NCBI GenBank assembly: GCA_009910795.1
Contig: VMEE01000023.1
Location: 1-64,000, forward strand
DNA length: 64,000 nucleotides
DNA from: Dehalobacter sp. CP
GTDB taxonomy: Bacteria; Bacillota_B; Desulfitobacteriia; Desulfitobacteriales; Syntrophobotulaceae
Reading direction: 5' to 3'
The translations under genes were made by a program, and so were the position numbers. Each line of letters opens with the position of its first letter. The stretch's first letter is position 1. Shown here one piece after another: positions 1 through 64,000 of the stretch. The notes beneath the pieces were generated by a model, which had not been told where the DNA came from, made no database searches, and saw only the letters and a list, made by a program, of their open reading frames with translations.

Positions 1-1
1 G

Positions 2-190
2 TTAATGCTGCCGGTATTTATTTTCATCAGTCTGTTTATCAGCCGGTTTTATTGTCAATTCTTCTGTCCAGTCGGCTTTATACTCAACTTACTCAATCGT
101 TGGCGGAATAACGGGGTGAAAGTATGGAAACAAATGTGGAACCGAATATGGAACCAAAGATGGAACCAATGGAAAAGCGACAAAGCCTGA
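2..190 (+). CDS. rdhC: RdhC-like membrane flavoprotein, C-terminal end only (cut by window start)
   Basis: Only the last 62 residues lie in the window; the reading frame is open to the first base. It shows a hydrophobic segment followed by a CxxxCP motif (FYCQFFCPVG). This is the hallmark of the C-terminal membrane part of NosR/RdhC-type polyferredoxin-like proteins and is also seen in the three complete rdhC genes downstream. RdhC is thought to help electron transfer or RdhA maturation at the membrane. After the CP motif the tail is an odd Trp/Asn/Gln-rich stretch encoded by repeats of TGGAACCAA, the same DNA that encodes the start of the next small gene in another frame. It is followed by a small membrane peptide and an rdhT-like gene, giving the pceC-pceT type order. 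Confidence 0.8.
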   Translation, partial: LMLPVFIFISLFISRFYCQFFCPVGFILNLLNRWRNNGVKVWKQMWNRIWNQRWNQWKSDKA

Positions 191-291
191 AAATAAAAGA
201 TCTGTTATTTATAGCTTTAATACTGATACTTGGAGCAGCTCACGTGATTGTAATGCTTCAATCAATTGGCATTATCCGGGCCGATCGCTGA
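124..291 (+). CDS. small single-span membrane peptide (RdhE-like), 55 aa
   Basis: An ATG at 124 sits 5-7 nt after a GGGGTGAAAGT ribosome-binding site and opens a 55-codon frame ending at TGA 289-291. The N-terminus repeats Met-Glu-Pro (METNVEPNMEP...). It is followed by a basic stretch and one transmembrane helix (DLLFIALILILG...). It overlaps the end of rdhC by 67 nt. Equivalent tiny one-helix genes follow every other rdhC in the window (16088, 25069, 33838), which supports this one being real. The role is unknown; RdhE is a label for small conserved membrane peptides in rdh operons. Position suggests a partner of RdhC or the RdhA-RdhB complex. Confidence 0.6.
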   Translation: METNVEPNMEPKMEPMEKRQSLKIKDLLFIALILILGAAHVIVMLQSIGIIRADR

Positions 292-319
292 ATATTTTCA
301 GAAGGGGAGGATGTCCTAA

Positions 320-1304
320 GTGACAGTCAACATGGAGGTTAGAGACGAGATAAAACAATTTGAACTTGGACAGTACAAAGGATTAAATGTCAATCGTTTT
401 GATGTATCCGTCAAAGAAGAAGAAATTAATGAAGCCATCAATTATGTTTGGAAATCAATGGACGAAATCCAGGTCGAGAAAAGTAATGAACCAGTCGAAA
501 CCGGAGATTACGTCATCGTAAACTTTGAGGGAACAGAAAATGGTATGACAGTCCCCAAATTTAGGGAGAGAGGCTTTAAGTTCAGATTAGGTGACGAGAA
601 CGTCTTACAGGATTTCTCCGCCAACCTGCTTGGCAAGAAGATGGGTGAAACAGTGATATTTGAAACCACGATACAACCTGTCTTACTGGAATACCAAGCC
701 TTATGGGGGCAGCGTATCACCTTTTCCGTTGAGATTGTAAAAGTATATCGTATGAAAGAGCCGGAATTGACGGACGATATGATCCGGAAAATTGACCCAA
801 GAGTAAAAACCTTGCAGGAATTAAAAGAATTATTGGCAACGGAGATCAACCAAGAGAAAAAGGCAATAGCACGCGCAGCCAACATCGAAAAAGTGTTTCA
901 AGCTCTGGCCGATGGAAGCAAGTATGAATTCGATGAAGAGACCTTAAAACAAGCAGCAGAGAATTTATACCGGAAATTTGCCAAGGAGCTTAAAGACGTC
1001 CACGACATGGAACTCATTCATTACTTAATGCAAAGGAAGATAACGGCCCGATGAGTTGCTGGCTGAGTGTAAAGAAGAGGCTGCCAAAATAATACTTGGC
1101 GAGAAAATCTTGGATGCAGTGATTCAAGCAGAAGGGATTCAGCTTACCGGCGAAGAAATGAAGCAGGCAAAGGAACAGTTGAAGAACAGCCGGCAAGATG
1201 ATCAGGAAGCCGGTCTGTCCGGAGAGCTAAAGAGGTTGGAAACCCAGCTTTTGAGAAGAACTGCTATGGATTTCTTGCTGGAGGAGAATTTGGCAAGAGG
1301 ATAG
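320..1304 (+). pseudogene. rdhT: rdhT trigger-factor-like chaperone, interrupted by a single-base frameshift
   Basis: Two consecutive frames together encode about 326 residues of a PceT/RdhT-type trigger factor, the usual length for this family. The first part (320-1054) has the FKBP-like PPIase domain (about residues 50-135) and the start of the C-terminal chaperone arms. The second frame resumes at the Leu-Leu-Ala-Glu-Cys segment near 1056 and completes the C-terminal domain. Removing one C from the GGCCC run near 1046-1050 restores a continuous ITADELLAECK reading, so the lesion is a +1 frameshift. PceT binds the Tat signal of pre-RdhA and assists folding and cofactor loading. It is the last gene of an operon and is followed by a terminator. 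A sequencing error cannot be excluded; if the lesion is real, the product is truncated inside the substrate-binding domain. Confidence 0.75.
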
Positions 1305-1348
1305 TGTCAATGAGGTGTTCTTCCATCTTACTATGTATAGAATTAGGA

Positions 1349-1376
1349 GAAGCAGCTTAAAGCTGCTTCTTGCCTT
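1349..1376 (+). terminator. Rho-independent terminator after rdhT
   Basis: Perfect 8-bp stem GAAGCAGC/GCTGCTTC with a 5-nt TTAAA loop, followed by TTGCCTTTTT. It ends the rdhC-rdhE-rdhT transcript. Confidence 0.8.
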
Positions 1377-1522
1377 TTTGATCGTATTCAACATTTTCTA
1401 CATTTGTATGCTGGGTAACATACAGAATTCTTATTCTATGTTAATATTGATTCAAAAGATAAGATCTTTGTCCAATTGTATAGCAGTTTATAGTTTAATC
1501 ATTTATAAAGGAGTATAATAAT

Positions 1523-1545
1523 TTAAATTTATTGTCTAAATTTAA
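1523..1545 (+). promoter_or_regulatory. inverted repeat upstream of rdhK1 (possible operator)
   Basis: TTAAATTTA-TTGTC-TAAATTTAA is a perfect 9-bp inverted repeat about 30 nt before the chosen rdhK1 start. CRP/FNR regulators bind AT-rich dyads, so autoregulation is possible. The AT-rich composition makes chance occurrence a real alternative. Confidence 0.35.
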
Positions 1546-1574
1546 TGATGTCATATTTGCGGGAGAATGAAAGT

Positions 1575-2267
1575 ATGGAAAAAATAGCAAATAATTATGG
1601 GGCCTTACCGAATCATTTTTATCCGATGAAAAAGCTGCAAAATTATATTCACATGGGTGTTGTCCGTGAATATCGTAAAGGGGATTCCATTGTTTTGCCC
1701 GGAGAGTTAATAGATAGAATCGTCTATGTGCTTTCCGGAAAACTAAGTATAAGTTTTCTTAATGAAGATGGACGAAAAAAAATAATGTTCTATGCGGGCC
1801 CTTATACCTTTTCCGACAGATTATTCCCAGTTGATCCCTGTTTTGTTCATGTTGTTTCCGTAGAGGACAGCACAGTATGTTTTTTCTCCAAAGAACAACT
1901 TTCAGAAATTTTCCAGATGGATAAAGAAATGATTTTTGAATTCATTACATCCTATTCGTCGAAATGTAGTTATTTTATGCGGGAAACCCATGAGATGGCC
2001 CTTTATAGCCCATCAGTCCGGGTCTTGCGCTTACTTTATGATCTTTGTCTTACTCAAGGGAAGTTGGTTGATGGTGTCTATCAAATTGACGTTAAATTAT
2101 CTCAAAAGTCTATCTCAGAAATGACAGGTATTCACTATGTGACTGTCTGCAAACTATTCGGATATCTAAGAAAAGAAAATATTTTATATAAAACGACAAA
2201 TAAGATCACAGTCTTTGACTTGCAAGGACTTAAAAACTTAATGAATGATTGGATGAAAATGAAATAA
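1575..2267 (+). CDS. rdhK: RdhK1, CRP/FNR-family transcriptional regulator
   Basis: A 230-residue protein with an N-terminal cyclic-nucleotide-binding-like beta-barrel (about residues 25-125), a dimerisation helix, and a C-terminal winged helix-turn-helix (SISEMTGIHYVTVCKLFGYL). CprK/RdhK proteins sense the halogenated substrate through the barrel and activate rdh promoters. The ATG at 1575 is preferred over an in-frame ATG at 1545. It has a GGGAG site 9 nt upstream and lines up with the MERIAKSY start of the next paralogue, whereas 1545 has no ribosome-binding site. It is closely related to RdhK2 and RdhK3 and lies upstream of rdhB1-rdhA1, its most likely target. The effector is unknown. Confidence 0.85.
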   Translation: MEKIANNYGALPNHFYPMKKLQNYIHMGVVREYRKGDSIVLPGELIDRIVYVLSGKLSISFLNEDGRKKIMFYAGPYTFSDRLFPVDPCFVHVVSVEDSTVCFFSKEQLSEIFQMDKEMIFEFITSYSSKCSYFMRETHEMALYSPSVRVLRLLYDLCLTQGKLVDGVYQIDVKLSQKSISEMTGIHYVTVCKLFGYLRKENILYKTTNKITVFDLQGLKNLMNDWMKMK

Positions 2268-2333
2268 TGTCGTGATAGTTGAACGCAATAGAACTCACAT
2301 GCATTCCGTTTCAGAACTTTAATTTGTTATTAA

Positions 2334-2374
2334 GAGAACGCAGTATGATTTTAAATAGCTGCTTTCTCTTTTTT
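2334..2374 (+). terminator. terminator after rdhK1
   Basis: Stem GAGAACGCAG/CTGCTTTCTC (one mismatch) with a 15-nt loop, followed by TTTTTT. Confidence 0.65.
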
Positions 2375-2402
2375 ACATAGGAATTATTTCTTAGAAAGAT
2401 TA

Positions 2403-2540
2403 TTAACTTATGGAACAGGTAATAGAGAAATTAGTATTGAAGTACTCCGTATCTAGGTGAGGTGATTTATACCGAACTTCAAGATAGACCTGAGCAATTT
2501 CTCTCTTGAATTCTGGATCAAAATTCTTTCTATTACTCAT
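2403..2540 (-). pseudogene. remnant of an IS3-family transposase OrfA start
   Basis: On the minus strand an AGGTG site precedes an ATG (2540) opening a peptide that begins MSNRKNFDPEFKREIAQVYLE. This matches the helix-turn-helix N-terminus of IS3-type OrfA proteins (RKxFDxEFKxxIxxLYLE). After about 22 residues the similarity ends and no further transposase is visible, so this is a decayed or deleted element. It lies exactly between the paralogous regulators rdhK1 and rdhK2, as expected if insertion-sequence recombination helped duplicate them. Confidence 0.55.
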
Positions 2541-2707
2541 TACTTGACACCTCTTTGGCTTTATTATGCTAGCTGGTATCCACAAAATACCTATATAAAA
2601 GAATTAAGTAGTCTCCGCTAAACTTCAAAGCTTTATCTTAATATAAAATTAATATAATAAATTAAATATTTGGCATAAATTATTTGGAAAAATGTGGGGG
2701 ATAAAAA

Positions 2708-3394
2708 ATGGAGAGAATTGCTAAAAGCTATATTCTGCCGGACACATTTTCTCGTGTCCCTAAACTTTTAAATTATATCCATTTAGGATCTCTACGTAAT
2801 TATTGTAAGGGGGAAACGATATCACAGCCTGGTGAAGTAATCGGTAAAGTAATATTTGTACTATCAGGGAGATTCAATATTTCTAGGATAACGGATGACG
2901 GCAGGGAAATATTTGTCTGTTCAGGAGGACAGCATAGCGTTATAAACAGATTGTTTGAATTTGAAGGAGACAATGTTCAAGTTGTCGCGATTGAGGCTAG
3001 CAAGGTATGTTTTTTCTCTGAAAACCAAATGCTTACGATATTCAAACATGACGAAAAAACTATTTTTGATTTCCTTTACAATGAATCTATTAAATTAAAT
3101 TATTTTATTAAGCTTAGCTGTGAACTAAAGCTATATACCCCTTCTGTAAGGGTTTTACGATTGTTTTATGGACTTTATAATTTGAACGGACAATCAAAGA
3201 ATCTTTATTGGGAAATACAAATTGCATTGCCAAACAAAGTTATTGCTGAGATAACTGGGCTTCATCATGTTACAGTTAGTAAAATACTTGGAAGTTTAAA
3301 AAAAGAAAAAATTTTAAGCAAGAAAAAAAATGCAATTATAATATATAATTTAGAAAAATTAAAAGATCTGGTTGATAAAGGAATATCTTACTAA
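2708..3394 (+). CDS. rdhK: RdhK2, CRP/FNR-family transcriptional regulator
   Basis: A 228-residue CRP/FNR regulator: beta-barrel sensor domain (about residues 20-125), dimer helix, and winged helix with recognition segment VIAEITGLHHVTVSKILGSL. It starts at ATG 2708 after GTGGGGGATAAAAA. It is a close paralogue of RdhK1 and RdhK3 (shared starts of the MERIAKSYILPDTF kind and shared tail ILSKKK...). It is the nearest regulator to rdhB1-rdhA1, which starts 585 bp downstream beyond a terminator, so it is transcribed separately and probably acts on that pair. It is very Lys- and AT-rich. The effector is not predictable from sequence. Confidence 0.85.
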   Translation: MERIAKSYILPDTFSRVPKLLNYIHLGSLRNYCKGETISQPGEVIGKVIFVLSGRFNISRITDDGREIFVCSGGQHSVINRLFEFEGDNVQVVAIEASKVCFFSENQMLTIFKHDEKTIFDFLYNESIKLNYFIKLSCELKLYTPSVRVLRLFYGLYNLNGQSKNLYWEIQIALPNKVIAEITGLHHVTVSKILGSLKKEKILSKKKNAIIIYNLEKLKDLVDKGISY

Positions 3395-3407
3395 TTTGTT
3401 TATTTTG

Positions 3408-3443
3408 ACTGCTTTCTCAGTAATATGATGAAAGCAGTTTTTT
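3408..3443 (+). terminator. terminator after rdhK2
   Basis: Stem ACTGCTTTC/GAAAGCAGT, 13-nt loop, then a T-run. The terminator after rdhK3 has the same stem and the CTCAGT loop start, so the two rdhK units appear duplicated together with their terminators. Confidence 0.8.
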
Positions 3444-3978
3444 TATCTTAAGGTGGCTTTGCAAGTACTCCTATTGAAGTATCTGCAAAAATCGCTTATT
3501 TTTTCAAGGATAATCTGCTATAAAAATGTTTCTGTAGACAGGTTGATATAGGATTAGAGAAAAAAGCAAAAACATTTTTTGCAAAGTAGTCGTGGCAAAT
3601 TCACCGAAAAGCAGGGTTATGTACAATATCAGTGTAGTAACTCGGAGACACGGATAACTGAATCTGGTACTAAGAAAAAACGGTTTTTAGTAATTACAAA
3701 ACCCAAAAGAACTAAAAAACTGAAGAATGTAGCAAGTTTTAATATAGGTTCTTTTGAGATGGAGATGAGGCCTATGTCATAACGAATAAAACCTTGTCAG
3801 CATATCTGCGTATTAAAGCGGATTGGCAGCCTTTTTTATGTTACAGCCCCCTAAGCCGAGATCCCCATAAGTTGATTTTTTAGCTAACGAAGTATATCCA
3901 CTGGGAACCAGTTAGTACGACTGGGTTAGGGGTTTCCGAGAATCTACTATCAAAATCAAAAGAGAGGTGAAAGAAGTC
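3444..3978 (+). other. intergenic leader before rdhB1, no convincing gene
   Basis: About 535 bp between the rdhK2 terminator and rdhB1. A 67-codon open frame (3579-3782) has no family features or good ribosome-binding site and is not called. Near the 3' end AACCAGT-TAGTACG-ACTGGGTT can form a hairpin (about 3908-3929) roughly 50 nt before the ribosome-binding site, so a structured 5' leader is possible. The promoter and RdhK operator of rdhB1-rdhA1 should lie here, but no clear TTAAT-N4-ATTAA dehalobox was found. Confidence 0.4.
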
Positions 3979-4290
3979 ATGAGTATTTTATTAATTTTTT
4001 TGTTTGGGATTTTATTTTTAGCCGGAATTTTGTTTATTAAACCACGTGTCAAAAAGGATGTCATGTGGAAGACCGTGCTTGTCTGGGCTTTATATGGTGT
4101 TGGTATCGCAGTCCTATGGATGGGAGTCTCTTTTGTTTACATCAATGCCAATGTCGGCCACGCCAAGGCAACCAGTACAGCCATCTTCTTATTTGGAGGA
4201 ATTGCGGTAGTAGTTGCCGTCATCCTAGCCCGTATGTTAGGATTCATCGGCAACAAAAAAGTGACTGACAACAAGTCTGTACAGGCATGA
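3979..4290 (+). CDS. rdhB: RdhB1, membrane anchor of reductive dehalogenase
   Basis: 103 residues with three transmembrane helices (SILLIFLFGILFLAG..., WKTVLVWALYGVGIAVLWMG..., TAIFLFGGIAVVVAVILA). It contains the family-typical WMGVSFVYINANVGHAKATST segment between helices 2 and 3, and a lysine-rich tail. RdhB anchors RdhA on the outer face of the cytoplasmic membrane. The start is ATG 3979, behind GAGAGGTG; an in-frame GTG at 3967 lies within the ribosome-binding site itself. It is the first gene of an rdhBA pair. Its TGA lies 14 nt before the preferred rdhA1 ATG, and an alternative rdhA1 ATG (4287) overlaps the stop. Confidence 0.9.
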   Translation: MSILLIFLFGILFLAGILFIKPRVKKDVMWKTVLVWALYGVGIAVLWMGVSFVYINANVGHAKATSTAIFLFGGIAVVVAVILARMLGFIGNKKVTDNKSVQA

Positions 4291-4304
4291 AAGGGGTAAA
4301 AGAG

Positions 4305-5675
4305 ATGGTCGACTTTACTGAAAATAAAAAAGATCTTGAAAAAAAATTCCAGGTGAGCCGTCGAGGTTTCCTGAAAACGGGTGCGGCTGCAGCTGCCATT
4401 GGTGTATTTGGCGCGATAAAAGCTCCTTCAAAAATTGCTGAAGCTGCAGTTTCAAGCAACTACAACTATATCCCGGGGAATAAAGGTCAATGGTCCAAAC
4501 TGAGGCCCGAACCCAATTACGGCGGTGCTAGTGTCAAGTATGTAGAAAATAATGACCAGTGGCTTGGGACATCTAAAATTGTTGGTACTGTAAAAAAAAC
4601 CAGTGAAATAGATATGGGATTTTCGCAGGCTGTTCGAGGGCTTTTAGGACAAAAGCCAAAAGACGGTTTTTTGAAAGCTGGAAGACACCCGCTAGCTACA
4701 GCCTTTGGTTTAGCTGTAGGAAGGATTTCCGATGACAGTGTAGTTAGTGGTGTACCCAGTCAAAACAAACTTCCTATACCTGATCCTGAGCAGATGAGCA
4801 TGCATATTAAAGACTTAGCTTATTATCTGAGAGCTGATGAAGTAGGAATCGGGAAAATGCCTGAATTCGCTTATTATTCTCATCAAATGGACCCCTCACT
4901 TATGGGCATTGTCGCTCGTCGCGGAGAAAAAAACATAGAAATAAAAGAAAAACCGTTTAACGAAAAGATGCCTTATGTGATTGTTGTGGCGGTTGAACAG
5001 CATTTGGAAACTTATTTGGCCACAAACGGATATGAGGGAATCGCTGTTAGTCAATCTTATCGGTGTTATCACGCAACTGCCAACATTGCCATAATAATGG
5101 CTAAATACATCAGAGAGATGGGCTATCATGCCAGAGCACACCATTTTGGCAACTATGGAGCAGTTATGACGGCTTGTATAATTGCTGCAGGAATGGGGGA
5201 ACTGACCCGAACAGGAGACTGTGCAGCCCATCCTCGCATGGGATTCCGCAACAAAGTAGCGGCTATTACTACAGATTTGCCTTTGGTACCGGATAAACCG
5301 ATTGACTTCGGAATGCTGGATTTTTGCAAAATATGCAATAAGTGTGCGGAGAATTGCCCAGCCGGAGCGATTACACATGACCGTGACCCGGTCGAGCATA
5401 ACGGCTATTTACGTTGGAACAGCGATTTCAAAAAATGTACAGTGTTTAGAACATCTCAAGAAGACGGATTCAGCTGCGGGCGCTGTATTAAAGTATGCCC
5501 ATGGAGTTCCAAGGAAGATTCGTGGTTCCATGAGGCCGGCGTTTGGATCGGCAGCCACGGAGAGTCTTCTGCACGCTTTTTAAAAGGCATCGACGATATG
5601 TTTGGCTATGGCACTGAAATTGTCGAAAAATATAAATGGTGGCTGGAATGGCCGGATTTGTATAAAATTTATTAA
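4305..5675 (+). CDS. rdhA: RdhA1, reductive dehalogenase catalytic subunit (CprA-like)
   Basis: A 456-residue corrinoid/iron-sulfur reductive dehalogenase that removes halogen from an organohalide as terminal electron acceptor outside the membrane. It has a Tat signal with twin arginine (VSRRGFLKTGAAAA) at about residues 20-35. The corrinoid-binding core carries the CprA-type IPDPEQMSMHIKD and RADEVGIGKMPE segments. The first 4Fe-4S motif is CKICNKCAENCP at about residues 340-352. The second is the Cys/CGRCIKVCPW region at about 377-400. The start at 4305 is chosen for its AAGGGG site; the in-frame ATG at 4287 overlaps the rdhB1 stop and has none. RdhA1, 2 and 3 are close paralogues and resemble ortho-chlorophenol dehalogenase CprA; the actual substrate cannot be read from sequence. 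Confidence 0.93.
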   Translation: MVDFTENKKDLEKKFQVSRRGFLKTGAAAAAIGVFGAIKAPSKIAEAAVSSNYNYIPGNKGQWSKLRPEPNYGGASVKYVENNDQWLGTSKIVGTVKKTSEIDMGFSQAVRGLLGQKPKDGFLKAGRHPLATAFGLAVGRISDDSVVSGVPSQNKLPIPDPEQMSMHIKDLAYYLRADEVGIGKMPEFAYYSHQMDPSLMGIVARRGEKNIEIKEKPFNEKMPYVIVVAVEQHLETYLATNGYEGIAVSQSYRCYHATANIAIIMAKYIREMGYHARAHHFGNYGAVMTACIIAAGMGELTRTGDCAAHPRMGFRNKVAAITTDLPLVPDKPIDFGMLDFCKICNKCAENCPAGAITHDRDPVEHNGYLRWNSDFKKCTVFRTSQEDGFSCGRCIKVCPWSSKEDSWFHEAGVWIGSHGESSARFLKGIDDMFGYGTEIVEKYKWWLEWPDLYKIY

Positions 5676-5697
5676 ACCAAATAAGTTTAAGAGATGG

Positions 5698-5735
5698 TTT
5701 CAGCGGTGCCTGCAGAAGGCATCGCTGAAAATTTT
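5698..5735 (+). terminator. terminator after rdhA1
   Basis: TTTCAGCGGTGCC ... GGCATCGCTGAAA stem followed by ATTTTATT. The TTTC(C)AGCG core recurs after rdhA2 and rdhA3. Confidence 0.8.
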
Positions 5736-5812
5736 ATTCTAAAGATGGGCGGTATATTTATCTTAAAAAATTATATATTTGAGTATTGATAAAGAAATGA
5801 CAATTACATTAC

Positions 5813-5858
5813 TATAGCATGAAGAAACGCCAGGAATCTAGCGTTTCTTCATGCTATA
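5813..5858. repeat. 18-bp perfect inverted repeat with 10-nt loop
   Basis: TATAGCATGAAGAAACGC (5813-5830) and its exact reverse complement (5841-5858) flank CAGGAATCTA. No long T-run follows on either side, so it is either a weak bidirectional terminator or the scar of a small palindromic element between rdhA1 and the creatininase-family gene. Confidence 0.7.
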
Positions 5859-5925
5859 TTTGCCTTAAAATCAAATATATGTTGGCATTATCTTGCGTTA
5901 TTGGGAGCTTCCACGGTGTAATTTA

Positions 5926-5968
5926 TGTGAATAATGACACAGAAAATTTTAATATTATTATTTATATT
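5926..5968 (+). promoter_or_regulatory. CRP/FNR-type activated promoter of the creatininase-family gene (site 1)
   Basis: TGTG-AATAATGA-CACA (5926-5941), then exactly 21 nt, then TATATT (5963-5968) as the -10 box. This puts the operator centre at about -41.5, the class II CRP/FNR position. About 70 bp around it is conserved with the promoters at 6968 and 21806, including GAAAATTTTAA before and (A/G)CGRATGRCG after the -10. Confidence 0.7.
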
Positions 5969-6032
5969 GTTAACGAATGGCGTATGAGATAAAAAAAGAT
6001 ATGCCAAATAAAAATAAAGGGCGATCTGTAGA

Positions 6033-6803
6033 ATGAAACTTAACTATCTATTTAATATGACAACAAAGCAAGTTAGGAATTTAGAAGGAAAAACAAACAT
6101 TGCCCTATTTCCAATGGGTCCATGCGAAGTTCATGGGACACATCTGCCAATGATGGTCGATGTAACGAGTGCTAACGAAATGACTGAACGAGCTGCCCAG
6201 AAATTGAAAGACAAAGGTATTGAAACATTAATAGCTCCTACACTTCATTATACGTTAGCTGATATTGCGAACTCATTTGATGGCAATATCACTCTGAAAT
6301 TTGAAACTGTTGCGAATATTGTAGAAGACGTTTGTTTAGGTTTAGCGAAATGGGGCTTTAATAAAATAGTCATTATATGCGCCCATGGCGAACCCAAAAA
6401 TAACGAAGCGATCAAAGAAGGAATCAAAAGAGCTTCACTGAAAAAAGATGGATTAAAGGTTAAGGTATCCGCGTGGTTTCATCATGGACTGCCTAGAATG
6501 AGTTCAGTATGCAAGGGGGAACATCCGGAATGGGATTTTCATGCCGGAGAATGGGAAACAGGTTTAATCTTGCTTAGACATCCCGAATTAGTGGATCAGG
6601 AAGAATTAATTAAGCTAAAAGCTAATTATGAGGCAGAACATCTCTTTGAGAGAATTTCTGCCGGCAAAAACGACTGGAAAGATGTAGGCGCCCCTTTGGC
6701 ATATTTAGGCGATCCACAAATCGCTACGAAAGAAACCGGTGACAAGGTATATGATATTTTCTCCGACATTGTAGTTGAAGAGGTACTTGAACTAATCAAA
6801 TAA
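6033..6803 (+). CDS. creatininase-family amidohydrolase
   Basis: A 256-residue protein of the creatininase/mycofactocin-peptidase family, metal-dependent amidohydrolases that open cyclic or peptide amides. Recognisable elements are the N-terminal metal motif MGPCEVHGTHLPMMVD (family consensus GSxEQHGPHLPxxxD) at about residues 28-43, a CAHGEPKNNEA segment matching the family NGHGGN loop, and DFHAGEWETG (family HAGExET) at about residues 168-178, supplying His and Glu ligands. It is monocistronic and closed by its own terminator. Its promoter is nearly identical to those of rdhB2 and rdhB6, so it is probably induced with these dehalogenases. The substrate is unknown; handling of a substrate amide or of a corrinoid side-chain amide are both only guesses. 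Confidence 0.8.
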   Translation: MKLNYLFNMTTKQVRNLEGKTNIALFPMGPCEVHGTHLPMMVDVTSANEMTERAAQKLKDKGIETLIAPTLHYTLADIANSFDGNITLKFETVANIVEDVCLGLAKWGFNKIVIICAHGEPKNNEAIKEGIKRASLKKDGLKVKVSAWFHHGLPRMSSVCKGEHPEWDFHAGEWETGLILLRHPELVDQEELIKLKANYEAEHLFERISAGKNDWKDVGAPLAYLGDPQIATKETGDKVYDIFSDIVVEEVLELIK

Positions 6804-6866
6804 AACTCTCTATATAATCATGCAGTTACATGTTGTTTATCCTTGGGAACCAAACTAAGCAAAGGG

Positions 6867-6914
6867 GCTATTGCACAACGAGAGAAATTAGTCGTAGGCA
6901 ATAGCTTCTTTTTT
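6867..6914 (+). terminator. terminator after the creatininase-family gene
   Basis: GCTATTGC/GCAATAGC stem with a 23-nt loop followed by TTCTTTTTT. Confidence 0.7.
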
Positions 6915-6967
6915 GTACCAGAAAATAAATCCTGCTACATATAACCAGAAACCGGCTATGTAATGTA

Positions 6968-7010
6968 TGTGCATAGTAACACAGAACATTTCAAAATTAT
7001 GTTTTATATT
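6968..7010 (+). promoter_or_regulatory. CRP/FNR-type activated promoter of rdhB2-rdhA2 (site 2)
   Basis: TGTG-CATAGTAA-CACA (6968-6983), 21 nt, TATATT (7005-7010). Same architecture and flanking conservation as the sites at 5926 and 21806. The predicted transcript start lies about 50 nt before the rdhB2 ATG. Confidence 0.72.
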
Positions 7011-7067
7011 ATTAGCGGATGGCGCATGGGACGAAAACAGTTCTTTTATAAGGGAGGTGAAAAAGCT

Positions 7068-7379
7068 ATGGGTACTGTATTAATTTTTTTGGCTGGGATA
7101 TTGTTTTTAGCTGGAATTTTGTTTATTAAACCACGTGCAAAAAAGGATGTCGTGTGGAAGACCGTGCTTGTTTGGGCTTTATACGTTATTGGGAGCATTG
7201 TCTTATGGATGGGAATCTCCTTTGTTTACATTAACGCCGCTGTTGGTCACGCCAAGGCAACAAGTACAGCCATCTTCTTATTTGGAGGAATAGCAGTTGT
7301 AATTGCCGTGATTCTAGCGCGCCTGCTAGGATTCATCGGTACAAAAAAAGTAAAAGACAGTGAATCAGTATCAGCATGA
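7068..7379 (+). CDS. rdhB: RdhB2, membrane anchor of reductive dehalogenase
   Basis: 103 residues and three transmembrane helices, nearly the same sequence as RdhB1 (FLAGILFLAGILFIKPRAKKDVVWKT...; WMGISFVYINAAVGHAKATST). It anchors RdhA2 to the membrane. The frame is open further upstream to 6963, but the ATG at 7068 is chosen. It has the strong site GGGAGGTG at the usual distance, aligns with the other RdhB starts, and the upstream part overlaps the conserved promoter. It is directly followed by rdhA2. Confidence 0.9.
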   Translation: MGTVLIFLAGILFLAGILFIKPRAKKDVVWKTVLVWALYVIGSIVLWMGISFVYINAAVGHAKATSTAIFLFGGIAVVIAVILARLLGFIGTKKVKDSESVSA

Positions 7380-7393
7380 AAGGAGGAAGAAAG

Positions 7394-8767
7394 ATGGCAG
7401 ATTCTTTAAAAAGTAAGAATGCTCCAGAAGAAAAATTTCAGGTAAGCCGCCGAGGTTTCTTGAAAACTGGAGCGGCTGCAGCAGCAATGGGCGTTTTTGG
7501 CGCGATCAAAGCGCCCTCAAAAATAGCTGAAGCTGCGGTAAGCAACTACGAATACATTACCCCTAAAAAAGGACAATGGTCTAAGTTGAAACCCGAACCT
7601 AATTATGGAGGCGCTTCTGTCAGTTATGCAGAGCACAATGACCAATGGCTTGGCACGTCTAAAATTGTCGGGACAGTAAAGAAGTTTAAAGAAAAAGAAA
7701 TGGGATTTGCTTTAGTTGCCCAAGGTCTTTTAGGACCTAAGGCACAGGCGGGGTTCTATACGATCGGTATTAGACACCCGCTGAGTGATGCGCTTGGCTG
7801 GGCTATTTCACCCATATTCGGGGAAAATATCGTTGATGGTCAGCCCAAAAAAGAAAAACTTCCGATACCTGATCCCGAGCAAATGTCCATGCATATTAAA
7901 GATGTTGCTTATTATCTGAGAGCTGATGAAGTTGGGATCGGGAAAATGCCTGAATACGGTTATTACTCTGATAAAATGAATCCACCGATGATGGGAATTA
8001 TCGGGGGCATGGTTCCAAGGGGAACTCCTCTTCAAGATGTACCCTTTACGGAAAAGATGCCTTATGTCATCGTTGTTGCGGTTGAGCAGCATTTAGAGAC
8101 TTACTTGGCCTCAACCGGATATGACGGAATTTCAGATTCCCAATCTTTCCGGTGTTATCATGCGACCGCCAACATTTCTATCATTATGGCTAAATACATC
8201 AGAGAGCTTGGATACCACGCCAGAGCACATCATTTTGGCAACTATGGAGCCGTAATGGCACCCTGTTTAATCGCTGCAGGAATGGGGGAACTTACCCGGA
8301 CTGGAGACTGTGTTGCCCACCCGCGCATGGGATTCCGTAATAAAGTGGCAGCCATCACCACGGACTTGCCTTTGGTTCCGGATAAACCGATTGATTTTGG
8401 AATGGCTGATTTCTGCCGTGTGTGCAATAAGTGCTCCGATAATTGTCCTTCCCAAGCTATTACGCGTGACAGGGACATGGTTGAATATAACGGCTATTTG
8501 CGTTGGAACAGCGATTTCAAAAAATGTGCACAATTTAGAGCAAGTAATGATCAAGGAGTTAGCTGTGGCGTTTGTATTAAGGTATGTCCATGGAGCTCCA
8601 AGGAAAGTTCATGGTTTCATGAGGCCGGAATTTGGATTGGAAGCAAAGGAGAAACTGCCTCAAGCCTCTTAAAAGGTATCGATGATATGTTTGGTTATGG
8701 CACAGAGATTGTCGATAAGTATAAATGGTGGTTGGAATGGCCGGAACTTTATAAGTTCGAATATTAA
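7394..8767 (+). CDS. rdhA: RdhA2, reductive dehalogenase catalytic subunit (CprA-like)
   Basis: 457 residues. Tat signal VSRRGFLKTGAAAAAMG at about residues 22-38; CprA-type core with IPDPEQMSMHIKD and RADEVGIGKMPE; Fe-S motif 1 CRVCNKCSDNCP at about 340-352; Fe-S motif 2 Cys/CGVCIKVCPW at about 378-398. ATG 7394 follows AAGGAGG by about 7 nt; the in-frame ATG 7376, overlapping the rdhB2 stop, has no such site. It is most similar to RdhA1 and RdhA3 over its whole length, so these are recent duplicates, with most change in the middle region (about residues 75-190). That region contributes to the substrate pocket in known structures, so substrates may differ. Regulated by the class II type promoter at 6968. 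Confidence 0.93.
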   Translation: MADSLKSKNAPEEKFQVSRRGFLKTGAAAAAMGVFGAIKAPSKIAEAAVSNYEYITPKKGQWSKLKPEPNYGGASVSYAEHNDQWLGTSKIVGTVKKFKEKEMGFALVAQGLLGPKAQAGFYTIGIRHPLSDALGWAISPIFGENIVDGQPKKEKLPIPDPEQMSMHIKDVAYYLRADEVGIGKMPEYGYYSDKMNPPMMGIIGGMVPRGTPLQDVPFTEKMPYVIVVAVEQHLETYLASTGYDGISDSQSFRCYHATANISIIMAKYIRELGYHARAHHFGNYGAVMAPCLIAAGMGELTRTGDCVAHPRMGFRNKVAAITTDLPLVPDKPIDFGMADFCRVCNKCSDNCPSQAITRDRDMVEYNGYLRWNSDFKKCAQFRASNDQGVSCGVCIKVCPWSSKESSWFHEAGIWIGSKGETASSLLKGIDDMFGYGTEIVDKYKWWLEWPELYKFEY

Positions 8768-8787
8768 TCCAACGAGTATAGGTTAAG

Positions 8788-8829
8788 AATTTCCAGCGTC
8801 GCCTTTGTAAGGGTCGCTGGAAATTTTTT
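8788..8829 (+). terminator. terminator after rdhA2
   Basis: TTTCCAGCG ... CGCTGGAAA stem followed by TTTTTT. The sequence just downstream (TTTTTTGCGTCTTCAACTTTTTC...GCTGTTGCAG) recurs at 16403-16440. Confidence 0.82.
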
Positions 8830-9486
8830 GCGTCTTCAACTTTTTCACAGGCTGTTGCAGACTTGCACAAAATACACCGCTCATACGTTATCGCAGCGGA
8901 TAAACGGGGGGACGCTGTACCATCTCCACTCAGGCCAGGATATTCCTATTGGCACAATCACGGTGGAAAGACATCGTAGAGGCCGTGTCGGAGGAGATGA
9001 TTAAAAATTGCCGTTTTTGAGATTTGACTACACTAGTGTAATCAATTTCAAAACAACCGGATTTTGCAATAGAGGGTGTAATGAATCAAGTTCAAAAGAT
9101 AAATTCTGGATAGATGCATCTTTTTTAGCCAGAAATCTATTTATATTAAGAACGCAAAGAGCCTTGGTGTATCCATCAATTGTTTAAACCAGGGCTTATT
9201 GGCATTTTAAATACAATTTAAGGTTGAGCTCTGATTGAATCACTATGCTATTGCGGCATTCCTTCCGTTCCTCTCCGGAAGTTCAGGGAGAATCAGCGTT
9301 TGGGATATAGATTAGGGGTATGCAACGTATAAAATTTGTGAAACTTAATAGAATATTTAAATAAAAAAGCAAAAAAATAGCCGAAACTAAACCTTTTGCT
9401 TGACTGCTAACTTAAAATATAAATTAACTGGAACTAATTTATAATTTTGCGTTCAAAAATAATTTAATACCTTGGAGGATGAAGTT
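8830..9486. other. gene-free region with dyads upstream of rdhK3
   Basis: No intact gene is supported over about 650 bp. A short open stretch at about 8900-9003 may be the decayed end of a gene I cannot identify. TACACTAGTGTA (9029-9040) is a perfect 12-bp palindrome. TATAAATTA-ACTGGAAC-TAATTTATA (9418-9443) is a perfect 9-bp inverted repeat 43 bp before the rdhK3 ATG and could be its operator. Confidence 0.4.
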
Positions 9487-10173
9487 ATGGGAGAAGTTCT
9501 TAGAGGTTGTGTTCTACCAGATACTTTTTATCCGGTCGAAAATTTACGTGCTTACCTTGATTTTGGCTCACAGCGCAGTTATCGAAAGGGAGAAGCAGTA
9601 TTATTGCCCGATGAAGTCTTAGGTAAAATGATATTCGTTCTATCAGGAAGATTAAAAGTTTCAACCATAACCCCAGATGGCAGGGAAAAATTTATTTATT
9701 CTGCCGGGCAGTATTGCCTTATGGATAGATTATTTAGTTTTGAAGAAGATCATATCCTAATCATGGCGGTTGAGGACAGCAAGGTATGCTTTTTTACAAA
9801 AGAGCAGTTACTAATGGCTTTTAAACAGGATGAAGAGCTAATTATTGATGTCCTAAGAAATTTTGCCTCAAAAGTCTATTATTTCTTAAATCAAACCAAT
9901 GAATTAAATTTATATAGTCCATCAGTAAGAATTTTACGATTGATTTACGAACTATATAAAAGTAAGGGAAAATACAAAAATAACACTTGGGAAATAAATG
10001 CCTATTTGCCTAATAAAAGTATATCTGAGATAACCGGGCTTCACTATGTGACGGTTAGTAAAATATTCGGATATTTGAAGAGACAAAAAATATTTAAGAA
10101 AACAAAAACTAAAATTATTATCTATGATGTGGAAAGGCTAAAAAGTTTAATTGATGAGGGAATAACGTACTGA
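9487..10173 (+). CDS. rdhK: RdhK3, CRP/FNR-family transcriptional regulator
   Basis: 228 residues: sensor beta-barrel (about 20-125), long dimer helix, and winged helix with SISEITGLHYVTVSKIFGYL. ATG 9487 is chosen because TTGGAGGATG lies 8 nt upstream; an in-frame TTG at 9472 falls in that site. It is a close paralogue of RdhK1 and RdhK2. It lies directly upstream of rdhB3-rdhA3 and is separated from it by its own terminator, so it is transcribed independently and is likely the regulator of that pair. The effector (presumably a halogenated aromatic, by analogy with CprK) is inferred only from family. Confidence 0.86.
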   Translation: MGEVLRGCVLPDTFYPVENLRAYLDFGSQRSYRKGEAVLLPDEVLGKMIFVLSGRLKVSTITPDGREKFIYSAGQYCLMDRLFSFEEDHILIMAVEDSKVCFFTKEQLLMAFKQDEELIIDVLRNFASKVYYFLNQTNELNLYSPSVRILRLIYELYKSKGKYKNNTWEINAYLPNKSISEITGLHYVTVSKIFGYLKRQKIFKKTKTKIIIYDVERLKSLIDEGITY

Positions 10174-10184
10174 TATAGTATATA

Positions 10185-10225
10185 AAAACTGCTTGCTCAG
10201 TGGACTGAGTTAAAGCAGTTTTTTT
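10185..10225 (+). terminator. terminator after rdhK3
   Basis: Outer stem AAAACTGCTT/AAGCAGTTTT plus inner stem CTCAG/CTGAG, then a T-run. Confidence 0.82.
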
Positions 10226-10265
10226 GCTTTTAACGGATTAAATTGAAATCAGAAGATATTAATTG

Positions 10266-10283
10266 TTTTTTAAATTTAAAAAA
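10266..10283. promoter_or_regulatory. 18-bp AT palindrome upstream of rdhB3
   Basis: TTTTTTAAATTTAAAAAA is a perfect palindrome about 108 bp before rdhB3. It may be an upstream activator site or DNA-bending tract. Its low complexity limits confidence. About 20 bp further, an imperfect dyad CTATTAAAAC...TTTTAAAATAG is also present. Confidence 0.3.
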
Positions 10284-10390
10284 TGAAGAGTTCATGTGCT
10301 ATTAAAACTAAATTTTAAAATAGTAGTTGAAACTAAAAAAATAAGAATTGGAGTTGTATACAATTTTAGGTAGAAAGGAGGTGAAATATA

Positions 10391-10702
10391 ATGAGTATTT
10401 TTCTAATTTTCTTGGCTGGAATTCTATTTTTAGCTGGAATTTTATTTATCAATCCACTTATCAAGGGGGTTATGTGGAAAAAAGTATTAATTTGGGCGCT
10501 ATACGTAGTTGGGAACGCTGTACTTTGGATGGGAGTATCCTTTATCTACATTAATGCCAGCGTTGGTCACTCCAAGGCAACAAGTACAGCCATCTTCTTA
10601 TTTGGCGGAATAGCGATAGTTATCGCTATCATCTTAGCTCGTTTATTAGGATTTATCGGTTTAAAGAAACTGAATAAGACAGATGAATCAGTTCAAGCTT
10701 GA
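10391..10702 (+). CDS. rdhB: RdhB3, membrane anchor of reductive dehalogenase
   Basis: 103 residues with three transmembrane helices and the family segment WMGVSFIYINASVGHSKATST. ATG 10391 follows an almost perfect AAAGGAGGTG site. It encodes the membrane anchor for RdhA3, whose ATG lies 14 nt after the RdhB3 stop. It belongs to the same close family as RdhB1 and RdhB2, but the second residue block (NPLIKGVMWKK) differs slightly. Promoter elements were not certain; the upstream rdhK3 is the probable regulator. Confidence 0.9.
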   Translation: MSIFLIFLAGILFLAGILFINPLIKGVMWKKVLIWALYVVGNAVLWMGVSFIYINASVGHSKATSTAIFLFGGIAIVIAIILARLLGFIGLKKLNKTDESVQA

Positions 10703-10715
10703 GAGGTGAAATAGT

Positions 10716-12089
10716 ATGATTGGTTCTGGTATACAGAATAGTGAACCAGAAAAAAAAATTCAAGTTACTCGTCGAGGTTTTTTGAAGACAGGAGCAGCAG
10801 CGGCTGCCATGGGTGTTCTTGGGGCAATCCAAGCTCCCTCTAAGGTAGCTGAAGCAGCCGTAAGCAACTATGGGTATATTCCCGGGAAAAAAGGTCTATG
10901 GTCCAAGCTGAGGCCTGAACCTAATTACGGAGGTGCTTCAGTCAGTTATGTCGGGCATAATGATCAATGGCTTGGGACCAGTAAAATTGTTGGAACCGTC
11001 AAAAATACCAGTGAAAAAAATATGGGATTCTCGATGGCGGCACAGGGACTTTTAGGTCCCAAGGCCCAAGCAGGGTTATTTACACTCGGGCCAAGATATC
11101 CGATTAATGCGGGTATTGGACCGGCAATGGCCCAAATTTCAGGAGAAGAAATTGTAGACGGTCCTCCGAGTCCGGAAAAACTTCCAATTCCTGATCCTGA
11201 GCAGATGTCCGTGCATATTAAAGATTTGGCTTATTACCTTAGGGCGGATGAGGTAGGAATCGGCAAGATGCCGGAGTTAGCTTATTATTCGCATAAAATG
11301 AATCCTCCGCTTATCGCGATAGTTGCAGGTGCGGTTCCCAAAGGGGTGCCAATTTCAGAAACGCCTTTTACCGAACGGATGCCTTATGTAATTACGGTTG
11401 CGGTAGAACAACACCTGGAAACCTATATGGCTTCAACCGGGTATGATGGCATTGCCAACACGCAATCCTTCCGGTGTTATCACGCAACAGCCAATATTGC
11501 AGTGATTATTGCCGGATATATCAGGGCGCTGGGTTATCACGCCAGGGCACATCACTTCGGTAATTATGGGGCAGTTATGGCACCTTGCCTGATTGCTGCA
11601 GGGATGGGAGAACTAACCCGTACCGGAGACTGTGTAGCTCACCCCAGGATGGGTTTCCGGAACAAGGTCGCTGCTATTACGACGGATTTGCCGCTTGTTC
11701 CTGACAAACCCATCGACTTTGGTATGCTGGACTTCTGCCGAGTGTGCAGGAAATGTGCGGAAAACTGTCCCGCCCAAGCAATTTCTTTTGACACTGATCC
11801 TGTCGAATATAACGGATACTTACGGTGGAACAGTGATTTCAAGAAATGTGCACAGTTTAGAACAGGTAACGACGAAGGAAACTGTTGTGGCCGTTGTATT
11901 AAAGTATGTCCATGGAATTCCAAAGAAAGTTCGTGGTTCCATGAGGCCGGAATTTGGGTCGGGAGCAGAGGAAAGACTTCAGCAAGTCTTTTAAAGGCTG
12001 TCGACGATATGTTTGGCTACGGAACTGAAACTGTTGAAAAATACAAATGGTGGTTAGAATGGCCGGAAATGTATAAATTTAATTATTAA
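10716..12089 (+). CDS. rdhA: RdhA3, reductive dehalogenase catalytic subunit (CprA-like)
   Basis: 457 residues. Tat motif VTRRGFLKTGAAAAAMG at about residues 18-34; CprA-type core (IPDPEQMSVHIKD, RADEVGIGKMPE, YHATANIAVI); Fe-S motif 1 CRVCRKCAENCP near 340-352; Fe-S motif 2 Cys/CGRCIKVCPW near 378-398. The start ATG 10716 has GAGAGGTG 9 nt upstream. It is exported by Tat and held by RdhB3. Nearly full-length similarity to RdhA1 and RdhA2 and a matching terminator indicate duplication of the whole rdhBA-terminator unit. The substrate is unknown. Confidence 0.93.
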   Translation: MIGSGIQNSEPEKKIQVTRRGFLKTGAAAAAMGVLGAIQAPSKVAEAAVSNYGYIPGKKGLWSKLRPEPNYGGASVSYVGHNDQWLGTSKIVGTVKNTSEKNMGFSMAAQGLLGPKAQAGLFTLGPRYPINAGIGPAMAQISGEEIVDGPPSPEKLPIPDPEQMSVHIKDLAYYLRADEVGIGKMPELAYYSHKMNPPLIAIVAGAVPKGVPISETPFTERMPYVITVAVEQHLETYMASTGYDGIANTQSFRCYHATANIAVIIAGYIRALGYHARAHHFGNYGAVMAPCLIAAGMGELTRTGDCVAHPRMGFRNKVAAITTDLPLVPDKPIDFGMLDFCRVCRKCAENCPAQAISFDTDPVEYNGYLRWNSDFKKCAQFRTGNDEGNCCGRCIKVCPWNSKESSWFHEAGIWVGSRGKTSASLLKAVDDMFGYGTETVEKYKWWLEWPEMYKFNY

Positions 12090-12106
12090 TCTGAATGTAC
12101 GAAAAA

Positions 12107-12145
12107 GTTTCAGCGACGTTTTAAGAGGCATCGCTGAAACTTTTT
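12107..12145 (+). terminator. terminator after rdhA3
   Basis: GTTTCAGCGA/TCGCTGAAAC 10-bp stem followed by TTTTTG. Confidence 0.85.
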
Positions 12146-12154
12146 GTTCAAAAC

Positions 12155-12224
12155 AAAATGGAATTCAACGAATTTCCATTTTGTAACATAAGCTACAAGG
12201 ACATCTTAGTAACTTATGTTACAA
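12155..12224. promoter_or_regulatory. paired inverted repeats upstream of rdhK4
   Basis: TTGTAACATAAG (12181-12192) and its exact reverse complement CTTATGTTACAA (12213-12224) are separated by 20 nt. Immediately before them is a second dyad, CAAAATGGAA...TTCCATTTTG (about 12155-12183). The long spacing does not fit a single CRP/FNR dimer site. It could be two half-operators, the ends of a small lost element, or a stem in the rdhK4 leader. Confidence 0.5.
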
Positions 12225-12336
12225 TGTAGAATGATTTCTATCTATTAAAAATTTAATCTTAGCTTATGACAATAATATCATTTGACGGCACTGAGTTATA
12301 AAACAGAATTCAGCAGTGTTTAGAAAGGAAGTAAAA

Positions 12337-13023
12337 ATGAAAGACAAATACTTTCCTATCTTATCGAATGATAAAATAAATATAAAAGAGTATTTCGAAG
12401 AAATGGGCGATTTGCGTATTTTTAAAAAAGGCGACATACTCTCACATCCCGAAGCACCCATTGATGGTATTAATTATATCGTTAGAGGAAATGTCGATGC
12501 TTATCTCATGTCTTCCGATGGACGAAAAAAGTCTGTAGGAATAGAGATGCCAGGGTGCATTCTAGGGGATGTCGGAGCCTTTGACGGAGAATTTCAACCG
12601 GTTTATTATAAGGCTCTTACACAGATTGAAACCCGTTTTATAAGTAAATCTGACCTTAAAACGGTGTTAGACAATTATCCGTGTATCAAAGACTATGTTT
12701 TAAGCTCCCTCTGCAGCAAAGTCAGGATGTTGGCTGGACAATTAGGTCAATCTTGTTTTAGTGATGCTGAAACCAAGGTTAGCAAATTACTGCTCCAGTT
12801 CGCTTACTATTTTGGCGGAAATAACAACCATAATGGACTTCGGTTAATTTGCTTTCCTATCAGTCAACAATCTATTAGTGATTTAGCAGGTATCAATAGG
12901 GTAACGGTCGCAAAAATCCTAGCAAATTTTAAAGAAGACGGTTTAATTGAAAGAGTAGAAGGAATGTACTCAATAAATATAGATGAAATGGAAAAGTTAG
13001 TGGCGTTATTGGAATTATCTTAA
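12337..13023 (+). CDS. rdhK: RdhK4, CRP/FNR-family transcriptional regulator
   Basis: 228 residues with CRP/FNR architecture: sensor barrel (about 25-125) and winged helix with SISDLAGINRVTVAKILANF. It is clearly more distant from RdhK1-3 (different N-terminus, shorter tail). The start ATG 12337 has AGAAAGGAAG just upstream; an in-frame GTG at 12316 has no such site. It is placed immediately before the rdhA4-B4-C4-E4 operon with its own terminator between, so it probably regulates that operon. A dyad overlapping the rdhA4 ribosome-binding site is a candidate operator. Confidence 0.85.
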   Translation: MKDKYFPILSNDKINIKEYFEEMGDLRIFKKGDILSHPEAPIDGINYIVRGNVDAYLMSSDGRKKSVGIEMPGCILGDVGAFDGEFQPVYYKALTQIETRFISKSDLKTVLDNYPCIKDYVLSSLCSKVRMLAGQLGQSCFSDAETKVSKLLLQFAYYFGGNNNHNGLRLICFPISQQSISDLAGINRVTVAKILANFKEDGLIERVEGMYSINIDEMEKLVALLELS

Positions 13024-13040
13024 AGCTCTTGAATTTATTA

Positions 13041-13075
13041 ACATCTTGTAGTTTACACTATAAGGTGTTTTTTTT
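13041..13075 (+). terminator. terminator after rdhK4
   Basis: ACATCTTGTAG/CTATAAGGTGT stem with two G-U pairs, followed by TTTTTTT. Confidence 0.7.
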
Positions 13076-13106
13076 CCCCTGTGTTAATCTAATATCGTAA
13101 AGATAA

Positions 13107-13123
13107 TTCAAATTTAATTTGAA
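13107..13123 (+). promoter_or_regulatory. palindromic operator candidate at the rdhA4 ribosome-binding site
   Basis: TTCAAAT-TTA-ATTTGAA is a perfect 7+7 dyad ending one base into GAAAGGAG, the rdhA4 ribosome-binding site. A dyad here would act by occlusion or lie downstream of the start of transcription. It differs from the TGTG-N8-CACA operators of other rdh units. Confidence 0.45.
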
Positions 13124-13137
13124 AGGAGAACTAGGTT

Positions 13138-14508
13138 ATGGCGCTGGAAAATGAAAATTATGAAAAAGAGCAAAACAATGAGACGTCAAAAATCGGTTCC
13201 AAAGGGGTAAGCAGGCGCGGGTTCTTGAAAAAATCGATGGGAGTGGGGATTGTCGCAGCGGGTGCTGCTTTGCTGGGCTCTGAAATGCCAGGGGATTCCG
13301 GAAAAGCTTATGGGGTTACAGAACACGATACTTTTCCGGTAGAAATGAACAGCGAGTATAAACGCTATGATCAAAGAAACAATTTATTCTTTCGTGCTTA
13401 CGGTGGAGAAAAAAAATTAATGCCTGATTTAGACGCTTATCTGGGGAAGAAAATGGGGGTTATACCCACTACGGGCGGAGAAGGCTTCGGACAACTCGAA
13501 TGTGCGTTAAGAGGAGCGGGCTGGTCTGTAGAAGATGATATTAACGATTATCATGCTCCCGGTTTCGCGGGTCTCGGAATGTATAATTGGGACGGTCCTG
13601 TCAGCCCGAACAAGTACAAGTTTTCCAGTCCTGACGAGGCCAGCATGATTATGAAAAGAGCATCTTTATTTTTAGGCGCTGATAAAGTCGGAATTGCACC
13701 GTATGATGAGCGGTGGATTTATTCTTACAGTATTATCGCACCGACTGAGAGCGGGAGTGAGAATCATATAGAGTCGGTCCATACTAAGTTGAATTACCAG
13801 GAGACAAAATTCTCGTTTACTCCTACAAATGTCGTTGTTTTTGCACTTGAAATGGATTTTGACGCGATTAGCGCAGCTCCGGGAGTACTCGAAAATGCTG
13901 CAGTGGGCGATGGATATTCTAAAATGGGTAATATGACGCATAAAGTAGCTACTTTCATAAGATTGTGCGGCTATAATGCGATCCCTTGCGGCAATGATAC
14001 CGGCTTAAGCGTTCCTATGGCCATTCATGCCGGACTGGGAGAATTAAGCAGGATGGGGCTTCTTATTACTCCGGATTATGGGCCGAGAGTGCGCTTATGT
14101 AAAGTAATCACCGATATGCCTATGACGCCGGATAAACCGATAACTTTTGGCGTCCAAGAATTTTGCACAACCTGTATGAAGTGTGCGGACACTTGTCCGA
14201 AACAAGCGATATCCAGACAGAAAGAACCAAGTTTTGACAAGGCTACAATCTCGACCAGCGCGGGCGTGAAAAGATGGGCTATGGATTGCGAGAAATGTAT
14301 AAGCAGTTGGGGTCAGTTTGGCAGCAGCTGTGCAGCATGCATTGCATCGTGTCCCTTTAACAAACGTAAAGAGTGGCAGCATGATTTGTTAAGGGCAGGA
14401 GCAAATACGCCTGCGAGATCACTGCTTAGGTATTTCGACGATCTGTATGGGTATGGGAAAATTGATATCGCACAAAAAACGAAGGAATTTTGGAGTAAAA
14501 AAAGTTAG
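13138..14508 (+). CDS. rdhA: RdhA4, reductive dehalogenase catalytic subunit (PceA-like branch)
   Basis: 456 residues. Tat motif VSRRGFLKKSMGVGIVAAG at about 22-40. The core carries PceA-type LGADKVGIAPYDERWIYS (about residues 180-197) and CGNDTGLSVPMAIHAGLGE. Fe-S motif 1 is CTTCMKCADTCP at about 343-355; motif 2 is Cys/CAACIASCPFN at about 400-412. It starts at ATG 13138 behind GAAAGGAGAAC. Gene order is A-B-C-E, unlike the B-A pairs nearby, and matches pceABC-type operons. It is clearly a different lineage from RdhA1-3 and RdhA5. By family similarity it may act on chlorinated aliphatics such as ethenes or ethanes, but the substrate is not determined by sequence. Confidence 0.92.
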   Translation: MALENENYEKEQNNETSKIGSKGVSRRGFLKKSMGVGIVAAGAALLGSEMPGDSGKAYGVTEHDTFPVEMNSEYKRYDQRNNLFFRAYGGEKKLMPDLDAYLGKKMGVIPTTGGEGFGQLECALRGAGWSVEDDINDYHAPGFAGLGMYNWDGPVSPNKYKFSSPDEASMIMKRASLFLGADKVGIAPYDERWIYSYSIIAPTESGSENHIESVHTKLNYQETKFSFTPTNVVVFALEMDFDAISAAPGVLENAAVGDGYSKMGNMTHKVATFIRLCGYNAIPCGNDTGLSVPMAIHAGLGELSRMGLLITPDYGPRVRLCKVITDMPMTPDKPITFGVQEFCTTCMKCADTCPKQAISRQKEPSFDKATISTSAGVKRWAMDCEKCISSWGQFGSSCAACIASCPFNKRKEWQHDLLRAGANTPARSLLRYFDDLYGYGKIDIAQKTKEFWSKKS

Positions 14509-14520
14509 GAGAGAGGTACT

Positions 14521-14835
14521 ATGATAATATTTTGGATCTTACTTGGGGCATTAATAGCATCTTCGGTTTGGTTTTTATATTTTAAATTCGATGCAGCCGG
14601 TAAAATGTCTACAGCCAGGTGGGTTGGGGCTGCGATTTCTGTTTTATGGGGAAGCTTTACGATCGCGTGGATTGTAAGCAGCCTTGCTGAAGGGGAAGCC
14701 CAAGCTGCAGGTATGGGGTTGTTAATGTTCGGTGCGATACTATTTGGCTTAATTTTTCTGACCATTAGAATTGATGGAATAAAATTCAAGGGTTTTAAAT
14801 CTAACTCGGATAAGACCAATCCAGTAAAAAGCTAA
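14521..14835 (+). CDS. rdhB: RdhB4, membrane anchor of reductive dehalogenase
   Basis: 104 residues with three transmembrane helices (IIFWILLGALIASSVWFLYF; VGAAISVLWGSFTIAWIVS; AAGMGLLMFGAILFGLIFL). It shows the PceB-like layout rather than the RdhB1-3 sequence, including the SSLAEGEAQAAG stretch before helix 3. ATG 14521 follows GGAGAGAGG, 12 nt after the rdhA4 stop. The product should anchor RdhA4 to the outer membrane surface. Confidence 0.85.
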   Translation: MIIFWILLGALIASSVWFLYFKFDAAGKMSTARWVGAAISVLWGSFTIAWIVSSLAEGEAQAAGMGLLMFGAILFGLIFLTIRIDGIKFKGFKSNSDKTNPVKS

Positions 14836-14849
14836 GTAAGGAAAAACCA

Positions 14850-16058
14850 ATGACAGACATTAAAGGAAAAAACAAAATTGAAAGAATATTTCTTTTTCTT
14901 GCACTAATGGCTTTATTGTTCACCTTAGGTACAAATTGGTTTGTGGCGGATAGCGATTTACTTAAGTTGGAGGGAAAAGTTCTTCCTGAAGCGCAATCTT
15001 TTGAAAAGATTGCGCTTTCGCCCTTGATTTATGAAGGAAAGACAAAAGATCAAAACGGAGTAGAAGAAAAGGTTGGCTATGTAGTAATCGATCAGGCAAT
15101 GGGGTACGGGGGACCAATAAAAATGGTAATCGGAATCAACCTTCAGGGAAAGATCGAGGGAACTGTAATTGCCAATCATAAAGACACTCCTTCTTTTATT
15201 TATGGAATTATCAGCAAGAAATATCTGGAGATATTTATCGGGAAGAGCATCACTGAACCTTTAAGCATCAACCAGGATATTGACCGAATAACAGGCGCCA
15301 CTTATTCTTCAGGTGGAATAGCTAAAGCCATTTCTCTCGGGTGTCACGCCGTTGCGAGAACGCAATTCGGATTAAATGTTACCGAGGAGGCTGAGCCTTT
15401 CAGATTCGGTTTGAAAGAGATTTTTGTTGTTTCCTTAGTCATTTTGATGCTGATCGGAGTTTGCTTCAAGTATTCAAAGCTCAGATGGGTTACCCTGTCA
15501 GTCAGTTTAGTAATTATTGGATTTCAGTATAATACACCGATTTCGCTGGCTAATGTGTGTTCATTACTGATGGGAAACTTCCCTTCAGTAAAAGCGAATT
15601 TAGTCTGGTATATACTGATCATCGGAATTCCGATAATTACATTTATAATAGGTAAAAATGTCTACTGTTTCTGGCTTTGTCCTTTTGGCGCACTTCAGGA
15701 AATAACAGCAAAGATCGGCGGAGGCAAATTCAAGTGCCCTAACAAATCAATAGAAGCAAAAGCCACTCAAATTAAATATGGATTGGCTTATCTTGCGTTA
15801 TTAGGGGCGTTCATCTTGAAGTCTCCAAGTTTCGCCGGTTATGAACCTTTCGCCACTTTATTCGGGAGGCAGGGGGTTGGCTTACAATGGTTTATGCTAC
15901 CTGTAGTATTGTTTTCATCTCTATTTATCAGCAGATTTTGGTGTAGATTTTTTTGCCCGGTCATGGTGATGAATGAGGTTATCTTACTCATTAGAAGAAG
16001 TATTAGAAAGATACATCGGGAAAAAGGTGATTTTAAAGGGACATTAGTTGAAAGATGA
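14850..16058 (+). CDS. rdhC: RdhC4, FMN-binding NosR/RdhC-type membrane protein
   Basis: 402 residues: an N-terminal membrane helix, then an extracytoplasmic FMN-binding domain (about 50-175) with the covalent-flavin motif ITGATYSS at about residues 150-157. Five or so C-terminal membrane helices follow, with two CxxxCP motifs (CFWLCPFGA about 272-280; WCRFFCPVM about 368-376) that lack a full ferredoxin domain. RdhC may pass electrons from menaquinol to RdhA or assist maturation. The ATG at 14850 follows TAAGTAAGG, 14 nt after rdhB4. It is co-transcribed in rdhABCE. Confidence 0.88.
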   Translation: MTDIKGKNKIERIFLFLALMALLFTLGTNWFVADSDLLKLEGKVLPEAQSFEKIALSPLIYEGKTKDQNGVEEKVGYVVIDQAMGYGGPIKMVIGINLQGKIEGTVIANHKDTPSFIYGIISKKYLEIFIGKSITEPLSINQDIDRITGATYSSGGIAKAISLGCHAVARTQFGLNVTEEAEPFRFGLKEIFVVSLVILMLIGVCFKYSKLRWVTLSVSLVIIGFQYNTPISLANVCSLLMGNFPSVKANLVWYILIIGIPIITFIIGKNVYCFWLCPFGALQEITAKIGGGKFKCPNKSIEAKATQIKYGLAYLALLGAFILKSPSFAGYEPFATLFGRQGVGLQWFMLPVVLFSSLFISRFWCRFFCPVMVMNEVILLIRRSIRKIHREKGDFKGTLVER

Positions 16059-16087
16059 AACAAAAGTATTGAAATGATGAGGCAAAT

Positions 16088-16192
16088 ATGAAAAACAAAT
16101 CCACCGCTAAAGACTTAATATTTATTACCCTGATTGGTTTGGTCAGCATCTTGATCCTTTTGAATATGTATCAAATATATAGCTCTATTTAA
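16088..16192 (+). CDS. RdhE4-like single-span membrane peptide, 34 aa
   Basis: ATG 16088 to TAA 16190-16192. It encodes a basic N-terminus (MKNKSTAKD) and one transmembrane helix (LIFITLIGLVSILILL). It directly follows rdhC4 by 29 nt in the same direction. GATGAGGC upstream is a plausible but weak ribosome-binding site. Comparable peptides follow each rdhC here. Function unknown. Confidence 0.55.
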   Translation: MKNKSTAKDLIFITLIGLVSILILLNMYQIYSSI

Positions 16193-16335
16193 AAAGAGTA
16201 TATATCCATGGTCAATTTCGATTAAGCGTACCTAGTAAAATGACTATGTATTTTTTTTGTTTTTAAGGGAAGAAAATGAGTAATATATGAAAATATTCGC
16301 TTTTTTGTTTGATCAGGAGATTTTGGTTTGCAAGC

Positions 16336-16372
16336 GTTATAAAAAAATGGCCGGAAATGTACCGGAAAAAAA
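16336..16372 (+). pseudogene. ghost of an rdhA 3' end
   Basis: The segment reads ...KKWPEMYRKK in one frame, matching the conserved RdhA C-terminus KWWLEWPEMYK. The DNA AATGGCCGGAAATGTA is identical to the end of rdhA3. It is followed by a hairpin and by TTTTTTGCGTCTTTAACTTT, homologous to the sequence after rdhA2. The rest of the gene is gone, so a CprA-type rdhA once ended here and was deleted. Confidence 0.6.
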
Positions 16373-16409
16373 TATAGCGGCGCCTTTGGAGGGCACCGCT
16401 ATATTTTTT
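16371..16409 (+). terminator. terminator of the lost rdhA, now ending rdhABCE4
   Basis: TATAGCGGCGCC/GGGCACCGCTATA stem followed by TTTTTT. Position and downstream sequence correspond to the rdhA2 terminator. Confidence 0.78.
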
Positions 16410-16622
16410 GCGTCTTTAACTTTTTCTTGGGTTGTTGCAGCTGCACAACAAAAAAATAAATATTTAAAATATGCGTAGTATTTACTAATGGAAATATATA
16501 TAAATGTATATACAATATAACTTGAAAGAAAATAATGTTATCTCAATTTTTCGGCAATAATTTTTTCAAATTAATAGGTTAACATTATATTAATAATTTT
16601 TAAATATTGGAGGTAAAATAAG

Positions 16623-17258
16623 ATGGATTTGTCACTATTAACACAGAAAATTGGAGAACTTGATGAAGAAAAAGTATTTGAAATGCTGAATGACTTTGTT
16701 AACACAAATCCAAGTCCAGATGAAACAAAAAAGGTGGTAGCTGCTTGTCAGAGCGGGATGTCAGTAGTTGGAGATTTTTTTGAAAAGGGGGAATACTTTG
16801 TCGGTGATTTGATCTTTGCCGGGGAGTTGTTAACCAGTGCAATTGATATTTTAAAGCCGATTATGGACACCCAAAATGCTGGAACTGTCGGTTCAATGGT
16901 GCTTGGAACTGTTGCGGGTGACTTGCATGACATTGGAAAAAACATTTTTAAGAGCATGGCTGAAGCAGCAGGTTTTAAAGTATACGACCTAGGTATCGAT
17001 CAATCTGCAGGTGAATTTGTAAAAACAGTAAAAGAGGTAAATCCTACAATTGTTGGTTTAAGCGGTGTTTTGACTTTGGCATTGGAATCAATGAAAAATA
17101 CTGTTGAGGCTTTAAAAGAAGCGGGATTACGCAACAAGGTTAAAGTTATTATCGGTGGAAACCCTGTAACGAAGGAAGCTTGTGAAACAATTGGTGCTGA
17201 TGCATTTACCACGAATGCAGCAGAGGGTGTAAAAATATGCCAGAAGTGGGTGGGTTAA
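16623..17258 (+). CDS. corrinoid protein of a methyltransferase system
   Basis: 211 residues: a helical B12-binding N-terminal (cap) domain (about 1-85) and a Rossmann-like cobalamin-binding domain with the DLHDIGKN motif at about residues 102-109, whose His coordinates cobalt. GLSGVLTLAL and the terminal NAAEGVKICQKW segment follow. It is the methyl-carrying shuttle (MtaC/MtvC type) between a substrate-specific methyltransferase and a second transferase. It starts at ATG 16623 after TATTGGAGG. Next comes a UroD-fold methyltransferase, then a tiny acidic protein. No MtrH- or activase-type (RamA) partner is nearby. It is about the same as the corrinoid protein at 26357 in layout. Confidence 0.88.
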   Translation: MDLSLLTQKIGELDEEKVFEMLNDFVNTNPSPDETKKVVAACQSGMSVVGDFFEKGEYFVGDLIFAGELLTSAIDILKPIMDTQNAGTVGSMVLGTVAGDLHDIGKNIFKSMAEAAGFKVYDLGIDQSAGEFVKTVKEVNPTIVGLSGVLTLALESMKNTVEALKEAGLRNKVKVIIGGNPVTKEACETIGADAFTTNAAEGVKICQKWVG

Positions 17259-17350
17259 TCGTAAGGGTTATGCGATAACCGCCAAATCAGTATCAGAGGA
17301 AAACCCGCAACGAAGAAAACTTGTGAATAAATAGCACAGGAGGATCTAGT

Positions 17351-18517
17351 ATGAGCGATAAAATGAAATTATATGATGAGCGTGTCAAAAGGCTCAAAGA
17401 TGCAGTTGAATTAAGAGAGCCTGACCGGGTTCCCATTTACGGTCTATTAGACAATTGGGCTCTTCCTTATTATGGGACAACCTTAGAAGAGGCATTAAAA
17501 GACGTTGAACTTGAATATAAAGCTTATTCTAAGGCTTTAACTGATTTTCCCTTCGATGCCGCGCTTACCTCACGCATATCATTTCCCCTTAATTTTGTGT
17601 ATTCCTTAGGCGGCGGAATTTTTAACAATGCGACGGAAACCATTCAAATCGCCACGGGACACTCAGAACTGATGGCTGTCGAAGAGTATGATGAGCTGAT
17701 TGCTGATCCGATGAAATTTTTCCGCGATAAAATTCTTCCTATAAAACATAAGATTTTCCAAGAGGGAACCGTGGAAGAAAAGTTCGCTAAATATGCTAAT
17801 TCGCTTTCCATCTTCTTTAAGTTTGGCCAAACAACAAAGATGTTGGCGGAGAGGTTTAAAACTGAACATGGACTTCCGATAACCAACGCTGGTGTAAATC
17901 ATTTTATGCCCGGTGATGTCATCATGGACTATTTAAGGGATTTCAAAGGGATCATGAGAGATATCAAAAAATGTCCTGATAAAGTGGCTGAAGCCTGTAT
18001 GGCTATCTGCGACCTTCAGATAAAAGACACATTTGGAAAAATGCGTACTGTTTCTGATGACAAGTATGTTCATTTGTATCTGCATTTGCCACAATTTATT
18101 AGGGCTAAAGAATTCGAGAAGGTTTACTGGCCGTGCTTCAAAAAATATGTTGATACGGTAGCAGCAAGAGGCATTAAACTTCTTATTCTATTTGAAAAGA
18201 ACTGGGAGCATTTGTACGAGTATATACAGGAGCTTCCAAAGGGATCGGTTCTTGGATTATTTGAAGAAGACGATCTCAGAAAAGCGAAGAAAGCCTTAGG
18301 AAAAACGATGTGTATTGGCGGTGGTTTAAAAACAAACGATCTGTACTACGGATCAAAGGAAAAATGCATCGAAGTTGCCAAGGGCTTAATTGATGATTTA
18401 GCTCCGGGCGGTGGATTTGTCTTTGCACCGGATAAAGTTTTAGCAACTAAAAATGATGCCAAGGCAGAAAATTTAAAGGCTGTTACCGAATTTATTGTGG
18501 AATATAGCTCTAAGTAA
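17351..18517 (+). CDS. UroD-fold (MtaA/MtvB-type) corrinoid methyltransferase
   Basis: 388 residues of the uroporphyrinogen-decarboxylase superfamily, in the corrinoid methyltransferase branch. It begins MSDKMKLYDERVKRLKDAVELREPDRVPIYG... with the family REPDRVP motif (about residues 22-28) and ends in a DDLAPGGGFVFAPDK segment (about 355-369). It presumably moves a methyl group to or from the corrinoid protein just upstream (93 bp away). The zinc His-x-Cys motif of MtaA/MtbA is not visible at the expected place, where LFEKNWEHLYEY is found; a Cys occurs in TMCIGGG instead. It starts at ATG 17351 after CACAGGAGG. Substrate unknown. Confidence 0.82.
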   Translation: MSDKMKLYDERVKRLKDAVELREPDRVPIYGLLDNWALPYYGTTLEEALKDVELEYKAYSKALTDFPFDAALTSRISFPLNFVYSLGGGIFNNATETIQIATGHSELMAVEEYDELIADPMKFFRDKILPIKHKIFQEGTVEEKFAKYANSLSIFFKFGQTTKMLAERFKTEHGLPITNAGVNHFMPGDVIMDYLRDFKGIMRDIKKCPDKVAEACMAICDLQIKDTFGKMRTVSDDKYVHLYLHLPQFIRAKEFEKVYWPCFKKYVDTVAARGIKLLILFEKNWEHLYEYIQELPKGSVLGLFEEDDLRKAKKALGKTMCIGGGLKTNDLYYGSKEKCIEVAKGLIDDLAPGGGFVFAPDKVLATKNDAKAENLKAVTEFIVEYSSK

Positions 18518-18583
18518 TAGAAACTTCCATCTGTTATCTGAAAATATATATGTAACCCTAAAGAATAGGAGGGTGTTCTTAAG

Positions 18584-18706
18584 ATGAGTGACATGGAAAT
18601 GATCTTTAAAATGGCAAGGGAAAGAATTTTATCACAGTTTCTTAATTCAGATCAGGAAAAAGATGGGGTTGAATTGGCTTTAACGCTGCTCATGCTCTAT
18701 TCATAG
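18584..18706 (+). CDS. small protein of the methyltransferase module, 40 aa
   Basis: ATG 18584 lies behind a strong GGAGGGTG site and opens a 40-residue reading frame ending TAG 18704-18706. It is mixed-charge at the front (SDMEMIFKMARERIL), with a hydrophobic C-terminal helix (VELALTLLMLY). The second module has a tiny gene in the same position (28179). The sequences are only loosely alike, but position, size and good translation signals suggest a conserved component. Function unknown. Confidence 0.6.
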   Translation: MSDMEMIFKMARERILSQFLNSDQEKDGVELALTLLMLYS

Positions 18707-19034
18707 GTCTGACGTTACCAAGAAGTAAAAATGTTATATCCCTGGGGGCTGTATCACTACTTAGCCCCAATGAAGGACGTCAATAAAAATGGCGTCTTTT
18801 CTTTTGGGGGTGTGCAACTAGTGGGGAAAGTGGCTTGCCGAATTCGGATCCGGATCCGAATTTTAGTTTTTCCCAAGCGGTCATCCCCCTGGGGATTCCG
18901 AAATTTTAATCAAAAAACGCTTAAGAAATACTAAGCGTTTTTTTTGGAATAAATGCTATATTTAATTGGAAATTGTGGTTTCCGGAATCAGCGCAATTGC
19001 GGGAGCCGCTAATAAAAAATAAAGGAGGAGAAAT
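18707..19034 (+). other. intergenic region with terminators and a 22-bp palindrome
   Basis: It holds a terminator for the methyltransferase module (GACGTCA/TGGCGTC at 18776-18796, then TTTTCTTTT), and a perfect 22-bp palindrome at 18841-18862 with core GGATCCGGATCC flanked by AATTC/GAATT. A second terminator follows (AAAACGCTTA/TAAGCGTTTT at 18914-18941, then T). The second terminator has no gene in front of it, so something may have been deleted. No gene is seen. Confidence 0.6.
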
Positions 19035-19346
19035 ATGGGTACATTTTTGGTGTTTCTAGCGGGTGTTCTTTTTTTAGCCGGCCTACTATTTATTAAACCT
19101 AGAGCAAATACGGACAAAAAATGGAAAACTATTCTTAATTGGGTTTTATACGTTGCATGGTATGCAATTACTTGGATGGGGATTTCTTTCATTTATATTA
19201 ATGCGAGCGTAGGGCATGTCAAAGCAACGAGTACAGCAATCTTTTTGTTTTTAGGTATTTCAGTTGTACTAGCAGTAGTCTTAGCAAGACTCTTAGGATT
19301 TTTCGGTAAACAACAGAAAAAAGCAAATACAAGCTTAGAAGCTTAA
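19035..19346 (+). CDS. rdhB: RdhB5, membrane anchor of reductive dehalogenase
   Basis: 103 residues, three transmembrane helices, family segment WMGISFIYINASVGHVKATST. ATG 19035 follows AAAGGAGGAG. It is more diverged from RdhB1-3 than they are from one another (second helix NWVLYVAWYAIT), in step with RdhA5. It anchors RdhA5, which starts 14 nt after its stop. Confidence 0.9.
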   Translation: MGTFLVFLAGVLFLAGLLFIKPRANTDKKWKTILNWVLYVAWYAITWMGISFIYINASVGHVKATSTAIFLFLGISVVLAVVLARLLGFFGKQQKKANTSLEA

Positions 19347-19360
19347 AGAGGTGAAAAAGG

Positions 19361-20686
19361 ATGTCTATTGAAAAACAAGAAGGGAAACAGAAACAGGAGC
19401 AGGAGCTAAGGATAAACCGACGTAATTTCCTAAAGGCAGGAGCAGCCTCAGCTATTTCCATGGGTGTTCTTGGTATGGCAAATGCTTTGCCGGTGCAAGC
19501 CGCTGAGACGGTGACAAGCTCCGCAGGACAGTCGAAGCTTCATCCGACGAATTACGGCTTAGCCTCAGTTAAAATGGCTGATTTTAACGACCAATGGCTG
19601 GGCACAACCAAGATCGTTGGCCCTATAAAAAAATTCCATGAGGCAAATCAGGGATTCAACTTGGTTTTCCGCCATAAGGTTTCCGAGGCGGCTTTTAAGG
19701 CGAACATGTTTTACCATGCTGCTGCAAAATATCCTTTGGGAGATGCTTTAGCTAAGTTTACTTTAAGCTTAGCTCCGATGGTTTCTGGAAAACCCGCCCC
19801 TGAAAAATTGGCTATTCCCGACCCTGAACAGATGTCCCAGCATATCAAAGACTGCGCCTATTTCTTAAGAGCTGACGAGGTTGGCATCGGCAAAATGCCT
19901 TCATTTGCATACTATGAGTTCAAGGCGCCTCCTCTTGCAGATATGATGAAAGATGACTTGTCCAAATCAGTTCCTGTCACAGAGAGCCTGCCTTATGTCA
20001 TCGTTGTCATGACGGATCAGCACCTGGAGACCTTGATGGCATCTACCGGCTATGACGGCATCAGCGGTTCCCAATCATTCCGTTCTTACCATGCAACCGC
20101 CGTTATTTCGGTAATCTTGGCAAACTATATCCGTAATCTTGGTTACAATGCCAGGGCGCATCATTTTTCCAATTATGCCTTGATCCTGGCTCCATGTTTG
20201 GTATCCGCAGGACTGGGAGAGATGACAAGGACAGGTGACTGTATAGCTCACCCGACACTTGGATTCCGCAACAAAGCTGCCGCTGTGACCACAGACTTGC
20301 CGCTAGCTCCAGATAGGCCAATTGATTTCGGCGCTCAGGATTTCTGCAGGGTGTGCAAAAAATGTGCCGATAATTGTCCTTCGGGAGCGATTACCCAAGA
20401 CGAGGATTATATTGAAAAGAATGGTATTTTGCGTTGGCAGAGTGACATTAAGAAATGCGTTGAATTCCGTGTAACCAATAAAGAAGGATCCATGTGCGGA
20501 CGCTGCATGAAGGTATGTCCATGGAATTCCAAAGAAGACTCCTGGTTCCATCAGGCCGGCACATTTATCGGTAGTCAAGGGGAAACTGCTTCAAGTTTGC
20601 TCAAATCGATTGACGATATGTTTGGCTATGGTACTGAACAGGTTGAGAAGTTCAAATGGTGGTTAGAGTGGCCTGAACGTTACTAA
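19361..20686 (+). CDS. rdhA: RdhA5, reductive dehalogenase catalytic subunit (CprA-like, diverged)
   Basis: 441 residues, slightly shorter than RdhA1-3. The Tat-type motif is INRRNFLKAGAASAISMG at about residues 22-40. The core has IPDPEQMSQHIKDCAYFLRADEVGIGKMP; Fe-S motif 1 CRVCKKCADNCP at about 328-340; motif 2 Cys/CGRCMKVCPW at about 368-388. The Tat-distal region lacks the GxxSKLRPEPNYGGAS spacing of RdhA1-3 (shortened to SKLHPTNYGLAS). It starts at ATG 19361 after AGAGGTG. It is closest overall to CprA-type chlorophenol dehalogenases. No rdhK precedes it; rdhK5 follows it instead. Confidence 0.92.
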   Translation: MSIEKQEGKQKQEQELRINRRNFLKAGAASAISMGVLGMANALPVQAAETVTSSAGQSKLHPTNYGLASVKMADFNDQWLGTTKIVGPIKKFHEANQGFNLVFRHKVSEAAFKANMFYHAAAKYPLGDALAKFTLSLAPMVSGKPAPEKLAIPDPEQMSQHIKDCAYFLRADEVGIGKMPSFAYYEFKAPPLADMMKDDLSKSVPVTESLPYVIVVMTDQHLETLMASTGYDGISGSQSFRSYHATAVISVILANYIRNLGYNARAHHFSNYALILAPCLVSAGLGEMTRTGDCIAHPTLGFRNKAAAVTTDLPLAPDRPIDFGAQDFCRVCKKCADNCPSGAITQDEDYIEKNGILRWQSDIKKCVEFRVTNKEGSMCGRCMKVCPWNSKEDSWFHQAGTFIGSQGETASSLLKSIDDMFGYGTEQVEKFKWWLEWPERY

Positions 20687-20737
20687 ATCATTAGGTGTTT
20701 AAAATTCAAAGAAATATTTAATATGAAAATGCATATG

Positions 20738-20767
20738 TCTCTGGCAACCTCGAATGTTGTCAGAGAC
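20738..20767 (+). terminator. hairpin after rdhA5 (possible terminator)
   Basis: GTCTCTGGCAAC/GTTGTCAGAGAC stem with a CTCGAA loop, but no T-run follows, so termination would be weak or factor-assisted. Confidence 0.5.
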
Positions 20768-21029
20768 AAATTGCTATGTAAAAAAATTTATAACCCTTGG
20801 AAAGAGTGTAAGGTATTATTAGACTCATAATTTATGTTACGGATACACAAGATAAACTATGTTTTGATCCAATTCTTTATTTGTTTAAGCAGGTAAAAAA
20901 ATATAATTATCTAATCTTTTGTATTATCCAAGACTAATGTTATACACTTTTATTAATCTCCTGCTAAATCTAATCTTAGCATAAGAATCGATAAAGGATA
21001 TTAGTATATGCAAAAGGAGGAATTAGATA

Positions 21030-21731
21030 ATGGCTGATATTGATAAGAAGCAAATTCCCCGGCCTTATATGCTTGAAAATTTTGTGCAAACAGAAAGACT
21101 AGAGAAGTACCTGCATCTGGCACATAAACGTATATTTCCTAAAGGAGCAATCGTTCAAGCTCAGGGTACAAATGCTAATTCTATTCTTTATGTCAAGTCC
21201 GGATGCCTGGGTGTAAGCATTGGCTCAGATGAAGGCTATACCAAATTTCTTTTTCATATTGATGAAAAAACGATCGGGGCAACAATCAATACAAATGAAG
21301 ACAATAGCGAAGTTCAGGTTTATGCAATCAGAAAAAGTACGGTTTATTTTTTCTCGCTTGAAGATATTCTGGAAATATTTAATGAGGATAAACAACTATT
21401 TCTAGAAGTTATTCAAAATATTCTTGACAAGTCTTATTGCCTTATGGCTAAAACAAGGGATTTAAGTTATTGCCGGCCGTCAAGCAGAATATTACGGTTT
21501 ATCTATAATCTCTGTATCTCTAAAGGGAAACTTGTGGACAATTATTATATTATCAACACCAAACTAACGCAAAAAACGATCGGAGACATTACTGGAACTC
21601 ATTATGTTTCAGTGAGTAAACTGTTTAAAATGCTAGAAGAGCAGAGAATACTCAAAAAAACCAAAGATAGAATTTACATTTACAATCTTTCAAAATTAGC
21701 TTCTATGATTGATGAAGTTTTAAAGTACTGA
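21030..21731 (+). CDS. rdhK: RdhK5, CRP/FNR-family transcriptional regulator
   Basis: 233 residues: sensor barrel about 30-130, dimer helix, and winged helix with TIGDITGTHYVSVSKLFKML. ATG 21030 follows AAAAGGAGGAATT. It is intermediate between the RdhK1-3 group and the others (shared RILRFIYNLC and LSKLASMIDE features). It stands between rdhA5 and the rdhB6-A6-C6-E6 operon, with a terminator separating it from the latter. It may control either. The promoter of the downstream operon carries a TGTG-N8-CACA operator, so this is one candidate for the protein that binds there. Confidence 0.85.
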   Translation: MADIDKKQIPRPYMLENFVQTERLEKYLHLAHKRIFPKGAIVQAQGTNANSILYVKSGCLGVSIGSDEGYTKFLFHIDEKTIGATINTNEDNSEVQVYAIRKSTVYFFSLEDILEIFNEDKQLFLEVIQNILDKSYCLMAKTRDLSYCRPSSRILRFIYNLCISKGKLVDNYYIINTKLTQKTIGDITGTHYVSVSKLFKMLEEQRILKKTKDRIYIYNLSKLASMIDEVLKY

Positions 21732-21767
21732 CTTTGGATTGTTAATGACAAAAAAATACAAACTAGG

Positions 21768-21802
21768 GCCCACTCAAAATTATACCTTGAGTGGGCTTCT
21801 TG
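21768..21802 (+). terminator. terminator after rdhK5
   Basis: GCCCACTCAA/TTGAGTGGGC perfect stem followed by TTCTTGTT. Confidence 0.78.
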
Positions 21803-21805
21803 TTA

Positions 21806-21848
21806 TGTGTATCGTAACACAGAAAATTCTAACATCATGCTTTATATT
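21806..21848 (+). promoter_or_regulatory. CRP/FNR-type activated promoter of rdhB6 operon (site 3)
   Basis: TGTG-TATCGTAA-CACA (21806-21821), 21 nt, TATATT (21843-21848). Same architecture and flanks as the sites at 5926 and 6968. It directly follows the rdhK5 terminator. Confidence 0.72.
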
Positions 21849-22031
21849 ATTAAGCGGATGACGTATGAAGTTGAAGAAAGTATTTACAAGGAGGGGATAT
21901 AGCGTGAAAAATACATGAAAAGTTCCCATTGATGATTGTGTTTATTAGGTTCGGGTCACAAAAAATTGGTAAAAAAGCAAAAATTACAAAGAAAAGGAAA
22001 AGTAGAGAAGAAGGGAGATGTGGTAGATAGT
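21849..22031 (+). other. leader with an abortive 4-codon frame at the expected rdhB position
   Basis: The leader continues the site-2 homology (TTAAGCGGATGACGTATGA) and then has a strong AAGGAGGGG site at the same distance from the promoter as the rdhB2 ribosome-binding site. The GTG behind it (21904) opens only four codons before TGA. The true rdhB6, of a different RdhB type, begins 128 nt later. This looks like a promoter-leader of an rdhB2-type unit joined to another operon. Confidence 0.5.
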
Positions 22032-22349
22032 ATGGGTGGAATTATCGCATATATTTTGGGTCTTGCTACTGTATTGCTTATTCAATTATACAAAAAGTCT
22101 GTGGAGAAGAAGAACCGCAAGTTCGGCATCTGGAACTGGGTATTATCAATATTTGTTACACTCTATGTAGATTTTTTAATATATTGGCTCTACATGGGAG
22201 TATGGGAGGGGCAGCCCAAAGCCGGAATAGTCGGATTATTCCTGATGGGTATTATTGGGGTCGTTATCGTTGCTGTTGCTCAATTATTGGTCAGCAAATC
22301 TTTTGGAAAAAAAACGATTGCCAAATTAATGAAAGGAGAAAAAGCATAA
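22032..22349 (+). CDS. rdhB: RdhB6, membrane anchor of reductive dehalogenase
   Basis: 105 residues with three transmembrane helices (GGIIAYILGLATVLLIQLY; WVLSIFVTLYVDFLIYWLYMG; GIVGLFLMGIIGVVIVAVAQ) and charged loops. It is diverged from RdhB1-5, but size, helix pattern and position directly before rdhA6 identify it. The ATG 22032 is chosen because helix 1 starts there. An AAGGGAG site lies 14 nt away, and an in-frame GTG at 22020 is too close to it, so the exact start is uncertain. Confidence 0.75.
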   Translation: MGGIIAYILGLATVLLIQLYKKSVEKKNRKFGIWNWVLSIFVTLYVDFLIYWLYMGVWEGQPKAGIVGLFLMGIIGVVIVAVAQLLVSKSFGKKTIAKLMKGEKA

Positions 22350-22350
22350 A

Positions 22351-23745
22351 ATGTCTAAGAAACTTAGCAGAAGGTCCTTTCTAAAAAGTACTGCACTGAC
22401 TGGAGCCCTGACCAGTATATTGACACTTACGCCCGGAGCAAGAGAGAAATTACTCGGAGACGGTGCTGCGAGTGCGCTGGAATACCCCAGAGTAGATAAA
22501 CCGCCTTATGAGATTGAGGGTGAAGTCGGGCGATTTGATAATAGAAATAACGCCCATTCCCGCGGGTATTGGGACGAAAGCCAGTCGTTTTATTTGTTTG
22601 GCCCGCAAGGGATGACCGCACTTCATGATACCGTAAAAAATATCGCTGCCGGAACACCAAAACCCGGGTTTGATCACCGCGATCTGTCATTATTTATGAG
22701 TTCCGCGCTGATGTTTAAGGTTGGTAGCTTTGCTGCTTCGCATCTGTGGGAGCCGGAGCTGCCTCCGGGATTAACACAACCATACAAGTGTAGTCCGGAA
22801 GAAGCAGCCCAGACGGTGAAAATGGCCGCTAAGCATTTCGGCACAAGTGTTGTGGGGACATGTAAGCTTAATAGAGATTGGCTTTATAGTCACCGGTATC
22901 ACGCCGAGAATTGGAAGACGGATGCTAAACGTCTTTTTGAAAAAGTATTTGGTCTTCAAAACGGTCTGTTGGGGCCGGTGATGACACCCGAAGAAAGAAA
23001 GAAATTGCAATTGCCGAATGTAGATGATGAATTGCCTCAAGAGATGAATAACGTTATCGTCTGCGGTATTGAAATGGACTACGAGGCTTACCAGCGTACT
23101 CTTTCTTGTGTTGAAGTAGCTGAAACGTATCGGGCCTACAGCTTTGATAAATTCTTGATTATGCACTTGGCTCTCTTTATCAATTATATGGGTTACCGTG
23201 CTTGGCCGTTTGGCAGTTATGGACCAGGATTGGGAATCCCGATGGCTGTCGATGCAGGACTAGGGGAAATGGGACGGAATGGTCTGCTCATCAACCCGGA
23301 CTTTGGGCCTCGTCTGCGTATTTGCGGTGTTATCACCGACATGCCTCTCCAGCCGGATAAACCTATAGATATGGGAGTGACCAAGTTCTGTGAGACCTGT
23401 GCGGTTTGCGCCGATAACTGTCCTTCCGGGTCTATTCCCAAGGATAATCATCGTACTGCCGAAGCCGTATATGGCACTACAAATTCTGGTGTCAAAAAGT
23501 GGCCGATCGATGCTTGTAAATGCAAAGCGTATTGGGATGATCACAACATAAGTGCTTGTGGCAACTGTGTTCATTATTGTCCGTACAATAAACCCAAAAC
23601 CGAAATGCATAAGTTAGCAGCGCATTTGGCACCGACGCTAGGGTCCACCCTTGTCAAGATGGAAAAAATGTTAGGCTATTCAGAACCCAAAGATGTGGCA
23701 AGCTGGTGGGCGCAGGATCCTAATAAATTCTTTCCAAGGAAGTAA
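22351..23745 (+). CDS. rdhA: RdhA6, reductive dehalogenase catalytic subunit (divergent)
   Basis: 464 residues. Tat motif LSRRSFLKSTALTGALTS at residues 5-22 with an unusually short n-region. The middle has VVGTCKLNRDWLYSHRYH, and AYRTWP-like YRAWPFGSYGPGLGIPMAVDAGLGE. Fe-S motif 1 is CETCAVCADNCP at about 346-358; motif 2 has C-rich ACKCKAYW and CGNCVHYCPYN at about 390-412. It belongs to neither the CprA-like group nor RdhA4; the HxYHxE and LWEPELPPG features set it apart. The start ATG 22351 follows AAAGGAG, overlapping the rdhB6 end region by 1-2 nt of spacing. It forms rdhBACE6 with downstream genes. Substrate unknown. Confidence 0.9.
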   Translation: MSKKLSRRSFLKSTALTGALTSILTLTPGAREKLLGDGAASALEYPRVDKPPYEIEGEVGRFDNRNNAHSRGYWDESQSFYLFGPQGMTALHDTVKNIAAGTPKPGFDHRDLSLFMSSALMFKVGSFAASHLWEPELPPGLTQPYKCSPEEAAQTVKMAAKHFGTSVVGTCKLNRDWLYSHRYHAENWKTDAKRLFEKVFGLQNGLLGPVMTPEERKKLQLPNVDDELPQEMNNVIVCGIEMDYEAYQRTLSCVEVAETYRAYSFDKFLIMHLALFINYMGYRAWPFGSYGPGLGIPMAVDAGLGEMGRNGLLINPDFGPRLRICGVITDMPLQPDKPIDMGVTKFCETCAVCADNCPSGSIPKDNHRTAEAVYGTTNSGVKKWPIDACKCKAYWDDHNISACGNCVHYCPYNKPKTEMHKLAAHLAPTLGSTLVKMEKMLGYSEPKDVASWWAQDPNKFFPRK

Positions 23746-23759
23746 GTAGAACTATAAAA

Positions 23760-23798
23760 GATATGCCGGCTCCCGCTTGAGAGCCGGCATATCATTAT
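23760..23798 (+). terminator. strong hairpin between rdhA6 and rdhC6
   Basis: GATATGCCGGCTC/GAGCCGGCATATC, a 13-bp perfect stem followed by ATTATTAGGTTT. It lies inside the operon, so it may act as a partial terminator or a 3' stabiliser giving more rdhBA than rdhCE mRNA. Confidence 0.65.
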
Positions 23799-23861
23799 TA
23801 GGTTTCTTATTTGCTTCATTTGTCAGCCTAGTTATTAGTCATACTTCTGGAGGAAGCAATA

Positions 23862-25040
23862 ATGTTGAAACGCATAATGATAGTTGTTGCGGTTGCCATG
23901 TTGATCGGGGCTTTGGCGTATTCCAATATGGCAGCAGAGAAGGATGAACTCCTCTACATGAAACAGATTTTGCCGCAAACAAACTTCGAAAAGATAAGTA
24001 ACGACCCTCCAACTTTTAAGACGGATCAAAGTAACGGCAAGGAACATGATTATGTCGTATTTGGTGAGGCCAATGGTTATGGCGGGCCAATGAAGGTAGC
24101 TGCAATAATCGATCCGCAGGGGGAGATTCAACAAGTTGTGGTTGTGGAGAACAGAGAGTCGCCTAGTTTTTTGAACAAAGTCTTAAAGGCAAAACTTCTG
24201 GATCAGTTCAAGAACATAAAAGCAAATGATCCGATTGAACTAGGTGCTGACATTGATTCCGTCACCGGGGCTACGGTAAGCGCTAGGGCTATCGCCAATG
24301 CTGTACGCCAGGGAAGTCATGAAGTAGCAGTCAATCAACTTGGTCTAAGTATATCGGAAAAGCCGGAATCCTGGAAGTTTGGGTTAGCGGAAGCAAGCGC
24401 GATCATTCTGTTTCTAGCTGTATTGGTCTTAAGCTTGGTGTGGAAAAAGTCCAAAGTACGGTATATTACTTTACTTTTTGCAGTCATTATCTTTGGGTTC
24501 TGGCTTAAAATCCAGATCTCCTTATCCTCTATCTCGGCATTATTGATGGGGTATTGGCCTCCTATACACAGTAATATGATTTGGTATGTAATCGTACTAG
24601 GTGGTTTAGGGATTGCTCTTTTTTCTGGACGCAACCTATACTGTTACTGGCTGTGTCCTTTCGGGGGGGTACAAGAATTAACAAGTATGGTAAGAGGCCG
24701 TAGCAAGTGCCGAAGGGTGTCTAATCAGCTCCTGAAATTATTGGCTAAGATACTGTTGTGGTCAGGTTTACTTTTAACTTTTCTGTACCGGAATCCTGCT
24801 ATTGGCAGTTATGAACCATTTGGTACGTTGTTTGGGCTTACAGGGACTGTTCTTAATTGGCTGTTATTACTTATGATTATGACAGTGTCTATCTTTATTT
24901 ATCGCTTTTGGTGTGATTGCTTCTGTCCAGTGGGGGCTTTTTTGGATATTTGCGCTAAAATCAGACGTAAACTCGGAAAGTTAATGCACTCACCTGAGAA
25001 AGTCACACAGCACCAAATGCCGATTAAAAAGAACGAGTAG
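23862..25040 (+). CDS. rdhC: RdhC6, FMN-binding NosR/RdhC-type membrane protein
   Basis: 392 residues: N-terminal signal-anchor helix, extracytoplasmic FMN-binding domain with the attachment motif SVTGATVS at about residues 128-135, and a C-terminal bundle of membrane helices. It has two CxxxCP motifs (CYWLCPFGG about 261-269; WCDCFCPVG about 350-358). ATG 23862 follows CTGGAGGAAG. It is the third gene of rdhBACE6. Role as for other RdhC: proposed electron transfer or maturation partner. Confidence 0.87.
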   Translation: MLKRIMIVVAVAMLIGALAYSNMAAEKDELLYMKQILPQTNFEKISNDPPTFKTDQSNGKEHDYVVFGEANGYGGPMKVAAIIDPQGEIQQVVVVENRESPSFLNKVLKAKLLDQFKNIKANDPIELGADIDSVTGATVSARAIANAVRQGSHEVAVNQLGLSISEKPESWKFGLAEASAIILFLAVLVLSLVWKKSKVRYITLLFAVIIFGFWLKIQISLSSISALLMGYWPPIHSNMIWYVIVLGGLGIALFSGRNLYCYWLCPFGGVQELTSMVRGRSKCRRVSNQLLKLLAKILLWSGLLLTFLYRNPAIGSYEPFGTLFGLTGTVLNWLLLLMIMTVSIFIYRFWCDCFCPVGAFLDICAKIRRKLGKLMHSPEKVTQHQMPIKKNE

Positions 25041-25068
25041 GTGCAATTAAATCAACAGGAGGGAGAAA

Positions 25069-25275
25069 ATGAATAATAAATACAATATTGGTGATATCCT
25101 AAATCATACTTTATGTGTTATTACCCTTGTAATAATCAGTCTGATCTTTTGGCAGAACATAGATTCTAATTCTGTTGCAGACTTAAGTGCTCAAAAAGTT
25201 AATATGGAATCCCAAACTCCTCAGGAGCCTGAAATTCCAGAGAATATGGATATGCATAACTTTGCAGTAGAATAA
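25069..25275 (+). CDS. RdhE6-like single-span membrane peptide, 68 aa
   Basis: ATG 25069 behind AGGAGGGAG. It has one transmembrane helix (HTLCVITLVIISLIFW) and an acidic, Pro/Glu-rich outer tail (SQTPQEPEIPENMDMH). It follows rdhC6 by 28 nt, the same place as the shorter peptides after the other rdhC genes. It is the longest of the four, with an extra extracytoplasmic tail. Function unknown. Confidence 0.65.
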   Translation: MNNKYNIGDILNHTLCVITLVIISLIFWQNIDSNSVADLSAQKVNMESQTPQEPEIPENMDMHNFAVE

Positions 25276-25286
25276 ATGAGGCCAGT

Positions 25287-25961
25287 TTATAATTGGGATT
25301 CAACCCATGATTTGAAGTCTTTGGGGAAATAGATATTCCGATCAATTACTTTGATCATACCTTTGTTTTTCAAATCAGAGAATTGTTTCGTAACAAATTC
25401 TCGTGTAGCACCAATAGATTCGGCAATTTCCTGATGAGTAAGGATATAAGGGGCTTTATACCAATGATCATATTCCAAGTGATTGAGTGAATAAAGATTA
25501 CGTAAGAATAGTAAAAAGCGATGCCTTGGATTAAAAAACCAAAGAGATTCGAAATTTTCTACAAGTGCAATGGCGTAATTACTCAAGTAGTTCATAAAAA
25601 TAAAGGCCAAGATAGGGTTAGCATTAATTTTTTCAAAAAATTGATTTTTGGTGATATAACAAATTGTGCTGTCTTCATAAGCTCTTATCTCAAGGGGAGA
25701 CGATTTTACTTCCAAAAGCACGGGAACTAAACCGTAAAGTCCTCCGGCTTGAATAATACTCACTGTTCTTTGTCTTCCATCTTTACTTAACATCATGGTT
25801 TTTAATGATCCTTTTTCGACACACTGGATGTATTTTATTTCTTCACCGGTATTTACGACTCTTTCTCCTTTGCTTACAGTAAAACGTTGACCATTCGTCT
25901 TCATAAAATCAAATAATTCTTTAGATGAAGGTTCCCACGGGAAATGTGAATAGTCAAACAC
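25287..25961 (-). CDS. RdhK6, CRP/FNR-family transcriptional regulator
   Basis: 224 residues on the minus strand: barrel about 25-125 and a winged helix with EIAESIGATREFVTKQFSDL. It is CprK-like in containing SPLEIRAYEDSTICYI but distant from RdhK1-5. The GTG at 25961 is chosen: GGGAGGTG lies about 7 nt upstream, whereas the in-frame GTG at 25970 is inside that site. It is convergent with rdhE6 (ends 11 bp apart) and divergent from the second corrinoid/methyltransferase module. It could therefore regulate either the rdhBACE6 operon or the methyl-transfer genes. Confidence 0.82.
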   Translation of the reverse strand: MFDYSHFPWEPSSKELFDFMKTNGQRFTVSKGERVVNTGEEIKYIQCVEKGSLKTMMLSKDGRQRTVSIIQAGGLYGLVPVLLEVKSSPLEIRAYEDSTICYITKNQFFEKINANPILAFIFMNYLSNYAIALVENFESLWFFNPRHRFLLFLRNLYSLNHLEYDHWYKAPYILTHQEIAESIGATREFVTKQFSDLKNKGMIKVIDRNIYFPKDFKSWVESQL

Positions 25962-26356
25962 TGCAATCACCTCCCATACAGATTCCCCTATACCCTATCA
26001 TATCATTTCTGTTTCTGGAGATATGTGAATCAAGATACACTCTGTCTTTGATGACCAGAAAAGTAAAACAAAAGAATCGTCAGAAAATAAGGGTAATTAA
26101 AGCATCTCCAAATAATATAAAGATTATTTGTTATGCCAATAAAAATAAAAATAATACACAATGGAATTGGGCAGAAAACTGTTGAGATAAATAATACGGT
26201 AAATAATTTTGAAAATTTAAAATATATAAATTATACCCTTAGTAAGCGCTAAGATTTTTTAAATTTTTTCTATGATATATTAACTTGTATAGACAGCAAA
26301 CTTTATTATCATAGACTAATAAAATGGCTGTAAAAAATTGAAGGAGGATGTTTGAA
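25962..26356. other. divergent AT-rich promoter region between rdhK6 and the second corrinoid module
   Basis: About 395 bp, very AT-rich, with no convincing gene. Two divergent promoters must lie here. CTTAG-TAAGCG-CTAAG (about 26239-26254) is a 5-bp dyad, and TTGTAT...TATCAT (about 26287-26314) is a weak promoter candidate for the plus-strand genes. Confidence 0.35.
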
Positions 26357-26995
26357 GTGGTGGATTTGAAAGCCCTGATTCAAGCGATGTCCGATTTGGA
26401 CGAAGACGTGTTAAACAAGGCCATTGATGAAGTGCTAAGCAAAGACGACAACGCGGCAGAAGTCCAAGAAATTGTTAAAGCCTGTCAGCAAGGTATGACG
26501 CTCGTAGGTGAGCGTTATGATTCGGGTGAGTACTTTATCGGGGACTTGGTCTTCGCCGGGGAAGTGCTGCAAAACGTCATGGACAAGCTCAAACCGGCTT
26601 TAAGCGCAGATTCCTCAGCAAAAGGCGGAAAGATTGTCCTGGCTACCGTTTTCGGAGACCTTCATGATATTGGCAAAAATATTTTCAGATCCATGGTAGA
26701 AGCTGCAGGCTTCGAGGTGATCGACCTGGGGATCAATGTTCCGGTTAACCAGATTGTGGACAGGGTAAAAGAGGTTAACCCTGATATTGTCGGATTAAGC
26801 GGCGTACTGACTTTGGCGCTGGATAGTATGAAAGAAACGGTTGACGGTCTTGCTGAAGCAGGTCTTAGAAGCTCAGTCAAGGTGATTATCGGCGGCGTAC
26901 CGGTTAATGAGGTCGTATGTAAAAGCATAGGAGCGGATAGTTTCTCGACAAACGCTGCTGAAGGCGTCAAAATATGCCAAAGATGGGTGGGGTGA
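26357..26995 (+). CDS. corrinoid protein of a second methyltransferase system
   Basis: 212 residues with the same plan as the protein at 16623. A cap domain is followed by a B12-binding domain with DLHDIGKN at about residues 103-110, GLSGVLTLAL, and a C-terminal NAAEGVKICQRW. It serves as the methyl-cobamide shuttle for the methyltransferase 4 bp downstream. The GTG at 26357 is chosen, 9 nt after AAGGAGG; the ATG at 26348 abuts that site. Base composition is visibly more GC-rich than in the first module, suggesting separate histories rather than recent local duplication. Confidence 0.88.
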   Translation: MVDLKALIQAMSDLDEDVLNKAIDEVLSKDDNAAEVQEIVKACQQGMTLVGERYDSGEYFIGDLVFAGEVLQNVMDKLKPALSADSSAKGGKIVLATVFGDLHDIGKNIFRSMVEAAGFEVIDLGINVPVNQIVDRVKEVNPDIVGLSGVLTLALDSMKETVDGLAEAGLRSSVKVIIGGVPVNEVVCKSIGADSFSTNAAEGVKICQRWVG

Positions 26996-26998
26996 TCG

Positions 26999-28165
26999 AT
27001 GAGTGATATGATGAATCTATATCAAGAACGTTTAGATCGGGTATTCAAAGCCTTTAATCTGGAACAGCCGGACCGCGTACCTGTGCTTGGGACTTATGGA
27101 TCTTGGTGCGCCGAGTTTGCAGGGTATACCGATGCAGAAACCAATTGGGATACGGACAAAGGCGGCAAAGCTATGATGAAAGTAGCCAGCGAAATCCCGC
27201 TGGACATGGTTCATAACTATTTTGGCAGACCTGGCGGTGTTTATCAGGCGTTGGGGAGCAAAGCATTTCATTATTTAAGTGACAGTACGGTCGCACAGTA
27301 TTCGGATGAGCATGCCCAGATCATGACAGCCGATGAATATCCGGAGTTTGCCAAAGATCCGTTTAGATTTATGGTAGAAAAGATCTTGCCGCGTAAATAC
27401 GCTGAACTGGCCAAGCCTTCACCGGTAAAGGATTTAGCTTTTGCCAAAGGCGCTATGAAATTCGGCATGTTTGGGGCACAATCCGGAGGTATTGCGGGTG
27501 CACTTGCCGCGCAATGCGGGATGCCCAAACTTCTTGATGGCGTTATTATTCACCCAATGGATTGGATTGCTGATTTCTTCCGGGGCATTAAAAACGCCTT
27601 CATGGATATCCGCCGTTGTCCTGAAGACTTCTTAGCAGCGATAGAGGCATTCACGCCGTTGGTCATCAGGTTCGGTATGGGTCAGGCACTCATGGTTCCG
27701 CCGACACAATACCCCAAAGTTATCTTGATTCCTATTCATTTGCCTACAATGTTAAAAGTATCTGATTTTGATAAATTTTTCTGGCCGGCTTTCAAAACAA
27801 TCATGGAGTTTTTTGCTTCCCAGAATATCAATGTCGTTCCAATTTATGAAGGCGATTGGTCGCGTTATTACGATCACTTGCAAGAGCTGCCTGCCAAGAA
27901 ATCCATGGGTTGGTTTGAATACGGGGATCCTAAAGAAATTAAAGATAAACTCGGAGATACCATGTGTATTTCGGGACTTTACCCGGCAACCTTACTGCAA
28001 TTTGGCACCAAGGAAGAATGTATCGCCAAGGCCAAAAAATTAGTAGACATTCTGGCCCCTGGCGGCGGATATGTATTTGGTACGGATAAGGAACTGATTA
28101 CAGGTAAAGCGGAAAACATCATCGCCGTAAACAAGTTTGTCATGGAGTATGGTGTTTATAAATAG
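26999..28165 (+). CDS. UroD-fold corrinoid methyltransferase (second module)
   Basis: 388 residues, exactly the length of the methyltransferase at 17351. It has the N-terminal LEQPDRVPVLG motif (about 20-30) and C-terminal DILAPGGGYVFGTDK (about 350-364). As in the first, no canonical His-x-Cys zinc motif is visible where MtaA/MtbA have it; IYEGDWSRYYDHLQELP and TMCISG occupy the region. Both genes share the (E)x(D/N)W...LQELP and MCIxG elements, so these may mark an own subfamily. It starts 3 nt after the corrinoid protein stop, so the two are translationally coupled. Substrate unknown; methoxylated aromatics, methylamines or halomethanes are possibilities. Confidence 0.82.
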   Translation: MSDMMNLYQERLDRVFKAFNLEQPDRVPVLGTYGSWCAEFAGYTDAETNWDTDKGGKAMMKVASEIPLDMVHNYFGRPGGVYQALGSKAFHYLSDSTVAQYSDEHAQIMTADEYPEFAKDPFRFMVEKILPRKYAELAKPSPVKDLAFAKGAMKFGMFGAQSGGIAGALAAQCGMPKLLDGVIIHPMDWIADFFRGIKNAFMDIRRCPEDFLAAIEAFTPLVIRFGMGQALMVPPTQYPKVILIPIHLPTMLKVSDFDKFFWPAFKTIMEFFASQNINVVPIYEGDWSRYYDHLQELPAKKSMGWFEYGDPKEIKDKLGDTMCISGLYPATLLQFGTKEECIAKAKKLVDILAPGGGYVFGTDKELITGKAENIIAVNKFVMEYGVYK

Positions 28166-28178
28166 GAGGTGCTTCACA

Positions 28179-28322
28179 GTGGAAGAACAATTGTTGATCT
28201 CTTGGAGTGATATCGTAAAAGAGCATCCGGAGCTCGCAGATAAAGATCCTGCAATGGCTATGAGCTGGGATATTGGACAGGAAATGATTTTTGCTTATGT
28301 AACTTTCCTGGCACTCTTTTAA
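28179..28322 (+). CDS. small acidic protein of the second methyltransferase module, 47 aa
   Basis: GTG 28179 lies 8 nt after AGGAGGT and 14 nt after the methyltransferase stop. It encodes an acidic N-terminal half (SWSDIVKEHPELADKDPAM) and a hydrophobic C-terminal helix (MIFAYVTFLALF). It mirrors the 40-residue gene of the first module in position and layout. Function unknown; an accessory subunit of the methyltransferase is a guess. Confidence 0.6.
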   Translation: MEEQLLISWSDIVKEHPELADKDPAMAMSWDIGQEMIFAYVTFLALF

Positions 28323-28450
28323 AACAAAGACGATAAAGAAAGCATGGGTGCAAGCGTATAACTGTGCTGTGATGGTATAACCTTAACCATGAATAATGAA
28401 AGAATACCAAAAGATAATTTCACAAATTGCAGATTACTTACACAGCCTAA

Positions 28451-28475
28451 AGCCAGGAGAAAATCCTGGCTTTTT
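28451..28475 (+). terminator. terminator after the second methyltransferase module
   Basis: AGCCAGGA-GAAAA-TCCTGGCT followed by TTTT. Confidence 0.8.
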
Positions 28476-28523
28476 CATGGATTCGTGTTTTACATTCGTG
28501 TCAACTGGCGCTAGAAAGAAGGT

Positions 28524-28829
28524 CTATATCAGAGCATCAACTTCTGCTGGGGTGAAAATGAGCTGTTTATCCTTGACCTCAGCTGTCCCAGCGAGACGAT
28601 AGCCTTTAGGTCCACCGTTCATTGTTGCTGCAACAACCCATGTATTTTTATTAGCTGCTAAATTCTGCTGTGTTACTTCCATTTTGTAAATCCCGAAAAC
28701 TACTGTATCGCCTACAACTTCGCCTTTGCCCGCAATGATTGGGTGAGGAATGCCATCTGTACTCAGCGTGACAAGGGAGAGGAAGGCCGAACCCTCAATG
28801 ACTGCTTTGACCCCTTCATTAATAACCAT
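28524..28829 (-). CDS. pyridoxamine-5'-phosphate-oxidase-like flavin-binding protein
   Basis: 101 residues with a split-barrel FMN-binding fold of the PNPOx-like family. It has the typical N-terminal FLSLVTLSTDGIPHPIIAGKG (strands with substrate/flavin loop) and VFGIYKMEVTQQNLAANKNTWVVA. These small proteins bind FMN or similar cofactors and often have no known substrate. The ATG is preceded by AAGGAGATGGC. It is divergent from an HxlR regulator, a common regulator-target pairing for redox or reactive-species stress genes. Confidence 0.75.
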   Translation of the reverse strand: MVINEGVKAVIEGSAFLSLVTLSTDGIPHPIIAGKGEVVGDTVVFGIYKMEVTQQNLAANKNTWVVAATMNGGPKGYRLAGTAEVKDKQLIFTPAEVDALI

Positions 28830-28955
28830 CTCGCCATCTCCTTAGTATTTTTTTGATAGTCTTTACTTTAGTTTTGCTACCTAGTACAATATTACTACCT
28901 GAATTTTATTTTTCAAGTACGCAGAAAATGATGAGTAGGTAAGGAAAAACTGACT

Positions 28956-29312
28956 ATGAAAAACGATCAAAACAACAGCGCATGCAGAAATAACTGCCCA
29001 TGTATGGAGGATTGTCCATTAGGAAGTGCATTAAGGTTAATAGGCGGAAAATGGAAAGTACCCATTTTATGCGCGCTTAATCAAGACGGGGTAACAAGGT
29101 ATAATGAACTGAAACGCAAGATTAGAGGCATAACAAATACGATGTTGGCGAGCTCATTGAAGGAATTGGAAGAAGACGGTCTTATCTACCGTAAACAATA
29201 TATGGAGATGCCGGTGAGGGTTGAATATGCATTGACGGACCTTTGCAGTGACCTGATGCCGATTCTAAAACAACTTGCACATTGGGGGATTCAGGTTCAG
29301 GAGCCCGAATAA
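28956..29312 (+). CDS. HxlR-family winged-helix regulator
   Basis: 118 residues of the HxlR/MarR-like family: ALRLIGGKWKVPILCALNQDGVTRYNELKRKIRGITNTMLASSLKELEEDGLI is the winged helix (given here in overlapping parts, about residues 29-80). The N-terminus has CRNNCPCMEDCP, four cysteines within 12 residues, where many family members have one sensing Cys; this suggests thiol or metal sensing. It is divergent from the flavin-binding protein gene, its likely target, with shared promoter region 28830-28955. Confidence 0.8.
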   Translation: MKNDQNNSACRNNCPCMEDCPLGSALRLIGGKWKVPILCALNQDGVTRYNELKRKIRGITNTMLASSLKELEEDGLIYRKQYMEMPVRVEYALTDLCSDLMPILKQLAHWGIQVQEPE

Positions 29313-29314
29313 TA

Positions 29315-29346
29315 TTGAGCAGATACAAAGAAATGTATCTGCTCAA
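29315..29346. terminator. bidirectional hairpin between hxlR-type gene and MFS fragment
   Basis: TTGAGCAGATACA-AAGAAA-TGTATCTGCTCAA, a 13-bp perfect stem beginning at the hxlR stop. Convergent genes on either side suggest two-way termination. Confidence 0.65.
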
Positions 29347-29397
29347 ATGAATGTTTAGCAACGGAATTTTGTAAACAAACCAATTTTTATGGTGCTA

Positions 29398-29763
29398 TTA
29401 GGCACTTTTTTCTTCCGAGCGGGTTCCTTTGATAAAGAACGACAGAAGTACTCCAACTATGCTGATGCAAGTCACCACCATAAAGGCCACGTTGACGCCG
29501 TGGATAGCCCCCTCCATGCCATACGTTTCAGGATTTAACGCGCTGTTCGTCATCACCGAGACAAGAACCGCCGTTCCAATGGCACTTGCCACTTGCCGCA
29601 GGGTATTATTCATTGCGGTCCCGTGCGGGATTAATTCTGCCGGTAACTGGTTTAGTGCCGCAGTGGTAAGGGGCATCATCACCATAGCAAAGCCAATCAT
29701 CGTGACTGAATTGACGACTGCCAGATAAGTAAATGATGTCTCCAAATGAAGATGTGTAAGCAT
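29398..29763 (-). pseudogene. C-terminal fragment of an MFS (DHA2-type) drug transporter
   Basis: 121 codons matching the last transmembrane helices of EmrB/QacA-type 14-helix efflux pumps: TMIGFAMVMMPLTTAALNQLP and NTLRQVASAIGTAVLVSVM, followed by a final helix. The family is normally about 480 residues; nothing of the first 350 remains. It ends head-to-head with a TetR fragment at about 29750, so one deletion removed the start of both genes. Confidence 0.75.
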
Positions 29764-30180
29764 AAAAGCACTGACAACATTGTTCTTTTTTTTGAGGAGA
29801 CAGAAGCTTACTTGGAAGAAAAACGGAAAGAGCCGCCGAGCAAGCGATTGAAGGGGGTACTCAGGCTATTTATCCAATTCAAAGAAAACAAAGCAAAATT
29901 ACTTAAAGGTGTTGGGGACATTGCGCCAAAACGAAAATCTATAGACGGGAGTCCGCTGTATAACCAATTACACCAAATATTTGTCGATCTTTTTGAAGAG
30001 ATAAATGAAAAAGAATTCCCGGTAACTAACAGTATATTTAGAGCTGACATGTTGCTCACAACTTTCGCAAGTGATTTTTACTTGTTCCAGAGAGAAGTAC
30101 GCGGTTATTCGGCCGATATGCTTTTGGAACAGGTCTATATCATATTCGTTTCAGGTAATTCGGCCCACTTGAAGAAGTAA
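29746..30180 (+). pseudogene. C-terminal fragment of a TetR-family regulator
   Basis: Codons from about 29770 encode a TetR ligand-binding domain (FFEETEAYLEEKRKEPPSKRL..., ADMLLTTFASDFYLF...). The DNA-binding N-terminus is missing; only a trace (KHKSTDNIVLFF, like the end of the TetR helix-turn-helix region) remains. The first codons overlap the truncated MFS gene on the other strand. TetR regulators are often divergent from the efflux pump they control, so an internal deletion of that pair explains the junction. Confidence 0.65.
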
Positions 30181-30228
30181 AAAAACGAGTTGAATTTGCC
30201 CTGGGGAATTAAAGGAAATATATTTTAT

Positions 30229-30264
30229 AGGAGCATTAGTCAAAAAATAGTCTGATGCTCCTTT
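30229..30264 (+). terminator. hairpin terminator after the TetR fragment
   Basis: AGGAGCAT...ATGCTCCT stem with inner pairing of TAGT/AGTC type, followed by TTGTTTG. Confidence 0.6.
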
Positions 30265-30504
30265 GTTTGCGTTAGATTTTTCTGAATATTCAAAAAAGTA
30301 TTCGTTTAACATACACAAAAAGTTGGCTGCTATAAACTGAATACGAGCGCTCATGTTTATAATAAGGATCCAGATTTTAAGTAAAGGAGGAAAGGCAAAG
30401 ACTAAGTCTAAAAAAACCAGACTTCATAGCGCAAATGTTTAGCATCTAAGGGACTTTTAACATTATCTTTTTTAATTTTCACAAATTGGAATGGAGTGAA
30501 CAGG
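30265..30504 (+). promoter_or_regulatory. leader and promoter region of rdhA7
   Basis: 240 bp. It contains AAGTCT-AAAAAAACC-AGACTT, a 6-bp stem at about 30401-30422, and an unused AAGGAGGAAAGG site at about 30384-30395 with no following start. No TGTG-N8-CACA promoter is present, so regulation differs from site 1-3 operons. Confidence 0.4.
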
Positions 30505-32058
30505 ATGGAAAATAGCCCGTTAGAAAATGGCCAGGGAAATGGCTCCGTAGTAGATAAGATTAAATCTGTTCAAATCAGCAGACGTTCTTTATTTAAATTT
30601 GCCGGGCTTGCTGGGGGTGTAGCGGCACTCGGGGGAATTGCTGCCAGTAGCTTTGGTGATGCAAAGTCCATTGATACGATGATGGGATGGGAATCAGAAC
30701 AAGGGGAAGTATATTTTAATCGTGAGCCGTTTAGAGTAGATAAGCCTGGTTATGAGATTAAAGGACCGGTCAATCGTGTGGATCAAGACGTAGATTCACC
30801 AACCTTTCGTCGTCTGTACTATCAAGAAGATGCTTTATTAAGCAAAAAAGGCGAAGAAAATTTAATGCCCAGATTGAAGGAATATTACGCAAAGCATCCT
30901 GATAAACTGGAAGGCGACAGAGCGTGGTTCACCAAACTTCTTCCAAACCTCGCTGAAGAAGAGAAAAAAATGAATAAGGATATGTGGGGAATTGCAACTG
31001 CATGGAACAAGGCTTGGACCAGCATGCTTGCTCCCTTAGTAGGGGACCCAAAAGAGTGGGACTTTAAGGGTGTAATCAAAGAACCATTAAAAGTTAAGGA
31101 TCCAAAAGAAACAAGCAAACTCATTAAAAAAATGGCAGGCCTCTTTGGTGGGACTTTAGTGGGTATTACGAAAGTCAATCCGAGGTGGATCTTAGGCTGG
31201 GGTGGTGGCGTGGACCCCAGGATGCTTCCAATTTTAGCTGCGGTAGGAATTGATCCAATAACGCCAAGGGGGGTAAGAGGCGGTCCCATAGACATCCCCG
31301 ATTGGTGGCAATATGCAATTGTCATTGCTGTACCCCATGAACCTAATTTAATAGAAGCAACACCGCTTTTTTACAGTCCATTTGAGGCATATACGCGGTC
31401 AGGCCTTGCTGCTGCAAGACTTACGGGCTTTATCAAAGCTTTGGGGTATCCTGCCAGATATAACGGAAACCCAATTATAGGGTGGGATGAACTTTTAGCC
31501 ACGCCGTTAGCAATTGATGCAGGATTGGGTGAGATGGGAAGGCCTGGCATATTGGTTACACCCGAATTTGGACCCTCGGTAAAATTGGCTGTTGTACTGA
31601 CAAATCTTCCTATGGAGCCGGATCGGCCAATCAACATGGGCTTAAAGGATTTCTGCGACAAGTGTGGTATTTGCGCGGAAAAATGTCCTGGTGGCTCTAT
31701 TCCAAGCGGACAACCCGAACTGCAGGACGATGGCGTGGTACGTTGGATGTCAGACAGAGAAAAATGTCAGAACTATTATGCTTCTGTTCCCATCAGACAT
31801 ATGTGCGGTGTTTGTTATTCTGTGTGTCCGTGGCGCAGATTTGACAATGCGTTGCATAAGTATAGCCGTGAATTGGCTGTAAGAGATCGAACCGGAATAG
31901 CACATCAAATCATGTTATGGGGGCAAAAGAGCTTTTATCCAAGTCCGTCAAAAGACGATTATAATGCTCCGACGTGGGCGACTTATAAAGACGTGCCTTG
32001 GTGGATGAGAACGGATATGTTCTTTGACGGGATACCGGAAGGCATCTTTAAGAAATAG
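30505..32058 (+). CDS. rdhA: RdhA7, long reductive dehalogenase catalytic subunit (Dehalococcoides-like branch)
   Basis: 517 residues, longer than the others. Tat motif ISRRSLFKFAGLAGGVAALGG (about 25-45); a long N-terminal region with EVYFNREPFRVDKPGYEIKG; a core with ITKVNPRWILGWGG and PARYNGNPIIGWDELLATP; Fe-S motif 1 CDKCGICAEKCP at about 383-395; motif 2 Cys/CGVCYSVCPWR at about 430-442. The GSIPSG and PWWMRTDMFFDGIPEG C-terminal features resemble RdhAs of Dehalococcoidia (VcrA-like group) more than the CprA group. ATG 30505 is chosen with GGAGTG upstream; in-frame GTG 30496 is too close to that site. Gene order A-B-C-E-K. Substrate unknown. Confidence 0.92.
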   Translation: MENSPLENGQGNGSVVDKIKSVQISRRSLFKFAGLAGGVAALGGIAASSFGDAKSIDTMMGWESEQGEVYFNREPFRVDKPGYEIKGPVNRVDQDVDSPTFRRLYYQEDALLSKKGEENLMPRLKEYYAKHPDKLEGDRAWFTKLLPNLAEEEKKMNKDMWGIATAWNKAWTSMLAPLVGDPKEWDFKGVIKEPLKVKDPKETSKLIKKMAGLFGGTLVGITKVNPRWILGWGGGVDPRMLPILAAVGIDPITPRGVRGGPIDIPDWWQYAIVIAVPHEPNLIEATPLFYSPFEAYTRSGLAAARLTGFIKALGYPARYNGNPIIGWDELLATPLAIDAGLGEMGRPGILVTPEFGPSVKLAVVLTNLPMEPDRPINMGLKDFCDKCGICAEKCPGGSIPSGQPELQDDGVVRWMSDREKCQNYYASVPIRHMCGVCYSVCPWRRFDNALHKYSRELAVRDRTGIAHQIMLWGQKSFYPSPSKDDYNAPTWATYKDVPWWMRTDMFFDGIPEGIFKK

Positions 32059-32071
32059 GAGGGAATAGCGG

Positions 32072-32377
32072 ATGAGCCTTTATTCGTTCATTGCAGGAAT
32101 GGGAACAGCGGTGGCTGTGTATTGGTTGTATTCATGGTCGAAGCAACGTGGTCAAAGCTTAAATTGGTGGAAATGGTTAGTCGTTTGTGCGTGGGTTTTA
32201 TTACTCTTTTTAACGGATATATTTATTTTCACTAGTCTCGGTGAAAATGAGTCTCGTGCTGCTTTAATGGGCGGAGTCTTTTTGACTGCAATCACTGTAA
32301 TTTCAGGAGTCGGGATCTGGCGTTGGTTTTTTACTGTACCGAAAGCAAAAATAGCTGATAATGCATCTAAAATGTAA
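32072..32377 (+). CDS. rdhB: RdhB7, membrane anchor of reductive dehalogenase
   Basis: 101 residues, three transmembrane helices (SFIAGMGTAVAVYWLY; WLVVCAWVLLLFLTDIFIF; MGGVFLTAITVISGVGIW) with GENESRAALMGG between helices 2 and 3, the PceB/VcrB-type motif. ATG 32072 follows AGGAGGGAA, 13 nt after the rdhA7 stop. It anchors RdhA7. Confidence 0.85.
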   Translation: MSLYSFIAGMGTAVAVYWLYSWSKQRGQSLNWWKWLVVCAWVLLLFLTDIFIFTSLGENESRAALMGGVFLTAITVISGVGIWRWFFTVPKAKIADNASKM

Positions 32378-32412
32378 TTACTTTTGTTCTCAGTTTTAAG
32401 GTAAGGCTGAAT

Positions 32413-32463
32413 GGTTTGCTGCCCAGAGAGAAAACAAAAAAATAATCGCTGGGCAGTCAAACC
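32413..32463 (+). terminator. strong intra-operon hairpin between rdhB7 and rdhC7
   Basis: GGTTTG-CTGCCCAG paired with CTGGGCAG-T-CAAACC, 14 bp with one bulge and a 22-nt loop. No T-run. It probably processes or attenuates the message before rdhC7. A second pairing GCACTA...TAGTGC lies at about 32548-32595. Confidence 0.55.
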
Positions 32464-32635
32464 GTTTGTCGTAAAAGCGTGGTTGGCAGTTTGAGGAAAT
32501 CTGAGGGACACTCTTGTAGCCGGATCCAACAAGACTTGGAACTACATGCACTATGTTTCAATTGAGGCGGGAAGTGCTGAGAAAGGCACGTAGTGCGGAT
32601 ATAATAAACGATGGTATACCGGGAGATGTGTAATT

Positions 32636-33841
32636 TTGTCTAAAGTTCATTTAAAAAGACTGTTCTTATTTATGTTTTTTGGATCTTTAATAATCGCATT
32701 ATTGTTTAGTTTTAAGGGCAGACAGATGGATGTCCAGCAATTCTTACCCTCAATGCTGAGCAATACTCAGGAGTTTAAAGCGATTGAGACTCACCCACTG
32801 ACCTATGCAGGCTATAAGAATATCAACGGTCAGGATACGCTGCAGGGGTACGTGGTTTTTGGTCAAGGGAACGGCTATGGCGGTCCCGTATCTGTTTTAA
32901 CGGCTACAGACCCCAACGGTAACATTTTAAAAGTTCGGGTTGTAGGGTATGCTACGGAAACACCATCCTATATTCATTCAGTTTTGAGTGGGGATTTTCT
33001 AAAACAATTTACAGGTAAATCTGTAGATGAACCGTTAGAAATTGGTCAGGATATCGACAAAGTGACCAGCGCTACGCTTTCATCAAGAGGAATTACCAAT
33101 GCAGTCCGTCAGGCTAGTCATGGGTTGGGTAAAAACCAACTTGCTTTGAATATTTCTGAGCCTTCCGAGAATATTAATTTGGGGATCAAAGAAATAGGCT
33201 TGGCTTTATTAATATTTGCAACGATTATAGGAGTGCGTTTTAAGATTCCTAAGCTGCGATGGCTGGTTCTTATATGCAGTATATTTTTTACTGGTTTCTG
33301 GTTTAACTGTTCAATTTCACTTGCGAACATTGCCAGCGGATTAATGGGATTCTTCACGGCTTTTAAACAAAATCTTTTTTGGTATATTTTAATCGTCGGG
33401 ATTCCATTAATTATTTTCTTAAGCGGGAAGAACCTATACTGTTATTGGTTATGTCCTTTTGGAGGGATTCAGGAAATACTGGCAAAAATCGGAGGCGGAA
33501 AACTAAAATGTAATCATCATGTAGCAACATGGCTGCAAAAAATAAAATACATGTTAGTTTGGATCGTACTGATTTTAAGCTTTTGCTTTAAATCACCGAG
33601 TATAGGAGGCAGTTATGAGCCTTTTGGAGTCCTGTTCGGATTTCAGGGGGTGAGTGTGCAATGGATACTGCTCAGTATTATCCTGGTTGTATCGCTGTTT
33701 ATTAGAAGATTTTGGTGTTTATATTTTTGTCCGGTCGGGGTGATCAATGAAATCATCATTAAAGCAAGACGATTTGTAAATTCCCTTTTCCAAAAGAAAC
33801 AGGAACAAGGTATTCTAACGAATAAAGGAAGGTCACTATGA
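32636..33841 (+). CDS. rdhC: RdhC7, FMN-binding NosR/RdhC-type membrane protein
   Basis: 401 residues: signal-anchor helix, extracytoplasmic FMN-binding domain with attachment-type motif KVTSATLSS at about residues 141-149 (Ser replaces the usual Gly), then membrane helices with two CxxxCP motifs (CYWLCPFGG about 268-276; WCLYFCPVG about 360-368). It starts with TTG 32636, 11 nt after GGGAGATG; no better ATG exists. It is the third gene of rdhABCE7. The long structured gap before it suggests separate tuning of expression. Confidence 0.86.
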   Translation: MSKVHLKRLFLFMFFGSLIIALLFSFKGRQMDVQQFLPSMLSNTQEFKAIETHPLTYAGYKNINGQDTLQGYVVFGQGNGYGGPVSVLTATDPNGNILKVRVVGYATETPSYIHSVLSGDFLKQFTGKSVDEPLEIGQDIDKVTSATLSSRGITNAVRQASHGLGKNQLALNISEPSENINLGIKEIGLALLIFATIIGVRFKIPKLRWLVLICSIFFTGFWFNCSISLANIASGLMGFFTAFKQNLFWYILIVGIPLIIFLSGKNLYCYWLCPFGGIQEILAKIGGGKLKCNHHVATWLQKIKYMLVWIVLILSFCFKSPSIGGSYEPFGVLFGFQGVSVQWILLSIILVVSLFIRRFWCLYFCPVGVINEIIIKARRFVNSLFQKKQEQGILTNKGRSL

Positions 33842-33942
33842 GGCACCTTGGCTCTAAGGAAATATTTTTCTGTACTTTGACAGCGATCATCTTATTTTTA
33901 GTTATAATCTTAGTATTTAGCAACATAAAACAACTTTTATAA
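33838..33942 (+). CDS. RdhE7-like single-span membrane peptide, 34 aa
   Basis: ATG 33838 overlaps the rdhC7 stop (ATGA), with AAGGAAGG upstream. One transmembrane helix (FFCTLTAIILFLVIILVF) between short basic ends. Same place and size as the peptide after rdhC4. Function unknown. Confidence 0.6.
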   Translation: MRHLGSKEIFFCTLTAIILFLVIILVFSNIKQLL

Positions 33943-34043
33943 CCATTCACCAGCGTTAATTAAATTGACGCTCGTCGTTAGATGTCCATTATCTGCATAC
34001 TATATCCACGAAGAAAAATAATATATAATCAAGGTAAGGGTAG

Positions 34044-34091
34044 TTCTGTCTGCCCATATCTCTAATTATCAGGAGATTTAGGCAGGACAAG
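34044..34091 (+). terminator. hairpin after the rdhABCE7 operon
   Basis: TGTCTGCC...GGCAGGACA outer stem with ATCTC/GAGAT inner stem; no T-run. Likely the 3' end of the operon or part of the rdhK7 leader. Confidence 0.45.
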
Positions 34092-34161
34092 GAAACAACA
34101 TAATTACATTTTCACATATTAATTAGTCTAAGTATAAGGCTAAGTACAAGGGAGTGTAATC

Positions 34162-34827
34162 ATGAGTGATAATGATCTACCATGGCTGAAATACACAAAA
34201 TTATTCCGGTCGCCAATAGATGGTTGGAAGAAAGTTTTTGCGGATAGAGAAAGATTGTTATATCCCAAAGGAAGCATTATTATTAAACAAGGCATTACGA
34301 TTGAGAAGCTATTATATATTTTTACAGGGACGGTTGAATATTCGAAAGTTGACGAAGAAGGCAATGAGGTTCTCATTGATGTCTTGGGTGCAAATAATTT
34401 ATTTATGATTGCGCCATTGTTTACCGGTATTCCCCCTCTCGGTTCATTTACGGCTGTTGAAGACACAGTAGCCGCTGCAATTTCAATTCAGGAAATGAAA
34501 AGTTTGATGAAGTCTGATTTTACGCTTACTGAAGAGCTGCTCTACGACCTTTCAATGAAAAGTAATAACCATATAAGCCGGCTGCAGAAACATTACACTT
34601 ACAAGGTAGACCATAGAATTATCGAAACTTTATGTGCACTTGCAGATCAACAAGGGATGCAACTGTTTATCAATCAACAAGATTTGGCTGAACTTGCAGA
34701 TACAACAAGAGTAACGGTGTCAAATTTATTTCGCGACTTAAAATCTGAGAACATTATACGGCCAATATATGGAGGGATCATTATACAGGATTATAGCCGT
34801 CTAAAAAACTGGCAGAAACATATTTAA
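34162..34827 (+). CDS. RdhK7, CRP/FNR-family transcriptional regulator
   Basis: 221 residues: barrel about 25-125 and a winged helix with DLAELADTTRVTVSNLFRDL. It is distant from RdhK1-5. ATG 34162 follows AAGGGAGTG. Being downstream of rdhABCE7 in the same direction, it is the likely regulator of that operon. Effector unknown. Confidence 0.83.
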   Translation: MSDNDLPWLKYTKLFRSPIDGWKKVFADRERLLYPKGSIIIKQGITIEKLLYIFTGTVEYSKVDEEGNEVLIDVLGANNLFMIAPLFTGIPPLGSFTAVEDTVAAAISIQEMKSLMKSDFTLTEELLYDLSMKSNNHISRLQKHYTYKVDHRIIETLCALADQQGMQLFINQQDLAELADTTRVTVSNLFRDLKSENIIRPIYGGIIIQDYSRLKNWQKHI

Positions 34828-34944
34828 AGATCTGTAATTAAGACCAGCTAGTATTTTCTCCTGGCGTCATACGGATATAATATTGGGGATTCAATGAATT
34901 TATTATTGATTTGATGAAGAAAAGATATTTTAGGAGGTTATTAA

Positions 34945-35145
34945 ATGCCAACTTATGACTTTATTTGCGAAAAGTGTGGTCACAAGTTTTCTGTTTTTTG
35001 TAGTGTTAGTTCAAGAGACAAACAAATATGTCCGCAGTGCGCTGATGATAAAATAACTCAGCGGTTTACAACGGTTAATGCCTATGGAGTTAAAGGTGGT
35101 AAAACCTGTTCATCTGGGAAATGTAGTCCTGGCTGCAAATGTTAA
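34945..35145 (+). CDS. FmdB-type zinc-ribbon protein
   Basis: 66 residues: an N-terminal zinc ribbon MPTYDFICEKCGHKF...CPQC (two CxxC pairs at about residues 8-11 and 32-35), typical of the FmdB/putative regulatory protein family. A short Cys/Gly-rich tail (CSSGKCSPGCKC) adds five more cysteines. ATG 34945 follows TAGGAGG. It stands alone just before the cobalamin riboswitch. Function unclear; FmdB proteins are suggested regulators or metal-binding accessory proteins. Confidence 0.75.
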   Translation: MPTYDFICEKCGHKFSVFCSVSSRDKQICPQCADDKITQRFTTVNAYGVKGGKTCSSGKCSPGCKC

Positions 35146-35217
35146 AATCTCACCATCTTTTCTCTTGACTTTTCTTCAATTTCATTTAGAATAAGACGTA
35201 ATAATCATACATTCTTT

Positions 35218-35366
35218 TTTGGTGTCTCTTATCGAGAAGAATAGGGAATCAGGTGCAATTCCTGGACGGACCCGCCGCTGTAAATAGCTGTGATGACTGT
35301 ACGATGCCACTGAGAAATCGGGAAGGCACAGAAATCGGTTAAAGCTATGAGTCAGAAGACCTGCCA
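35218..35366 (+). ncRNA. cobalamin (B12) riboswitch
   Basis: Canonical elements are in order: GGTGTCTCTTATCGAGAAGA, then GGGAATCAGGTGCAATTCCTG (paired stem with the conserved AGGTGCAA-type loop), GGACGGACCCGCCGCTGTAA, the B12 box GATGCCACTGAGAAATCGGGAAGGC (about 35303-35327; given in parts), and AGTCAGAAGACCTGCC at the 3' end. With the terminator that follows it should repress the downstream 12-kb operon when cobamide is plentiful. Confidence 0.93.
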
Positions 35367-35395
35367 ATGAAGATATCAACATGAAGCAATGGTAA

Positions 35396-35442
35396 AGTTT
35401 CAGTTTGAGAGTTAGTATCTCTCAAAACTGGAACTTTTTTTG
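35396..35442 (+). terminator. expression-platform terminator of the cobalamin riboswitch
   Basis: GTTTCAGTTTGAGAG / CTCTCAAAACTGGAAC stem (one bulge, one G-U) followed by TTTTTTT, ending 50 nt before the first gene of the operon. Confidence 0.85.
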
Positions 35443-35492
35443 TATGCATGTCGTTTACATAGTTTAGATTTTTATATGGAGGCTTTCATCCG

Positions 35493-37034
35493 ATGGAACC
35501 TGCGGTACAGCTTAAAATAGAATCTCTTGTATTTCCGCCTGAGACAAAGAAAGTGTTAAAAGATATCGACTTAACCATCAATCAAGGAGATTTCATCGCC
35601 ATTACTGGGGAAGCCGCATCGGGAAAATCGATGTTACTCCATAGTATCACCGGGGCGGCGTCTCAATTTTTTAACGGGCAGCTAAACGGTACCATTAGGG
35701 TCATGGGGCAAGACATCCATGCAATCCCCTTGGCAAAAATGTGTGATTATATCGGCTATATGATGCAGGAACCGCAAAATCAAATGGTCAGTATCACGGT
35801 AGAGGAAGAAGTGGCTTTCGGGATTGCCAATATGGAACTTCCTTGGGATGAAATGAAGAACAGAGTCAAAAAAACTTTACAATTTGTTGGACTAGAGGGT
35901 TTTGAACAAAGAAAGACGGATGGACTGTCCGGCGGCCAAGCCCAAAGAGTGGTATTGGCAAGTGTTCTCGCGATGGAAACGCCCATTCTTGTTTTAGATC
36001 AGCCCGCCGCAGAATTAGACGGAAAAGGAAAACGGGATCTTTATTCCTATATCAGCTATTTAAATAAAGAAAAGGGAATTACCGTGATTATGGTGATGGA
36101 CCGGGCCTGCGATATTCTTCTCTATACCAACCGTATTCTTATTATAGCTGAAGGAACAATCAGAGAAGAATGCAGCCCTGGTGACTATCAGAAACGCTTC
36201 AATCAAACAAGACCAACCCAAAATATGACGGCGGCAAATGAAAAGTTAAATGAGAAATTGAATGAAAAATCGAATGAAAAATCGAATGAAAAATTGATGG
36301 AAGTAAAGGATCTGGCCTTTACCTATAAAGGTGGTTTCAAAGGCTGTGAAAATATTAATTTAAATATTAATTACGGTGATTTTATTGGGGTGATTGGACT
36401 CAATGGTTCAGGGAAAACGACGTTGTTGAAATTAATGGAAGGTTTGCTTATCCCGGATACGGGTGCGATTCGAATCTTTGGCAAACCCCTGACCAAGAGG
36501 AACTTAGCAACGATACGCAGTCAAATAGGTTTCCTGTTTCAAAACCCCGATCTTCAAATCTTTGCGAACACAGTAAAAGATGAGGCGGCATTTGTTTTAA
36601 GAACAAGAAAACTGCCGGAAGAGGAAATTGCAGAGAAAGTAAATGGGATTTTAGACAAAGTCGGGCTATTGGCATTCGCCGATGTCCACCCGCACAGGCT
36701 TAGCCGCTGCCAGCGTCAGAAGCTGGCAATTGCCTCTGTTTTGGTAGGAGGCCCCGAGATTATCATGGCGGATGAACCTACCTCAGGTTTAGATGAAGAA
36801 CAGAGCGCCCTGATCATGGAGCTGCTCTCTGCATTTCAGCAACAAGGTAAAACGGTTATTCTCGTTACCCATGACCTGGGTTTGGCCAAACAATATGCCA
36901 ACCGTATTGTGGCAATGCACATGCACCGTCTGGCATTGGATATTCCGGCCCAAGAGATTGGTTCTTTTGAAGAGGTCCTTAAAGACATAGGGTTAGATTT
37001 CCAGAAGGAAGGCGTTGCTTATGGCTTTCATTGA
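35493..37034 (+). CDS. ECF-transporter fused double ATPase (EcfA-EcfA', YkoD-like)
   Basis: 513 residues with two ABC ATPase domains. Domain 1 (about 1-235) has Walker A GEAASGKS (39-46), signature LSGGQ (about 145-149) and Walker B LVLDQPAAELD. Domain 2 (about 270-510) has Walker A GLNGSGKT (about 302-309), Walker B IMADEPTSGLDE, and an altered signature LSRCQ in place of LSGGQ. The linker is a tandem NEKLNEK/NEKSNEK repeat. It powers uptake of a small vitamin-type substrate with the T and S subunits that follow. The fused layout is like YkoD of YkoEDC. As first gene after the B12 riboswitch, cobamide, a precursor or cobalt would be logical cargo, but this is inference. Confidence 0.88.
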   Translation: MEPAVQLKIESLVFPPETKKVLKDIDLTINQGDFIAITGEAASGKSMLLHSITGAASQFFNGQLNGTIRVMGQDIHAIPLAKMCDYIGYMMQEPQNQMVSITVEEEVAFGIANMELPWDEMKNRVKKTLQFVGLEGFEQRKTDGLSGGQAQRVVLASVLAMETPILVLDQPAAELDGKGKRDLYSYISYLNKEKGITVIMVMDRACDILLYTNRILIIAEGTIREECSPGDYQKRFNQTRPTQNMTAANEKLNEKLNEKSNEKSNEKLMEVKDLAFTYKGGFKGCENINLNINYGDFIGVIGLNGSGKTTLLKLMEGLLIPDTGAIRIFGKPLTKRNLATIRSQIGFLFQNPDLQIFANTVKDEAAFVLRTRKLPEEEIAEKVNGILDKVGLLAFADVHPHRLSRCQRQKLAIASVLVGGPEIIMADEPTSGLDEEQSALIMELLSAFQQQGKTVILVTHDLGLAKQYANRIVAMHMHRLALDIPAQEIGSFEEVLKDIGLDFQKEGVAYGFH

Positions 37035-37743
37035 AAAAATTGATCCGCGTACGAAGTTGGTATGGTGTTTAACACTCATTCTTACAGCTTTGCTTTCACA
37101 GAATCTGAGCCTGGAAATCGGAATTATTGCCTTGGTAATCATTGCGGATTGTATTTTTACCAACCATTTAAAAAAATATAAAATACTGTTGCCAGTAATG
37201 CTTTTAGTAGCCTCGCAGATTCTTGTCATACAGTTATTGTTCTGCCGGGAGGGGGACCTTCTCTGGAAGTGGGGTATTCTGTCTGTTTATACAGGCTCAA
37301 TTCCGGCCGCTGCTTTGGGTATTTCCCGGACGGCTGCTGTGACCTTGGCCGCTGTTCAGTTTATGACCTGGACTTCTGCCACAGATGCGGCTTTAATGCT
37401 TATAGCATGGGGTGTCCCTTATCGTTATGCCATGTTGGTCGTTATGACAAAACGTTTTTTTCCTCTGATGCAAAAGGAATATCTGGCAATTTCAGAGAGT
37501 CAATCGGTTCGGGGTTATCCCTCGGAAGGAATTAAAAATAGAATAAAAAATCTTCCGCTAACCTTTATGCCATTGCTCTATCGCACAGTCCGGCATACTT
37601 CAGATATCGCTCTTGCAATGGAGTTAAAAGGTTATGGCCGAAGCAAGCAGCGGACGTTTGGCAAACAATTGCATTTAAAAAGCTGGGAAATGATCAGTAT
37701 GATGGTTTGTACCCTATTCTTTATCACCGTTAATTTTATTTAA
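37021..37743 (+). CDS. ECF-transporter transmembrane component EcfT
   Basis: 240 residues with four or five transmembrane helices and the EcfT hallmark coupling helices near the C-terminus (ESQSVRGYP at about 159-167 and MELKGYGRSK at about 200-209; both Arg-containing motifs contact the ATPases). An N-terminal FIEKIDPRTKLVWCL matches the family start. It overlaps the ATPase gene; ATG 37021 is taken with AAGGAAGG upstream, and an in-frame TTG lies two codons before. It works with the ATPase and the S component in one membrane complex. Confidence 0.88.
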   Translation: MAFIEKIDPRTKLVWCLTLILTALLSQNLSLEIGIIALVIIADCIFTNHLKKYKILLPVMLLVASQILVIQLLFCREGDLLWKWGILSVYTGSIPAAALGISRTAAVTLAAVQFMTWTSATDAALMLIAWGVPYRYAMLVVMTKRFFPLMQKEYLAISESQSVRGYPSEGIKNRIKNLPLTFMPLLYRTVRHTSDIALAMELKGYGRSKQRTFGKQLHLKSWEMISMMVCTLFFITVNFI

Positions 37744-37773
37744 AATTAAAAAATATAATTTTAGGAGGACATT

Positions 37774-38310
37774 ATGAAAAACAAATTTTTAAGAACCGAC
37801 ACCAAAGCGCTCGTAGGGTCCATTCTCTTAGGGATTGTCTTTGTCATAGCCTGTCAGGCGACAGGGTTTATTGACAACCTTCTTCCCACAGGCAAAGCAG
37901 GCATGTACTTAATTAACGGTACGGTCTGGGCTTCCTTTACAGCCCTCATTGTTCTGCTTTATAAACAGCCTGCAGGGATCATTGCCGGGGAAGTTGAAGC
38001 TATCATTTCCATTTGGTACAGTCCGCTGTGGATTGCTTTTATCTTTGCGAATGCTATCGGGTCACTTGCCGTATCCTTCGTGGCGGCCAAATATTCTATG
38101 GAAAAATGGGGGCACCACATTTTCGCTCAATTCCTTTGTAATGTTTTGGGGAATGCTGTTGTTTGTATCGGATTAATTTATATTTACCAGTTACCTGTTA
38201 AGGTTGCCGTTGTTGAAGCCTTGATTACCATTGCAGTCTGCTGGCCTCTTTCCACAGTCATCACAAAATTGGTGTATGACAGCATTAAAAAATCAGGTTT
38301 AGCCCAGTAA
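37774..38310 (+). CDS. ECF-transporter substrate-binding S component (YkoE-like)
   Basis: 178 residues with about six transmembrane helices. The AGIIAGEVEAIISIWYSPLW segment at about 67-86 recalls the conserved Glu region of YkoE-type S components (thiamine-pyrimidine uptake), though identity is low. ATG 37774 follows TTAGGAGGAC. The S component decides cargo. Its location in a B12-riboswitch operon points to a corrinoid-related compound or to a compound handled by the decarboxylase genes downstream; sequence alone cannot decide. Confidence 0.78.
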   Translation: MKNKFLRTDTKALVGSILLGIVFVIACQATGFIDNLLPTGKAGMYLINGTVWASFTALIVLLYKQPAGIIAGEVEAIISIWYSPLWIAFIFANAIGSLAVSFVAAKYSMEKWGHHIFAQFLCNVLGNAVVCIGLIYIYQLPVKVAVVEALITIAVCWPLSTVITKLVYDSIKKSGLAQ

Positions 38311-38355
38311 AGAATCATTTGCGGGAGACAATGCAGTAAGAAAAGAGGTTAGGAT

Positions 38356-39723
38356 ATGAGCCAAGACTTAAGAGATTTTTTGAAGCAGCTGGAACGGGAT
38401 GGTGAAGTGAAGCATGTCACGGAAGAAGTCAAAAGAGCGTATGAAATCAGCACTCTCATTATGGAACTGGAAAAAGAGCACCGTTATCCCGTCATGGTTT
38501 TCGATAAAGTAGAAAACAGTGCGTTTCCTGTGGTGACCAGTATCTTAAGCACCAGAGAACGGTTTGGCAAAGGCCTGGGTGTCGAAGCGTCTAAAGTTTC
38601 TGAGACCTATGCCCAGCGTATCAAAAAACGGATTGAAGAGGTCAAAGTTATTGAGAACCCTCCTTTTGCTGAGCATTGTATCACCGGTGATGAGATTGAT
38701 CTCTATAAGCTTCCGATTCCGACCCACTTTCCGATTGACGCCGGACCCTATGTGACCTCCGGACTGTGTGTTGCCAAAGACCCTGTAAGCGGTGTGGAAA
38801 CCTTAGGTTTCCACCGCATGCAGTTAAAAAACAAGAATACCTTAGGGATTTCACTCCATTCCCGTCAAAGGCTCTGGGAATATTTCCGAAGAAGCGAAGA
38901 AAGAGGACAGAGCCTGGAAGCCGCAATCGTGATTGGTGTTCATCCCAATATTGCCTTGGGATCGATGGCCCTCGTCCCCTATGACCAGGGAAAATATGGT
39001 GCGATTGCCGGACTTTTCGGTGAACCATTAGAGGTTGCACCTTGCGCAACGGTCAATTTGCAGGTTCCGGCCTACGCGGAAATTGTCCTGGAAGGTGAAA
39101 TATTGGCTGACGTACGGGAACAGGAAGGTCCTTTCGCTGAATTTACCAATTACGCCTGCTATCGCAGTACGGAAAATGTCTTTAAAGTCAAAGCCATCCG
39201 CTACCGGCAAAACGCTTTTTATCATGATTTAACGCCTGGGATGAGCAGTGAGCATATCACGGTTGTGGCCATTCAGAGAGAAGGCGATGTTTTAAACGCT
39301 TTACATCAGACCTTGCCGAATATTAAAGCAGTTCATGCACCTTTTTCCGCCTGCGGACTTTTTCATTGCTATATTTCTATGAAAAAAATTGCCGAAGGTC
39401 AGCCAATGCAAGCGATTTACGCCGCTTTGGCGGTCGACCACAATATTAAAATGGTCATTGTGGTGGATGAAGATGTTGACGTCTTTAACGAAGAGGAAGT
39501 CCTATGGGCACTTGCCACTCGGTTACAAGCGGATAAAGGCGTTTCCATTTTGCCGCAGCACCTGGGAATGGGTGTGACCCTTGACCCCTCGACGGATGAA
39601 CTGAGCCGTACTTCTAAAATGGGGATTGATGCCACAAAACCGTTAAGCGGCTTTGCTCCTAAAATCGAGATGAACGATGACGTCAAAAAAGCAGTGCAGC
39701 GGCTTCTTAAATATGCCAGATAA
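38356..39723 (+). CDS. UbiD-family prenyl-FMN decarboxylase
   Basis: 455 residues, usual for UbiD/LpdC/VdcC non-oxidative decarboxylases, which use prenylated FMN with Mn and K to (de)carboxylate aromatic or alpha,beta-unsaturated acids. Visible family elements are the N-terminal FLKQLERDGEVKHVTEEV, VFDKVENS, and QEGPFAEFTNY at about residues 256-266 (family GPFGEFTGYY). A C-terminal DATKPLSGFAPK follows. It starts ATG 38356 behind AGAGGTTAGG. The partner UbiX and an LpdD-like gene follow in the same operon, forming the B-C-D set of hydroxyarylic acid decarboxylases. The substrate is unknown; B12-riboswitch control is unusual for this family. Confidence 0.88.
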   Translation: MSQDLRDFLKQLERDGEVKHVTEEVKRAYEISTLIMELEKEHRYPVMVFDKVENSAFPVVTSILSTRERFGKGLGVEASKVSETYAQRIKKRIEEVKVIENPPFAEHCITGDEIDLYKLPIPTHFPIDAGPYVTSGLCVAKDPVSGVETLGFHRMQLKNKNTLGISLHSRQRLWEYFRRSEERGQSLEAAIVIGVHPNIALGSMALVPYDQGKYGAIAGLFGEPLEVAPCATVNLQVPAYAEIVLEGEILADVREQEGPFAEFTNYACYRSTENVFKVKAIRYRQNAFYHDLTPGMSSEHITVVAIQREGDVLNALHQTLPNIKAVHAPFSACGLFHCYISMKKIAEGQPMQAIYAALAVDHNIKMVIVVDEDVDVFNEEEVLWALATRLQADKGVSILPQHLGMGVTLDPSTDELSRTSKMGIDATKPLSGFAPKIEMNDDVKKAVQRLLKYAR

Positions 39724-39763
39724 GGGATGCGTATTTTAAATATACCGGTTAAAGGATGAGCCT

Positions 39764-41839
39764 ATGATTAAAATTGCCATTGATACAGGAGGTACATTTA
39801 CCGACTACACTGCGGTAGGGATGTTTCAAAACAGTGAACCCAAAACGGTCTTTGTCAAAAATCTCACGGATCATAACCATCTTGCCCAGGGGATGATCGC
39901 TGGCTTAAAAAAATTAGCAGATGCCTGGCATACGGATTTAGAGACACTCCTCTCAGAAACGGAACAAATCATTCACGGCACCACCTTAGCTTTAAACGCC
40001 CTTTTAGAAAAAAAAGGCGCGGTTACTGCACTTTTTACCACGGAGGGGTTCCGTGATGCGCTGGAGATACGCCGTTCTCAGCTTGAAAATCAATGGGATC
40101 TGCGAGCGGAAACGCCGGATGTACTGGTTCCGCGCAGACTGCGCTTGGGTATTGCGCAGCGTATGGACTACAAAGGGGACATCCTTAAAGTGCTGGATGA
40201 ACAAGCTGTCCGAAATGCTTGTCTGAAATGCAAGGCATACGGCGTACAGAGCATTGCGGTTTGTTACCTTTTTTCTTTTCTAAATCCGGAACATGAAAAA
40301 AGAACAGCAGAAATTATTCGAGAAGAACTACCCGGCGTTTTCGTGGCGCTCTCTTCGGACGTAGCGCCAAAAATCAGAGAGTATGAAAGAACTTCCACGA
40401 CGGTTCTCAATGCTTATCTGACGCCGGTTCTTCAAGATTATCTCCGCACCGTCAAAAAAGAACTGGCCCAATATGGCTGGGGCAAACCGATTCACATGAT
40501 GATGAACAGCGGTGGCTTAAGCGATACGGATGCGATGTCCAGTTTCGCTGTCAGAACCCTTTTTTCTGGACCTGCCGGCGGTGCCTGCGGCAATGAAGCC
40601 ATCGGGAAAATGACAGAAAAGCCCTATACGGTGTTGGCAGATATGGGGGGGACCAGTTTTGATGTGCATGTGGCAGACAGTAAAAATCAGCTGATCCCCC
40701 AATCGAAGATTGCTGGCTATCCGTTATCGATCCCGACCATTGACATCACTTCCATTGGAGCCGGCGGGGGTAGCATTGCCCGTCTGGACGAAAGCGGAAG
40801 ATTGTTGGTGGGACCGGACTCCGCCGGATCAGTTCCAGGCCCTGCCTGTTACGGTTTAGGCGGGACCGAGCCTACGGTTACGGATGCTTTGGTTGTTTTG
40901 GGACTGATCGATGAAGATAGTTTCCTCGGTGGTCAAATGGGCCTTAATAAGAAGCTGGCTGAAAAAGTGATTCACGACAAAGTTGCTGCGCCGCTGGATA
41001 TCTCTGCGACAGAAGGGGCCAATATCATTTACCGGATTGCTACTGAGATGATGGCTGATGCGGTGCGTCTTGTCACAATCCAAAAAGGCAATGACCCCAG
41101 AAAATTCTCCTTGATCGGCGCGGGAGGAGCTTTTCCGTTGTTTGCAGCCAACATGATGGATGCGCTGCATATGAAAGAAGTCTTATTTCCGGTCACCGGT
41201 CCTGTCTTTTGTGCATGGGGTATGTTAGGGGCAACCCGTCGTTGTGATTTCACGCGAAGTTTCTTTATGGAAAAGGGACAATGGGACCCATCGAAGATTA
41301 ACGTGGTTATTACCGACATGAAAGAAGAAGGAAAAGCGGAGCTCGGGCGTTTGGGAGTACCGGAAAATGAGCAGAATTTCCGACTTACCCTGGAAATGCG
41401 TTACATCGGACAGCACCATGAAATAGCAATACCCTGGCAGGGAACGTTTACCTCAGAGAGCCGGGATGCTTTAGAAATCGCCTTCAATCGTACCCACGAA
41501 AGCATCTATGAATATGTTGAAACAGACAAAGAATGGGAAATCATGAATATCCATCTGGCTTGTGTGGAACGAGAGAAGGAAAACACACGCTTTCCGTTCC
41601 CTGAGAATGACATTCTCTTAGCGAATAGGACAGTGGCAGGGAATCCCTTCGGACAAACGGGCGAAATCTCCGTCCCAGTCTACCACGCCGGTGATTTGAC
41701 CGGCAATGGTACAAAAAGTATCAACGGCCCGGCTCTGATCAATTTTGACTACACTACGGTTTTGATTCCCGCTGGCTTTGCAGGCAAATCGGTTAAGAAC
41801 GGTGTTTTATCGATAACAAAAGAAGGTGCAGAAGCATGA
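39764..41839 (+). CDS. hydantoinase/5-oxoprolinase-type subunit A (HyuA family)
   Basis: 691 residues, matching N-methylhydantoinase A, 5-oxoprolinase N-half and acetone/acetophenone carboxylase beta-type subunits. These actin-fold ATPases phosphorylate a carbonyl or amide oxygen. IAIDTGGTFTDYTAVG at residues 4-19 is the phosphate-binding N-motif. IIHGTTLALNALLEKKG is at about 68-84, and LFSGPAGGACG and ADMGGTSFDV (second phosphate loop) at about 268-300. ATG 39764 follows AAAGGATG. It overlaps hyuB by 4 nt, so the two are translationally coupled. The reaction could be lactam/imide opening or ATP-dependent carboxylation. Confidence 0.88.
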   Translation: MIKIAIDTGGTFTDYTAVGMFQNSEPKTVFVKNLTDHNHLAQGMIAGLKKLADAWHTDLETLLSETEQIIHGTTLALNALLEKKGAVTALFTTEGFRDALEIRRSQLENQWDLRAETPDVLVPRRLRLGIAQRMDYKGDILKVLDEQAVRNACLKCKAYGVQSIAVCYLFSFLNPEHEKRTAEIIREELPGVFVALSSDVAPKIREYERTSTTVLNAYLTPVLQDYLRTVKKELAQYGWGKPIHMMMNSGGLSDTDAMSSFAVRTLFSGPAGGACGNEAIGKMTEKPYTVLADMGGTSFDVHVADSKNQLIPQSKIAGYPLSIPTIDITSIGAGGGSIARLDESGRLLVGPDSAGSVPGPACYGLGGTEPTVTDALVVLGLIDEDSFLGGQMGLNKKLAEKVIHDKVAAPLDISATEGANIIYRIATEMMADAVRLVTIQKGNDPRKFSLIGAGGAFPLFAANMMDALHMKEVLFPVTGPVFCAWGMLGATRRCDFTRSFFMEKGQWDPSKINVVITDMKEEGKAELGRLGVPENEQNFRLTLEMRYIGQHHEIAIPWQGTFTSESRDALEIAFNRTHESIYEYVETDKEWEIMNIHLACVEREKENTRFPFPENDILLANRTVAGNPFGQTGEISVPVYHAGDLTGNGTKSINGPALINFDYTTVLIPAGFAGKSVKNGVLSITKEGAEA

Positions 41840-43587
41840 CAAGGACAACGACGGAAGATATGATTAACCGCACCGTTATCGCCAATCGTCTCGATAGTAT
41901 CACCAAAGAAATGGGACTCGCCTTGGAGCATTCCGCCCATTCCCCGATCTTCGCCGAAGCCTGTGACTTTGCTTGTTGTATTTGTGATCGAGACGGTCAA
42001 TTGGTCTCTCAGTTAAGCGGTATTCCGATTTTGGCGACAGCAGGCTCCTTCAGCGTCAAATCTGTTTTGCGGAAATATCCGAATAGCATCACAAACGGTG
42101 ATGTTTTTATCATCAATGATCCCTATGACGGTGGAAATCACCTGCCTGATATCGGAATCATTACCCCTGTCTTTTTTGAGGACAATTTAATGTTTTTCTG
42201 TGTCAGCCGCGCCCATCACGGGGATATCGGAGGTTCCACCGCGGGCAGCTATAATCCCAAGGCAACCGAAATATTTCAGGAAGGAATTCGAATCCCCCCG
42301 ACAAAACTAATGCGCAACAACGAATTCATGGGTGAAATTTTAGATCTGATTTTAATCAATACCCGTAATCCCAACATGCTCAAAAGCGACCTCTTAGCCC
42401 AGATCGGCGCCAACAAAGTTGCTGCGAAGCGCATTCTGGAGATGGTGGAAGCTTATACGCCCGCTGTCGTGAACAAAGCCATTGCCGAAACCCTGGAACA
42501 AACCGAAATGCTCACGAAGAAGCGGATAAGAGAGATTCCTGACGGTATTTACCGGGCGACCGAATACATTGATGATGACGGTTTTCAAGAAGAACCTGTT
42601 AAAATTGAGATTGCAGTGAAAGTAGAAGGCGAACGTCTTTTGGTTGATTTCGCAGGGACAGACCCGCAGGTCAAAGGCTTTATCAATACTTCAGTGGTCA
42701 CAGCGACGACTGCTTCGGGTATTGCGGTACTTTGGTTTTTAGGCGACGATATTCCCAGAAATGATGGTGCCTTCCGCTGCATCGATGTCCATTTGCCTAA
42801 AGGATCTTTAGTAAATCCATATGAACCGGCACCCATGACGCTTTGCACCTTAACCCCGGCCAGTGAAATAATCGGCGCCATTTTTCAGGCATTGAATCAA
42901 GCAGTCCCCGGAAGGGTTCCTGCGGGATATACGCGCTATGCAGGCCCTTCTTATTATGGTACCGATCCGAGGAATAACCGCTATTACGTTGGGTTTTCGT
43001 TTTGCTCGACCGGAAGCGGCGGCGCCATGCAAGGAAGAGACGGAAAATCCTATATGTCGCCCATGTCTAATTTCGGTGGTGTCAAAACGCCGGATATTGA
43101 ATCCAACGAAATTCAATATCCGCACATCACCCTTTATCATGAAATGGAAACGGATACGGCCGGTGCCGGAGAATATCGCGGCGGAGCAGGGATGAAATAT
43201 GCGTTTGAGCTATACGATGAAGGCAGCCATATCGTAAATTTTGGGGATGGGATGAAATTTGCACCTTACGGTTTAAATGGCGGAAACCAAGGGAGTTTAA
43301 ATAAAGGGGTTTTTATTCATCAGGGGGAACCGGTCGTTATGGCAAGTAAAGAAGCGCCAAGATGTGTTGCCAAAGGTGACCAGGTCATGCTGAGTTCCTG
43401 CGGCGGCGGCGGATGGGGCAAACCGCTGGACCGCCCGGTAGAAAAGGTATATGCGGATGTTTTGGATGAGATCATCTCCATCAAAACGGCTAAAGAAATT
43501 TATGGTGTTGTCATCACGAAAACAGGCATCGACTATGATCAAACGAACCAATTCAGAAACAGTAAAAATGGGAATAAAAGAGTGTAA
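41836..43587 (+). CDS. hydantoinase/5-oxoprolinase-type subunit B (HyuB family)
   Basis: 583 residues of the HyuB family: HSPIFAEACDFACCICD near 36-52, NDPYDGGNHLPDI at about 94-106, RAHHGDIGGSTAGSYNP at about 126-142, and a C-terminal SCGGGGWGKPLDRP. It is the partner of the HyuA subunit upstream (ATGA overlap). In the hydantoinase/oxoprolinase/acetophenone carboxylase superfamily the B subunit completes hydrolysis or carboxylation. No biotin or zinc gamma subunit gene (as in acetone carboxylase) follows, so an ATP-dependent amidohydrolase is slightly favoured. Confidence 0.88.
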   Translation: MTRTTTEDMINRTVIANRLDSITKEMGLALEHSAHSPIFAEACDFACCICDRDGQLVSQLSGIPILATAGSFSVKSVLRKYPNSITNGDVFIINDPYDGGNHLPDIGIITPVFFEDNLMFFCVSRAHHGDIGGSTAGSYNPKATEIFQEGIRIPPTKLMRNNEFMGEILDLILINTRNPNMLKSDLLAQIGANKVAAKRILEMVEAYTPAVVNKAIAETLEQTEMLTKKRIREIPDGIYRATEYIDDDGFQEEPVKIEIAVKVEGERLLVDFAGTDPQVKGFINTSVVTATTASGIAVLWFLGDDIPRNDGAFRCIDVHLPKGSLVNPYEPAPMTLCTLTPASEIIGAIFQALNQAVPGRVPAGYTRYAGPSYYGTDPRNNRYYVGFSFCSTGSGGAMQGRDGKSYMSPMSNFGGVKTPDIESNEIQYPHITLYHEMETDTAGAGEYRGGAGMKYAFELYDEGSHIVNFGDGMKFAPYGLNGGNQGSLNKGVFIHQGEPVVMASKEAPRCVAKGDQVMLSSCGGGGWGKPLDRPVEKVYADVLDEIISIKTAKEIYGVVITKTGIDYDQTNQFRNSKNGNKRV

Positions 43588-43641
43588 GAAAAAATAAGGC
43601 GACAAAAACAAGGATAAGGATAAGGTAAGGACTGATAAGTA

Positions 43642-44202
43642 ATGAAAATTCTTGTTGCAATGACCGGTGCCACCGGGGTGATCTACGGCGTACGTCTATT
43701 GGAAGTCCTCAAAGAGACAGAGCATCATGTTTCCCTGATCATGAGCGGGTGGGCCAAAGAAACGCTCTCGCTGGAAACGGATTATGCTGTTGGCTACGTC
43801 CAATCTTTAGCAGACAAAGTATACGACCATAACGACTTAGCTGCCGCTGTTGCCAGCGGTTCTTACGGGATCGAGGCGACCATTGTCGCACCTTGCAGTA
43901 TGAAGACTCTGTCCGGGATTGCGAATGGCTACAGCGATAATCTGATTGTCCGCGCTTCCGACGTGGCCTTGAAAGAGCGGCGTCCTCTCTTATTGATGGT
44001 CAGAGAAACACCGCTTTCGTCCATTCATCTAAAAAATATGACGACCGTAACAGAAGCGGGCGGCATACTCATCCCGCCCGTACCGGCTTTTTACCACCGG
44101 CCCAAAACCATTGACGATATTGTAAATCAAAGTGTCGGCAAGGTGTTGGATTTGTTGAGAGTTCCTCATAATCTCTATGAAAGATGGAGAAGTGACCAAT
44201 GA
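43642..44202 (+). CDS. ubiX: UbiX-family flavin prenyltransferase
   Basis: 186 residues, the standard UbiX length. VAMTGATGVIYGVRLLEVL at residues 4-22 is the flavin phosphate loop. APCSMKTLSGIANGYSDNL is at about 87-105, and RPLLLMVRETPLSSIHLKNM at about 114-133. It adds dimethylallyl to FMN, making prFMN for the UbiD protein of this operon. ATG 43642 follows AAGGTAAGG. It overlaps the following LpdD-like gene by 4 nt. Confidence 0.92.
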   Translation: MKILVAMTGATGVIYGVRLLEVLKETEHHVSLIMSGWAKETLSLETDYAVGYVQSLADKVYDHNDLAAAVASGSYGIEATIVAPCSMKTLSGIANGYSDNLIVRASDVALKERRPLLLMVRETPLSSIHLKNMTTVTEAGGILIPPVPAFYHRPKTIDDIVNQSVGKVLDLLRVPHNLYERWRSDQ

Positions 44203-44570
44203 AAATAACCATCGGACAAGACAAGCTTGCCCTGTCCTACGAGATATCCATCATAGGACACGACATTCTAATTACCGTTACCGGAGGGAAACAACATATC
44301 GGCAGTGCAGCGGTCGGAAACTGCGGCACGGTTACAAAGTATGCCGTAGAAGGCCACCGTGATGACGTCCTGGCCGGAACTCTGGCACAGGATGTTTCCA
44401 AGCTTTTTAACTGCATTTGCTTGGTAGCTGCAGGATTTCATCAAGACAATATGACCAAAGAAGAAATTGAGATTGTGTTGCTAAATCATCAGCAGGGAAT
44501 CCAAAAAGTGATTACGTATTTGAAAGAGAACTATGCAAAGAGAACCGATGGCAAAATAATTAAAGGATGA
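44199..44570 (+). CDS. LpdD-like small subunit/prFMN chaperone of a UbiD decarboxylase
   Basis: 123 residues with an HIGSAAVGNC segment (about 30-39), then GHRDDVLAGTLAQDVSKLF and FHQDNMTKEEIE. This pattern fits the LpdD/VdcD-like proteins found with lpdB (UbiX) and lpdC (UbiD) in gallate and hydroxybenzoate decarboxylase loci, suggested to help load prenylated flavin. It overlaps the ubiX stop by 4 nt. The identification is by size, motif style and context; confidence in exact function is moderate. Confidence 0.7.
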   Translation: MKITIGQDKLALSYEISIIGHDILITVTGGKQHIGSAAVGNCGTVTKYAVEGHRDDVLAGTLAQDVSKLFNCICLVAAGFHQDNMTKEEIEIVLLNHQQGIQKVITYLKENYAKRTDGKIIKG

Positions 44571-44577
44571 TACCGGC

Positions 44578-45873
44578 ATGAACAAAATTGATTATCAAAA
44601 CAATGACTATGACTTTTTATTGAAGGTCAAAGCGGAACAGCAAACAGCAGCGATTCTTCAGAAGGCGATGGCATGTGATATTTTTACCGCGATTGAAGAA
44701 GGTAAATCTTTCGGTGATCTGACCAATTGCCTTCATCTCGATGCGAAAGGAACGTTTCTTTTCCTCGACGTTTTAGACAAAATGGGTCTAATCATTAGGA
44801 AAGAAGGCTATCTGTGCAATGCCCCCGTCAGCGCAAAATATCTTACGGCAACAAGTCCTTTTTTTAGCCTGGACGCTTTAAAAAGCGGTAAAATCAGCGG
44901 CATCTTTATCGCGGAAAAACTTTTGCCCATGTTAGCATCTTTTAGGGGGAATGTCCTCTTTGAGGGATTTTCTGCTGATATTTTTTCTCCGTTAATTCAA
45001 AAGTTTATGTTGGAGCAATGTAAAGAAATTTCTTTTGATGATCAATCGCCTTATGAGCTGATTATCACAGGCGAAAATTACGAAAAACACGCGGAAAGCA
45101 TTATCCATAACGGAATTATTGGTGTCATGGGGGCGTTTTCCGGGGAATACTCTTTAAACACTGCGATGAACTTATATCATAATTACCTTAATGAGAATGA
45201 CCTTCAACAAAAAGACAGCTCTATGTTTTCGGTAAACATCCTTTCAGAGAAAGATGTGGCTGCATTTTTTACGAAAAAGCAGATGCATCAGACACCTTTA
45301 TTACCCCTCACCCGTGATATTTCGGTGATTTTTGCATCCAAGAATAAGCACAAATTAGAGGAGCTGGCCATAACAAAAGAAGCGCAAATCTACGCAAGAT
45401 TAAAAAGACTGCCCATTCAGTCCATCACGATGATCAATCCTCAGGATGTTGTTACGGCCCACTGGGCAAAAGATCATTGCCGTTACGGATGCTCCAGCTA
45501 TGGGGAAAAGTGCTGTCCGCCAAATAGCCCTTCCTATGAGGAAACGAGGGTGAAATTAGACGGCTATACCAAAGCTTTTCTGATTGAAGGCCAGCCGCCG
45601 ACAAGTGATTTTCAAAAACTAATGCTGAATGCAGAGAAATTAGCTTTTAAACATGGATTCTACAAAGCATTCTCTTTTTGGGCAGGACCATGCCATATTT
45701 GCAGCGAGTGCAAACCGCCAGCATCGCCCAAGAAGTGTACAGTGACCCGTCCCTCTATGGAAAGCGCCGGTATTGATGTTTTTGCCACTGTTTCTAAGCA
45801 AGGCTTTACAATGCGAACCTTAAAAGATAAACAGGAATTCGTTAAATACTTTGGACTGTTACTTCTGGAATAA
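44578..45873 (+). CDS. fusion of O-methyltransferase-like dimerisation domain and DUF2284 metal-binding domain
   Basis: 431 residues. About 10-105 resembles the winged-helix dimerisation domain of O-methyltransferases (ILQKAMACDIFTAIEEG..., LDVLDKMGLIIRK). About 110-260 is where a SAM domain would be, but no GxGxG motif is visible, so methyl transfer is doubtful. About 270-431 is a DUF2284-type domain with many cysteines: HCRYGCSSYGEKCCPPN (about 300-316) and CHICSECKPP (about 371-380), likely binding an Fe-S cluster or other metal. It starts ATG 44578, 7 nt after the LpdD-like gene. The combination is unusual, and a role in corrinoid or substrate-linked redox chemistry is only inference. Confidence 0.75.
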   Translation: MNKIDYQNNDYDFLLKVKAEQQTAAILQKAMACDIFTAIEEGKSFGDLTNCLHLDAKGTFLFLDVLDKMGLIIRKEGYLCNAPVSAKYLTATSPFFSLDALKSGKISGIFIAEKLLPMLASFRGNVLFEGFSADIFSPLIQKFMLEQCKEISFDDQSPYELIITGENYEKHAESIIHNGIIGVMGAFSGEYSLNTAMNLYHNYLNENDLQQKDSSMFSVNILSEKDVAAFFTKKQMHQTPLLPLTRDISVIFASKNKHKLEELAITKEAQIYARLKRLPIQSITMINPQDVVTAHWAKDHCRYGCSSYGEKCCPPNSPSYEETRVKLDGYTKAFLIEGQPPTSDFQKLMLNAEKLAFKHGFYKAFSFWAGPCHICSECKPPASPKKCTVTRPSMESAGIDVFATVSKQGFTMRTLKDKQEFVKYFGLLLLE

Positions 45874-45981
45874 ATGATAGGTTTCTTTAGCTGGATTGAA
45901 TTGTTATCTCCAAACAGAATGTATTTGTGATTTTGAGAAATAATAATGGAAATCACAAACCTGAATATGGAGAATACAATA

Positions 45982-47466
45982 ATGAAGAAAAAACATAAGG
46001 GATTATCTGTTTGGCAGCTTACAATGATGGCTTTGGGAACAGTAATCGGAGGCTCCTTTTTTTTGGGCTCATCGGTAGCGATTAATGCTGCAGGACCTTC
46101 AATTATCGTTTCCTTTATTCTTGGCGGAGTCATCGTTTATTTTATCCTTTTTGCATTGTCGGAAATGACGGTTGCAAATCCTGATGTCGGCTCCTTTCGT
46201 ACTTTTGCAGCCCAAACCTTTGGGAAAGGAACCGGTTTTGTAGTTGGTTGGGTATATTGGGCTGGGATGGTTTTGGCTATGTCCAGTGAGGCTACTGCTG
46301 TATCGATCCTGATGCGCGAATGGGTTCCCAATATATCCATAGCCGGATTGGGAAGCTTAATTATTGTAAGCGTCACGCTGCTAAATTTATTGGGAGCTGA
46401 TAAATTAAGTAAGCTCGAGAGTGGTCTGGCTGCCGTTAAGCTATTAGCCCTGGCTTCGTTTATTATCATCGCCTTACTTTTAATCATGGGATTATTTTCG
46501 ACTGTTTCCCAAATTGGTGTCGGAGAATTAGTCAGGGAACCTTTGATGCCGGCGGGAATAAAAGGGATAGCAGGGAGTATGCTTATCGTCATATTTTCCT
46601 ATGCGGGTTTTGAAATCATCGGACTGGCTGCTTCGGAAGCTGACAATCCAACAAAAACGATTCCCAAAGCAATTTCCCATACAGTATTAATTCTAGTAGG
46701 ATTTTATATTGTCTCTATTGCTGTGCTGCTTCCGTTAATCCCGACCTCCAGTCTGAGTGAAAAATTCAGTCCCATGGTAGCTGCGCTTGATAGATGGGGA
46801 ATCAGCTGGGCGGGCAACGCCATTAACTTTGTACTCATAACAGCGATACTTTCCACCATGTTGGCAGCGATGTTTGGTCTGGGCAGAATGATGCGTTCTC
46901 TTGCCGAAGAAGGCCAGGCACCCAGGTGGTTAAAGGACCGGAGAAACGTCCCGTATCGGGGAATACTGATTTCTGGTTTAGCCATGCTTGCGGGATTGGG
47001 CATTGGTCTTATGCTCCCAAGTGTGTACTTATTTTTGATAAGCTCTGGTGGGTTTGCTTTGTTATTTACGTATGCGGTAATTATGGCGACTCACTTACGC
47101 TTTCGAAAAAAATATGGGTGTCCGCCATCAGGGAAGTGTCAGATGCCTTTATACCCTTATTCTAGCTGGATTGTTTTTCTGAGTCTGATCATGATTATCA
47201 TCAGTATGCCATTTATCTCCGGGCAGGGAACAGGACTTATTGCCGGGATAATCATGATTGCTGTGTTTTATGTCCTCTATATGTTTCTAACTAGGATCAA
47301 TAAACTACAAACAAATAACGCTAATAGAGCCAATAATAAACGATTAAACAATAATACCTGTAAAACGAAACTGTCCGTCGAATTCTCCAGAGATTTAATA
47401 GAAAAAGTGGATTTTCAGGCAGACAGAAAGCAAGAATGCCAGCCAAGAAAGGACGAATTACCTTAA
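45982..47466 (+). CDS. APC-family amino-acid/amine permease
   Basis: 494 residues, twelve predicted membrane helices, with the APC first-helix motif ALGTVIGGSFFLGSS at about residues 15-29 and the FSYAGFEIIGLAASE helix 6 motif at about 203-217. It imports an amino acid, amine or related metabolite. ATG 45982 has GGAG 9 nt upstream; an in-frame ATG at 45946 lacks a site. It is the last gene of the riboswitch operon (73 nt after the DUF2284 fusion gene). Its cargo may feed the decarboxylase or hydantoinase genes. The C-terminal 60 residues are hydrophilic and Asn-rich (TNNANRANNKRLNNNT). Confidence 0.82.
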   Translation: MKKKHKGLSVWQLTMMALGTVIGGSFFLGSSVAINAAGPSIIVSFILGGVIVYFILFALSEMTVANPDVGSFRTFAAQTFGKGTGFVVGWVYWAGMVLAMSSEATAVSILMREWVPNISIAGLGSLIIVSVTLLNLLGADKLSKLESGLAAVKLLALASFIIIALLLIMGLFSTVSQIGVGELVREPLMPAGIKGIAGSMLIVIFSYAGFEIIGLAASEADNPTKTIPKAISHTVLILVGFYIVSIAVLLPLIPTSSLSEKFSPMVAALDRWGISWAGNAINFVLITAILSTMLAAMFGLGRMMRSLAEEGQAPRWLKDRRNVPYRGILISGLAMLAGLGIGLMLPSVYLFLISSGGFALLFTYAVIMATHLRFRKKYGCPPSGKCQMPLYPYSSWIVFLSLIMIIISMPFISGQGTGLIAGIIMIAVFYVLYMFLTRINKLQTNNANRANNKRLNNNTCKTKLSVEFSRDLIEKVDFQADRKQECQPRKDELP

Positions 47467-47546
47467 ACAATGAGCATTCCAAAACTGCTACAGCGCTAGC
47501 GAATAGTGAAGAGATTTCCATGGAAAGCATTTTAGCCTCTGCCTAA
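47436..47546 (+). CDS. possible small protein, 36 aa
   Basis: ATG 47436 overlaps the permease end in another frame and encodes MPAKKGRITLNNEHSKTATA... ending SILASA before TAA 47544-47546. AGAAAGCAAG upstream is a modest ribosome-binding site. No family is recognised; it may be chance. Confidence 0.25.
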   Translation: MPAKKGRITLNNEHSKTATALANSEEISMESILASA

Positions 47547-47639
47547 GCTTGTCACACTATAATTTAGCCTCCCATACTATATAGCAAAATATGGTTAACT
47601 AATTGGTAAGCGCCGATTAGGGGAGGTTAAGAGCTTAAG

Positions 47640-48572
47640 ATGAATAAATATCTTAGTCAAAAAGCAATTGATTATCTTCTTTCGCTAAACAATGTGGTGG
47701 GAATCGGCTACGGACTAAAAGAGGTCAAAGGAAAACTGACTGATCAAAAGGCGATTGTCGTAATGGTAAGTCGGAAAGTAACGCAAACGGAGTTAATCAG
47801 ACGACATGTTGTTCTAAAATCTATTGAAGGATTTGTTACCGATGTTATCGAGGTCGGGAAGGTCTCTGCTCATAGAATTCAGGAAGAAGGGCCAATTAGG
47901 GAAGCTGAAGATAATGTATCCCGCAAATCCAGCTGGCGGCCCGGGCCAGGAGGGGTAAGCATCGGCCACTATAAGATTACAGCCGGAACTCTTGGAGTTG
48001 TGGTTTATGATAATTTTACAGGCAAAAAACTGATTTTATCCAACAATCATGTCTTGGCCAATTCAACGAATGGTAAAGACAAACGAGCTAAAAAAGGTGA
48101 TCCAATCCTTCAGCCCGGACCACTGGATGGCGGGACCAAGAGAAATGATAAAATTGCTAAACTTTACAGGTATGTTCCATTAAAAGACAACGGTTTCAAT
48201 GTTGTTGATGCTGCTGTAGCGAAACCACTTAGACAAGGCCTCGTAGTTCCGGAAATTCTTGGCATTGGTACTGTCCAGGGTAAAACGCTGCCGCAATTAG
48301 GAATGCTGGTGAAAAAATCCGGACGTACGACGGGTTTGACCAGTGGTATCGTTCAAGTAATAGACGCCATTATTGATGTGGATTATGACGGACGGATTCT
48401 TAAATTTAAGAATCAAATTATGGTTACTGCCTTTGATCAAGGCGGGGATAGTGGTTCATTGGTCCTCAATGAGTTTAACTGGGCCGTCGGTTTATTATTT
48501 GCCGGGTCGGATACTTTCACTTTTGTAAATCCTATTGATCCAGTCTTAGATTTATTGGGTGTACACTTGTAA
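47640..48572 (+). CDS. trypsin-like serine protease-domain protein
   Basis: 310 residues with a chymotrypsin-fold catalytic triad: His in LSNNHVLAN at about residue 137, Asp in VVDAAVAK at about 189, and Ser in GGDSGSLV at about 272. An N-terminal segment (VVGIGYGLKEVKGK..., about 18-65) resembles the Nal1-type/N-terminal region of bacterial S1-like proteins; no signal peptide is present, so it is probably cytoplasmic. ATG 47640 follows GGGGAGGTT. A TATAAT box lies at about 47557. Biological target unknown; not linked to the rdh genes. Confidence 0.8.
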   Translation: MNKYLSQKAIDYLLSLNNVVGIGYGLKEVKGKLTDQKAIVVMVSRKVTQTELIRRHVVLKSIEGFVTDVIEVGKVSAHRIQEEGPIREAEDNVSRKSSWRPGPGGVSIGHYKITAGTLGVVVYDNFTGKKLILSNNHVLANSTNGKDKRAKKGDPILQPGPLDGGTKRNDKIAKLYRYVPLKDNGFNVVDAAVAKPLRQGLVVPEILGIGTVQGKTLPQLGMLVKKSGRTTGLTSGIVQVIDAIIDVDYDGRILKFKNQIMVTAFDQGGDSGSLVLNEFNWAVGLLFAGSDTFTFVNPIDPVLDLLGVHL

Positions 48573-48596
48573 GCCAGTCGCAAGATTGGCTTTTTT
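48572..48596 (+). terminator. terminator after the protease gene
   Basis: AGCCAGTC-GCAA-GATTGGCT (one G-U) followed by TTTTT; overlaps the stop codon. Confidence 0.8.
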
Positions 48597-48647
48597 ATGA
48601 CCCAAAAGCACTAAAGCAAAGCAAGGATTGTCATAGTTTGGCAGGAT

Positions 48648-49175
48648 ATGACATTCTTTCTAAAGGAATTTCTCGATCCAGCGTGTAATACTCATATTTG
48701 CTTTCAATATATTGGATCGTTATACCTCTCGATTTTTTTCAGTTCTGCCGTGACCCTTTATTATATACCAATAAATATACAGACCATCCTGAGTGGGGTG
48801 GGGAGTATGGCTTTCCCGGTCATGATCGGAGTCTTAATCTGGATTTTTTCCGAGAAGCTCGTGAGCTTCATGGTTGAGCCCGTGAAGGAGAAAAAGGAGG
48901 ACATGATGTCCCCTACCTTTGATCTTGACAGTGCTCAAATCATTGTACTGACGACAGCCGGTCTGATCTTGCTCGTCAATGCCATTTCTTCGCTGATTTC
49001 AGCTTTAACCGTCTATGCAGTTTTGTCGGACCTTCCTACCAGCAGTGCTTGGCATGAAATTATCAGCCAGCTGGTGAACTCGGCCATCCAGATTATTCTG
49101 GGGTTATGGCTTGTATTTGGCGGTAAAGGGCTGGTAAATATCATAAAGAAGATTCGGACTGCAGGTGTTAAGTGA
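48648..49175 (+). CDS. hypothetical membrane protein
   Basis: 175 residues with four predicted transmembrane helices (about 20-42, 50-70, 97-120, 140-160) and a charged loop EPVKEKKEDMMSPTF in the middle. No family is recognised. The chosen ATG has only GGCAGGAT upstream, so the start is uncertain and the gene could be 5'-truncated. It ends shortly before a convergent ferritin-like gene. Confidence 0.55.
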   Translation: MTFFLKEFLDPACNTHICFQYIGSLYLSIFFSSAVTLYYIPINIQTILSGVGSMAFPVMIGVLIWIFSEKLVSFMVEPVKEKKEDMMSPTFDLDSAQIIVLTTAGLILLVNAISSLISALTVYAVLSDLPTSSAWHEIISQLVNSAIQIILGLWLVFGGKGLVNIIKKIRTAGVK

Positions 49176-49204
49176 AATAAGATTCCTGCCTAAAAATAAG
49201 GAAT

Positions 49205-49716
49205 TTAGCGGCAGGCCTCTAGTTCCTGAACTTTATTTAAAAACCAGGCCGTGTGCAGATCTTCGTCAACTAGATTGGCCCACAGGACAGAAAACAACGT
49301 ATGATCTTTTCCGATTTTTAAAATCAAGTCTTTATAATCACTCATTGCTTTTCTCTCCAGAAGAATATCGGCTTTTAGCAGGGAAACTATTCCAAACGCA
49401 GCAGTGATATTCCCGGCGGTCTTTCCCAGGAGCGGGGAAATAATATCCCCTAAAATGGTCGGTTCGCTACCGTATTTCCGTATTTGGGCGGCAATGTTAT
49501 CGACATGCTGCTGTTCAATATAAGATGACCGTTCCAATACTTTGCTGATATAGATATCTTCGACCAATTTACTTTGCGCCATATAAAGATCAACCTGGTT
49601 CAGTTCCAGGCTGTAAAACCAGTTGAGCTTTGCGATGATTCCGTCAGTATCCAGATTTTATTCCACCACCTGACTGCCTCAATGTCTTGATGCTTGTACT
49701 GAAAGAAGTCTTTCAT
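49205..49716 (-). pseudogene. ferritin-like (demethoxyubiquinone hydroxylase-type) protein, frameshifted near its start
   Basis: The main frame (49205-49582) gives 125 residues with the helical ferritin-like pattern (LERSSYIEQQHVDNIA..., ADILLERKAMSDYKDL). On the minus strand a plausible start ATG at 49716 gives MKDFFQYKHQDIEAVRWWNKI. The frame then changes near 49644-49650, and DGIIAKLNWFYSLELNQVDLYMAQSK leads into the main frame. One missing base there would restore about 170 residues, typical of this COQ7/DUF-type family. Either a real frameshift or a sequence error; if the shorter frame is used the protein lacks helix 1. Confidence 0.65.
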
Positions 49717-49859
49717 AAGTCTATTCTATTATTGATAAAATGCCTTGCAAATATACTGAAATCTATTCGGATTGATCATGAATCATGCCCCATTAATTTC
49801 AGTAAATCTTATTTTAGTGGTAAAATAAAATGGCAATATTACTGCTAGGAGGGTAAACA

Positions 49860-50690
49860 ATGAATGCTGCTGACGAAGGAATCGTCTACGAAGAATTTGA
49901 GGTAGTAGAAATCCAAAGAGAAAATGATGCCATTGTGATGAAAGAAGCGGTGAGAAAGGTCATCGCCGAAGTGTCCCTTAAAATGATAGTCAATGGACAG
50001 GAGCTTGTTTCCGTTCTCTGTCTGAACCGGCACCACGAGGAGTTGGCCCTGGGTTTTCTATATAATGAGGGTGTTATTGGTTCTTATGAAGATATTGAAA
50101 GCATCGAATACAATGAGAAAATGCTGGCAGTGCTGATTGAACTTAGAGAAGGAATCGTTATTGACAGACGCGAAAGTCTGAGAAGCATCACTTCCGGCTG
50201 TGGCAAGTGTTATACCTACATTAATCCGCTGAAAAAGACGCAGTACGCCGTCAGCACGAACAAATCCACTTTTTCCGCAGGAAATATCTTGAAAATCATG
50301 GATAAGTTCATTGAGCAGTCTGAGATCTTTCATACGATTGGCGGCGTCCACAGTGTCTTATTTTACGCTGACGGATTTGAAGTGCTAAATGAAGACATTG
50401 GCCGGCACAACTGCTTCGATAAAATGACAGGAATACTGATGAAGGCAAACAAGATGGAGCTAGCCGCAAATGGCATGGTTTTTATCAGCGGCAGACTTAC
50501 TTCGGAAATGCTCATGAAAATGATCAGGCTTGGAGCACCCGTGGTAGTTTCCAAATCGACGCCCACAACAGCGACCATCAGGCTTGCCCTGGAACATAAC
50601 ATTACACTTCTCGGCTATGTCAGAGGAGGCAAAGGTACTGTTTATGCCTGCCCAGAAAGGCTGGCTGACACCTCCGATAGCCAAATCTAA
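49860..50690 (+). CDS. fdhD: FdhD, formate dehydrogenase accessory sulfurtransferase
   Basis: 276 residues. The active-site loop SGCGKCYTY at about residues 111-119 has the CxxC sulfur-carrier motif. HEELALGFLYNEGVI (about 60-74), EDIGRHNCFDK (about 179-189) and SGRLTSEMLMK are family marks. It sulfurates the molybdenum cofactor of formate dehydrogenase. ATG 49860 follows TAGGAGGG. No formate dehydrogenase gene is in the window, so it serves an enzyme encoded elsewhere. Confidence 0.92.
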   Translation: MNAADEGIVYEEFEVVEIQRENDAIVMKEAVRKVIAEVSLKMIVNGQELVSVLCLNRHHEELALGFLYNEGVIGSYEDIESIEYNEKMLAVLIELREGIVIDRRESLRSITSGCGKCYTYINPLKKTQYAVSTNKSTFSAGNILKIMDKFIEQSEIFHTIGGVHSVLFYADGFEVLNEDIGRHNCFDKMTGILMKANKMELAANGMVFISGRLTSEMLMKMIRLGAPVVVSKSTPTTATIRLALEHNITLLGYVRGGKGTVYACPERLADTSDSQI

Positions 50691-50825
50691 TGCCCCGCAT
50701 ATTTTGAAAAAATTTGTCGAATAGTAGGAATTTCTTAACTTATGTAGAAATAGTATACAAATCCTTTGAAATGACAGAATGTTTAGATTATTGAAATATT
50801 CTGATAAGGTAAAAATAGTTGAATT

Positions 50826-51077
50826 GTAACTATTGCTATCGGCGGCGGTAGTGTCATGGATTGTGCGAAGTGCATCAGTATACTGGTAGCCAACGGCGGA
50901 AATATTCTGGATTATGAAGGTGTCGATGAAGTCAATTTGCCGCGACCGCCGCTGATTTGTATCCCGAGTACGGCTGGAACGGCAGCAGATGTATCTCAGT
51001 TTGCCATTAACCTAAAAAAACTCACGAAGCAAGAGGTTAAAGCAATTTATGAAAGAATATTACAATGCTTTCAATGA
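50826..51077 (+). pseudogene. remnant of an iron-containing alcohol dehydrogenase
   Basis: AIGGGSVMDCAKCISILVANGG (nucleotide-binding GGGSxxD motif) to PLICIPSTAGTAADVSQFAI matches the N-terminal domain of group III Fe-alcohol dehydrogenases. It then jumps to a short C-terminal-like LTKQEVKAIYERIL and ends at 51077. The metal-binding His region is absent and no start exists, so an internal and a 5' deletion are both evident. Its last codons overlap the start of the next gene. Confidence 0.75.
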
Positions 51078-52527
51078 GGGAAAAATAACAAGGCAAGCCA
51101 TCATTGGTCTCGGGGAAAATTCGATTCGCAAAAATTACTATCCCGAGCTGCAGGAAAAGTTATTGGATCTTGAGCATATTAATATTCGAAACAAAGCTTT
51201 GATGGCCGCGATTCAGGACATTATGCTGGTCAGCGATTCAGATAGCCATATTTCGCCATTTGCCGTCTCCAATAAAAAGGACGATCCTTTAACACTAGAG
51301 ATCTTAAGGAATAACGAAATTGTTCGGAGATTACAGGAGGCAATTTATCAGGTTGTTCAGAAACGGGAGATGGTCACCTGTGATTTTAGGTTAAAGTACC
51401 AGGGACGGGATTACTATTTTGAATCGCGAATTCACATCTCAGAGATTAATGAAATCTTAATACTGGTTCGGGATATGACTGAAAGAACCCTAATGGAAAT
51501 GCAGTTAAGGGAGATGGCGGAAAGAGAAAGCCTGACAAAGCTATATAAACGGCACTGTTTAATCAACAAACTGGCTGAATTCCATGGAAAAAGCTTCGAA
51601 AAGCTCACCATGCTGCTCTTTGATATTGATGGGTTGAAAATCATTAATGGTACTTTTGGACATCTGAAAGGGGATGAAGTGATTGTATCCGTAGCCTGGA
51701 TTATTCATGACCACTTCAGATTAATTGGGTATATCGCCCGCATTGGCGGAGATGAATTTTGCGTGATTGTCGAGGGACTCTCCAGCCAGGAGATTGAGCA
51801 GCAACTTAAACAGATGAATAAAATGCTGCATAAATATAATGAACAAACAGATGCATTAAAGATCTCGCTGTCTTCGGGCTATTCTTTCCATAGGACAGGT
51901 ATTGTCAATACAGAATGGATGTTTCAGGAAGCAAATAACAACATGTATCAAAATAAATTATTGAAGGAATCCAGCAACCATTTGGTCAAGACCCTGATGA
52001 GAGGGCTGGAAGCGAAGGACTATATTACCGAGGGCCATGCGGAACGGATGGGTGAGCTTGCAACCCAAATGGGTGTAGCGCTGCGGCTGCCTCAAAGTAA
52101 ACTCGACCGGATCAGGTTGCTTACCAAATTTCACGATATCGGTAAAGTGGGAATTCCAGATAGGATCCTGTGTAAACCTTCCAAGCTGAACGAGGAGGAG
52201 TGGAAGGTCATGAAAACGCATTGCGGGATCGGGGAAAGAATTGCGGCCGAATCCTCAGAATTAAAGAGTATTGCACACCTGATTCTGAAGCACCATGAAA
52301 GGTGGGACGGAAAAGGTTATCCTTTAGGATTGAAAGCAGGGGAGATACCGATCGAATGCAGAATTTTAAGTATTGTTGATACCTTTGATGCGATGACAAA
52401 TGACCGGCCGTATCGTGAAGCACTGTCTGAAGCTGAGGCAATCAAGGAAATCGTATCATGTTCCCGAACGCAGTTTGATCCGAATTTGGTTCTCTTGTTC
52501 AAAGAGATTATTGAGAAATCATCATAA
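51049..52527 (+). CDS. PAS-GGDEF-HD-GYP cyclic-di-GMP regulator
   Basis: 492 residues: a PAS-like sensor about 50-150, a GGDEF domain with intact IGGDEF at about 230-235, and a C-terminal HD-GYP phosphodiesterase with HDIGKVGIPD (about 363-372) and HHERWDGKGYP (about 412-422). It may make and break cyclic-di-GMP. The first ATG 51049 lies inside the Fe-ADH remnant, and AAGAGG upstream is a fair site. The N-terminal few residues could be extended or differ because of that overlap. No transmembrane helix, so it is cytoplasmic. Confidence 0.86.
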   Translation: MKEYYNAFNEGKITRQAIIGLGENSIRKNYYPELQEKLLDLEHINIRNKALMAAIQDIMLVSDSDSHISPFAVSNKKDDPLTLEILRNNEIVRRLQEAIYQVVQKREMVTCDFRLKYQGRDYYFESRIHISEINEILILVRDMTERTLMEMQLREMAERESLTKLYKRHCLINKLAEFHGKSFEKLTMLLFDIDGLKIINGTFGHLKGDEVIVSVAWIIHDHFRLIGYIARIGGDEFCVIVEGLSSQEIEQQLKQMNKMLHKYNEQTDALKISLSSGYSFHRTGIVNTEWMFQEANNNMYQNKLLKESSNHLVKTLMRGLEAKDYITEGHAERMGELATQMGVALRLPQSKLDRIRLLTKFHDIGKVGIPDRILCKPSKLNEEEWKVMKTHCGIGERIAAESSELKSIAHLILKHHERWDGKGYPLGLKAGEIPIECRILSIVDTFDAMTNDRPYREALSEAEAIKEIVSCSRTQFDPNLVLLFKEIIEKSS

Positions 52528-52875
52528 ACATCGAGTAATACGCATCACCCTTTCTTCCATCATACCATCTTAGCAATAGCCACGATCCTCCGAACATATT
52601 GCCATTGATTCCATGAATTAAACAAGCGTATTGCATATATATAATTCACAATATTCACACAATTATCCACAATTAATTTGCTATCAATTTCAACGATGAT
52701 TCCATGATTCAAAGAGAGAATATAACTGCGGATATGGCGATTAAATATTATCAGAATATTAAGAAAATGGCATCTGATTTTTGTAACCTTGGATACCGAT
52801 TTCCGGCAGTTTTTTACGTATGATTAAAAAAATAAGACCACGATTAAAAACAAAATATAGAGGAGGTAAATTCTT
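52528..52875. other. intergenic region before hcp
   Basis: About 350 bp, AT-rich, no gene. It should contain the hcp promoter; TATTCACACAATTATCCACA at about 52652-52671 includes one perfect TTATCCACA 9-mer, not enough for an origin. Nothing else is convincing. Confidence 0.35.
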
Positions 52876-54438
52876 ATGTCTCAGATGTTCTGTTTTCAAT
52901 GTGAACAAACTGCCGGTGGAAAAGGATGCACGAACGCAGGGGTCTGCGGAAAGAAACCGGAAGTAGCTAATAAGCATGATGAACTCACTTGTGCCCTGAT
53001 TGGATTGGCCAGAGCAGCATCCCGTCGGAAAACTGCACCGGAAACAGATGCTTTGGTGATGCAGAGCCTGTTTGCCACAGTGACCAATGTTAATTTTGAT
53101 CCTCAAGATTTTGATGCCTTCATACAAAAGGTAACTGAAGAGAAAAACAAACTTGGCGGGGCGAAAGATTTTGCACCTGAAGCTTTGTTCCATGGTGATC
53201 CGGACATCGTTTCGCTGCGTACGACTCTCTTGTTAGGCATGCGCGGGATGGCGGCATATGCTTGGCATGCGTATGTTCTAGGCAAGCAGGATCCTCAAGT
53301 CACCGCCTGCTTTTATAAAGGATTGAAAGCTGTCGGGGAAGATCATTCCGTCGATGAATGGCTGGAGTTGCTGATGGAATTCGGCAAAACCAATCTTGCC
53401 TGTATGGCGCTGCTCGATGAAGCGAATACTTCGACTTTCGGTCATCCGGTGCCAACCAAAGTTACAACAACCATAGAAAAAGGCCCATTCATTGTGATCA
53501 CCGGCCATGACCTGCTCGATCTGAAACAATTGCTGGAACAGACAGAAGGAAAAGGAATCAATATTTATACCCATGGTGAAATGCTCCCGGCTCACGCCTA
53601 TCCTGAATTTAAAAAATATGTGCATCTGAAGGGCAATTTCGGAACGGCCTGGCAGAACCAGCAAAAGGAATTTGACAATATTCCGGCTCCAATCTTTTTT
53701 ACGACGAACTGTCTGATGCCACCCAAAGCCAGTTACGCTGACAGGGTTTATACGACATCCGTCGTCGGTTATCCCGAAATGAAGCATATCCCGGATGCCA
53801 AAGTCAAGGACTTTTCGCCCCTGATTAAGCAGGCGCTTGAACTTGGCGGCTACAGCGGAGATCAATACAGGACAGGGATCAACGGCGGAAACGAGCTGAT
53901 GACAGGTTTTGCCCGGAATACTGTTCTCGGAGTCGCGGATAAAGTGATCGATGCCGTCAAGGCAGGGGCAATCAAGCATTTCTTCCTGGTTGGCGGCTGT
54001 GATGGCGCGAAACCCGGCAGAAACTACTATACCGAGTTTGTCAGACAAACTCCGAAAGATACGGTCGTACTGACACTTGCCTGCGGGAAATACCGCTTTA
54101 ATGACCTGAATATCGGAGAAATCGGGGGACTGCCACGGCTAATGGATATGGGTCAATGCAACGATGCCTATTCCGCTATTCAGGTTGCTGTTGCATTGGC
54201 CAAGGCTTTTGAATGCGGCGTAAACGATCTGCCCTTAACGCTTGTGCTTTCCTGGTATGAGCAAAAAGCCGTCTGTATTTTACTGACACTTCTGGCGCTG
54301 GGCATAAAAAATATCTATATCGGACCATCCGTTCCCGCTTTTTTCTCTTCCAATGTACTCAGTGTTTTGGTCGAAAAATTCAATATCACACCAATCTCTA
54401 CACCAGAGAATGATTTAACAGCTATTCTGGCTAAATAA
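52876..54438 (+). CDS. hcp: hybrid cluster protein (hydroxylamine/NO reductase)
   Basis: 520 residues. N-terminal CFQCEQTAGGKGCTNAGVC (residues 6-24) has the C-x2-C-x8-C-x5-C 4Fe-4S pattern of anaerobic class I/II Hcp. GGCDGAKPGRNYYTEF at about 375-390 and TLACGKYRF at about 396-404 supply hybrid-cluster Cys ligands. It detoxifies NO or hydroxylamine and can act as protein S-nitrosylase. ATG 52876 follows AGAGGAGGTAA. No hcr partner is adjacent, as is common in clostridia. A hairpin terminates it. Confidence 0.94.
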   Translation: MSQMFCFQCEQTAGGKGCTNAGVCGKKPEVANKHDELTCALIGLARAASRRKTAPETDALVMQSLFATVTNVNFDPQDFDAFIQKVTEEKNKLGGAKDFAPEALFHGDPDIVSLRTTLLLGMRGMAAYAWHAYVLGKQDPQVTACFYKGLKAVGEDHSVDEWLELLMEFGKTNLACMALLDEANTSTFGHPVPTKVTTTIEKGPFIVITGHDLLDLKQLLEQTEGKGINIYTHGEMLPAHAYPEFKKYVHLKGNFGTAWQNQQKEFDNIPAPIFFTTNCLMPPKASYADRVYTTSVVGYPEMKHIPDAKVKDFSPLIKQALELGGYSGDQYRTGINGGNELMTGFARNTVLGVADKVIDAVKAGAIKHFFLVGGCDGAKPGRNYYTEFVRQTPKDTVVLTLACGKYRFNDLNIGEIGGLPRLMDMGQCNDAYSAIQVAVALAKAFECGVNDLPLTLVLSWYEQKAVCILLTLLALGIKNIYIGPSVPAFFSSNVLSVLVEKFNITPISTPENDLTAILAK

Positions 54439-54456
54439 AAGGGCTCACCTCAATCC

Positions 54457-54495
54457 GAATGCTGCTGACACTGTGTTGGCAGCATTTCATTTTGG
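54457..54495 (+). terminator. terminator after hcp
   Basis: AATGCTGC/GCAGCATT stem with a 13-nt loop, followed by TCATTTTGG. Confidence 0.6.
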
Positions 54496-54656
54496 GTGTT
54501 AATAGCCCCTTTTTGCACATTTAGCATGACCTAGCTGCGTTTCACATCCATGTTCGCTTGGACTGCTGGATCACGTTACGTTACGCGAATTATTCCACGA
54601 AATTATGCTATAATATTTTCATGCGCTGATCTTAGACATAAAGGCTGGTAAAAAGT

Positions 54657-55790
54657 ATGCAGGTATTTTTACGGATTGATATTAATCTTGTTGCCCTGGT
54701 GTTGTTGGGGGTAGTATTTTTAATTGCTTACCAGAGTCTTGACCGGCAGGATCGTATCAATAAAAAATTTCTGACCACGTCTTTAGTCATTATGCTGGAG
54801 CTTGTTTTTGAAACGCTGACCTGTATGATCAACAGACGCCCTGAGTTATGGTTGATCCCGGTGTCCGAGCTGATGCATATATGTTTGTTTATTACGGCAC
54901 CGCTGTTAACCTATTCATGGTACAAATTTAATTATAGCTGGACTGAACCAGATAGTACGATTTTTAAAACCAGGGAAATCCTGTATTTTATTCCGATTGT
55001 CATCAATACGGTACTGACCGTCTTATCGCCCATTTACGGTTTTATCTTCAATATAGACAGTGCGAATGTCTACCACCGGGGATCACTTTTTCTTGTCTCA
55101 GCCGTTATTACCTATTTCTATCTGATAGTCAGCCTGATACATATTCTCAAAAGAAAAGGAAAAATCATTAAGCAGGAATGGATTCCTATGATCGGATTTG
55201 GAATATTGCCGATTATCGGAGGGATCCTTCAGTCGTTATTTTATGGTGTGCTTCTGATGTGGAGTTGTACGGCATTTTCCCTCGTGATTATTTATTATTT
55301 TCTGCAGCAAAGAATGGCTCATCTGGATAACTTGACCGGCGTATGGACGAGAGGATCTTTTGACTATTACATTTCCCGAAGGATCCACCATAAGGCCGAT
55401 GACAAATTTGGGCTTATTTATGCCGACCTTGACGGACTGAAACAAATTAATGACCAATATGGGCATTCCGAAGGGGACAAAGCGATCCAGACTGCTGTTG
55501 GGCTAATAAGAAGTGTCCTAAGAAAAACAGACATTATTGCCAGGATGGGTGGCGATGAATTCGCGGTAATTATGGAATGTGACAGCAAAGAAGCTCTGGA
55601 GAAAACAATTGAGAGAATCAATGTGTCTTTTGAAGCGTATAATAAAACTTCCGGAAAGCGTTACAGGCTGGAAGGAAGTTTTGGGACTGACATCTTCGAT
55701 ATGAAATATGCCAGCATTGAGCAATTTCTGAACCATGTTGACAATCTGATGTACAGCCAAAAAAGAATAAAAAAAGCGGATTTGCGATGA
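54657..55790 (+). CDS. membrane-bound diguanylate cyclase
   Basis: 377 residues: six or seven transmembrane helices in the first 215 residues (sensor), then a GGDEF domain with DNLTGVWTRGSFD at about 222-234 and the active RMGGDEF site at about 294-300. It makes cyclic-di-GMP from GTP in response to an unknown membrane signal. The start ATG 54657 lies after TGGTAAAAAGT, a weak site. It is one of three GGDEF genes in the last 13 kb. Confidence 0.85.
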   Translation: MQVFLRIDINLVALVLLGVVFLIAYQSLDRQDRINKKFLTTSLVIMLELVFETLTCMINRRPELWLIPVSELMHICLFITAPLLTYSWYKFNYSWTEPDSTIFKTREILYFIPIVINTVLTVLSPIYGFIFNIDSANVYHRGSLFLVSAVITYFYLIVSLIHILKRKGKIIKQEWIPMIGFGILPIIGGILQSLFYGVLLMWSCTAFSLVIIYYFLQQRMAHLDNLTGVWTRGSFDYYISRRIHHKADDKFGLIYADLDGLKQINDQYGHSEGDKAIQTAVGLIRSVLRKTDIIARMGGDEFAVIMECDSKEALEKTIERINVSFEAYNKTSGKRYRLEGSFGTDIFDMKYASIEQFLNHVDNLMYSQKRIKKADLR

Positions 55791-55905
55791 TCCGTGGGAT
55801 TTGATTCCTTTTAACAAGTAATTCTTTATGAGTTAAAGAAAAACCGTTATAATAGACTGAAAATTCGTAACATTTTATTAATTTTAGCCTAAATCACGAT
55901 ATTTG

Positions 55906-56280
55906 CAGGTTGACCGAAAGCTTGTATTTTATGTATGATAATAACAAGCTTCAAGGAATTCCTAAGATGGAATACCAGTGAAGCCTGAAAATGGAAACAA
56001 AATGTTATCATTGGATGATTAGGTCGGTGAACGAAAAGGTTCACTATATCTGGAGAGTTTCGAAGAAAAGAGTCTGCAACGGGATTGATAGAAATGAAGG
56101 TTTGGTTCAAAAAAATCTGTAAAAAGAATTTTTAAGAGGCAAATTCCGAAATGAAATCAGACTGAAGTGGGTAATGAGTAAACGGAATATCTGTAGACGA
56201 AGGTCTTTTAAGGAAGATGGATAGCAGGAAACGAAATTGAGGGTAATACTGGGGATACATTGATAAAGGTTCGTTGGAGC
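55906..56280 (+). ncRNA. candidate structured non-coding RNA
   Basis: A purine-rich, gene-free stretch with several hairpins: AAGCTTGT...AACAAGCTT (about 55918-55952), GTGAAC-GAAAAG-GTTCAC (about 56027-56044), and TTGACC near the start able to pair with GGTCGG near 56021. No open frame is long enough to be a gene. Only the strand-neutral structure is visible. It does not match SRP, RNase P, 6S or tmRNA signatures that I know. Confidence 0.35.
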
Positions 56281-56287
56281 TTCTTTT

Positions 56288-56821
56288 TTATTTTTCGCGC
56301 TTGTAGGCTGCGATATACGGAAGGTTTCGGTACTTTTCCTGGTAATCGAGGCCATATCCAACTACAAATTGGTCCGGCATAAGAAAACAGCAATAATCGA
56401 TGTTAATGGTGAGGAGCCTTTCCGAGGGATTATCCAGCAGGGTGCATATTTTTAGACTAGCCGGCTTTGCAGCTTCGAGGTGCTGGCAGATATAAGCAAG
56501 CGTAAGTCCGGTTCCGACCACATCTTCTACTAAAAGAACATGTTTGCCGGTGATCGAAAGGTCAAGATCTTTCGCAAATCTTACAATGCCAGTTTTATTC
56601 GTTTCATCAGGGAAGGCCCTGATCGACAGAAAATCAATGCTTAAGGGTACCGTCAGGTGCCGGGTCAGGTCAGCCAAAAAGTAAAACGATCCTTTTAGGA
56701 CGCTGATCACAACCAGCTCTTTGCCCTGATAGTCGGTATCAATGATTCGCCCGGTTTCGGCGACTTTCCGTTGAATCTCCTCTGCAGTGAAAATGATCTT
56801 CCCAACAGCATTAGCATTCAT
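56288..56821 (-). CDS. hpt: hypoxanthine phosphoribosyltransferase
   Basis: 177 residues. The PRPP-binding motif VLLVEDVVGTGLTL is at about residues 96-109, with ISVLKGSFYFLADL at about 37-50 and DQFVVGYGLDYQEKYRNLPYIA near the C-terminus, all typical of HPRT. It salvages hypoxanthine and guanine. It overlaps the upstream kinase-type gene by 4 nt (ATGA), so the two share a transcript. Confidence 0.92.
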   Translation of the reverse strand: MNANAVGKIIFTAEEIQRKVAETGRIIDTDYQGKELVVISVLKGSFYFLADLTRHLTVPLSIDFLSIRAFPDETNKTGIVRFAKDLDLSITGKHVLLVEDVVGTGLTLAYICQHLEAAKPASLKICTLLDNPSERLLTINIDYCCFLMPDQFVVGYGLDYQEKYRNLPYIAAYKREK

Positions 56822-57747
56822 TGTGCATGTCCTTTCTTAATGCCGAATCTCTCCAAAAGGGAATAAAAATCATTTTTAAAGACAATGTTGATGTTGGTGC
56901 CGGGATAGAGCCGTTTGAGCAGCTCAACCTTTTTCTTTTTTTCTGAAGCATATTTTTGGTTCATCGTGGTCAGTTCAATGAACGTATTAAATCTGGGTAG
57001 GTAAAAATCAGGTGAAAACGCCATGGTAACATTACCCTCTTCATCCCATTGAATCGGGAACGTACGGGGCTCGTACTCCCAGTCAAGGTGGTACATATCC
57101 AGGATTCCGGCAAATTCCTCTTCGGATGGATGCTTGAAAATAATCGGTTTTTTACCGTCCTGAGAAGGACATTCAGCCGCAGGGGAGTAAAGCTGCTTAT
57201 TTCTGGCATAGTACTCCAGAAATGCAGCGCCTTCTTTGATGCCAATAAAATCTGTGTTCAGCGTAATGCCGTAAAGAGAAGGATCAGACCAGTCTCTATG
57301 ATAAATGGTGGAAATATACCGTTTGTGTTTGCGGTCGGTCAGCTCCAGGAATCTTTCGGCATTGGAGCGGTCCAGACGGAGATTATGCATGACCCGGCCG
57401 GTTCGAACTTCATCTGAAGCTATGATTCTGACATGGATCGCTTCAGGATGGCGGGAGAAAATAACCTGAGCGCCGAGACCGAAGATGATAGCAGGCTGTT
57501 CAGAAATATAACCTTTTAATCTGCTTTCAATATGCTCGGCAAAGGTAAGGCCTTGAGAGGACAGATTCAAATAAAAGCCAGGGCTTTCTTTCAGCATATG
57601 TAGCTCATGCTTGTCGGCAATCTCCGGCAGCCATTGGTTCACAACAAAATCGTGTGTAATCAGAGGCAGATCCAATTTCTTGGCGAGGAGCCCAGATATT
57701 TCTTTCCCCAGGCTTCCTGTTTGTCTGGAAATTGTAAGAAATACCAA
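56818..57747 (-). CDS. cytidylate-kinase-like protein with C-terminal nuclease-like extension
   Basis: About 309 residues. The N-terminal half resembles the cytidylate kinase-like family (phosphate loop ISRQTGSLGKEISGLLAKKL at about 5-24 from TTG). The C-terminal part (about 205-309) has PDFYLPRFNTFIELTTMNQKY and KKVELLKRLYPG, similar in style to PD-(D/E)xK-type nuclease folds, although Thr stands where Lys is expected. TTG 57747 is chosen with GGGGGTG 6 nt before; GTG codons at 57756 and 57762 are alternatives within that site. It is the first gene of a pair with hpt. Confidence 0.65.
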   Translation of the reverse strand: MVFLTISRQTGSLGKEISGLLAKKLDLPLITHDFVVNQWLPEIADKHELHMLKESPGFYLNLSSQGLTFAEHIESRLKGYISEQPAIIFGLGAQVIFSRHPEAIHVRIIASDEVRTGRVMHNLRLDRSNAERFLELTDRKHKRYISTIYHRDWSDPSLYGITLNTDFIGIKEGAAFLEYYARNKQLYSPAAECPSQDGKKPIIFKHPSEEEFAGILDMYHLDWEYEPRTFPIQWDEEGNVTMAFSPDFYLPRFNTFIELTTMNQKYASEKKKKVELLKRLYPGTNINIVFKNDFYSLLERFGIKKGHAQ

Positions 57748-57838
57748 ATCAGTCACCCCCACAGCAGTAATGATACCGGTTCAGTCCTCAGATTATTATA
57801 CCATATCAGGCCAATTAGCGTCGGAACGCTGGAAATGA

Positions 57839-58609
57839 CTAAACTGGTTTCTTTTTCCTAAGTTTTACAAAGAGAAGAACGGCCGAAAGCAAAATTGCTG
57901 CAATACTGATGACTTGGGCTATTTTAAATGGACCAAGCATCAGACTGTCGGTTCTGAGACTCTCAATAATAAAACGGCCTGCCGAGTACAGCAATAAATA
58001 AAGCAAGAAAATGATGCCGTCAGGTGTTGATTTCTTCCTGATCAGCCAGAACAAGAACAAAAAGATCAAAGTGTCCCATAAAGACTCATATAAAAAAGTC
58101 GGATGGTAATATTGGCCGTCAATATACATGCCCTGCTGAATAAAATGCGGAAATTTACTGATAAAGGATTCACTAACCGGGCCGCCATGTGCTTCCTGAT
58201 TAAGAAAGTTGCCCCATCTGCCAATCGCCTGGCCGATAACCAGACTTGGCGCGATAACATCGGCCACAGACCAAAATTTTAAATCCGGATCTCTGCGGGT
58301 AACCACTAAGACCGCCAGAAAACCGCCGATAATTCCGCCGTGAATGGCTAATCCGCCATGCCAGACAGCCACGATTTCCGCCGGACAAGATATGTAATAA
58401 TGCAAATTGAACAGGACATAATATAGTCTGGCACCGATCAGAGCAGCGGGAATCATAACAATCAGCAGATTAAAAAGTTTGTCCGGGTCCAGCCTGCGAT
58501 AGTTCGTATGATAGTTCGCGAGAATGAGTCCGGCGCAAAACGCCAGAGCGATCAGTATACCGTACCAATGAATAGAAAAAGGACCAATTTCAAATGCAAT
58601 AGGGTTCAA
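57839..58609 (-). CDS. lgt: prolipoprotein diacylglyceryl transferase
   Basis: 256 residues with seven transmembrane helices and the Lgt signature motifs HGGLAIHGGIIGG (about 95-107), GRWGNFLNQEAHGG (about 134-147) and HPTFLYES (about 175-182). It attaches diacylglycerol from phosphatidylglycerol to the lipobox Cys of prolipoproteins at the membrane. TTG 58609 is the likely start: GGGAG lies 9 nt upstream, giving MNPIAFEIGPFSIHWYG. The frame is open further to 58705, but that region is not Lgt-like. Confidence 0.93.
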   Translation of the reverse strand: MNPIAFEIGPFSIHWYGILIALAFCAGLILANYHTNYRRLDPDKLFNLLIVMIPAALIGARLYYVLFNLHYYISCPAEIVAVWHGGLAIHGGIIGGFLAVLVVTRRDPDLKFWSVADVIAPSLVIGQAIGRWGNFLNQEAHGGPVSESFISKFPHFIQQGMYIDGQYYHPTFLYESLWDTLIFLFLFWLIRKKSTPDGIIFLLYLLLYSAGRFIIESLRTDSLMLGPFKIAQVISIAAILLSAVLLFVKLRKKKPV

Positions 58610-58812
58610 GAAAATCAACTCCCGTATTAATGAATACACTATCTTTCCGAAATTGTCCAGAAAAAATGCCCGATTGAAGTCTTCCCAGGAATCGTGTAGA
58701 AGCATTACTGGATATTTGCGAAAAGACCGACACCGTAGTATTGTGGTGTTATCAGGTAAGTTTAAGGTTATTCTATGATTCTTTGCTATGAATTGTTTTC
58801 AGGGGGTAGACA

Positions 58813-59742
58813 ATGCAAATATTATTAATCTATAATCCGCTTGCCGGAAACGGCAGCTTTAATAATCACTTGGACAGCATTATTGAAGCTGTCCAAGATA
58901 AAGGCTATTATTTGGTCCCTTACAGGGTCAGCACTACGGAAGCCCTGGAAAAAATGGTCTCCTCAGCGGATATCAACAGTTTCAACAGGATCTGGATTGC
59001 CGGGGGCGACGGGACGATCCACCAGGTCATCAATGTTCTTTTTTATTATGATTGCCAGATCCCGGTTGGAATATATCCGGTAGGAACTGCCAATGACTTT
59101 GCCCGTTATTTTCATTTTCCGGAGCGGGTCAATGAAATGACGGAGATTCTGCTTCAGGATCATTTTACAGTTTGCGATATCGGGGTCGCCAATGGCCGCT
59201 ATTTTTTAAATGTGGCCAGCCTGGGTTTTCTGATCGATGTCAGCCAAAAAACTCCCAAAAGAATCAAACAAAGTTTTGGGGCTCTCGCCTATTATTTAAA
59301 GGGTGTTGAAGAATTCGCCAATATGAAGCCGGTGAAAGTTAGTATTCGGAGCCGGGAAGCCAACCGCGACGATGAAGTGTATTTCATCTTGATTATGAAT
59401 GGTAAATCGGCAGGCGGTTTTAAGAGGATAGCGCCGTTGGCTTCTATTAGCGATGGTCTGCTTGATGTGTATATTTTTAAACCATGTCCAGTTCTCGAAC
59501 TGATCCCGCTGGTTATCAAAGTGGCGAACGGTGAACATGCGGAGAGCCCATATGTAGACTACTTCCAGACGGCAGAGCTGACAATCAACTGTCGGGAATC
59601 GATTGGTACGGATTTAGACGGAGAAAAAGGGTTTGATTTTCCGTTAAGAGTCACTGTTGAGCCCGCCAAACTTAAAGTCATTACCAGAGAGAATCAAGAG
59701 GAAGGCTATCTGGATAAAACCGGTTTTGGCTTCTTAATTTAG
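58813..59742 (+). CDS. diacylglycerol kinase-family lipid kinase
   Basis: 309 residues of the DagK/YegS-type family: NPLAGNGSFNNHLD (about 8-21), IAGGDGTIHQVINVL with the GGDGT nucleotide-binding motif at about 63-67, and PVGTANDFARY at about 93-103. It phosphorylates diacylglycerol or a related lipid. ATG 58813 follows AGGGGGTAGAC. It is divergent from lgt, which uses phosphatidylglycerol and releases glycerol phosphate, so both concern membrane lipid turnover. Confidence 0.88.
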   Translation: MQILLIYNPLAGNGSFNNHLDSIIEAVQDKGYYLVPYRVSTTEALEKMVSSADINSFNRIWIAGGDGTIHQVINVLFYYDCQIPVGIYPVGTANDFARYFHFPERVNEMTEILLQDHFTVCDIGVANGRYFLNVASLGFLIDVSQKTPKRIKQSFGALAYYLKGVEEFANMKPVKVSIRSREANRDDEVYFILIMNGKSAGGFKRIAPLASISDGLLDVYIFKPCPVLELIPLVIKVANGEHAESPYVDYFQTAELTINCRESIGTDLDGEKGFDFPLRVTVEPAKLKVITRENQEEGYLDKTGFGFLI

Positions 59743-59888
59743 ATGTAAAAATTTTCAATGCAAACGTTATTAAAAAGGTTAATAAAAACATTCGAATTGA
59801 AGACAGGTCCGGGTAAATATTTTTATTTTGGGCAGATTAATTATGAAAACAATTGCCTTAAAATATCTGATGCAAAGGAGGAATTGTC

Positions 59889-60167
59889 TTGAGTGTTATC
59901 GGCTGGATTATTTTAGGCGGCCTTGCGGGGTGGATTGCCAGCATGATTACAGGCCGTGATGCCAAAATGGGCGTTGGAATGAATATTGTTGTCGGGATCG
60001 TCGGGGCGTTCATCGGCGGATGGATCGTCAACATTTTCGGAGGAATAGGGATCAATGGATTTAATGTCTGGAGTTTCTTGGTTGCTCTCCTCGGTGCGGT
60101 GATCCTGTTGTCCATCGTCAATGCCTTAACGGGCAGGAAACATTCTCACAAGCAGTATCAGTCGTAA
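59889..60167 (+). CDS. GlsB/YeaQ/YmgE-family small membrane protein
   Basis: 92 residues with three short transmembrane helices of Gly-rich type (IGWIILGGLAGWIASMITG, IVVGIVGAFIGGWIVN, SFLVALLGAVILLSIV), the transglycosylase-associated protein family. A TTG at 59889 sits 8 nt after AAAGGAGG; a GTG at 59892 is an alternative. These proteins are often stress-induced; function unknown. Confidence 0.82.
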   Translation: MSVIGWIILGGLAGWIASMITGRDAKMGVGMNIVVGIVGAFIGGWIVNIFGGIGINGFNVWSFLVALLGAVILLSIVNALTGRKHSHKQYQS

Positions 60168-60195
60168 ATGTTATCCCGGATTTTGATGGATGTTG

Positions 60196-60233
60196 GAAAC
60201 GGCGGAGTAGATCTCCAGCCGTTTTCATTTTTT
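60196..60233 (+). terminator. terminator after the GlsB-like gene
   Basis: AAACGGC-GGAG/CTCC-GCCGTTT stem followed by TCATTTTTT. Confidence 0.82.
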
Positions 60234-60435
60234 ATTTAGCGCCAAATCAAACCAGCAAAACTGACTTAGCACAGTTCTGTCTGAGTGCATACTGATCCAC
60301 AACACTTGACAAATATTCGGAAATTTGATAGCATTACCTAAAATTATATCATACAGTTTTATATTTAAAGGCTGTACCATGACAGTATAAAGCAGCATTC
60401 GTCTTTAACAGAAATGCTAAGGGGTGAAGGCTTTT

Positions 60436-60474
60436 TTGGTATATCAGAAAAAGTCTAAGCACTTTCTGATATCT
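60436..60474. repeat. imperfect hairpin ATATCAGAAA...TCTGATAT
   Basis: ATATCAGAAAAAGT / CACTTTCTGATAT pair around CTAAG, 20 bp before the MITE-like repeat. No T-run. Function unknown. Confidence 0.5.
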
Positions 60475-60484
60475 CTAGGCGCAG

Positions 60485-60648
60485 CTAGTACCATGTCAAC
60501 CCTAAATCTATATATCCTGGCGGCAGATTTCTGTTAATACTGCGTTGTCGTCAATCACCATACGCTCGGTATGCCTCAATCCTTCGCCTTGTCTTAAAAG
60601 AAATCTGCTCCCCATTATATTACAGTTTTAAGGTTGACAAGGTACTAG
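60485..60648. mobile_element. MITE-like element with terminal inverted repeats, 164 bp
   Basis: Ends CTAGTACCATGTCAACCCTAAA and (reverse complement of the right end) CTAGTACCTTGTCAACCTTAAA match at about 19 of 22 positions. Inside, GCAGATTTCTGTTAA / TTAAAAGAAATCTGC is a second 15-bp inverted repeat with one mismatch, and CATAC-GCTCG-GTATG a small inner hairpin. No gene inside. This nested-palindrome layout fits a miniature inverted-repeat transposable element or a mobile RNA-forming repeat; the source transposase is not in the window. Confidence 0.6.
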
Positions 60649-60708
60649 AGACATGGCGCCAGTAAAGTTTTCAATAGTTTATAAGATATAAAATGCTAGG
60701 AGGAGAGT

Positions 60709-63243
60709 ATGTTGAAACTTGCGTTTTCAACCCTGGGTTGCCCGGATTTCAGCTGGACCGATATCTATTCCATGGCCAAGGACTTTGGCTTTGACGGCAT
60801 TGAAATCCGCGGTCTGGGCAGTGAGATCTTTGCAGTGCAGGCCCAGCCTTTTACTGAGTCTCAGCTGCCGCAAACCATAAAAAAGTTATCCGAACTCCGT
60901 ATTCAAATTCCTTGTCTGTCTTCCGGCTGTTGTCTAAAGTATGCTGAGAAAGCGGAACAGAATCATCAGGAGATCGTTCAGTATATTGAATTAGCCTCCA
61001 AGCTAGGAACCCCGTATATTCGTATCCTCGCCGATATCGCACCGCAGCCGACTGGTGAAGTCGATGACGAGGTGGTGCTTACTGCGCTGAACCGTCTGGT
61101 ACCTCTGGCCGAAGAAAAAGGCGTTACCCTTTTGGTTGAAACGAACGGAGTCTATTCCGATACCTCCCGTTTATGCCATCTGCTCAACCATGTAGCCAGT
61201 GACAATGTTGGCGCCTTGTGGGATATGCATCACCCTTATCGTTTTGCAGATGAGACACCTGGAAAGACTGTTCAGAACCTTGGTGCCTACATTAAATATG
61301 TACATATCAAGGATTCCGTTTTAGAGAACGGCACCACCCGGTACCGTATGATGGGAGAAGGAGATTTACCCATCGATGAGATGATGCAGGCCCTGCATTC
61401 GATTAACTATGAGGGCTATGTTTCCCTGGAATGGGTCAAACGCTGGGCGGCGGACCTGGATGATGCCGGCGTCGTTTTCCCGAATTTTGCAGAATATATG
61501 AGCCGTTACACGGAAAAAACATCGGTGAAAGGTCATTTGTACGATAACAATGCCAAGACCGGAAAATATATCTGGCAAAAGGATACGCTGATTGATCTGA
61601 CCTTCCCCCAGGTGCTTGACCGGATGGTGGATGAGTTCCCGGATCAGTATGCTTTCCGTTATACGACCATGGATTATACCCGTACGTATAAAGAATTCCG
61701 GGACGATGTTGACACATTTGCACGCGCCCTGATCGCGATGGGTGTCAGACCCGGGGACCATGTTGCGACCTGGGCCACCAACGTTCCGCAGTGGTACATT
61801 ACCTTTTGGGCGGCAACCAAGATTGGCGCTGTGCTGGTAACCGTAAATACCGCGTATAAGATTTATGAGGCAGAATATCTGCTGCGCCAGTCGGATACAC
61901 ACACGCTGGTCATGATAGACGGATATAAGGACTCCGATTATGTCGGCATTATCAAGGAGCTTTGCCCTGAGCTGGAGACTACCGAGGCCGGAAAGCCGCT
62001 GCATATCAAACGGCTGCCTTTCTTACGCAATATTGTCACGGTTGATTCCAGGCAGAACGGCTGTCTCACCTGGGAAGATGCGATTGCCCTGGCTGACAAA
62101 GTCCCCGTTGAGGAAGTATACCGCCGTGCCCTTTCTCTTAACCGTCATGATGTCTGCAACATGCAGTATACCTCAGGAACCACTGGTTTCCCGAAAGGCG
62201 TTATGCTGACACACTATAATGTTGTGAATAACGGTAAAAATATTGGCGACTGCATGGATCTTTCCACAGCCGACCGCATGATGATTCATGTCCCGATGTT
62301 CCATTGCTTCGGGATGGTGCTGGCGATGACTGCGTCCATGACCCATGGGGTGACCATGTCCCCGATACCGGCGTTTTCGCCGAAGATATCGCTGGATTGC
62401 ATCAACAGGGAAAAAATCACCGCCTTCCATGGTGTTCCGACCATGTTTATTGCGATGCTCGAGCATGAAGATTTTCCGAAAACAGACTTTTCCTACATGC
62501 GGACCGGAATCATGGCAGGAAGCCCGTGTCCTGTGAAGGTCATGCAGGATGTCGTCGAGAAGATGAATATGAATGAAATCACCATTGTCTTCGGACAGAC
62601 CGAATCTTCACCCGGCTGCACCCAGAGCCGTGTCGACGATTCCGTCGAACTGCGGGTTGCCACTGTGGGCCGTGCTTTGCCAGGTGTTGAGTGCAAGATC
62701 GTGGATCCGAAGACCGGGGAAGATCTTCCGGATAATGAGGACGGCGAATTTGTTGCCAGGGGCTACAATATCATGAAAGGCTATTATAAAATGCCCGAAG
62801 CCACCGCTGCGGCGATTGATGAGAACGGCTGGCTGCACACCGGCGACCTGGCCAGACGCGATGAGAACGGATACTATAAAATTACCGGACGTATCAAGGA
62901 CATGATCATTCGCGGCGGGGAAAACATCTATCCGAAAGAAATCGAAGATTTTATTTATACCCATCCAAAGGTCAAGGACGTTCAAGTTATTGGTGTCCCT
63001 GACAAACAATATGGGGAAGAGATTATGGCCTGTGTCATACTGAAGGACGGCGTCGAACTGACCGCTGATGAGCTGAAGGATTTTGTCCGCACCCACATGG
63101 CCAAGCACAAAACACCGCGTTATATTGACTTTGTCGCAGAATTCCCGATGAATGCCGCAGGCAAAATTATGAAATATAAAATGCGCGAAAACGCGGTCGA
63201 AAAGTTAAACCTTCAGGCCGACAACAGTATTGAAACTGCCTAA
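60709..63243 (+). CDS. fusion of sugar-phosphate-isomerase-like TIM barrel with AMP-forming acyl-CoA ligase
   Basis: 844 residues. About 1-275 is a xylose isomerase-like TIM barrel (FSTLGCPDFSWTDIYSMA, GFDGIEIRG, LVETNGVYSDT, YVHIKDSV, SLEWVKRW) with His/Glu metal ligands of that family. About 285-830 is an AMP-binding ligase: P-loop YTSGTTGFPKGV (about 486-497), FGQTESSPG (about 629-637), GWLHTGDLARRD (about 707-718) and hinge/C-terminal GRIKDMIIRGGENIYP. The catalytic Lys is in AAGKIMKYK. The two halves are usually separate proteins. ATG 60709 follows AGGAGGAGA. Substrate unknown; the barrel may make or bind a sugar/polyol acid that the ligase activates, but this is a guess. Confidence 0.85.
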   Translation: MLKLAFSTLGCPDFSWTDIYSMAKDFGFDGIEIRGLGSEIFAVQAQPFTESQLPQTIKKLSELRIQIPCLSSGCCLKYAEKAEQNHQEIVQYIELASKLGTPYIRILADIAPQPTGEVDDEVVLTALNRLVPLAEEKGVTLLVETNGVYSDTSRLCHLLNHVASDNVGALWDMHHPYRFADETPGKTVQNLGAYIKYVHIKDSVLENGTTRYRMMGEGDLPIDEMMQALHSINYEGYVSLEWVKRWAADLDDAGVVFPNFAEYMSRYTEKTSVKGHLYDNNAKTGKYIWQKDTLIDLTFPQVLDRMVDEFPDQYAFRYTTMDYTRTYKEFRDDVDTFARALIAMGVRPGDHVATWATNVPQWYITFWAATKIGAVLVTVNTAYKIYEAEYLLRQSDTHTLVMIDGYKDSDYVGIIKELCPELETTEAGKPLHIKRLPFLRNIVTVDSRQNGCLTWEDAIALADKVPVEEVYRRALSLNRHDVCNMQYTSGTTGFPKGVMLTHYNVVNNGKNIGDCMDLSTADRMMIHVPMFHCFGMVLAMTASMTHGVTMSPIPAFSPKISLDCINREKITAFHGVPTMFIAMLEHEDFPKTDFSYMRTGIMAGSPCPVKVMQDVVEKMNMNEITIVFGQTESSPGCTQSRVDDSVELRVATVGRALPGVECKIVDPKTGEDLPDNEDGEFVARGYNIMKGYYKMPEATAAAIDENGWLHTGDLARRDENGYYKITGRIKDMIIRGGENIYPKEIEDFIYTHPKVKDVQVIGVPDKQYGEEIMACVILKDGVELTADELKDFVRTHMAKHKTPRYIDFVAEFPMNAAGKIMKYKMRENAVEKLNLQADNSIETA

Positions 63244-63340
63244 GGTACTTCTAGGAAGCCTTATTGTGTTTATCAAATGGCAAAAATTTTCTTTGGATGA
63301 ATAGAAAATTATGGTATAATATTTGCGTAATTCGCAAAAT

Positions 63341-64000
63341 GTGGTGAAACAGTTGGTCAGAAAGTTTGATTTGATCAAATATAAACCGCTGGAACGAAAA
63401 TTCCTGCTCTTTAGGTGGGGACTGCTTGTTGTCGCCCTGGCTGAGCTGATCCGTTTTCAGGGCTCTTTCACGGGCGTGTTTTTTGTTGGTTTCTTTATCG
63501 CCCTTCTATATAATGCATTTATTTCCGTTTGTGTCTTCAGCAAGGACACCCGGGCCGAGAAAATGATGCGACTCAGCTTAGTGCTTGATATTCCTGTTTA
63601 TACCCTGTTGATGGCAGGGAATGTTGAATTACTGAATATGCTCTTTTTTTCCTATTTCTTCTTTGTTTCTTTTCACGGCATGCGTTATGGGATTCCGGGT
63701 TTGATCATTGCTGCTGCCGAAAGCGTAGCCTCTTTATTCATTACGTCATTCAAAATTTCGGATCTGTTTGTATCCGTGAATATCTATCTGTTCAGCCTTC
63801 TGCTCCTAGCCTTCGGTTTTATCATTGTATTTGAAGTCAACAGTTTGCTGAATATCAGCCAATATCAGTTCAGAAAGGCCAAAAATCAGGCGGCCAGAGA
63901 TCCGCTGACAGGGCTTCCGAACCGCCTGCTGTTGGAAAAGAGTTTTCAGAAGGCTGTATCCAATTATCAGAGGACAGGGCAGCCTTTTTGCATTGCCATT
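63341..64000 (+). CDS. membrane GGDEF-domain protein (cut by window end)
   Basis: The frame from GTG 63341 or 63344 is open to the last base, 219 residues so far. It has several transmembrane helices (about 20-180; e.g. LLVVALAELIRF, GFFIALLYNAF, IYLFSLLLLAFGFIIVF) and then DPLTGLPNRLLLEK at about 188-201, the start of a GGDEF domain. The GGDEF active site itself lies beyond the window. TATAAT at about 63315 is a likely -10 box. No strong ribosome-binding site precedes the GTG, so the exact start is uncertain. Confidence 0.75.
   Translation, partial: MVKQLVRKFDLIKYKPLERKFLLFRWGLLVVALAELIRFQGSFTGVFFVGFFIALLYNAFISVCVFSKDTRAEKMMRLSLVLDIPVYTLLMAGNVELLNMLFFSYFFFVSFHGMRYGIPGLIIAAAESVASLFITSFKISDLFVSVNIYLFSLLLLAFGFIIVFEVNSLLNISQYQFRKAKNQAARDPLTGLPNRLLLEKSFQKAVSNYQRTGQPFCIAI

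Follow-up and report, generated by a model that had tools for sequence, protein, structure and literature searches.

A cobalamin-riboswitch-linked module joining an ECF importer to UbiD and HyuAB-type enzymes in Dehalobacter and other bacteria, with a possible part in cobamide supply

Introduction

Cobalamin riboswitches commonly control cobalt uptake, and they also control B12-independent alternatives, as where MetE stands in for MetH. Dehalobacter respires with corrinoid-dependent dehalogenases. Among ECF transporters, YkoEDC belongs to group I, with a fused double ATPase and its own T component.

Several described systems come close to the locus treated here. In excerpts of PMC8123684, CblT and CblS form an alpha-ribazole salvage route in which a B12-linked importer takes up a form of the lower ligand, and CbrUVT is given as a dedicated ECF transporter for cobyrinate diamide. 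Within the genus itself, Dehalobacter restrictus has corrinoid operons 1–5, each with a cobalamin riboswitch and a terminator (excerpts of PMC4285132). On the side of the enzymes, the hydroxyaryl-acid decarboxylase systems LpdBCD and VdcBCD combine UbiX and UbiD with an LpdD-type partner, LpdD being described as a chaperone of prFMNH2 in the abstract of PMC10865409, and the substrates given for prFMN decarboxylases in the literature passages at hand are small acids of aromatic, heteroaromatic or acrylic type.

Results

The window, the whole 64,000-nucleotide stretch of DNA that was analysed, comes from a Dehalobacter relative and carries ten co-directional genes on the + strand downstream of a cobalamin riboswitch, the last ending at 47466 (Table 1). 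A covariance search gave the RF00174 aptamer 110.7 bits, where the gathering score is 31.5 (E 7.1e-27), with positions 1–189 of the 189 in the model covered, as for a full-length cobalamin riboswitch; the earlier note had recognised the element but began it at 35218, 15 bases late. The terminator that it had read after the riboswitch was borne out as a stable hairpin with a T run, within a 65-nt stretch for which none of 200 shuffles was equally stable, and which is missing from the list of a simple terminator scan. Site totals in the scan showed no excess over chance (23 promoters against 25.7, 14 terminators against 15.4), and the promoter in Table 1 is a consensus match only, of a kind that the region shows no more often than chance predicts. 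From the riboswitch family and the hairpin we infer repression, with transcription passing the terminator when cobamide is scarce.

Table 1. Features of the riboswitch leader and the ten-gene operon in the window.
Feature	Position	Strand	Evidence
Sigma-70-like promoter, TTGACT-16-TAGAAT	35165..35192	+	10/12 consensus matches; just 5' of riboswitch
Cobalamin riboswitch aptamer RF00174	35203..35382	+	110.7 bits
Terminator-like hairpin with T run, riboswitch expression platform	about 35394..35440	+	folding z -5.1
EcfAA, two fused ECF ATPase domains	35493..37034	+	TIGR04520 390.9 bits (cut-off 315), two stretches
EcfT, transmembrane coupling component	37015..37743	+	PF02361 82.3 bits (cut-off 25)
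Predicted ECF S component, family without Pfam or NCBIfam entry	37774..38310	+	predicted fold
UbiD-family prFMN-dependent (de)carboxylase, distinct subfamily	38356..39723	+	R154, E257, E262 conserved
HyuA (hydantoinase/oxoprolinase A)	39764..41839	+	Pfam/NCBIfam
HyuB (hydantoinase/oxoprolinase B)	41836..43587	+	Pfam/NCBIfam
UbiX flavin prenyltransferase (makes prFMN)	43642..44202	+	TIGR00421 257 bits (cut-off 108.9)
LpdD-like prFMNH2 chaperone	44199..44570	+	PF21758 81.6 bits (cut-off 27)
Short fusion: O-methyltransferase-like domain without SAM motif + DUF2284 Cys-rich domain	44578..45873	+	
APC amino-acid permease, lineage-specific member	45946..47466	+	PF00324 263.9 bits

Measurement agreed with the earlier description of short gaps or ATGA overlaps between the ten genes. 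EcfAA and EcfT overlap by 20 nt, and gaps of 30, 45 and 40 nt separate EcfT from the S gene, S from UbiD and UbiD from HyuA; HyuA and HyuB share an ATGA overlap, as do UbiX and LpdD, and the remaining gaps are of 54 nt (HyuB to UbiX), 7 nt (LpdD to the DUF2284 fusion) and 72 nt (fusion to permease). The gap between S and UbiD, at which a strong terminator or a transcript start had been thought able to divide the operon, was examined, and neither a terminator nor a promoter was listed there by the scan.

The gene families proposed earlier were confirmed by Pfam and NCBIfam, the S component excepted. The ECF transporter is complete, its ATPase and T component by family match and its S component by predicted fold. 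The protein assigned as S has no Pfam family at E 0.01, the YkoE family included, and no NCBIfam match; its profile found no solved chain in the PDB even with E values up to 1 allowed. No Foldseek match reached an E of 0.001, and the highest-ranking folds belong to small-vitamin S components, led by 5edl, which we take to be the thiamin/pyrimidine S component YkoE. Cobalamin S components are absent from the folds listed, an absence that by itself excludes nothing.

UbiD matched PF01977 at 202 bits, and R154, E257 and E262, which have counterparts in the HmfF alignment and do not vary among 15 sequences, may be read as the E-R-E catalytic residues of the family. The subfamily is set off sharply, with scores of at least 819.8 bits against at most 314.3 in 35 genomes. 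An intermediate relative (730.9 bits) is found in genome G052, without a riboswitch and without S in the genome. It adjoins a TctC/B/A-like transporter and histidine-utilisation-like genes, one amidohydrolase among them domain-checked. The closest solved chains are the heteroaromatic-acid enzymes HmfF (289 bits) and AnInD (184 bits), and the VdcC/LpdC class was not reached (287.8 bits against a VdcC cut-off of 650), nor was the VdcB cut-off (251.9 against 290). An argument on UbiD specificity from two HmfF residues was dropped, as the literature passages at hand do not name them. The LpdD-like gene adjoins ubiX in an operon that also holds ubiD. At another locus (L056), an M20-like fragment of 205 aa lies 3' of UbiD, its N-terminal part not seen.

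The domains of HyuAB (PF01968 264.4, PF05378 158.5 and PF02538 513.1 bits) place the pair in the ATP-dependent amidohydrolase/carboxylase superfamily, in which the nearest known enzymes are 5-oxoprolinase, N-methylhydantoinase and caprolactamase. The closest solved chains to HyuA are 5-oxoprolinase (6yra_A, 373.8 bits), N-methylhydantoinase (7hk5, 363) and the acetophenone carboxylase gamma subunit (312.6). Neither the NCBIfam caprolactamase equivalogs (526.5 and 368.3 bits against cut-offs of 1000) nor those of acetophenone carboxylase (HyuA 342.5 and HyuB 163.9 against 1500) were reached. A carboxylase appears less likely because the hydrolases outscore it, by a margin that for HyuA over acetophenone carboxylase is modest.

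Of 39 loci with the S-bearing operon, drawn from several genera, 37 have a cobalamin riboswitch 5' of it, the two misses having been rechecked. These locus counts omit L078 and L079, whose S matches are weak (E 1.5e-11 and 4.1e-9), and count L034 and L071 each though they are the same locus. Where UbiD stands away from S, 12 of 14 loci have their own cobalamin riboswitch directly upstream. Presence is nested in a sample of 398 genomes, with the S importer in 18 (two weak, L078 and L079), UbiD in 12 and HyuB in 10; among 82 genomes of the class, UbiD was found in 23, S in 26 and both in 21. The UbiD-HyuA-HyuB set recurs in rearranged orders, such as riboswitch-HyuA-HyuB-S-UbiD-EcfAA-EcfT (L072). 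L077 is also reordered, with riboswitch-UbiX-LpdD and riboswitch-S-EcfAA-EcfT-UbiD.

Six clear S-bearing genomes are without the UbiD subfamily, and in two of them (G017 and G262) an aldehyde:ferredoxin oxidoreductase lies beside S instead; the same enzyme is added in variants L070, L075 and L076, its domain having been checked in L070. The importer stands without adjoining UbiD, HyuAB or oxidoreductase at 16 of the 39 S loci, most such genomes carrying UbiD elsewhere. In the genus that holds Desulfosporosinus, neither UbiD nor HyuAB adjoins the importer at 13 of the loci read. Twelve genomes of the genus have UbiD-HyuA(-HyuB) preceded by a cobalamin riboswitch of its own; the set lies on another contig, about 95–410 kb off, or directly upstream of the importer (G040). 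In one such carrier, G048, no S was found.

The riboswitch recurrence, the separate riboswitches where the set is split and the nested presence together support the view that the importer and the prFMN decarboxylase/HyuAB pair are one B12-riboswitch-linked module. The unit that the earlier note had proposed from one sequence, and whose comparison across genomes it had called for, is held together through rearrangement. The DUF2284 fusion, which had been counted as part of the set, did not prove to be core: among the loci read it occurs in five Dehalobacter genomes and one Synergistaceae MAG. The NCBIfam cut-offs for the ArsM-DUF2284 and MbdU fusion classes, 575 and 600 bits, were not reached, its scores being 89 and 84.1. 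The APC permease is beside the module in four of five Dehalobacter genomes. Both genes are additions, missing from most loci.

The link to cobamide making or salvage suggested earlier is plausible on one direct contextual clue. In G018, of the Desulfosporosinus-holding genus, the order is riboswitch-CobT-riboswitch-EcfAA-EcfT-S-UbiD-HyuA-HyuB; this CobT, immediately upstream of the module and behind a riboswitch of its own, is the only intact one, and a 61-residue cobT remnant remains beside cobU-cobS, where G014 and G041 keep full-length cobT. Against this, CobT adjoins the module in only this one of 56 stretches (a set that takes in L078, L079 and stretches without S), and tblastn at 1e-6 found no CobT, CobS, CobU or BzaA/B-like gene in the other 55. 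CobS and CobT matches occur in each of the 26 genomes tested that have S and UbiD together, and do not discriminate carriers because nearly every one of the 46 genomes chosen has them, non-carriers included (CobS in 46, CobT in 45). A BzaB-like protein (ThiC-like, TIGR04386) exceeded the cut-off in 12 of the 26 genomes with S and UbiD and in five of six S genomes without UbiD, a weak trend, and had no match in Dehalobacter genomes G001–G005, a set separate from the window's assembly. Simple replacement of the Bza pathway was rejected as a full account of the module, given those 12 of 26 genomes.

Discussion

The comparison supports a single unit of importer and UbiD-HyuAB under common riboswitch control, while the reaction types are taken from the families, and substrate, order and end point are guesses. 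The reading we prefer, with a probability of roughly 0.4, is a B12-repressed acquisition module that most likely yields a base which serves as the lower ligand of a cobamide or is converted to it. Low cobamide would let the riboswitch pass transcription through the terminator, and the dedicated EcfAA-EcfT-S transporter would import a small compound, probably heteroaromatic or lactam-bearing. UbiX and the LpdD chaperone would load UbiD with prFMN, UbiD would remove (or add) a ring carboxylate, and HyuAB may open a lactam or imide ring at the expense of ATP, yielding a base that would be activated by CobT as lower ligand. A more specific form, which we hold to be doubtful, is an undescribed riboswitch-controlled route in which anaerobes import a heteroaromatic acid, perhaps a bicyclic lactam, and make the lower ligand from it through ATP-driven ring opening and prFMN-based decarboxylation, with a new S family and, in Dehalobacter, the SAM-motif-less methyltransferase-DUF2284 protein as an accessory. 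If the module does supply a lower ligand, this would go some way to show where Dehalobacter and other bacteria in which no Bza route is detected get theirs.

It is somewhat unlikely that use of the imported compound instead replaces the product of a B12-dependent enzyme without feeding cobamide synthesis. B12-independent alternatives under cobalamin riboswitches are known, UbiD and HyuAB resemble catabolic enzymes, three variants bring in the aldehyde:ferredoxin oxidoreductase, and the UbiD relative of G052 lies beside the TctC/B/A-like and histidine-utilisation-like genes; however, no B12-dependent step can be named that such reactions would replace in such varied anaerobes, and in G018 the module is accompanied by CobT.

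Where an importer stands by itself after a B12 riboswitch, as at the 16 S loci above, a corrinoid importer is the simplest reading, and the ECF transporter might carry a corrinoid or corrin fragment whose side groups are trimmed by HyuAB and UbiD in the manner of CbiZ-type salvage. Excerpts of PMC8123684 discuss CbrT and CbrUVT, both of ECF type, among B12-related transporters, and those of PMC4285132 describe other corrinoid transport operons in D. restrictus, induced by starvation. Such import and remodelling is nevertheless unlikely, with no solved chain matched by S, best folds of the small-vitamin kind (with the reservation on list absence given above) and the small acids on which described prFMN decarboxylases act.

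Very unlikely is the uptake of a cobalt-chelator complex with breakage of the chelator by the enzymes, which would fit the general control of cobalt uptake by B12 riboswitches and the CbiM/Q/O-like genes (named by sequence reading) about 3–6 kb upstream of the ECF operon in Acetobacterium (L035 and L036). That unrelated aromatic-acid genes are read through by accident behind a B12-regulated importer is scarcely credible, since the 13 loci of the Desulfosporosinus-holding genus without UbiD/HyuAB beside the importer are set against 12 genomes of that genus with a separate riboswitch for the pair, and against the nested co-occurrence across genomes.

Full-text literature searches aimed at the gene set returned no description of the module. 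UbiD, hydantoinase and riboswitch occurred together in no paper searched, no HyuAB-type member was found described in a B12-regulated operon with UbiD, and UbiD is unmentioned among the matches listed for cobamide and lower ligand. A figure legend in PMC9768040, seen in excerpt, has 'hydantoinase' near corrinoid methyltransferases. The D. restrictus operons share with the module their genus, riboswitch and terminator, but hold other genes as described in the excerpts of PMC4285132, in whose main text 'ubid' and 'hydantoin' have 0 occurrences.

CblT/CblS resembles the preferred lower-ligand reading in B12-linked uptake, and is set apart by description, the excerpts of PMC8123684 naming no UbiD, HyuAB, UbiX or LpdD. 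CbrUVT is likewise a B12-tied ECF transporter, whereas the module's S profile matches no solved chain and enzymes are attached. YkoEDC shares the fused double ATPase, own T component and, if 5edl is YkoE, the best fold, but the module's S has no Pfam match and the riboswitch is for cobalamin, not thiamin. LpdBCD/VdcBCD share the UbiX, UbiD and LpdD-type set, while the module falls below the VdcC/VdcB cut-offs and has ECF and HyuAB genes with it behind a B12 riboswitch. The closest solved UbiD relatives are HmfF (furandicarboxylate) and AnInD (indole-3-carboxylate), yet the module's UbiD is a separate subfamily in its own genomic setting; caprolactamase CapAB, 5-oxoprolinase and N-methylhydantoinase are closest to HyuA/HyuB, with the module below the caprolactamase cut-offs. 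The component families are known; brought together behind cobalamin riboswitches, they point to a cobamide-supply or B12-sparing step undescribed in the searchable literature, and they include an S-component family not yet typed and a UbiD subfamily of testable substrate class.

The riboswitch-led operon

Ten same-strand genes with overlaps or gaps of no more than 72 bases follow a complete cobalamin riboswitch (110.7 bits), which is the sole Rfam match at gathering level within the 64-kb window. A promoter-like site stops 10 bases 5' of the aptamer. The stretch separating the aptamer from EcfAA, the first gene, holds a T-run hairpin of high stability (z -5.1), which is absent from the listing of a simple terminator scan whose matches were at chance level overall. 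In the 45-base gap between the ECF substrate-binding component (S) and ubiD, the sequence scan lists neither promoter nor terminator, so the break that the earlier note had named as counting against its operon is unseen at this level. Close homologues occur in Dehalobacter sp. DCM for S (87%) and for the DUF2284 protein (65%), the latter also in strains DCA and UNSWDHB (72%). Of the genomes compared, the nearest has 47% of sampled 31-letter words in common with the window, the source of which is taken to be a Dehalobacter species.

An array encoding corrinoid-dependent enzymes has the operon at its end; it includes six reductive dehalogenase genes above the TIGR02486 cut-off and a seventh in the same region slightly below it (158.8 vs 160.35 bits), and FMN-binding and Crp-type genes lie close by.

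Features of the window and of compared loci
Feature	Location	Positions	Strand	Remark
Cobalamin riboswitch	window	35203-35382	+	Rfam
Operon	window	to 47466	+	fused double ECF ATPase, EcfT, S component, UbiD, HyuA, HyuB, UbiX, LpdD-like protein, DUF2284 fusion, APC permease
Reductive dehalogenase genes	window	4287-23745 and 30496-32058		TIGR02486
B12-binding corrinoid protein, URO-D family protein, DUF1638	L072 (G128)	10712-15564		3' of module
PYLIS_2 pyrrolysine insertion element	L032	637-736		46.7 bits; upstream in Peptococcaceae MAG contig
Separate UbiD loci with own riboswitch	G027, G029, G030, G032, G034, G035, G036, G040, G044, G045, G048, G051			Rfam or box pattern

Conservation of the riboswitch and its enzymes

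Among 39 loci at which S was clearly matched (two weak-match loci were left out), a cobalamin riboswitch lies 5' of the S-bearing operon in 37. Six of the 39 loci come from an Actinomycetota MAG, a Peptococcaceae MAG, a Synergistaceae MAG, Cryptoclostridium, Acetobacterium paludosum and A. tundrae, and the other 33 from further genomes, with L034 and L071 being one locus; many of the genomes belong to a single genus (which holds the Desulfosporosinus records) and are therefore not independent. The riboswitch was called through a custom box pattern in 33 loci, several but not all of which were also confirmed as Rfam matches, through Rfam in the six named loci (four also by box pattern), and through genome search and Rfam in L072 and L077. 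No riboswitch was found at L058, where S starts ~1.4 kb from the contig end with no ECF genes 5' of it, or at L067, where S has no adjoining ECF genes.

One Dehalobacter genome (G002, locus L052) has seven cobalamin riboswitch matches, one of them at the S operon, ~0.9 kb upstream of EcfAA. A 164-aa ORF lies between the two, ~2.5-3.0 kb 5' of S; by its motif it resembles an IS200-type transposase, and it might uncouple B12 from the operon in that strain.

In 20 loci, the window among them, UbiD is next to S or to the ECF genes of the importer, in several gene orders, such as riboswitch-HyuA-HyuB-S-UbiD-EcfAA-EcfT (L072), or one riboswitch 5' of UbiX-LpdD and a second 5' of S-EcfAA-EcfT-UbiD (L077). 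The importer is found without adjoining UbiD, HyuAB or aldehyde:ferredoxin oxidoreductase in 16 of the 39 S loci. With a UbiD profile across 35 genomes, the module subfamily scored at least 819.8 bits (25 genomes) and other UbiDs at most 314.3. Where this UbiD lies away from S, a cobalamin riboswitch is directly 5' of it in 12 of 14 loci (Table), all with UbiD followed by HyuA, and then HyuB where the stretch is long enough. None was seen within the fetched stretch of the G092 locus, where the contig ends 80 bases 5' of EcfAA, or at the locus of the G052 relative (730.9 bits). The enzymes thus belong to the cobalamin-riboswitch regulon independently of the importer, which is the strongest single result. 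What the earlier note observed is both real and conserved, and its operon-level proposal is right.

A 398-genome phylum sample gave 18 genomes with S (16 once two weak matches are dropped), 12 with the UbiD subfamily and 10 with HyuB; S occurs in all of the UbiD genomes, and UbiD in all of the HyuB genomes. In 82 genomes of the class, S was present in 26, UbiD in 23 and both in 21, UbiD without S being seen in G048 (79% complete) and G052. Fisher tests of co-occurrence, which ignore phylogeny, gave 7e-19 (phylum sample) and 8e-13 (class), or 5e-11 and 0.003 by genus.

Accessory genes and variant neighbourhoods

The DUF2284 fusion is present in all five Dehalobacter genomes compared and in the Synergistaceae MAG. 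The short form, which spans 373-439 aa in the alignment, is modelled with an O-methyltransferase fold (pLDDT 86; top Foldseek match RedM, E 1.1e-8), but the SAM glycine motif is present in 0/33 short forms vs 5/8 aligned long forms. Proteins P0149-P0189 make up a distinct short family, split from long forms by score (401 vs 281 bits). Comparison with 144 distinct S contig sizes matched the largest contig of 7/41 short DUF2284 clusters vs 1/79 others, a rough sign of linkage to S; a long form lies on a 330645-base A. tundrae contig, the same size as that of S locus L036. The APC permease is beside the module in four of five Dehalobacter genomes, and is split in two pieces in L055.

In L070, L075 and L076, an aldehyde:ferredoxin oxidoreductase follows S instead (domain confirmed in L070), with a small ferredoxin-like protein 5' of it in L070 and L075. 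A cis-prenyltransferase-like gene follows HyuB in L073, L074 and L099 (PF01255 confirmed in L073), and a relative lies ~0.4 kb 3' of the oxidoreductase in L076. A CobW-like gene, named by reading, also lies 3' of the module in L072. The 58%-identical UbiD of G052 (L087, L107, L108), without riboswitch or S, adjoins TctC/B/A-like transporter genes; its neighbours also resemble urocanate hydratase, formiminotransferase and an imidazolonepropionase-type amidohydrolase, names assigned by reading sequences, with the amidohydrolase domain confirmed.

Predicted chemistry and the possible link to cobamides

Module UbiD retains R154, E257 and E262, and its nearest solved proteins are HmfF, whose substrate is furan-dicarboxylate, and AnInD, whose substrate is indole-3-carboxylate (PMC8988006). 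UbiX is the source of prFMN, and LpdD is presented in PMC10865409 as a prFMNH2-binding chaperone. HyuA and HyuB score highest against 5-oxoprolinase, N-methylhydantoinase and caprolactamase and lower against acetophenone and acetone carboxylases (HyuA vs solved entries: 373.8 bits for 5-oxoprolinase, 363 for N-methylhydantoinase, 312.6 for acetophenone carboxylase), and both fall under every equivalog cut-off tested. These relatives and roles suggest that UbiD would remove a ring carboxylate and that HyuAB would open a lactam or imide, dependent on ATP.

The earlier note had suggested that the operon may serve cobamide making or salvage. In favour of this is genome G018, with the order riboswitch-CobT-riboswitch-EcfAA-EcfT-S-UbiD-HyuA-HyuB. 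At its cobU-cobS neighbourhood cobT is reduced to a 61-residue remnant; in two congeners, G014 and G041, that position holds a full-length cobT (57% identical to G018 CobT). The sole full CobT of G018 has therefore moved to, or been gained next to, the module. However, in 55 of the 56 stretches, all but that of G018, tblastn detected neither CobT, CobS or CobU nor anything BzaA/B-like, which counts against a strong reading of this case. Dehalobacter genomes (G001-G005) gave zero matches in the BzaB search, which would be consistent with a requirement for an external base. Over all 26 genomes carrying S and UbiD, a BzaB-like protein exceeds the cut-off in 12, and nearly all of the 46 genomes compared have matches to CobS and CobT. 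With G018 weighed against these observations, lower-ligand supply is the leading guess for the role of the module rather than a result.

Relation to known systems

For D. restrictus, the available text of PMC4285132 describes five corrinoid operons with riboswitches; the module operon is not among the operons described there, and the words 'ubid' and 'hydantoin' are missing from its main text. The module is likewise undescribed in the literature searched, and there is a fair chance that it represents a new route, the proposed pathway being a candidate. The parts of the module are known families; what is new is their riboswitch-linked union.
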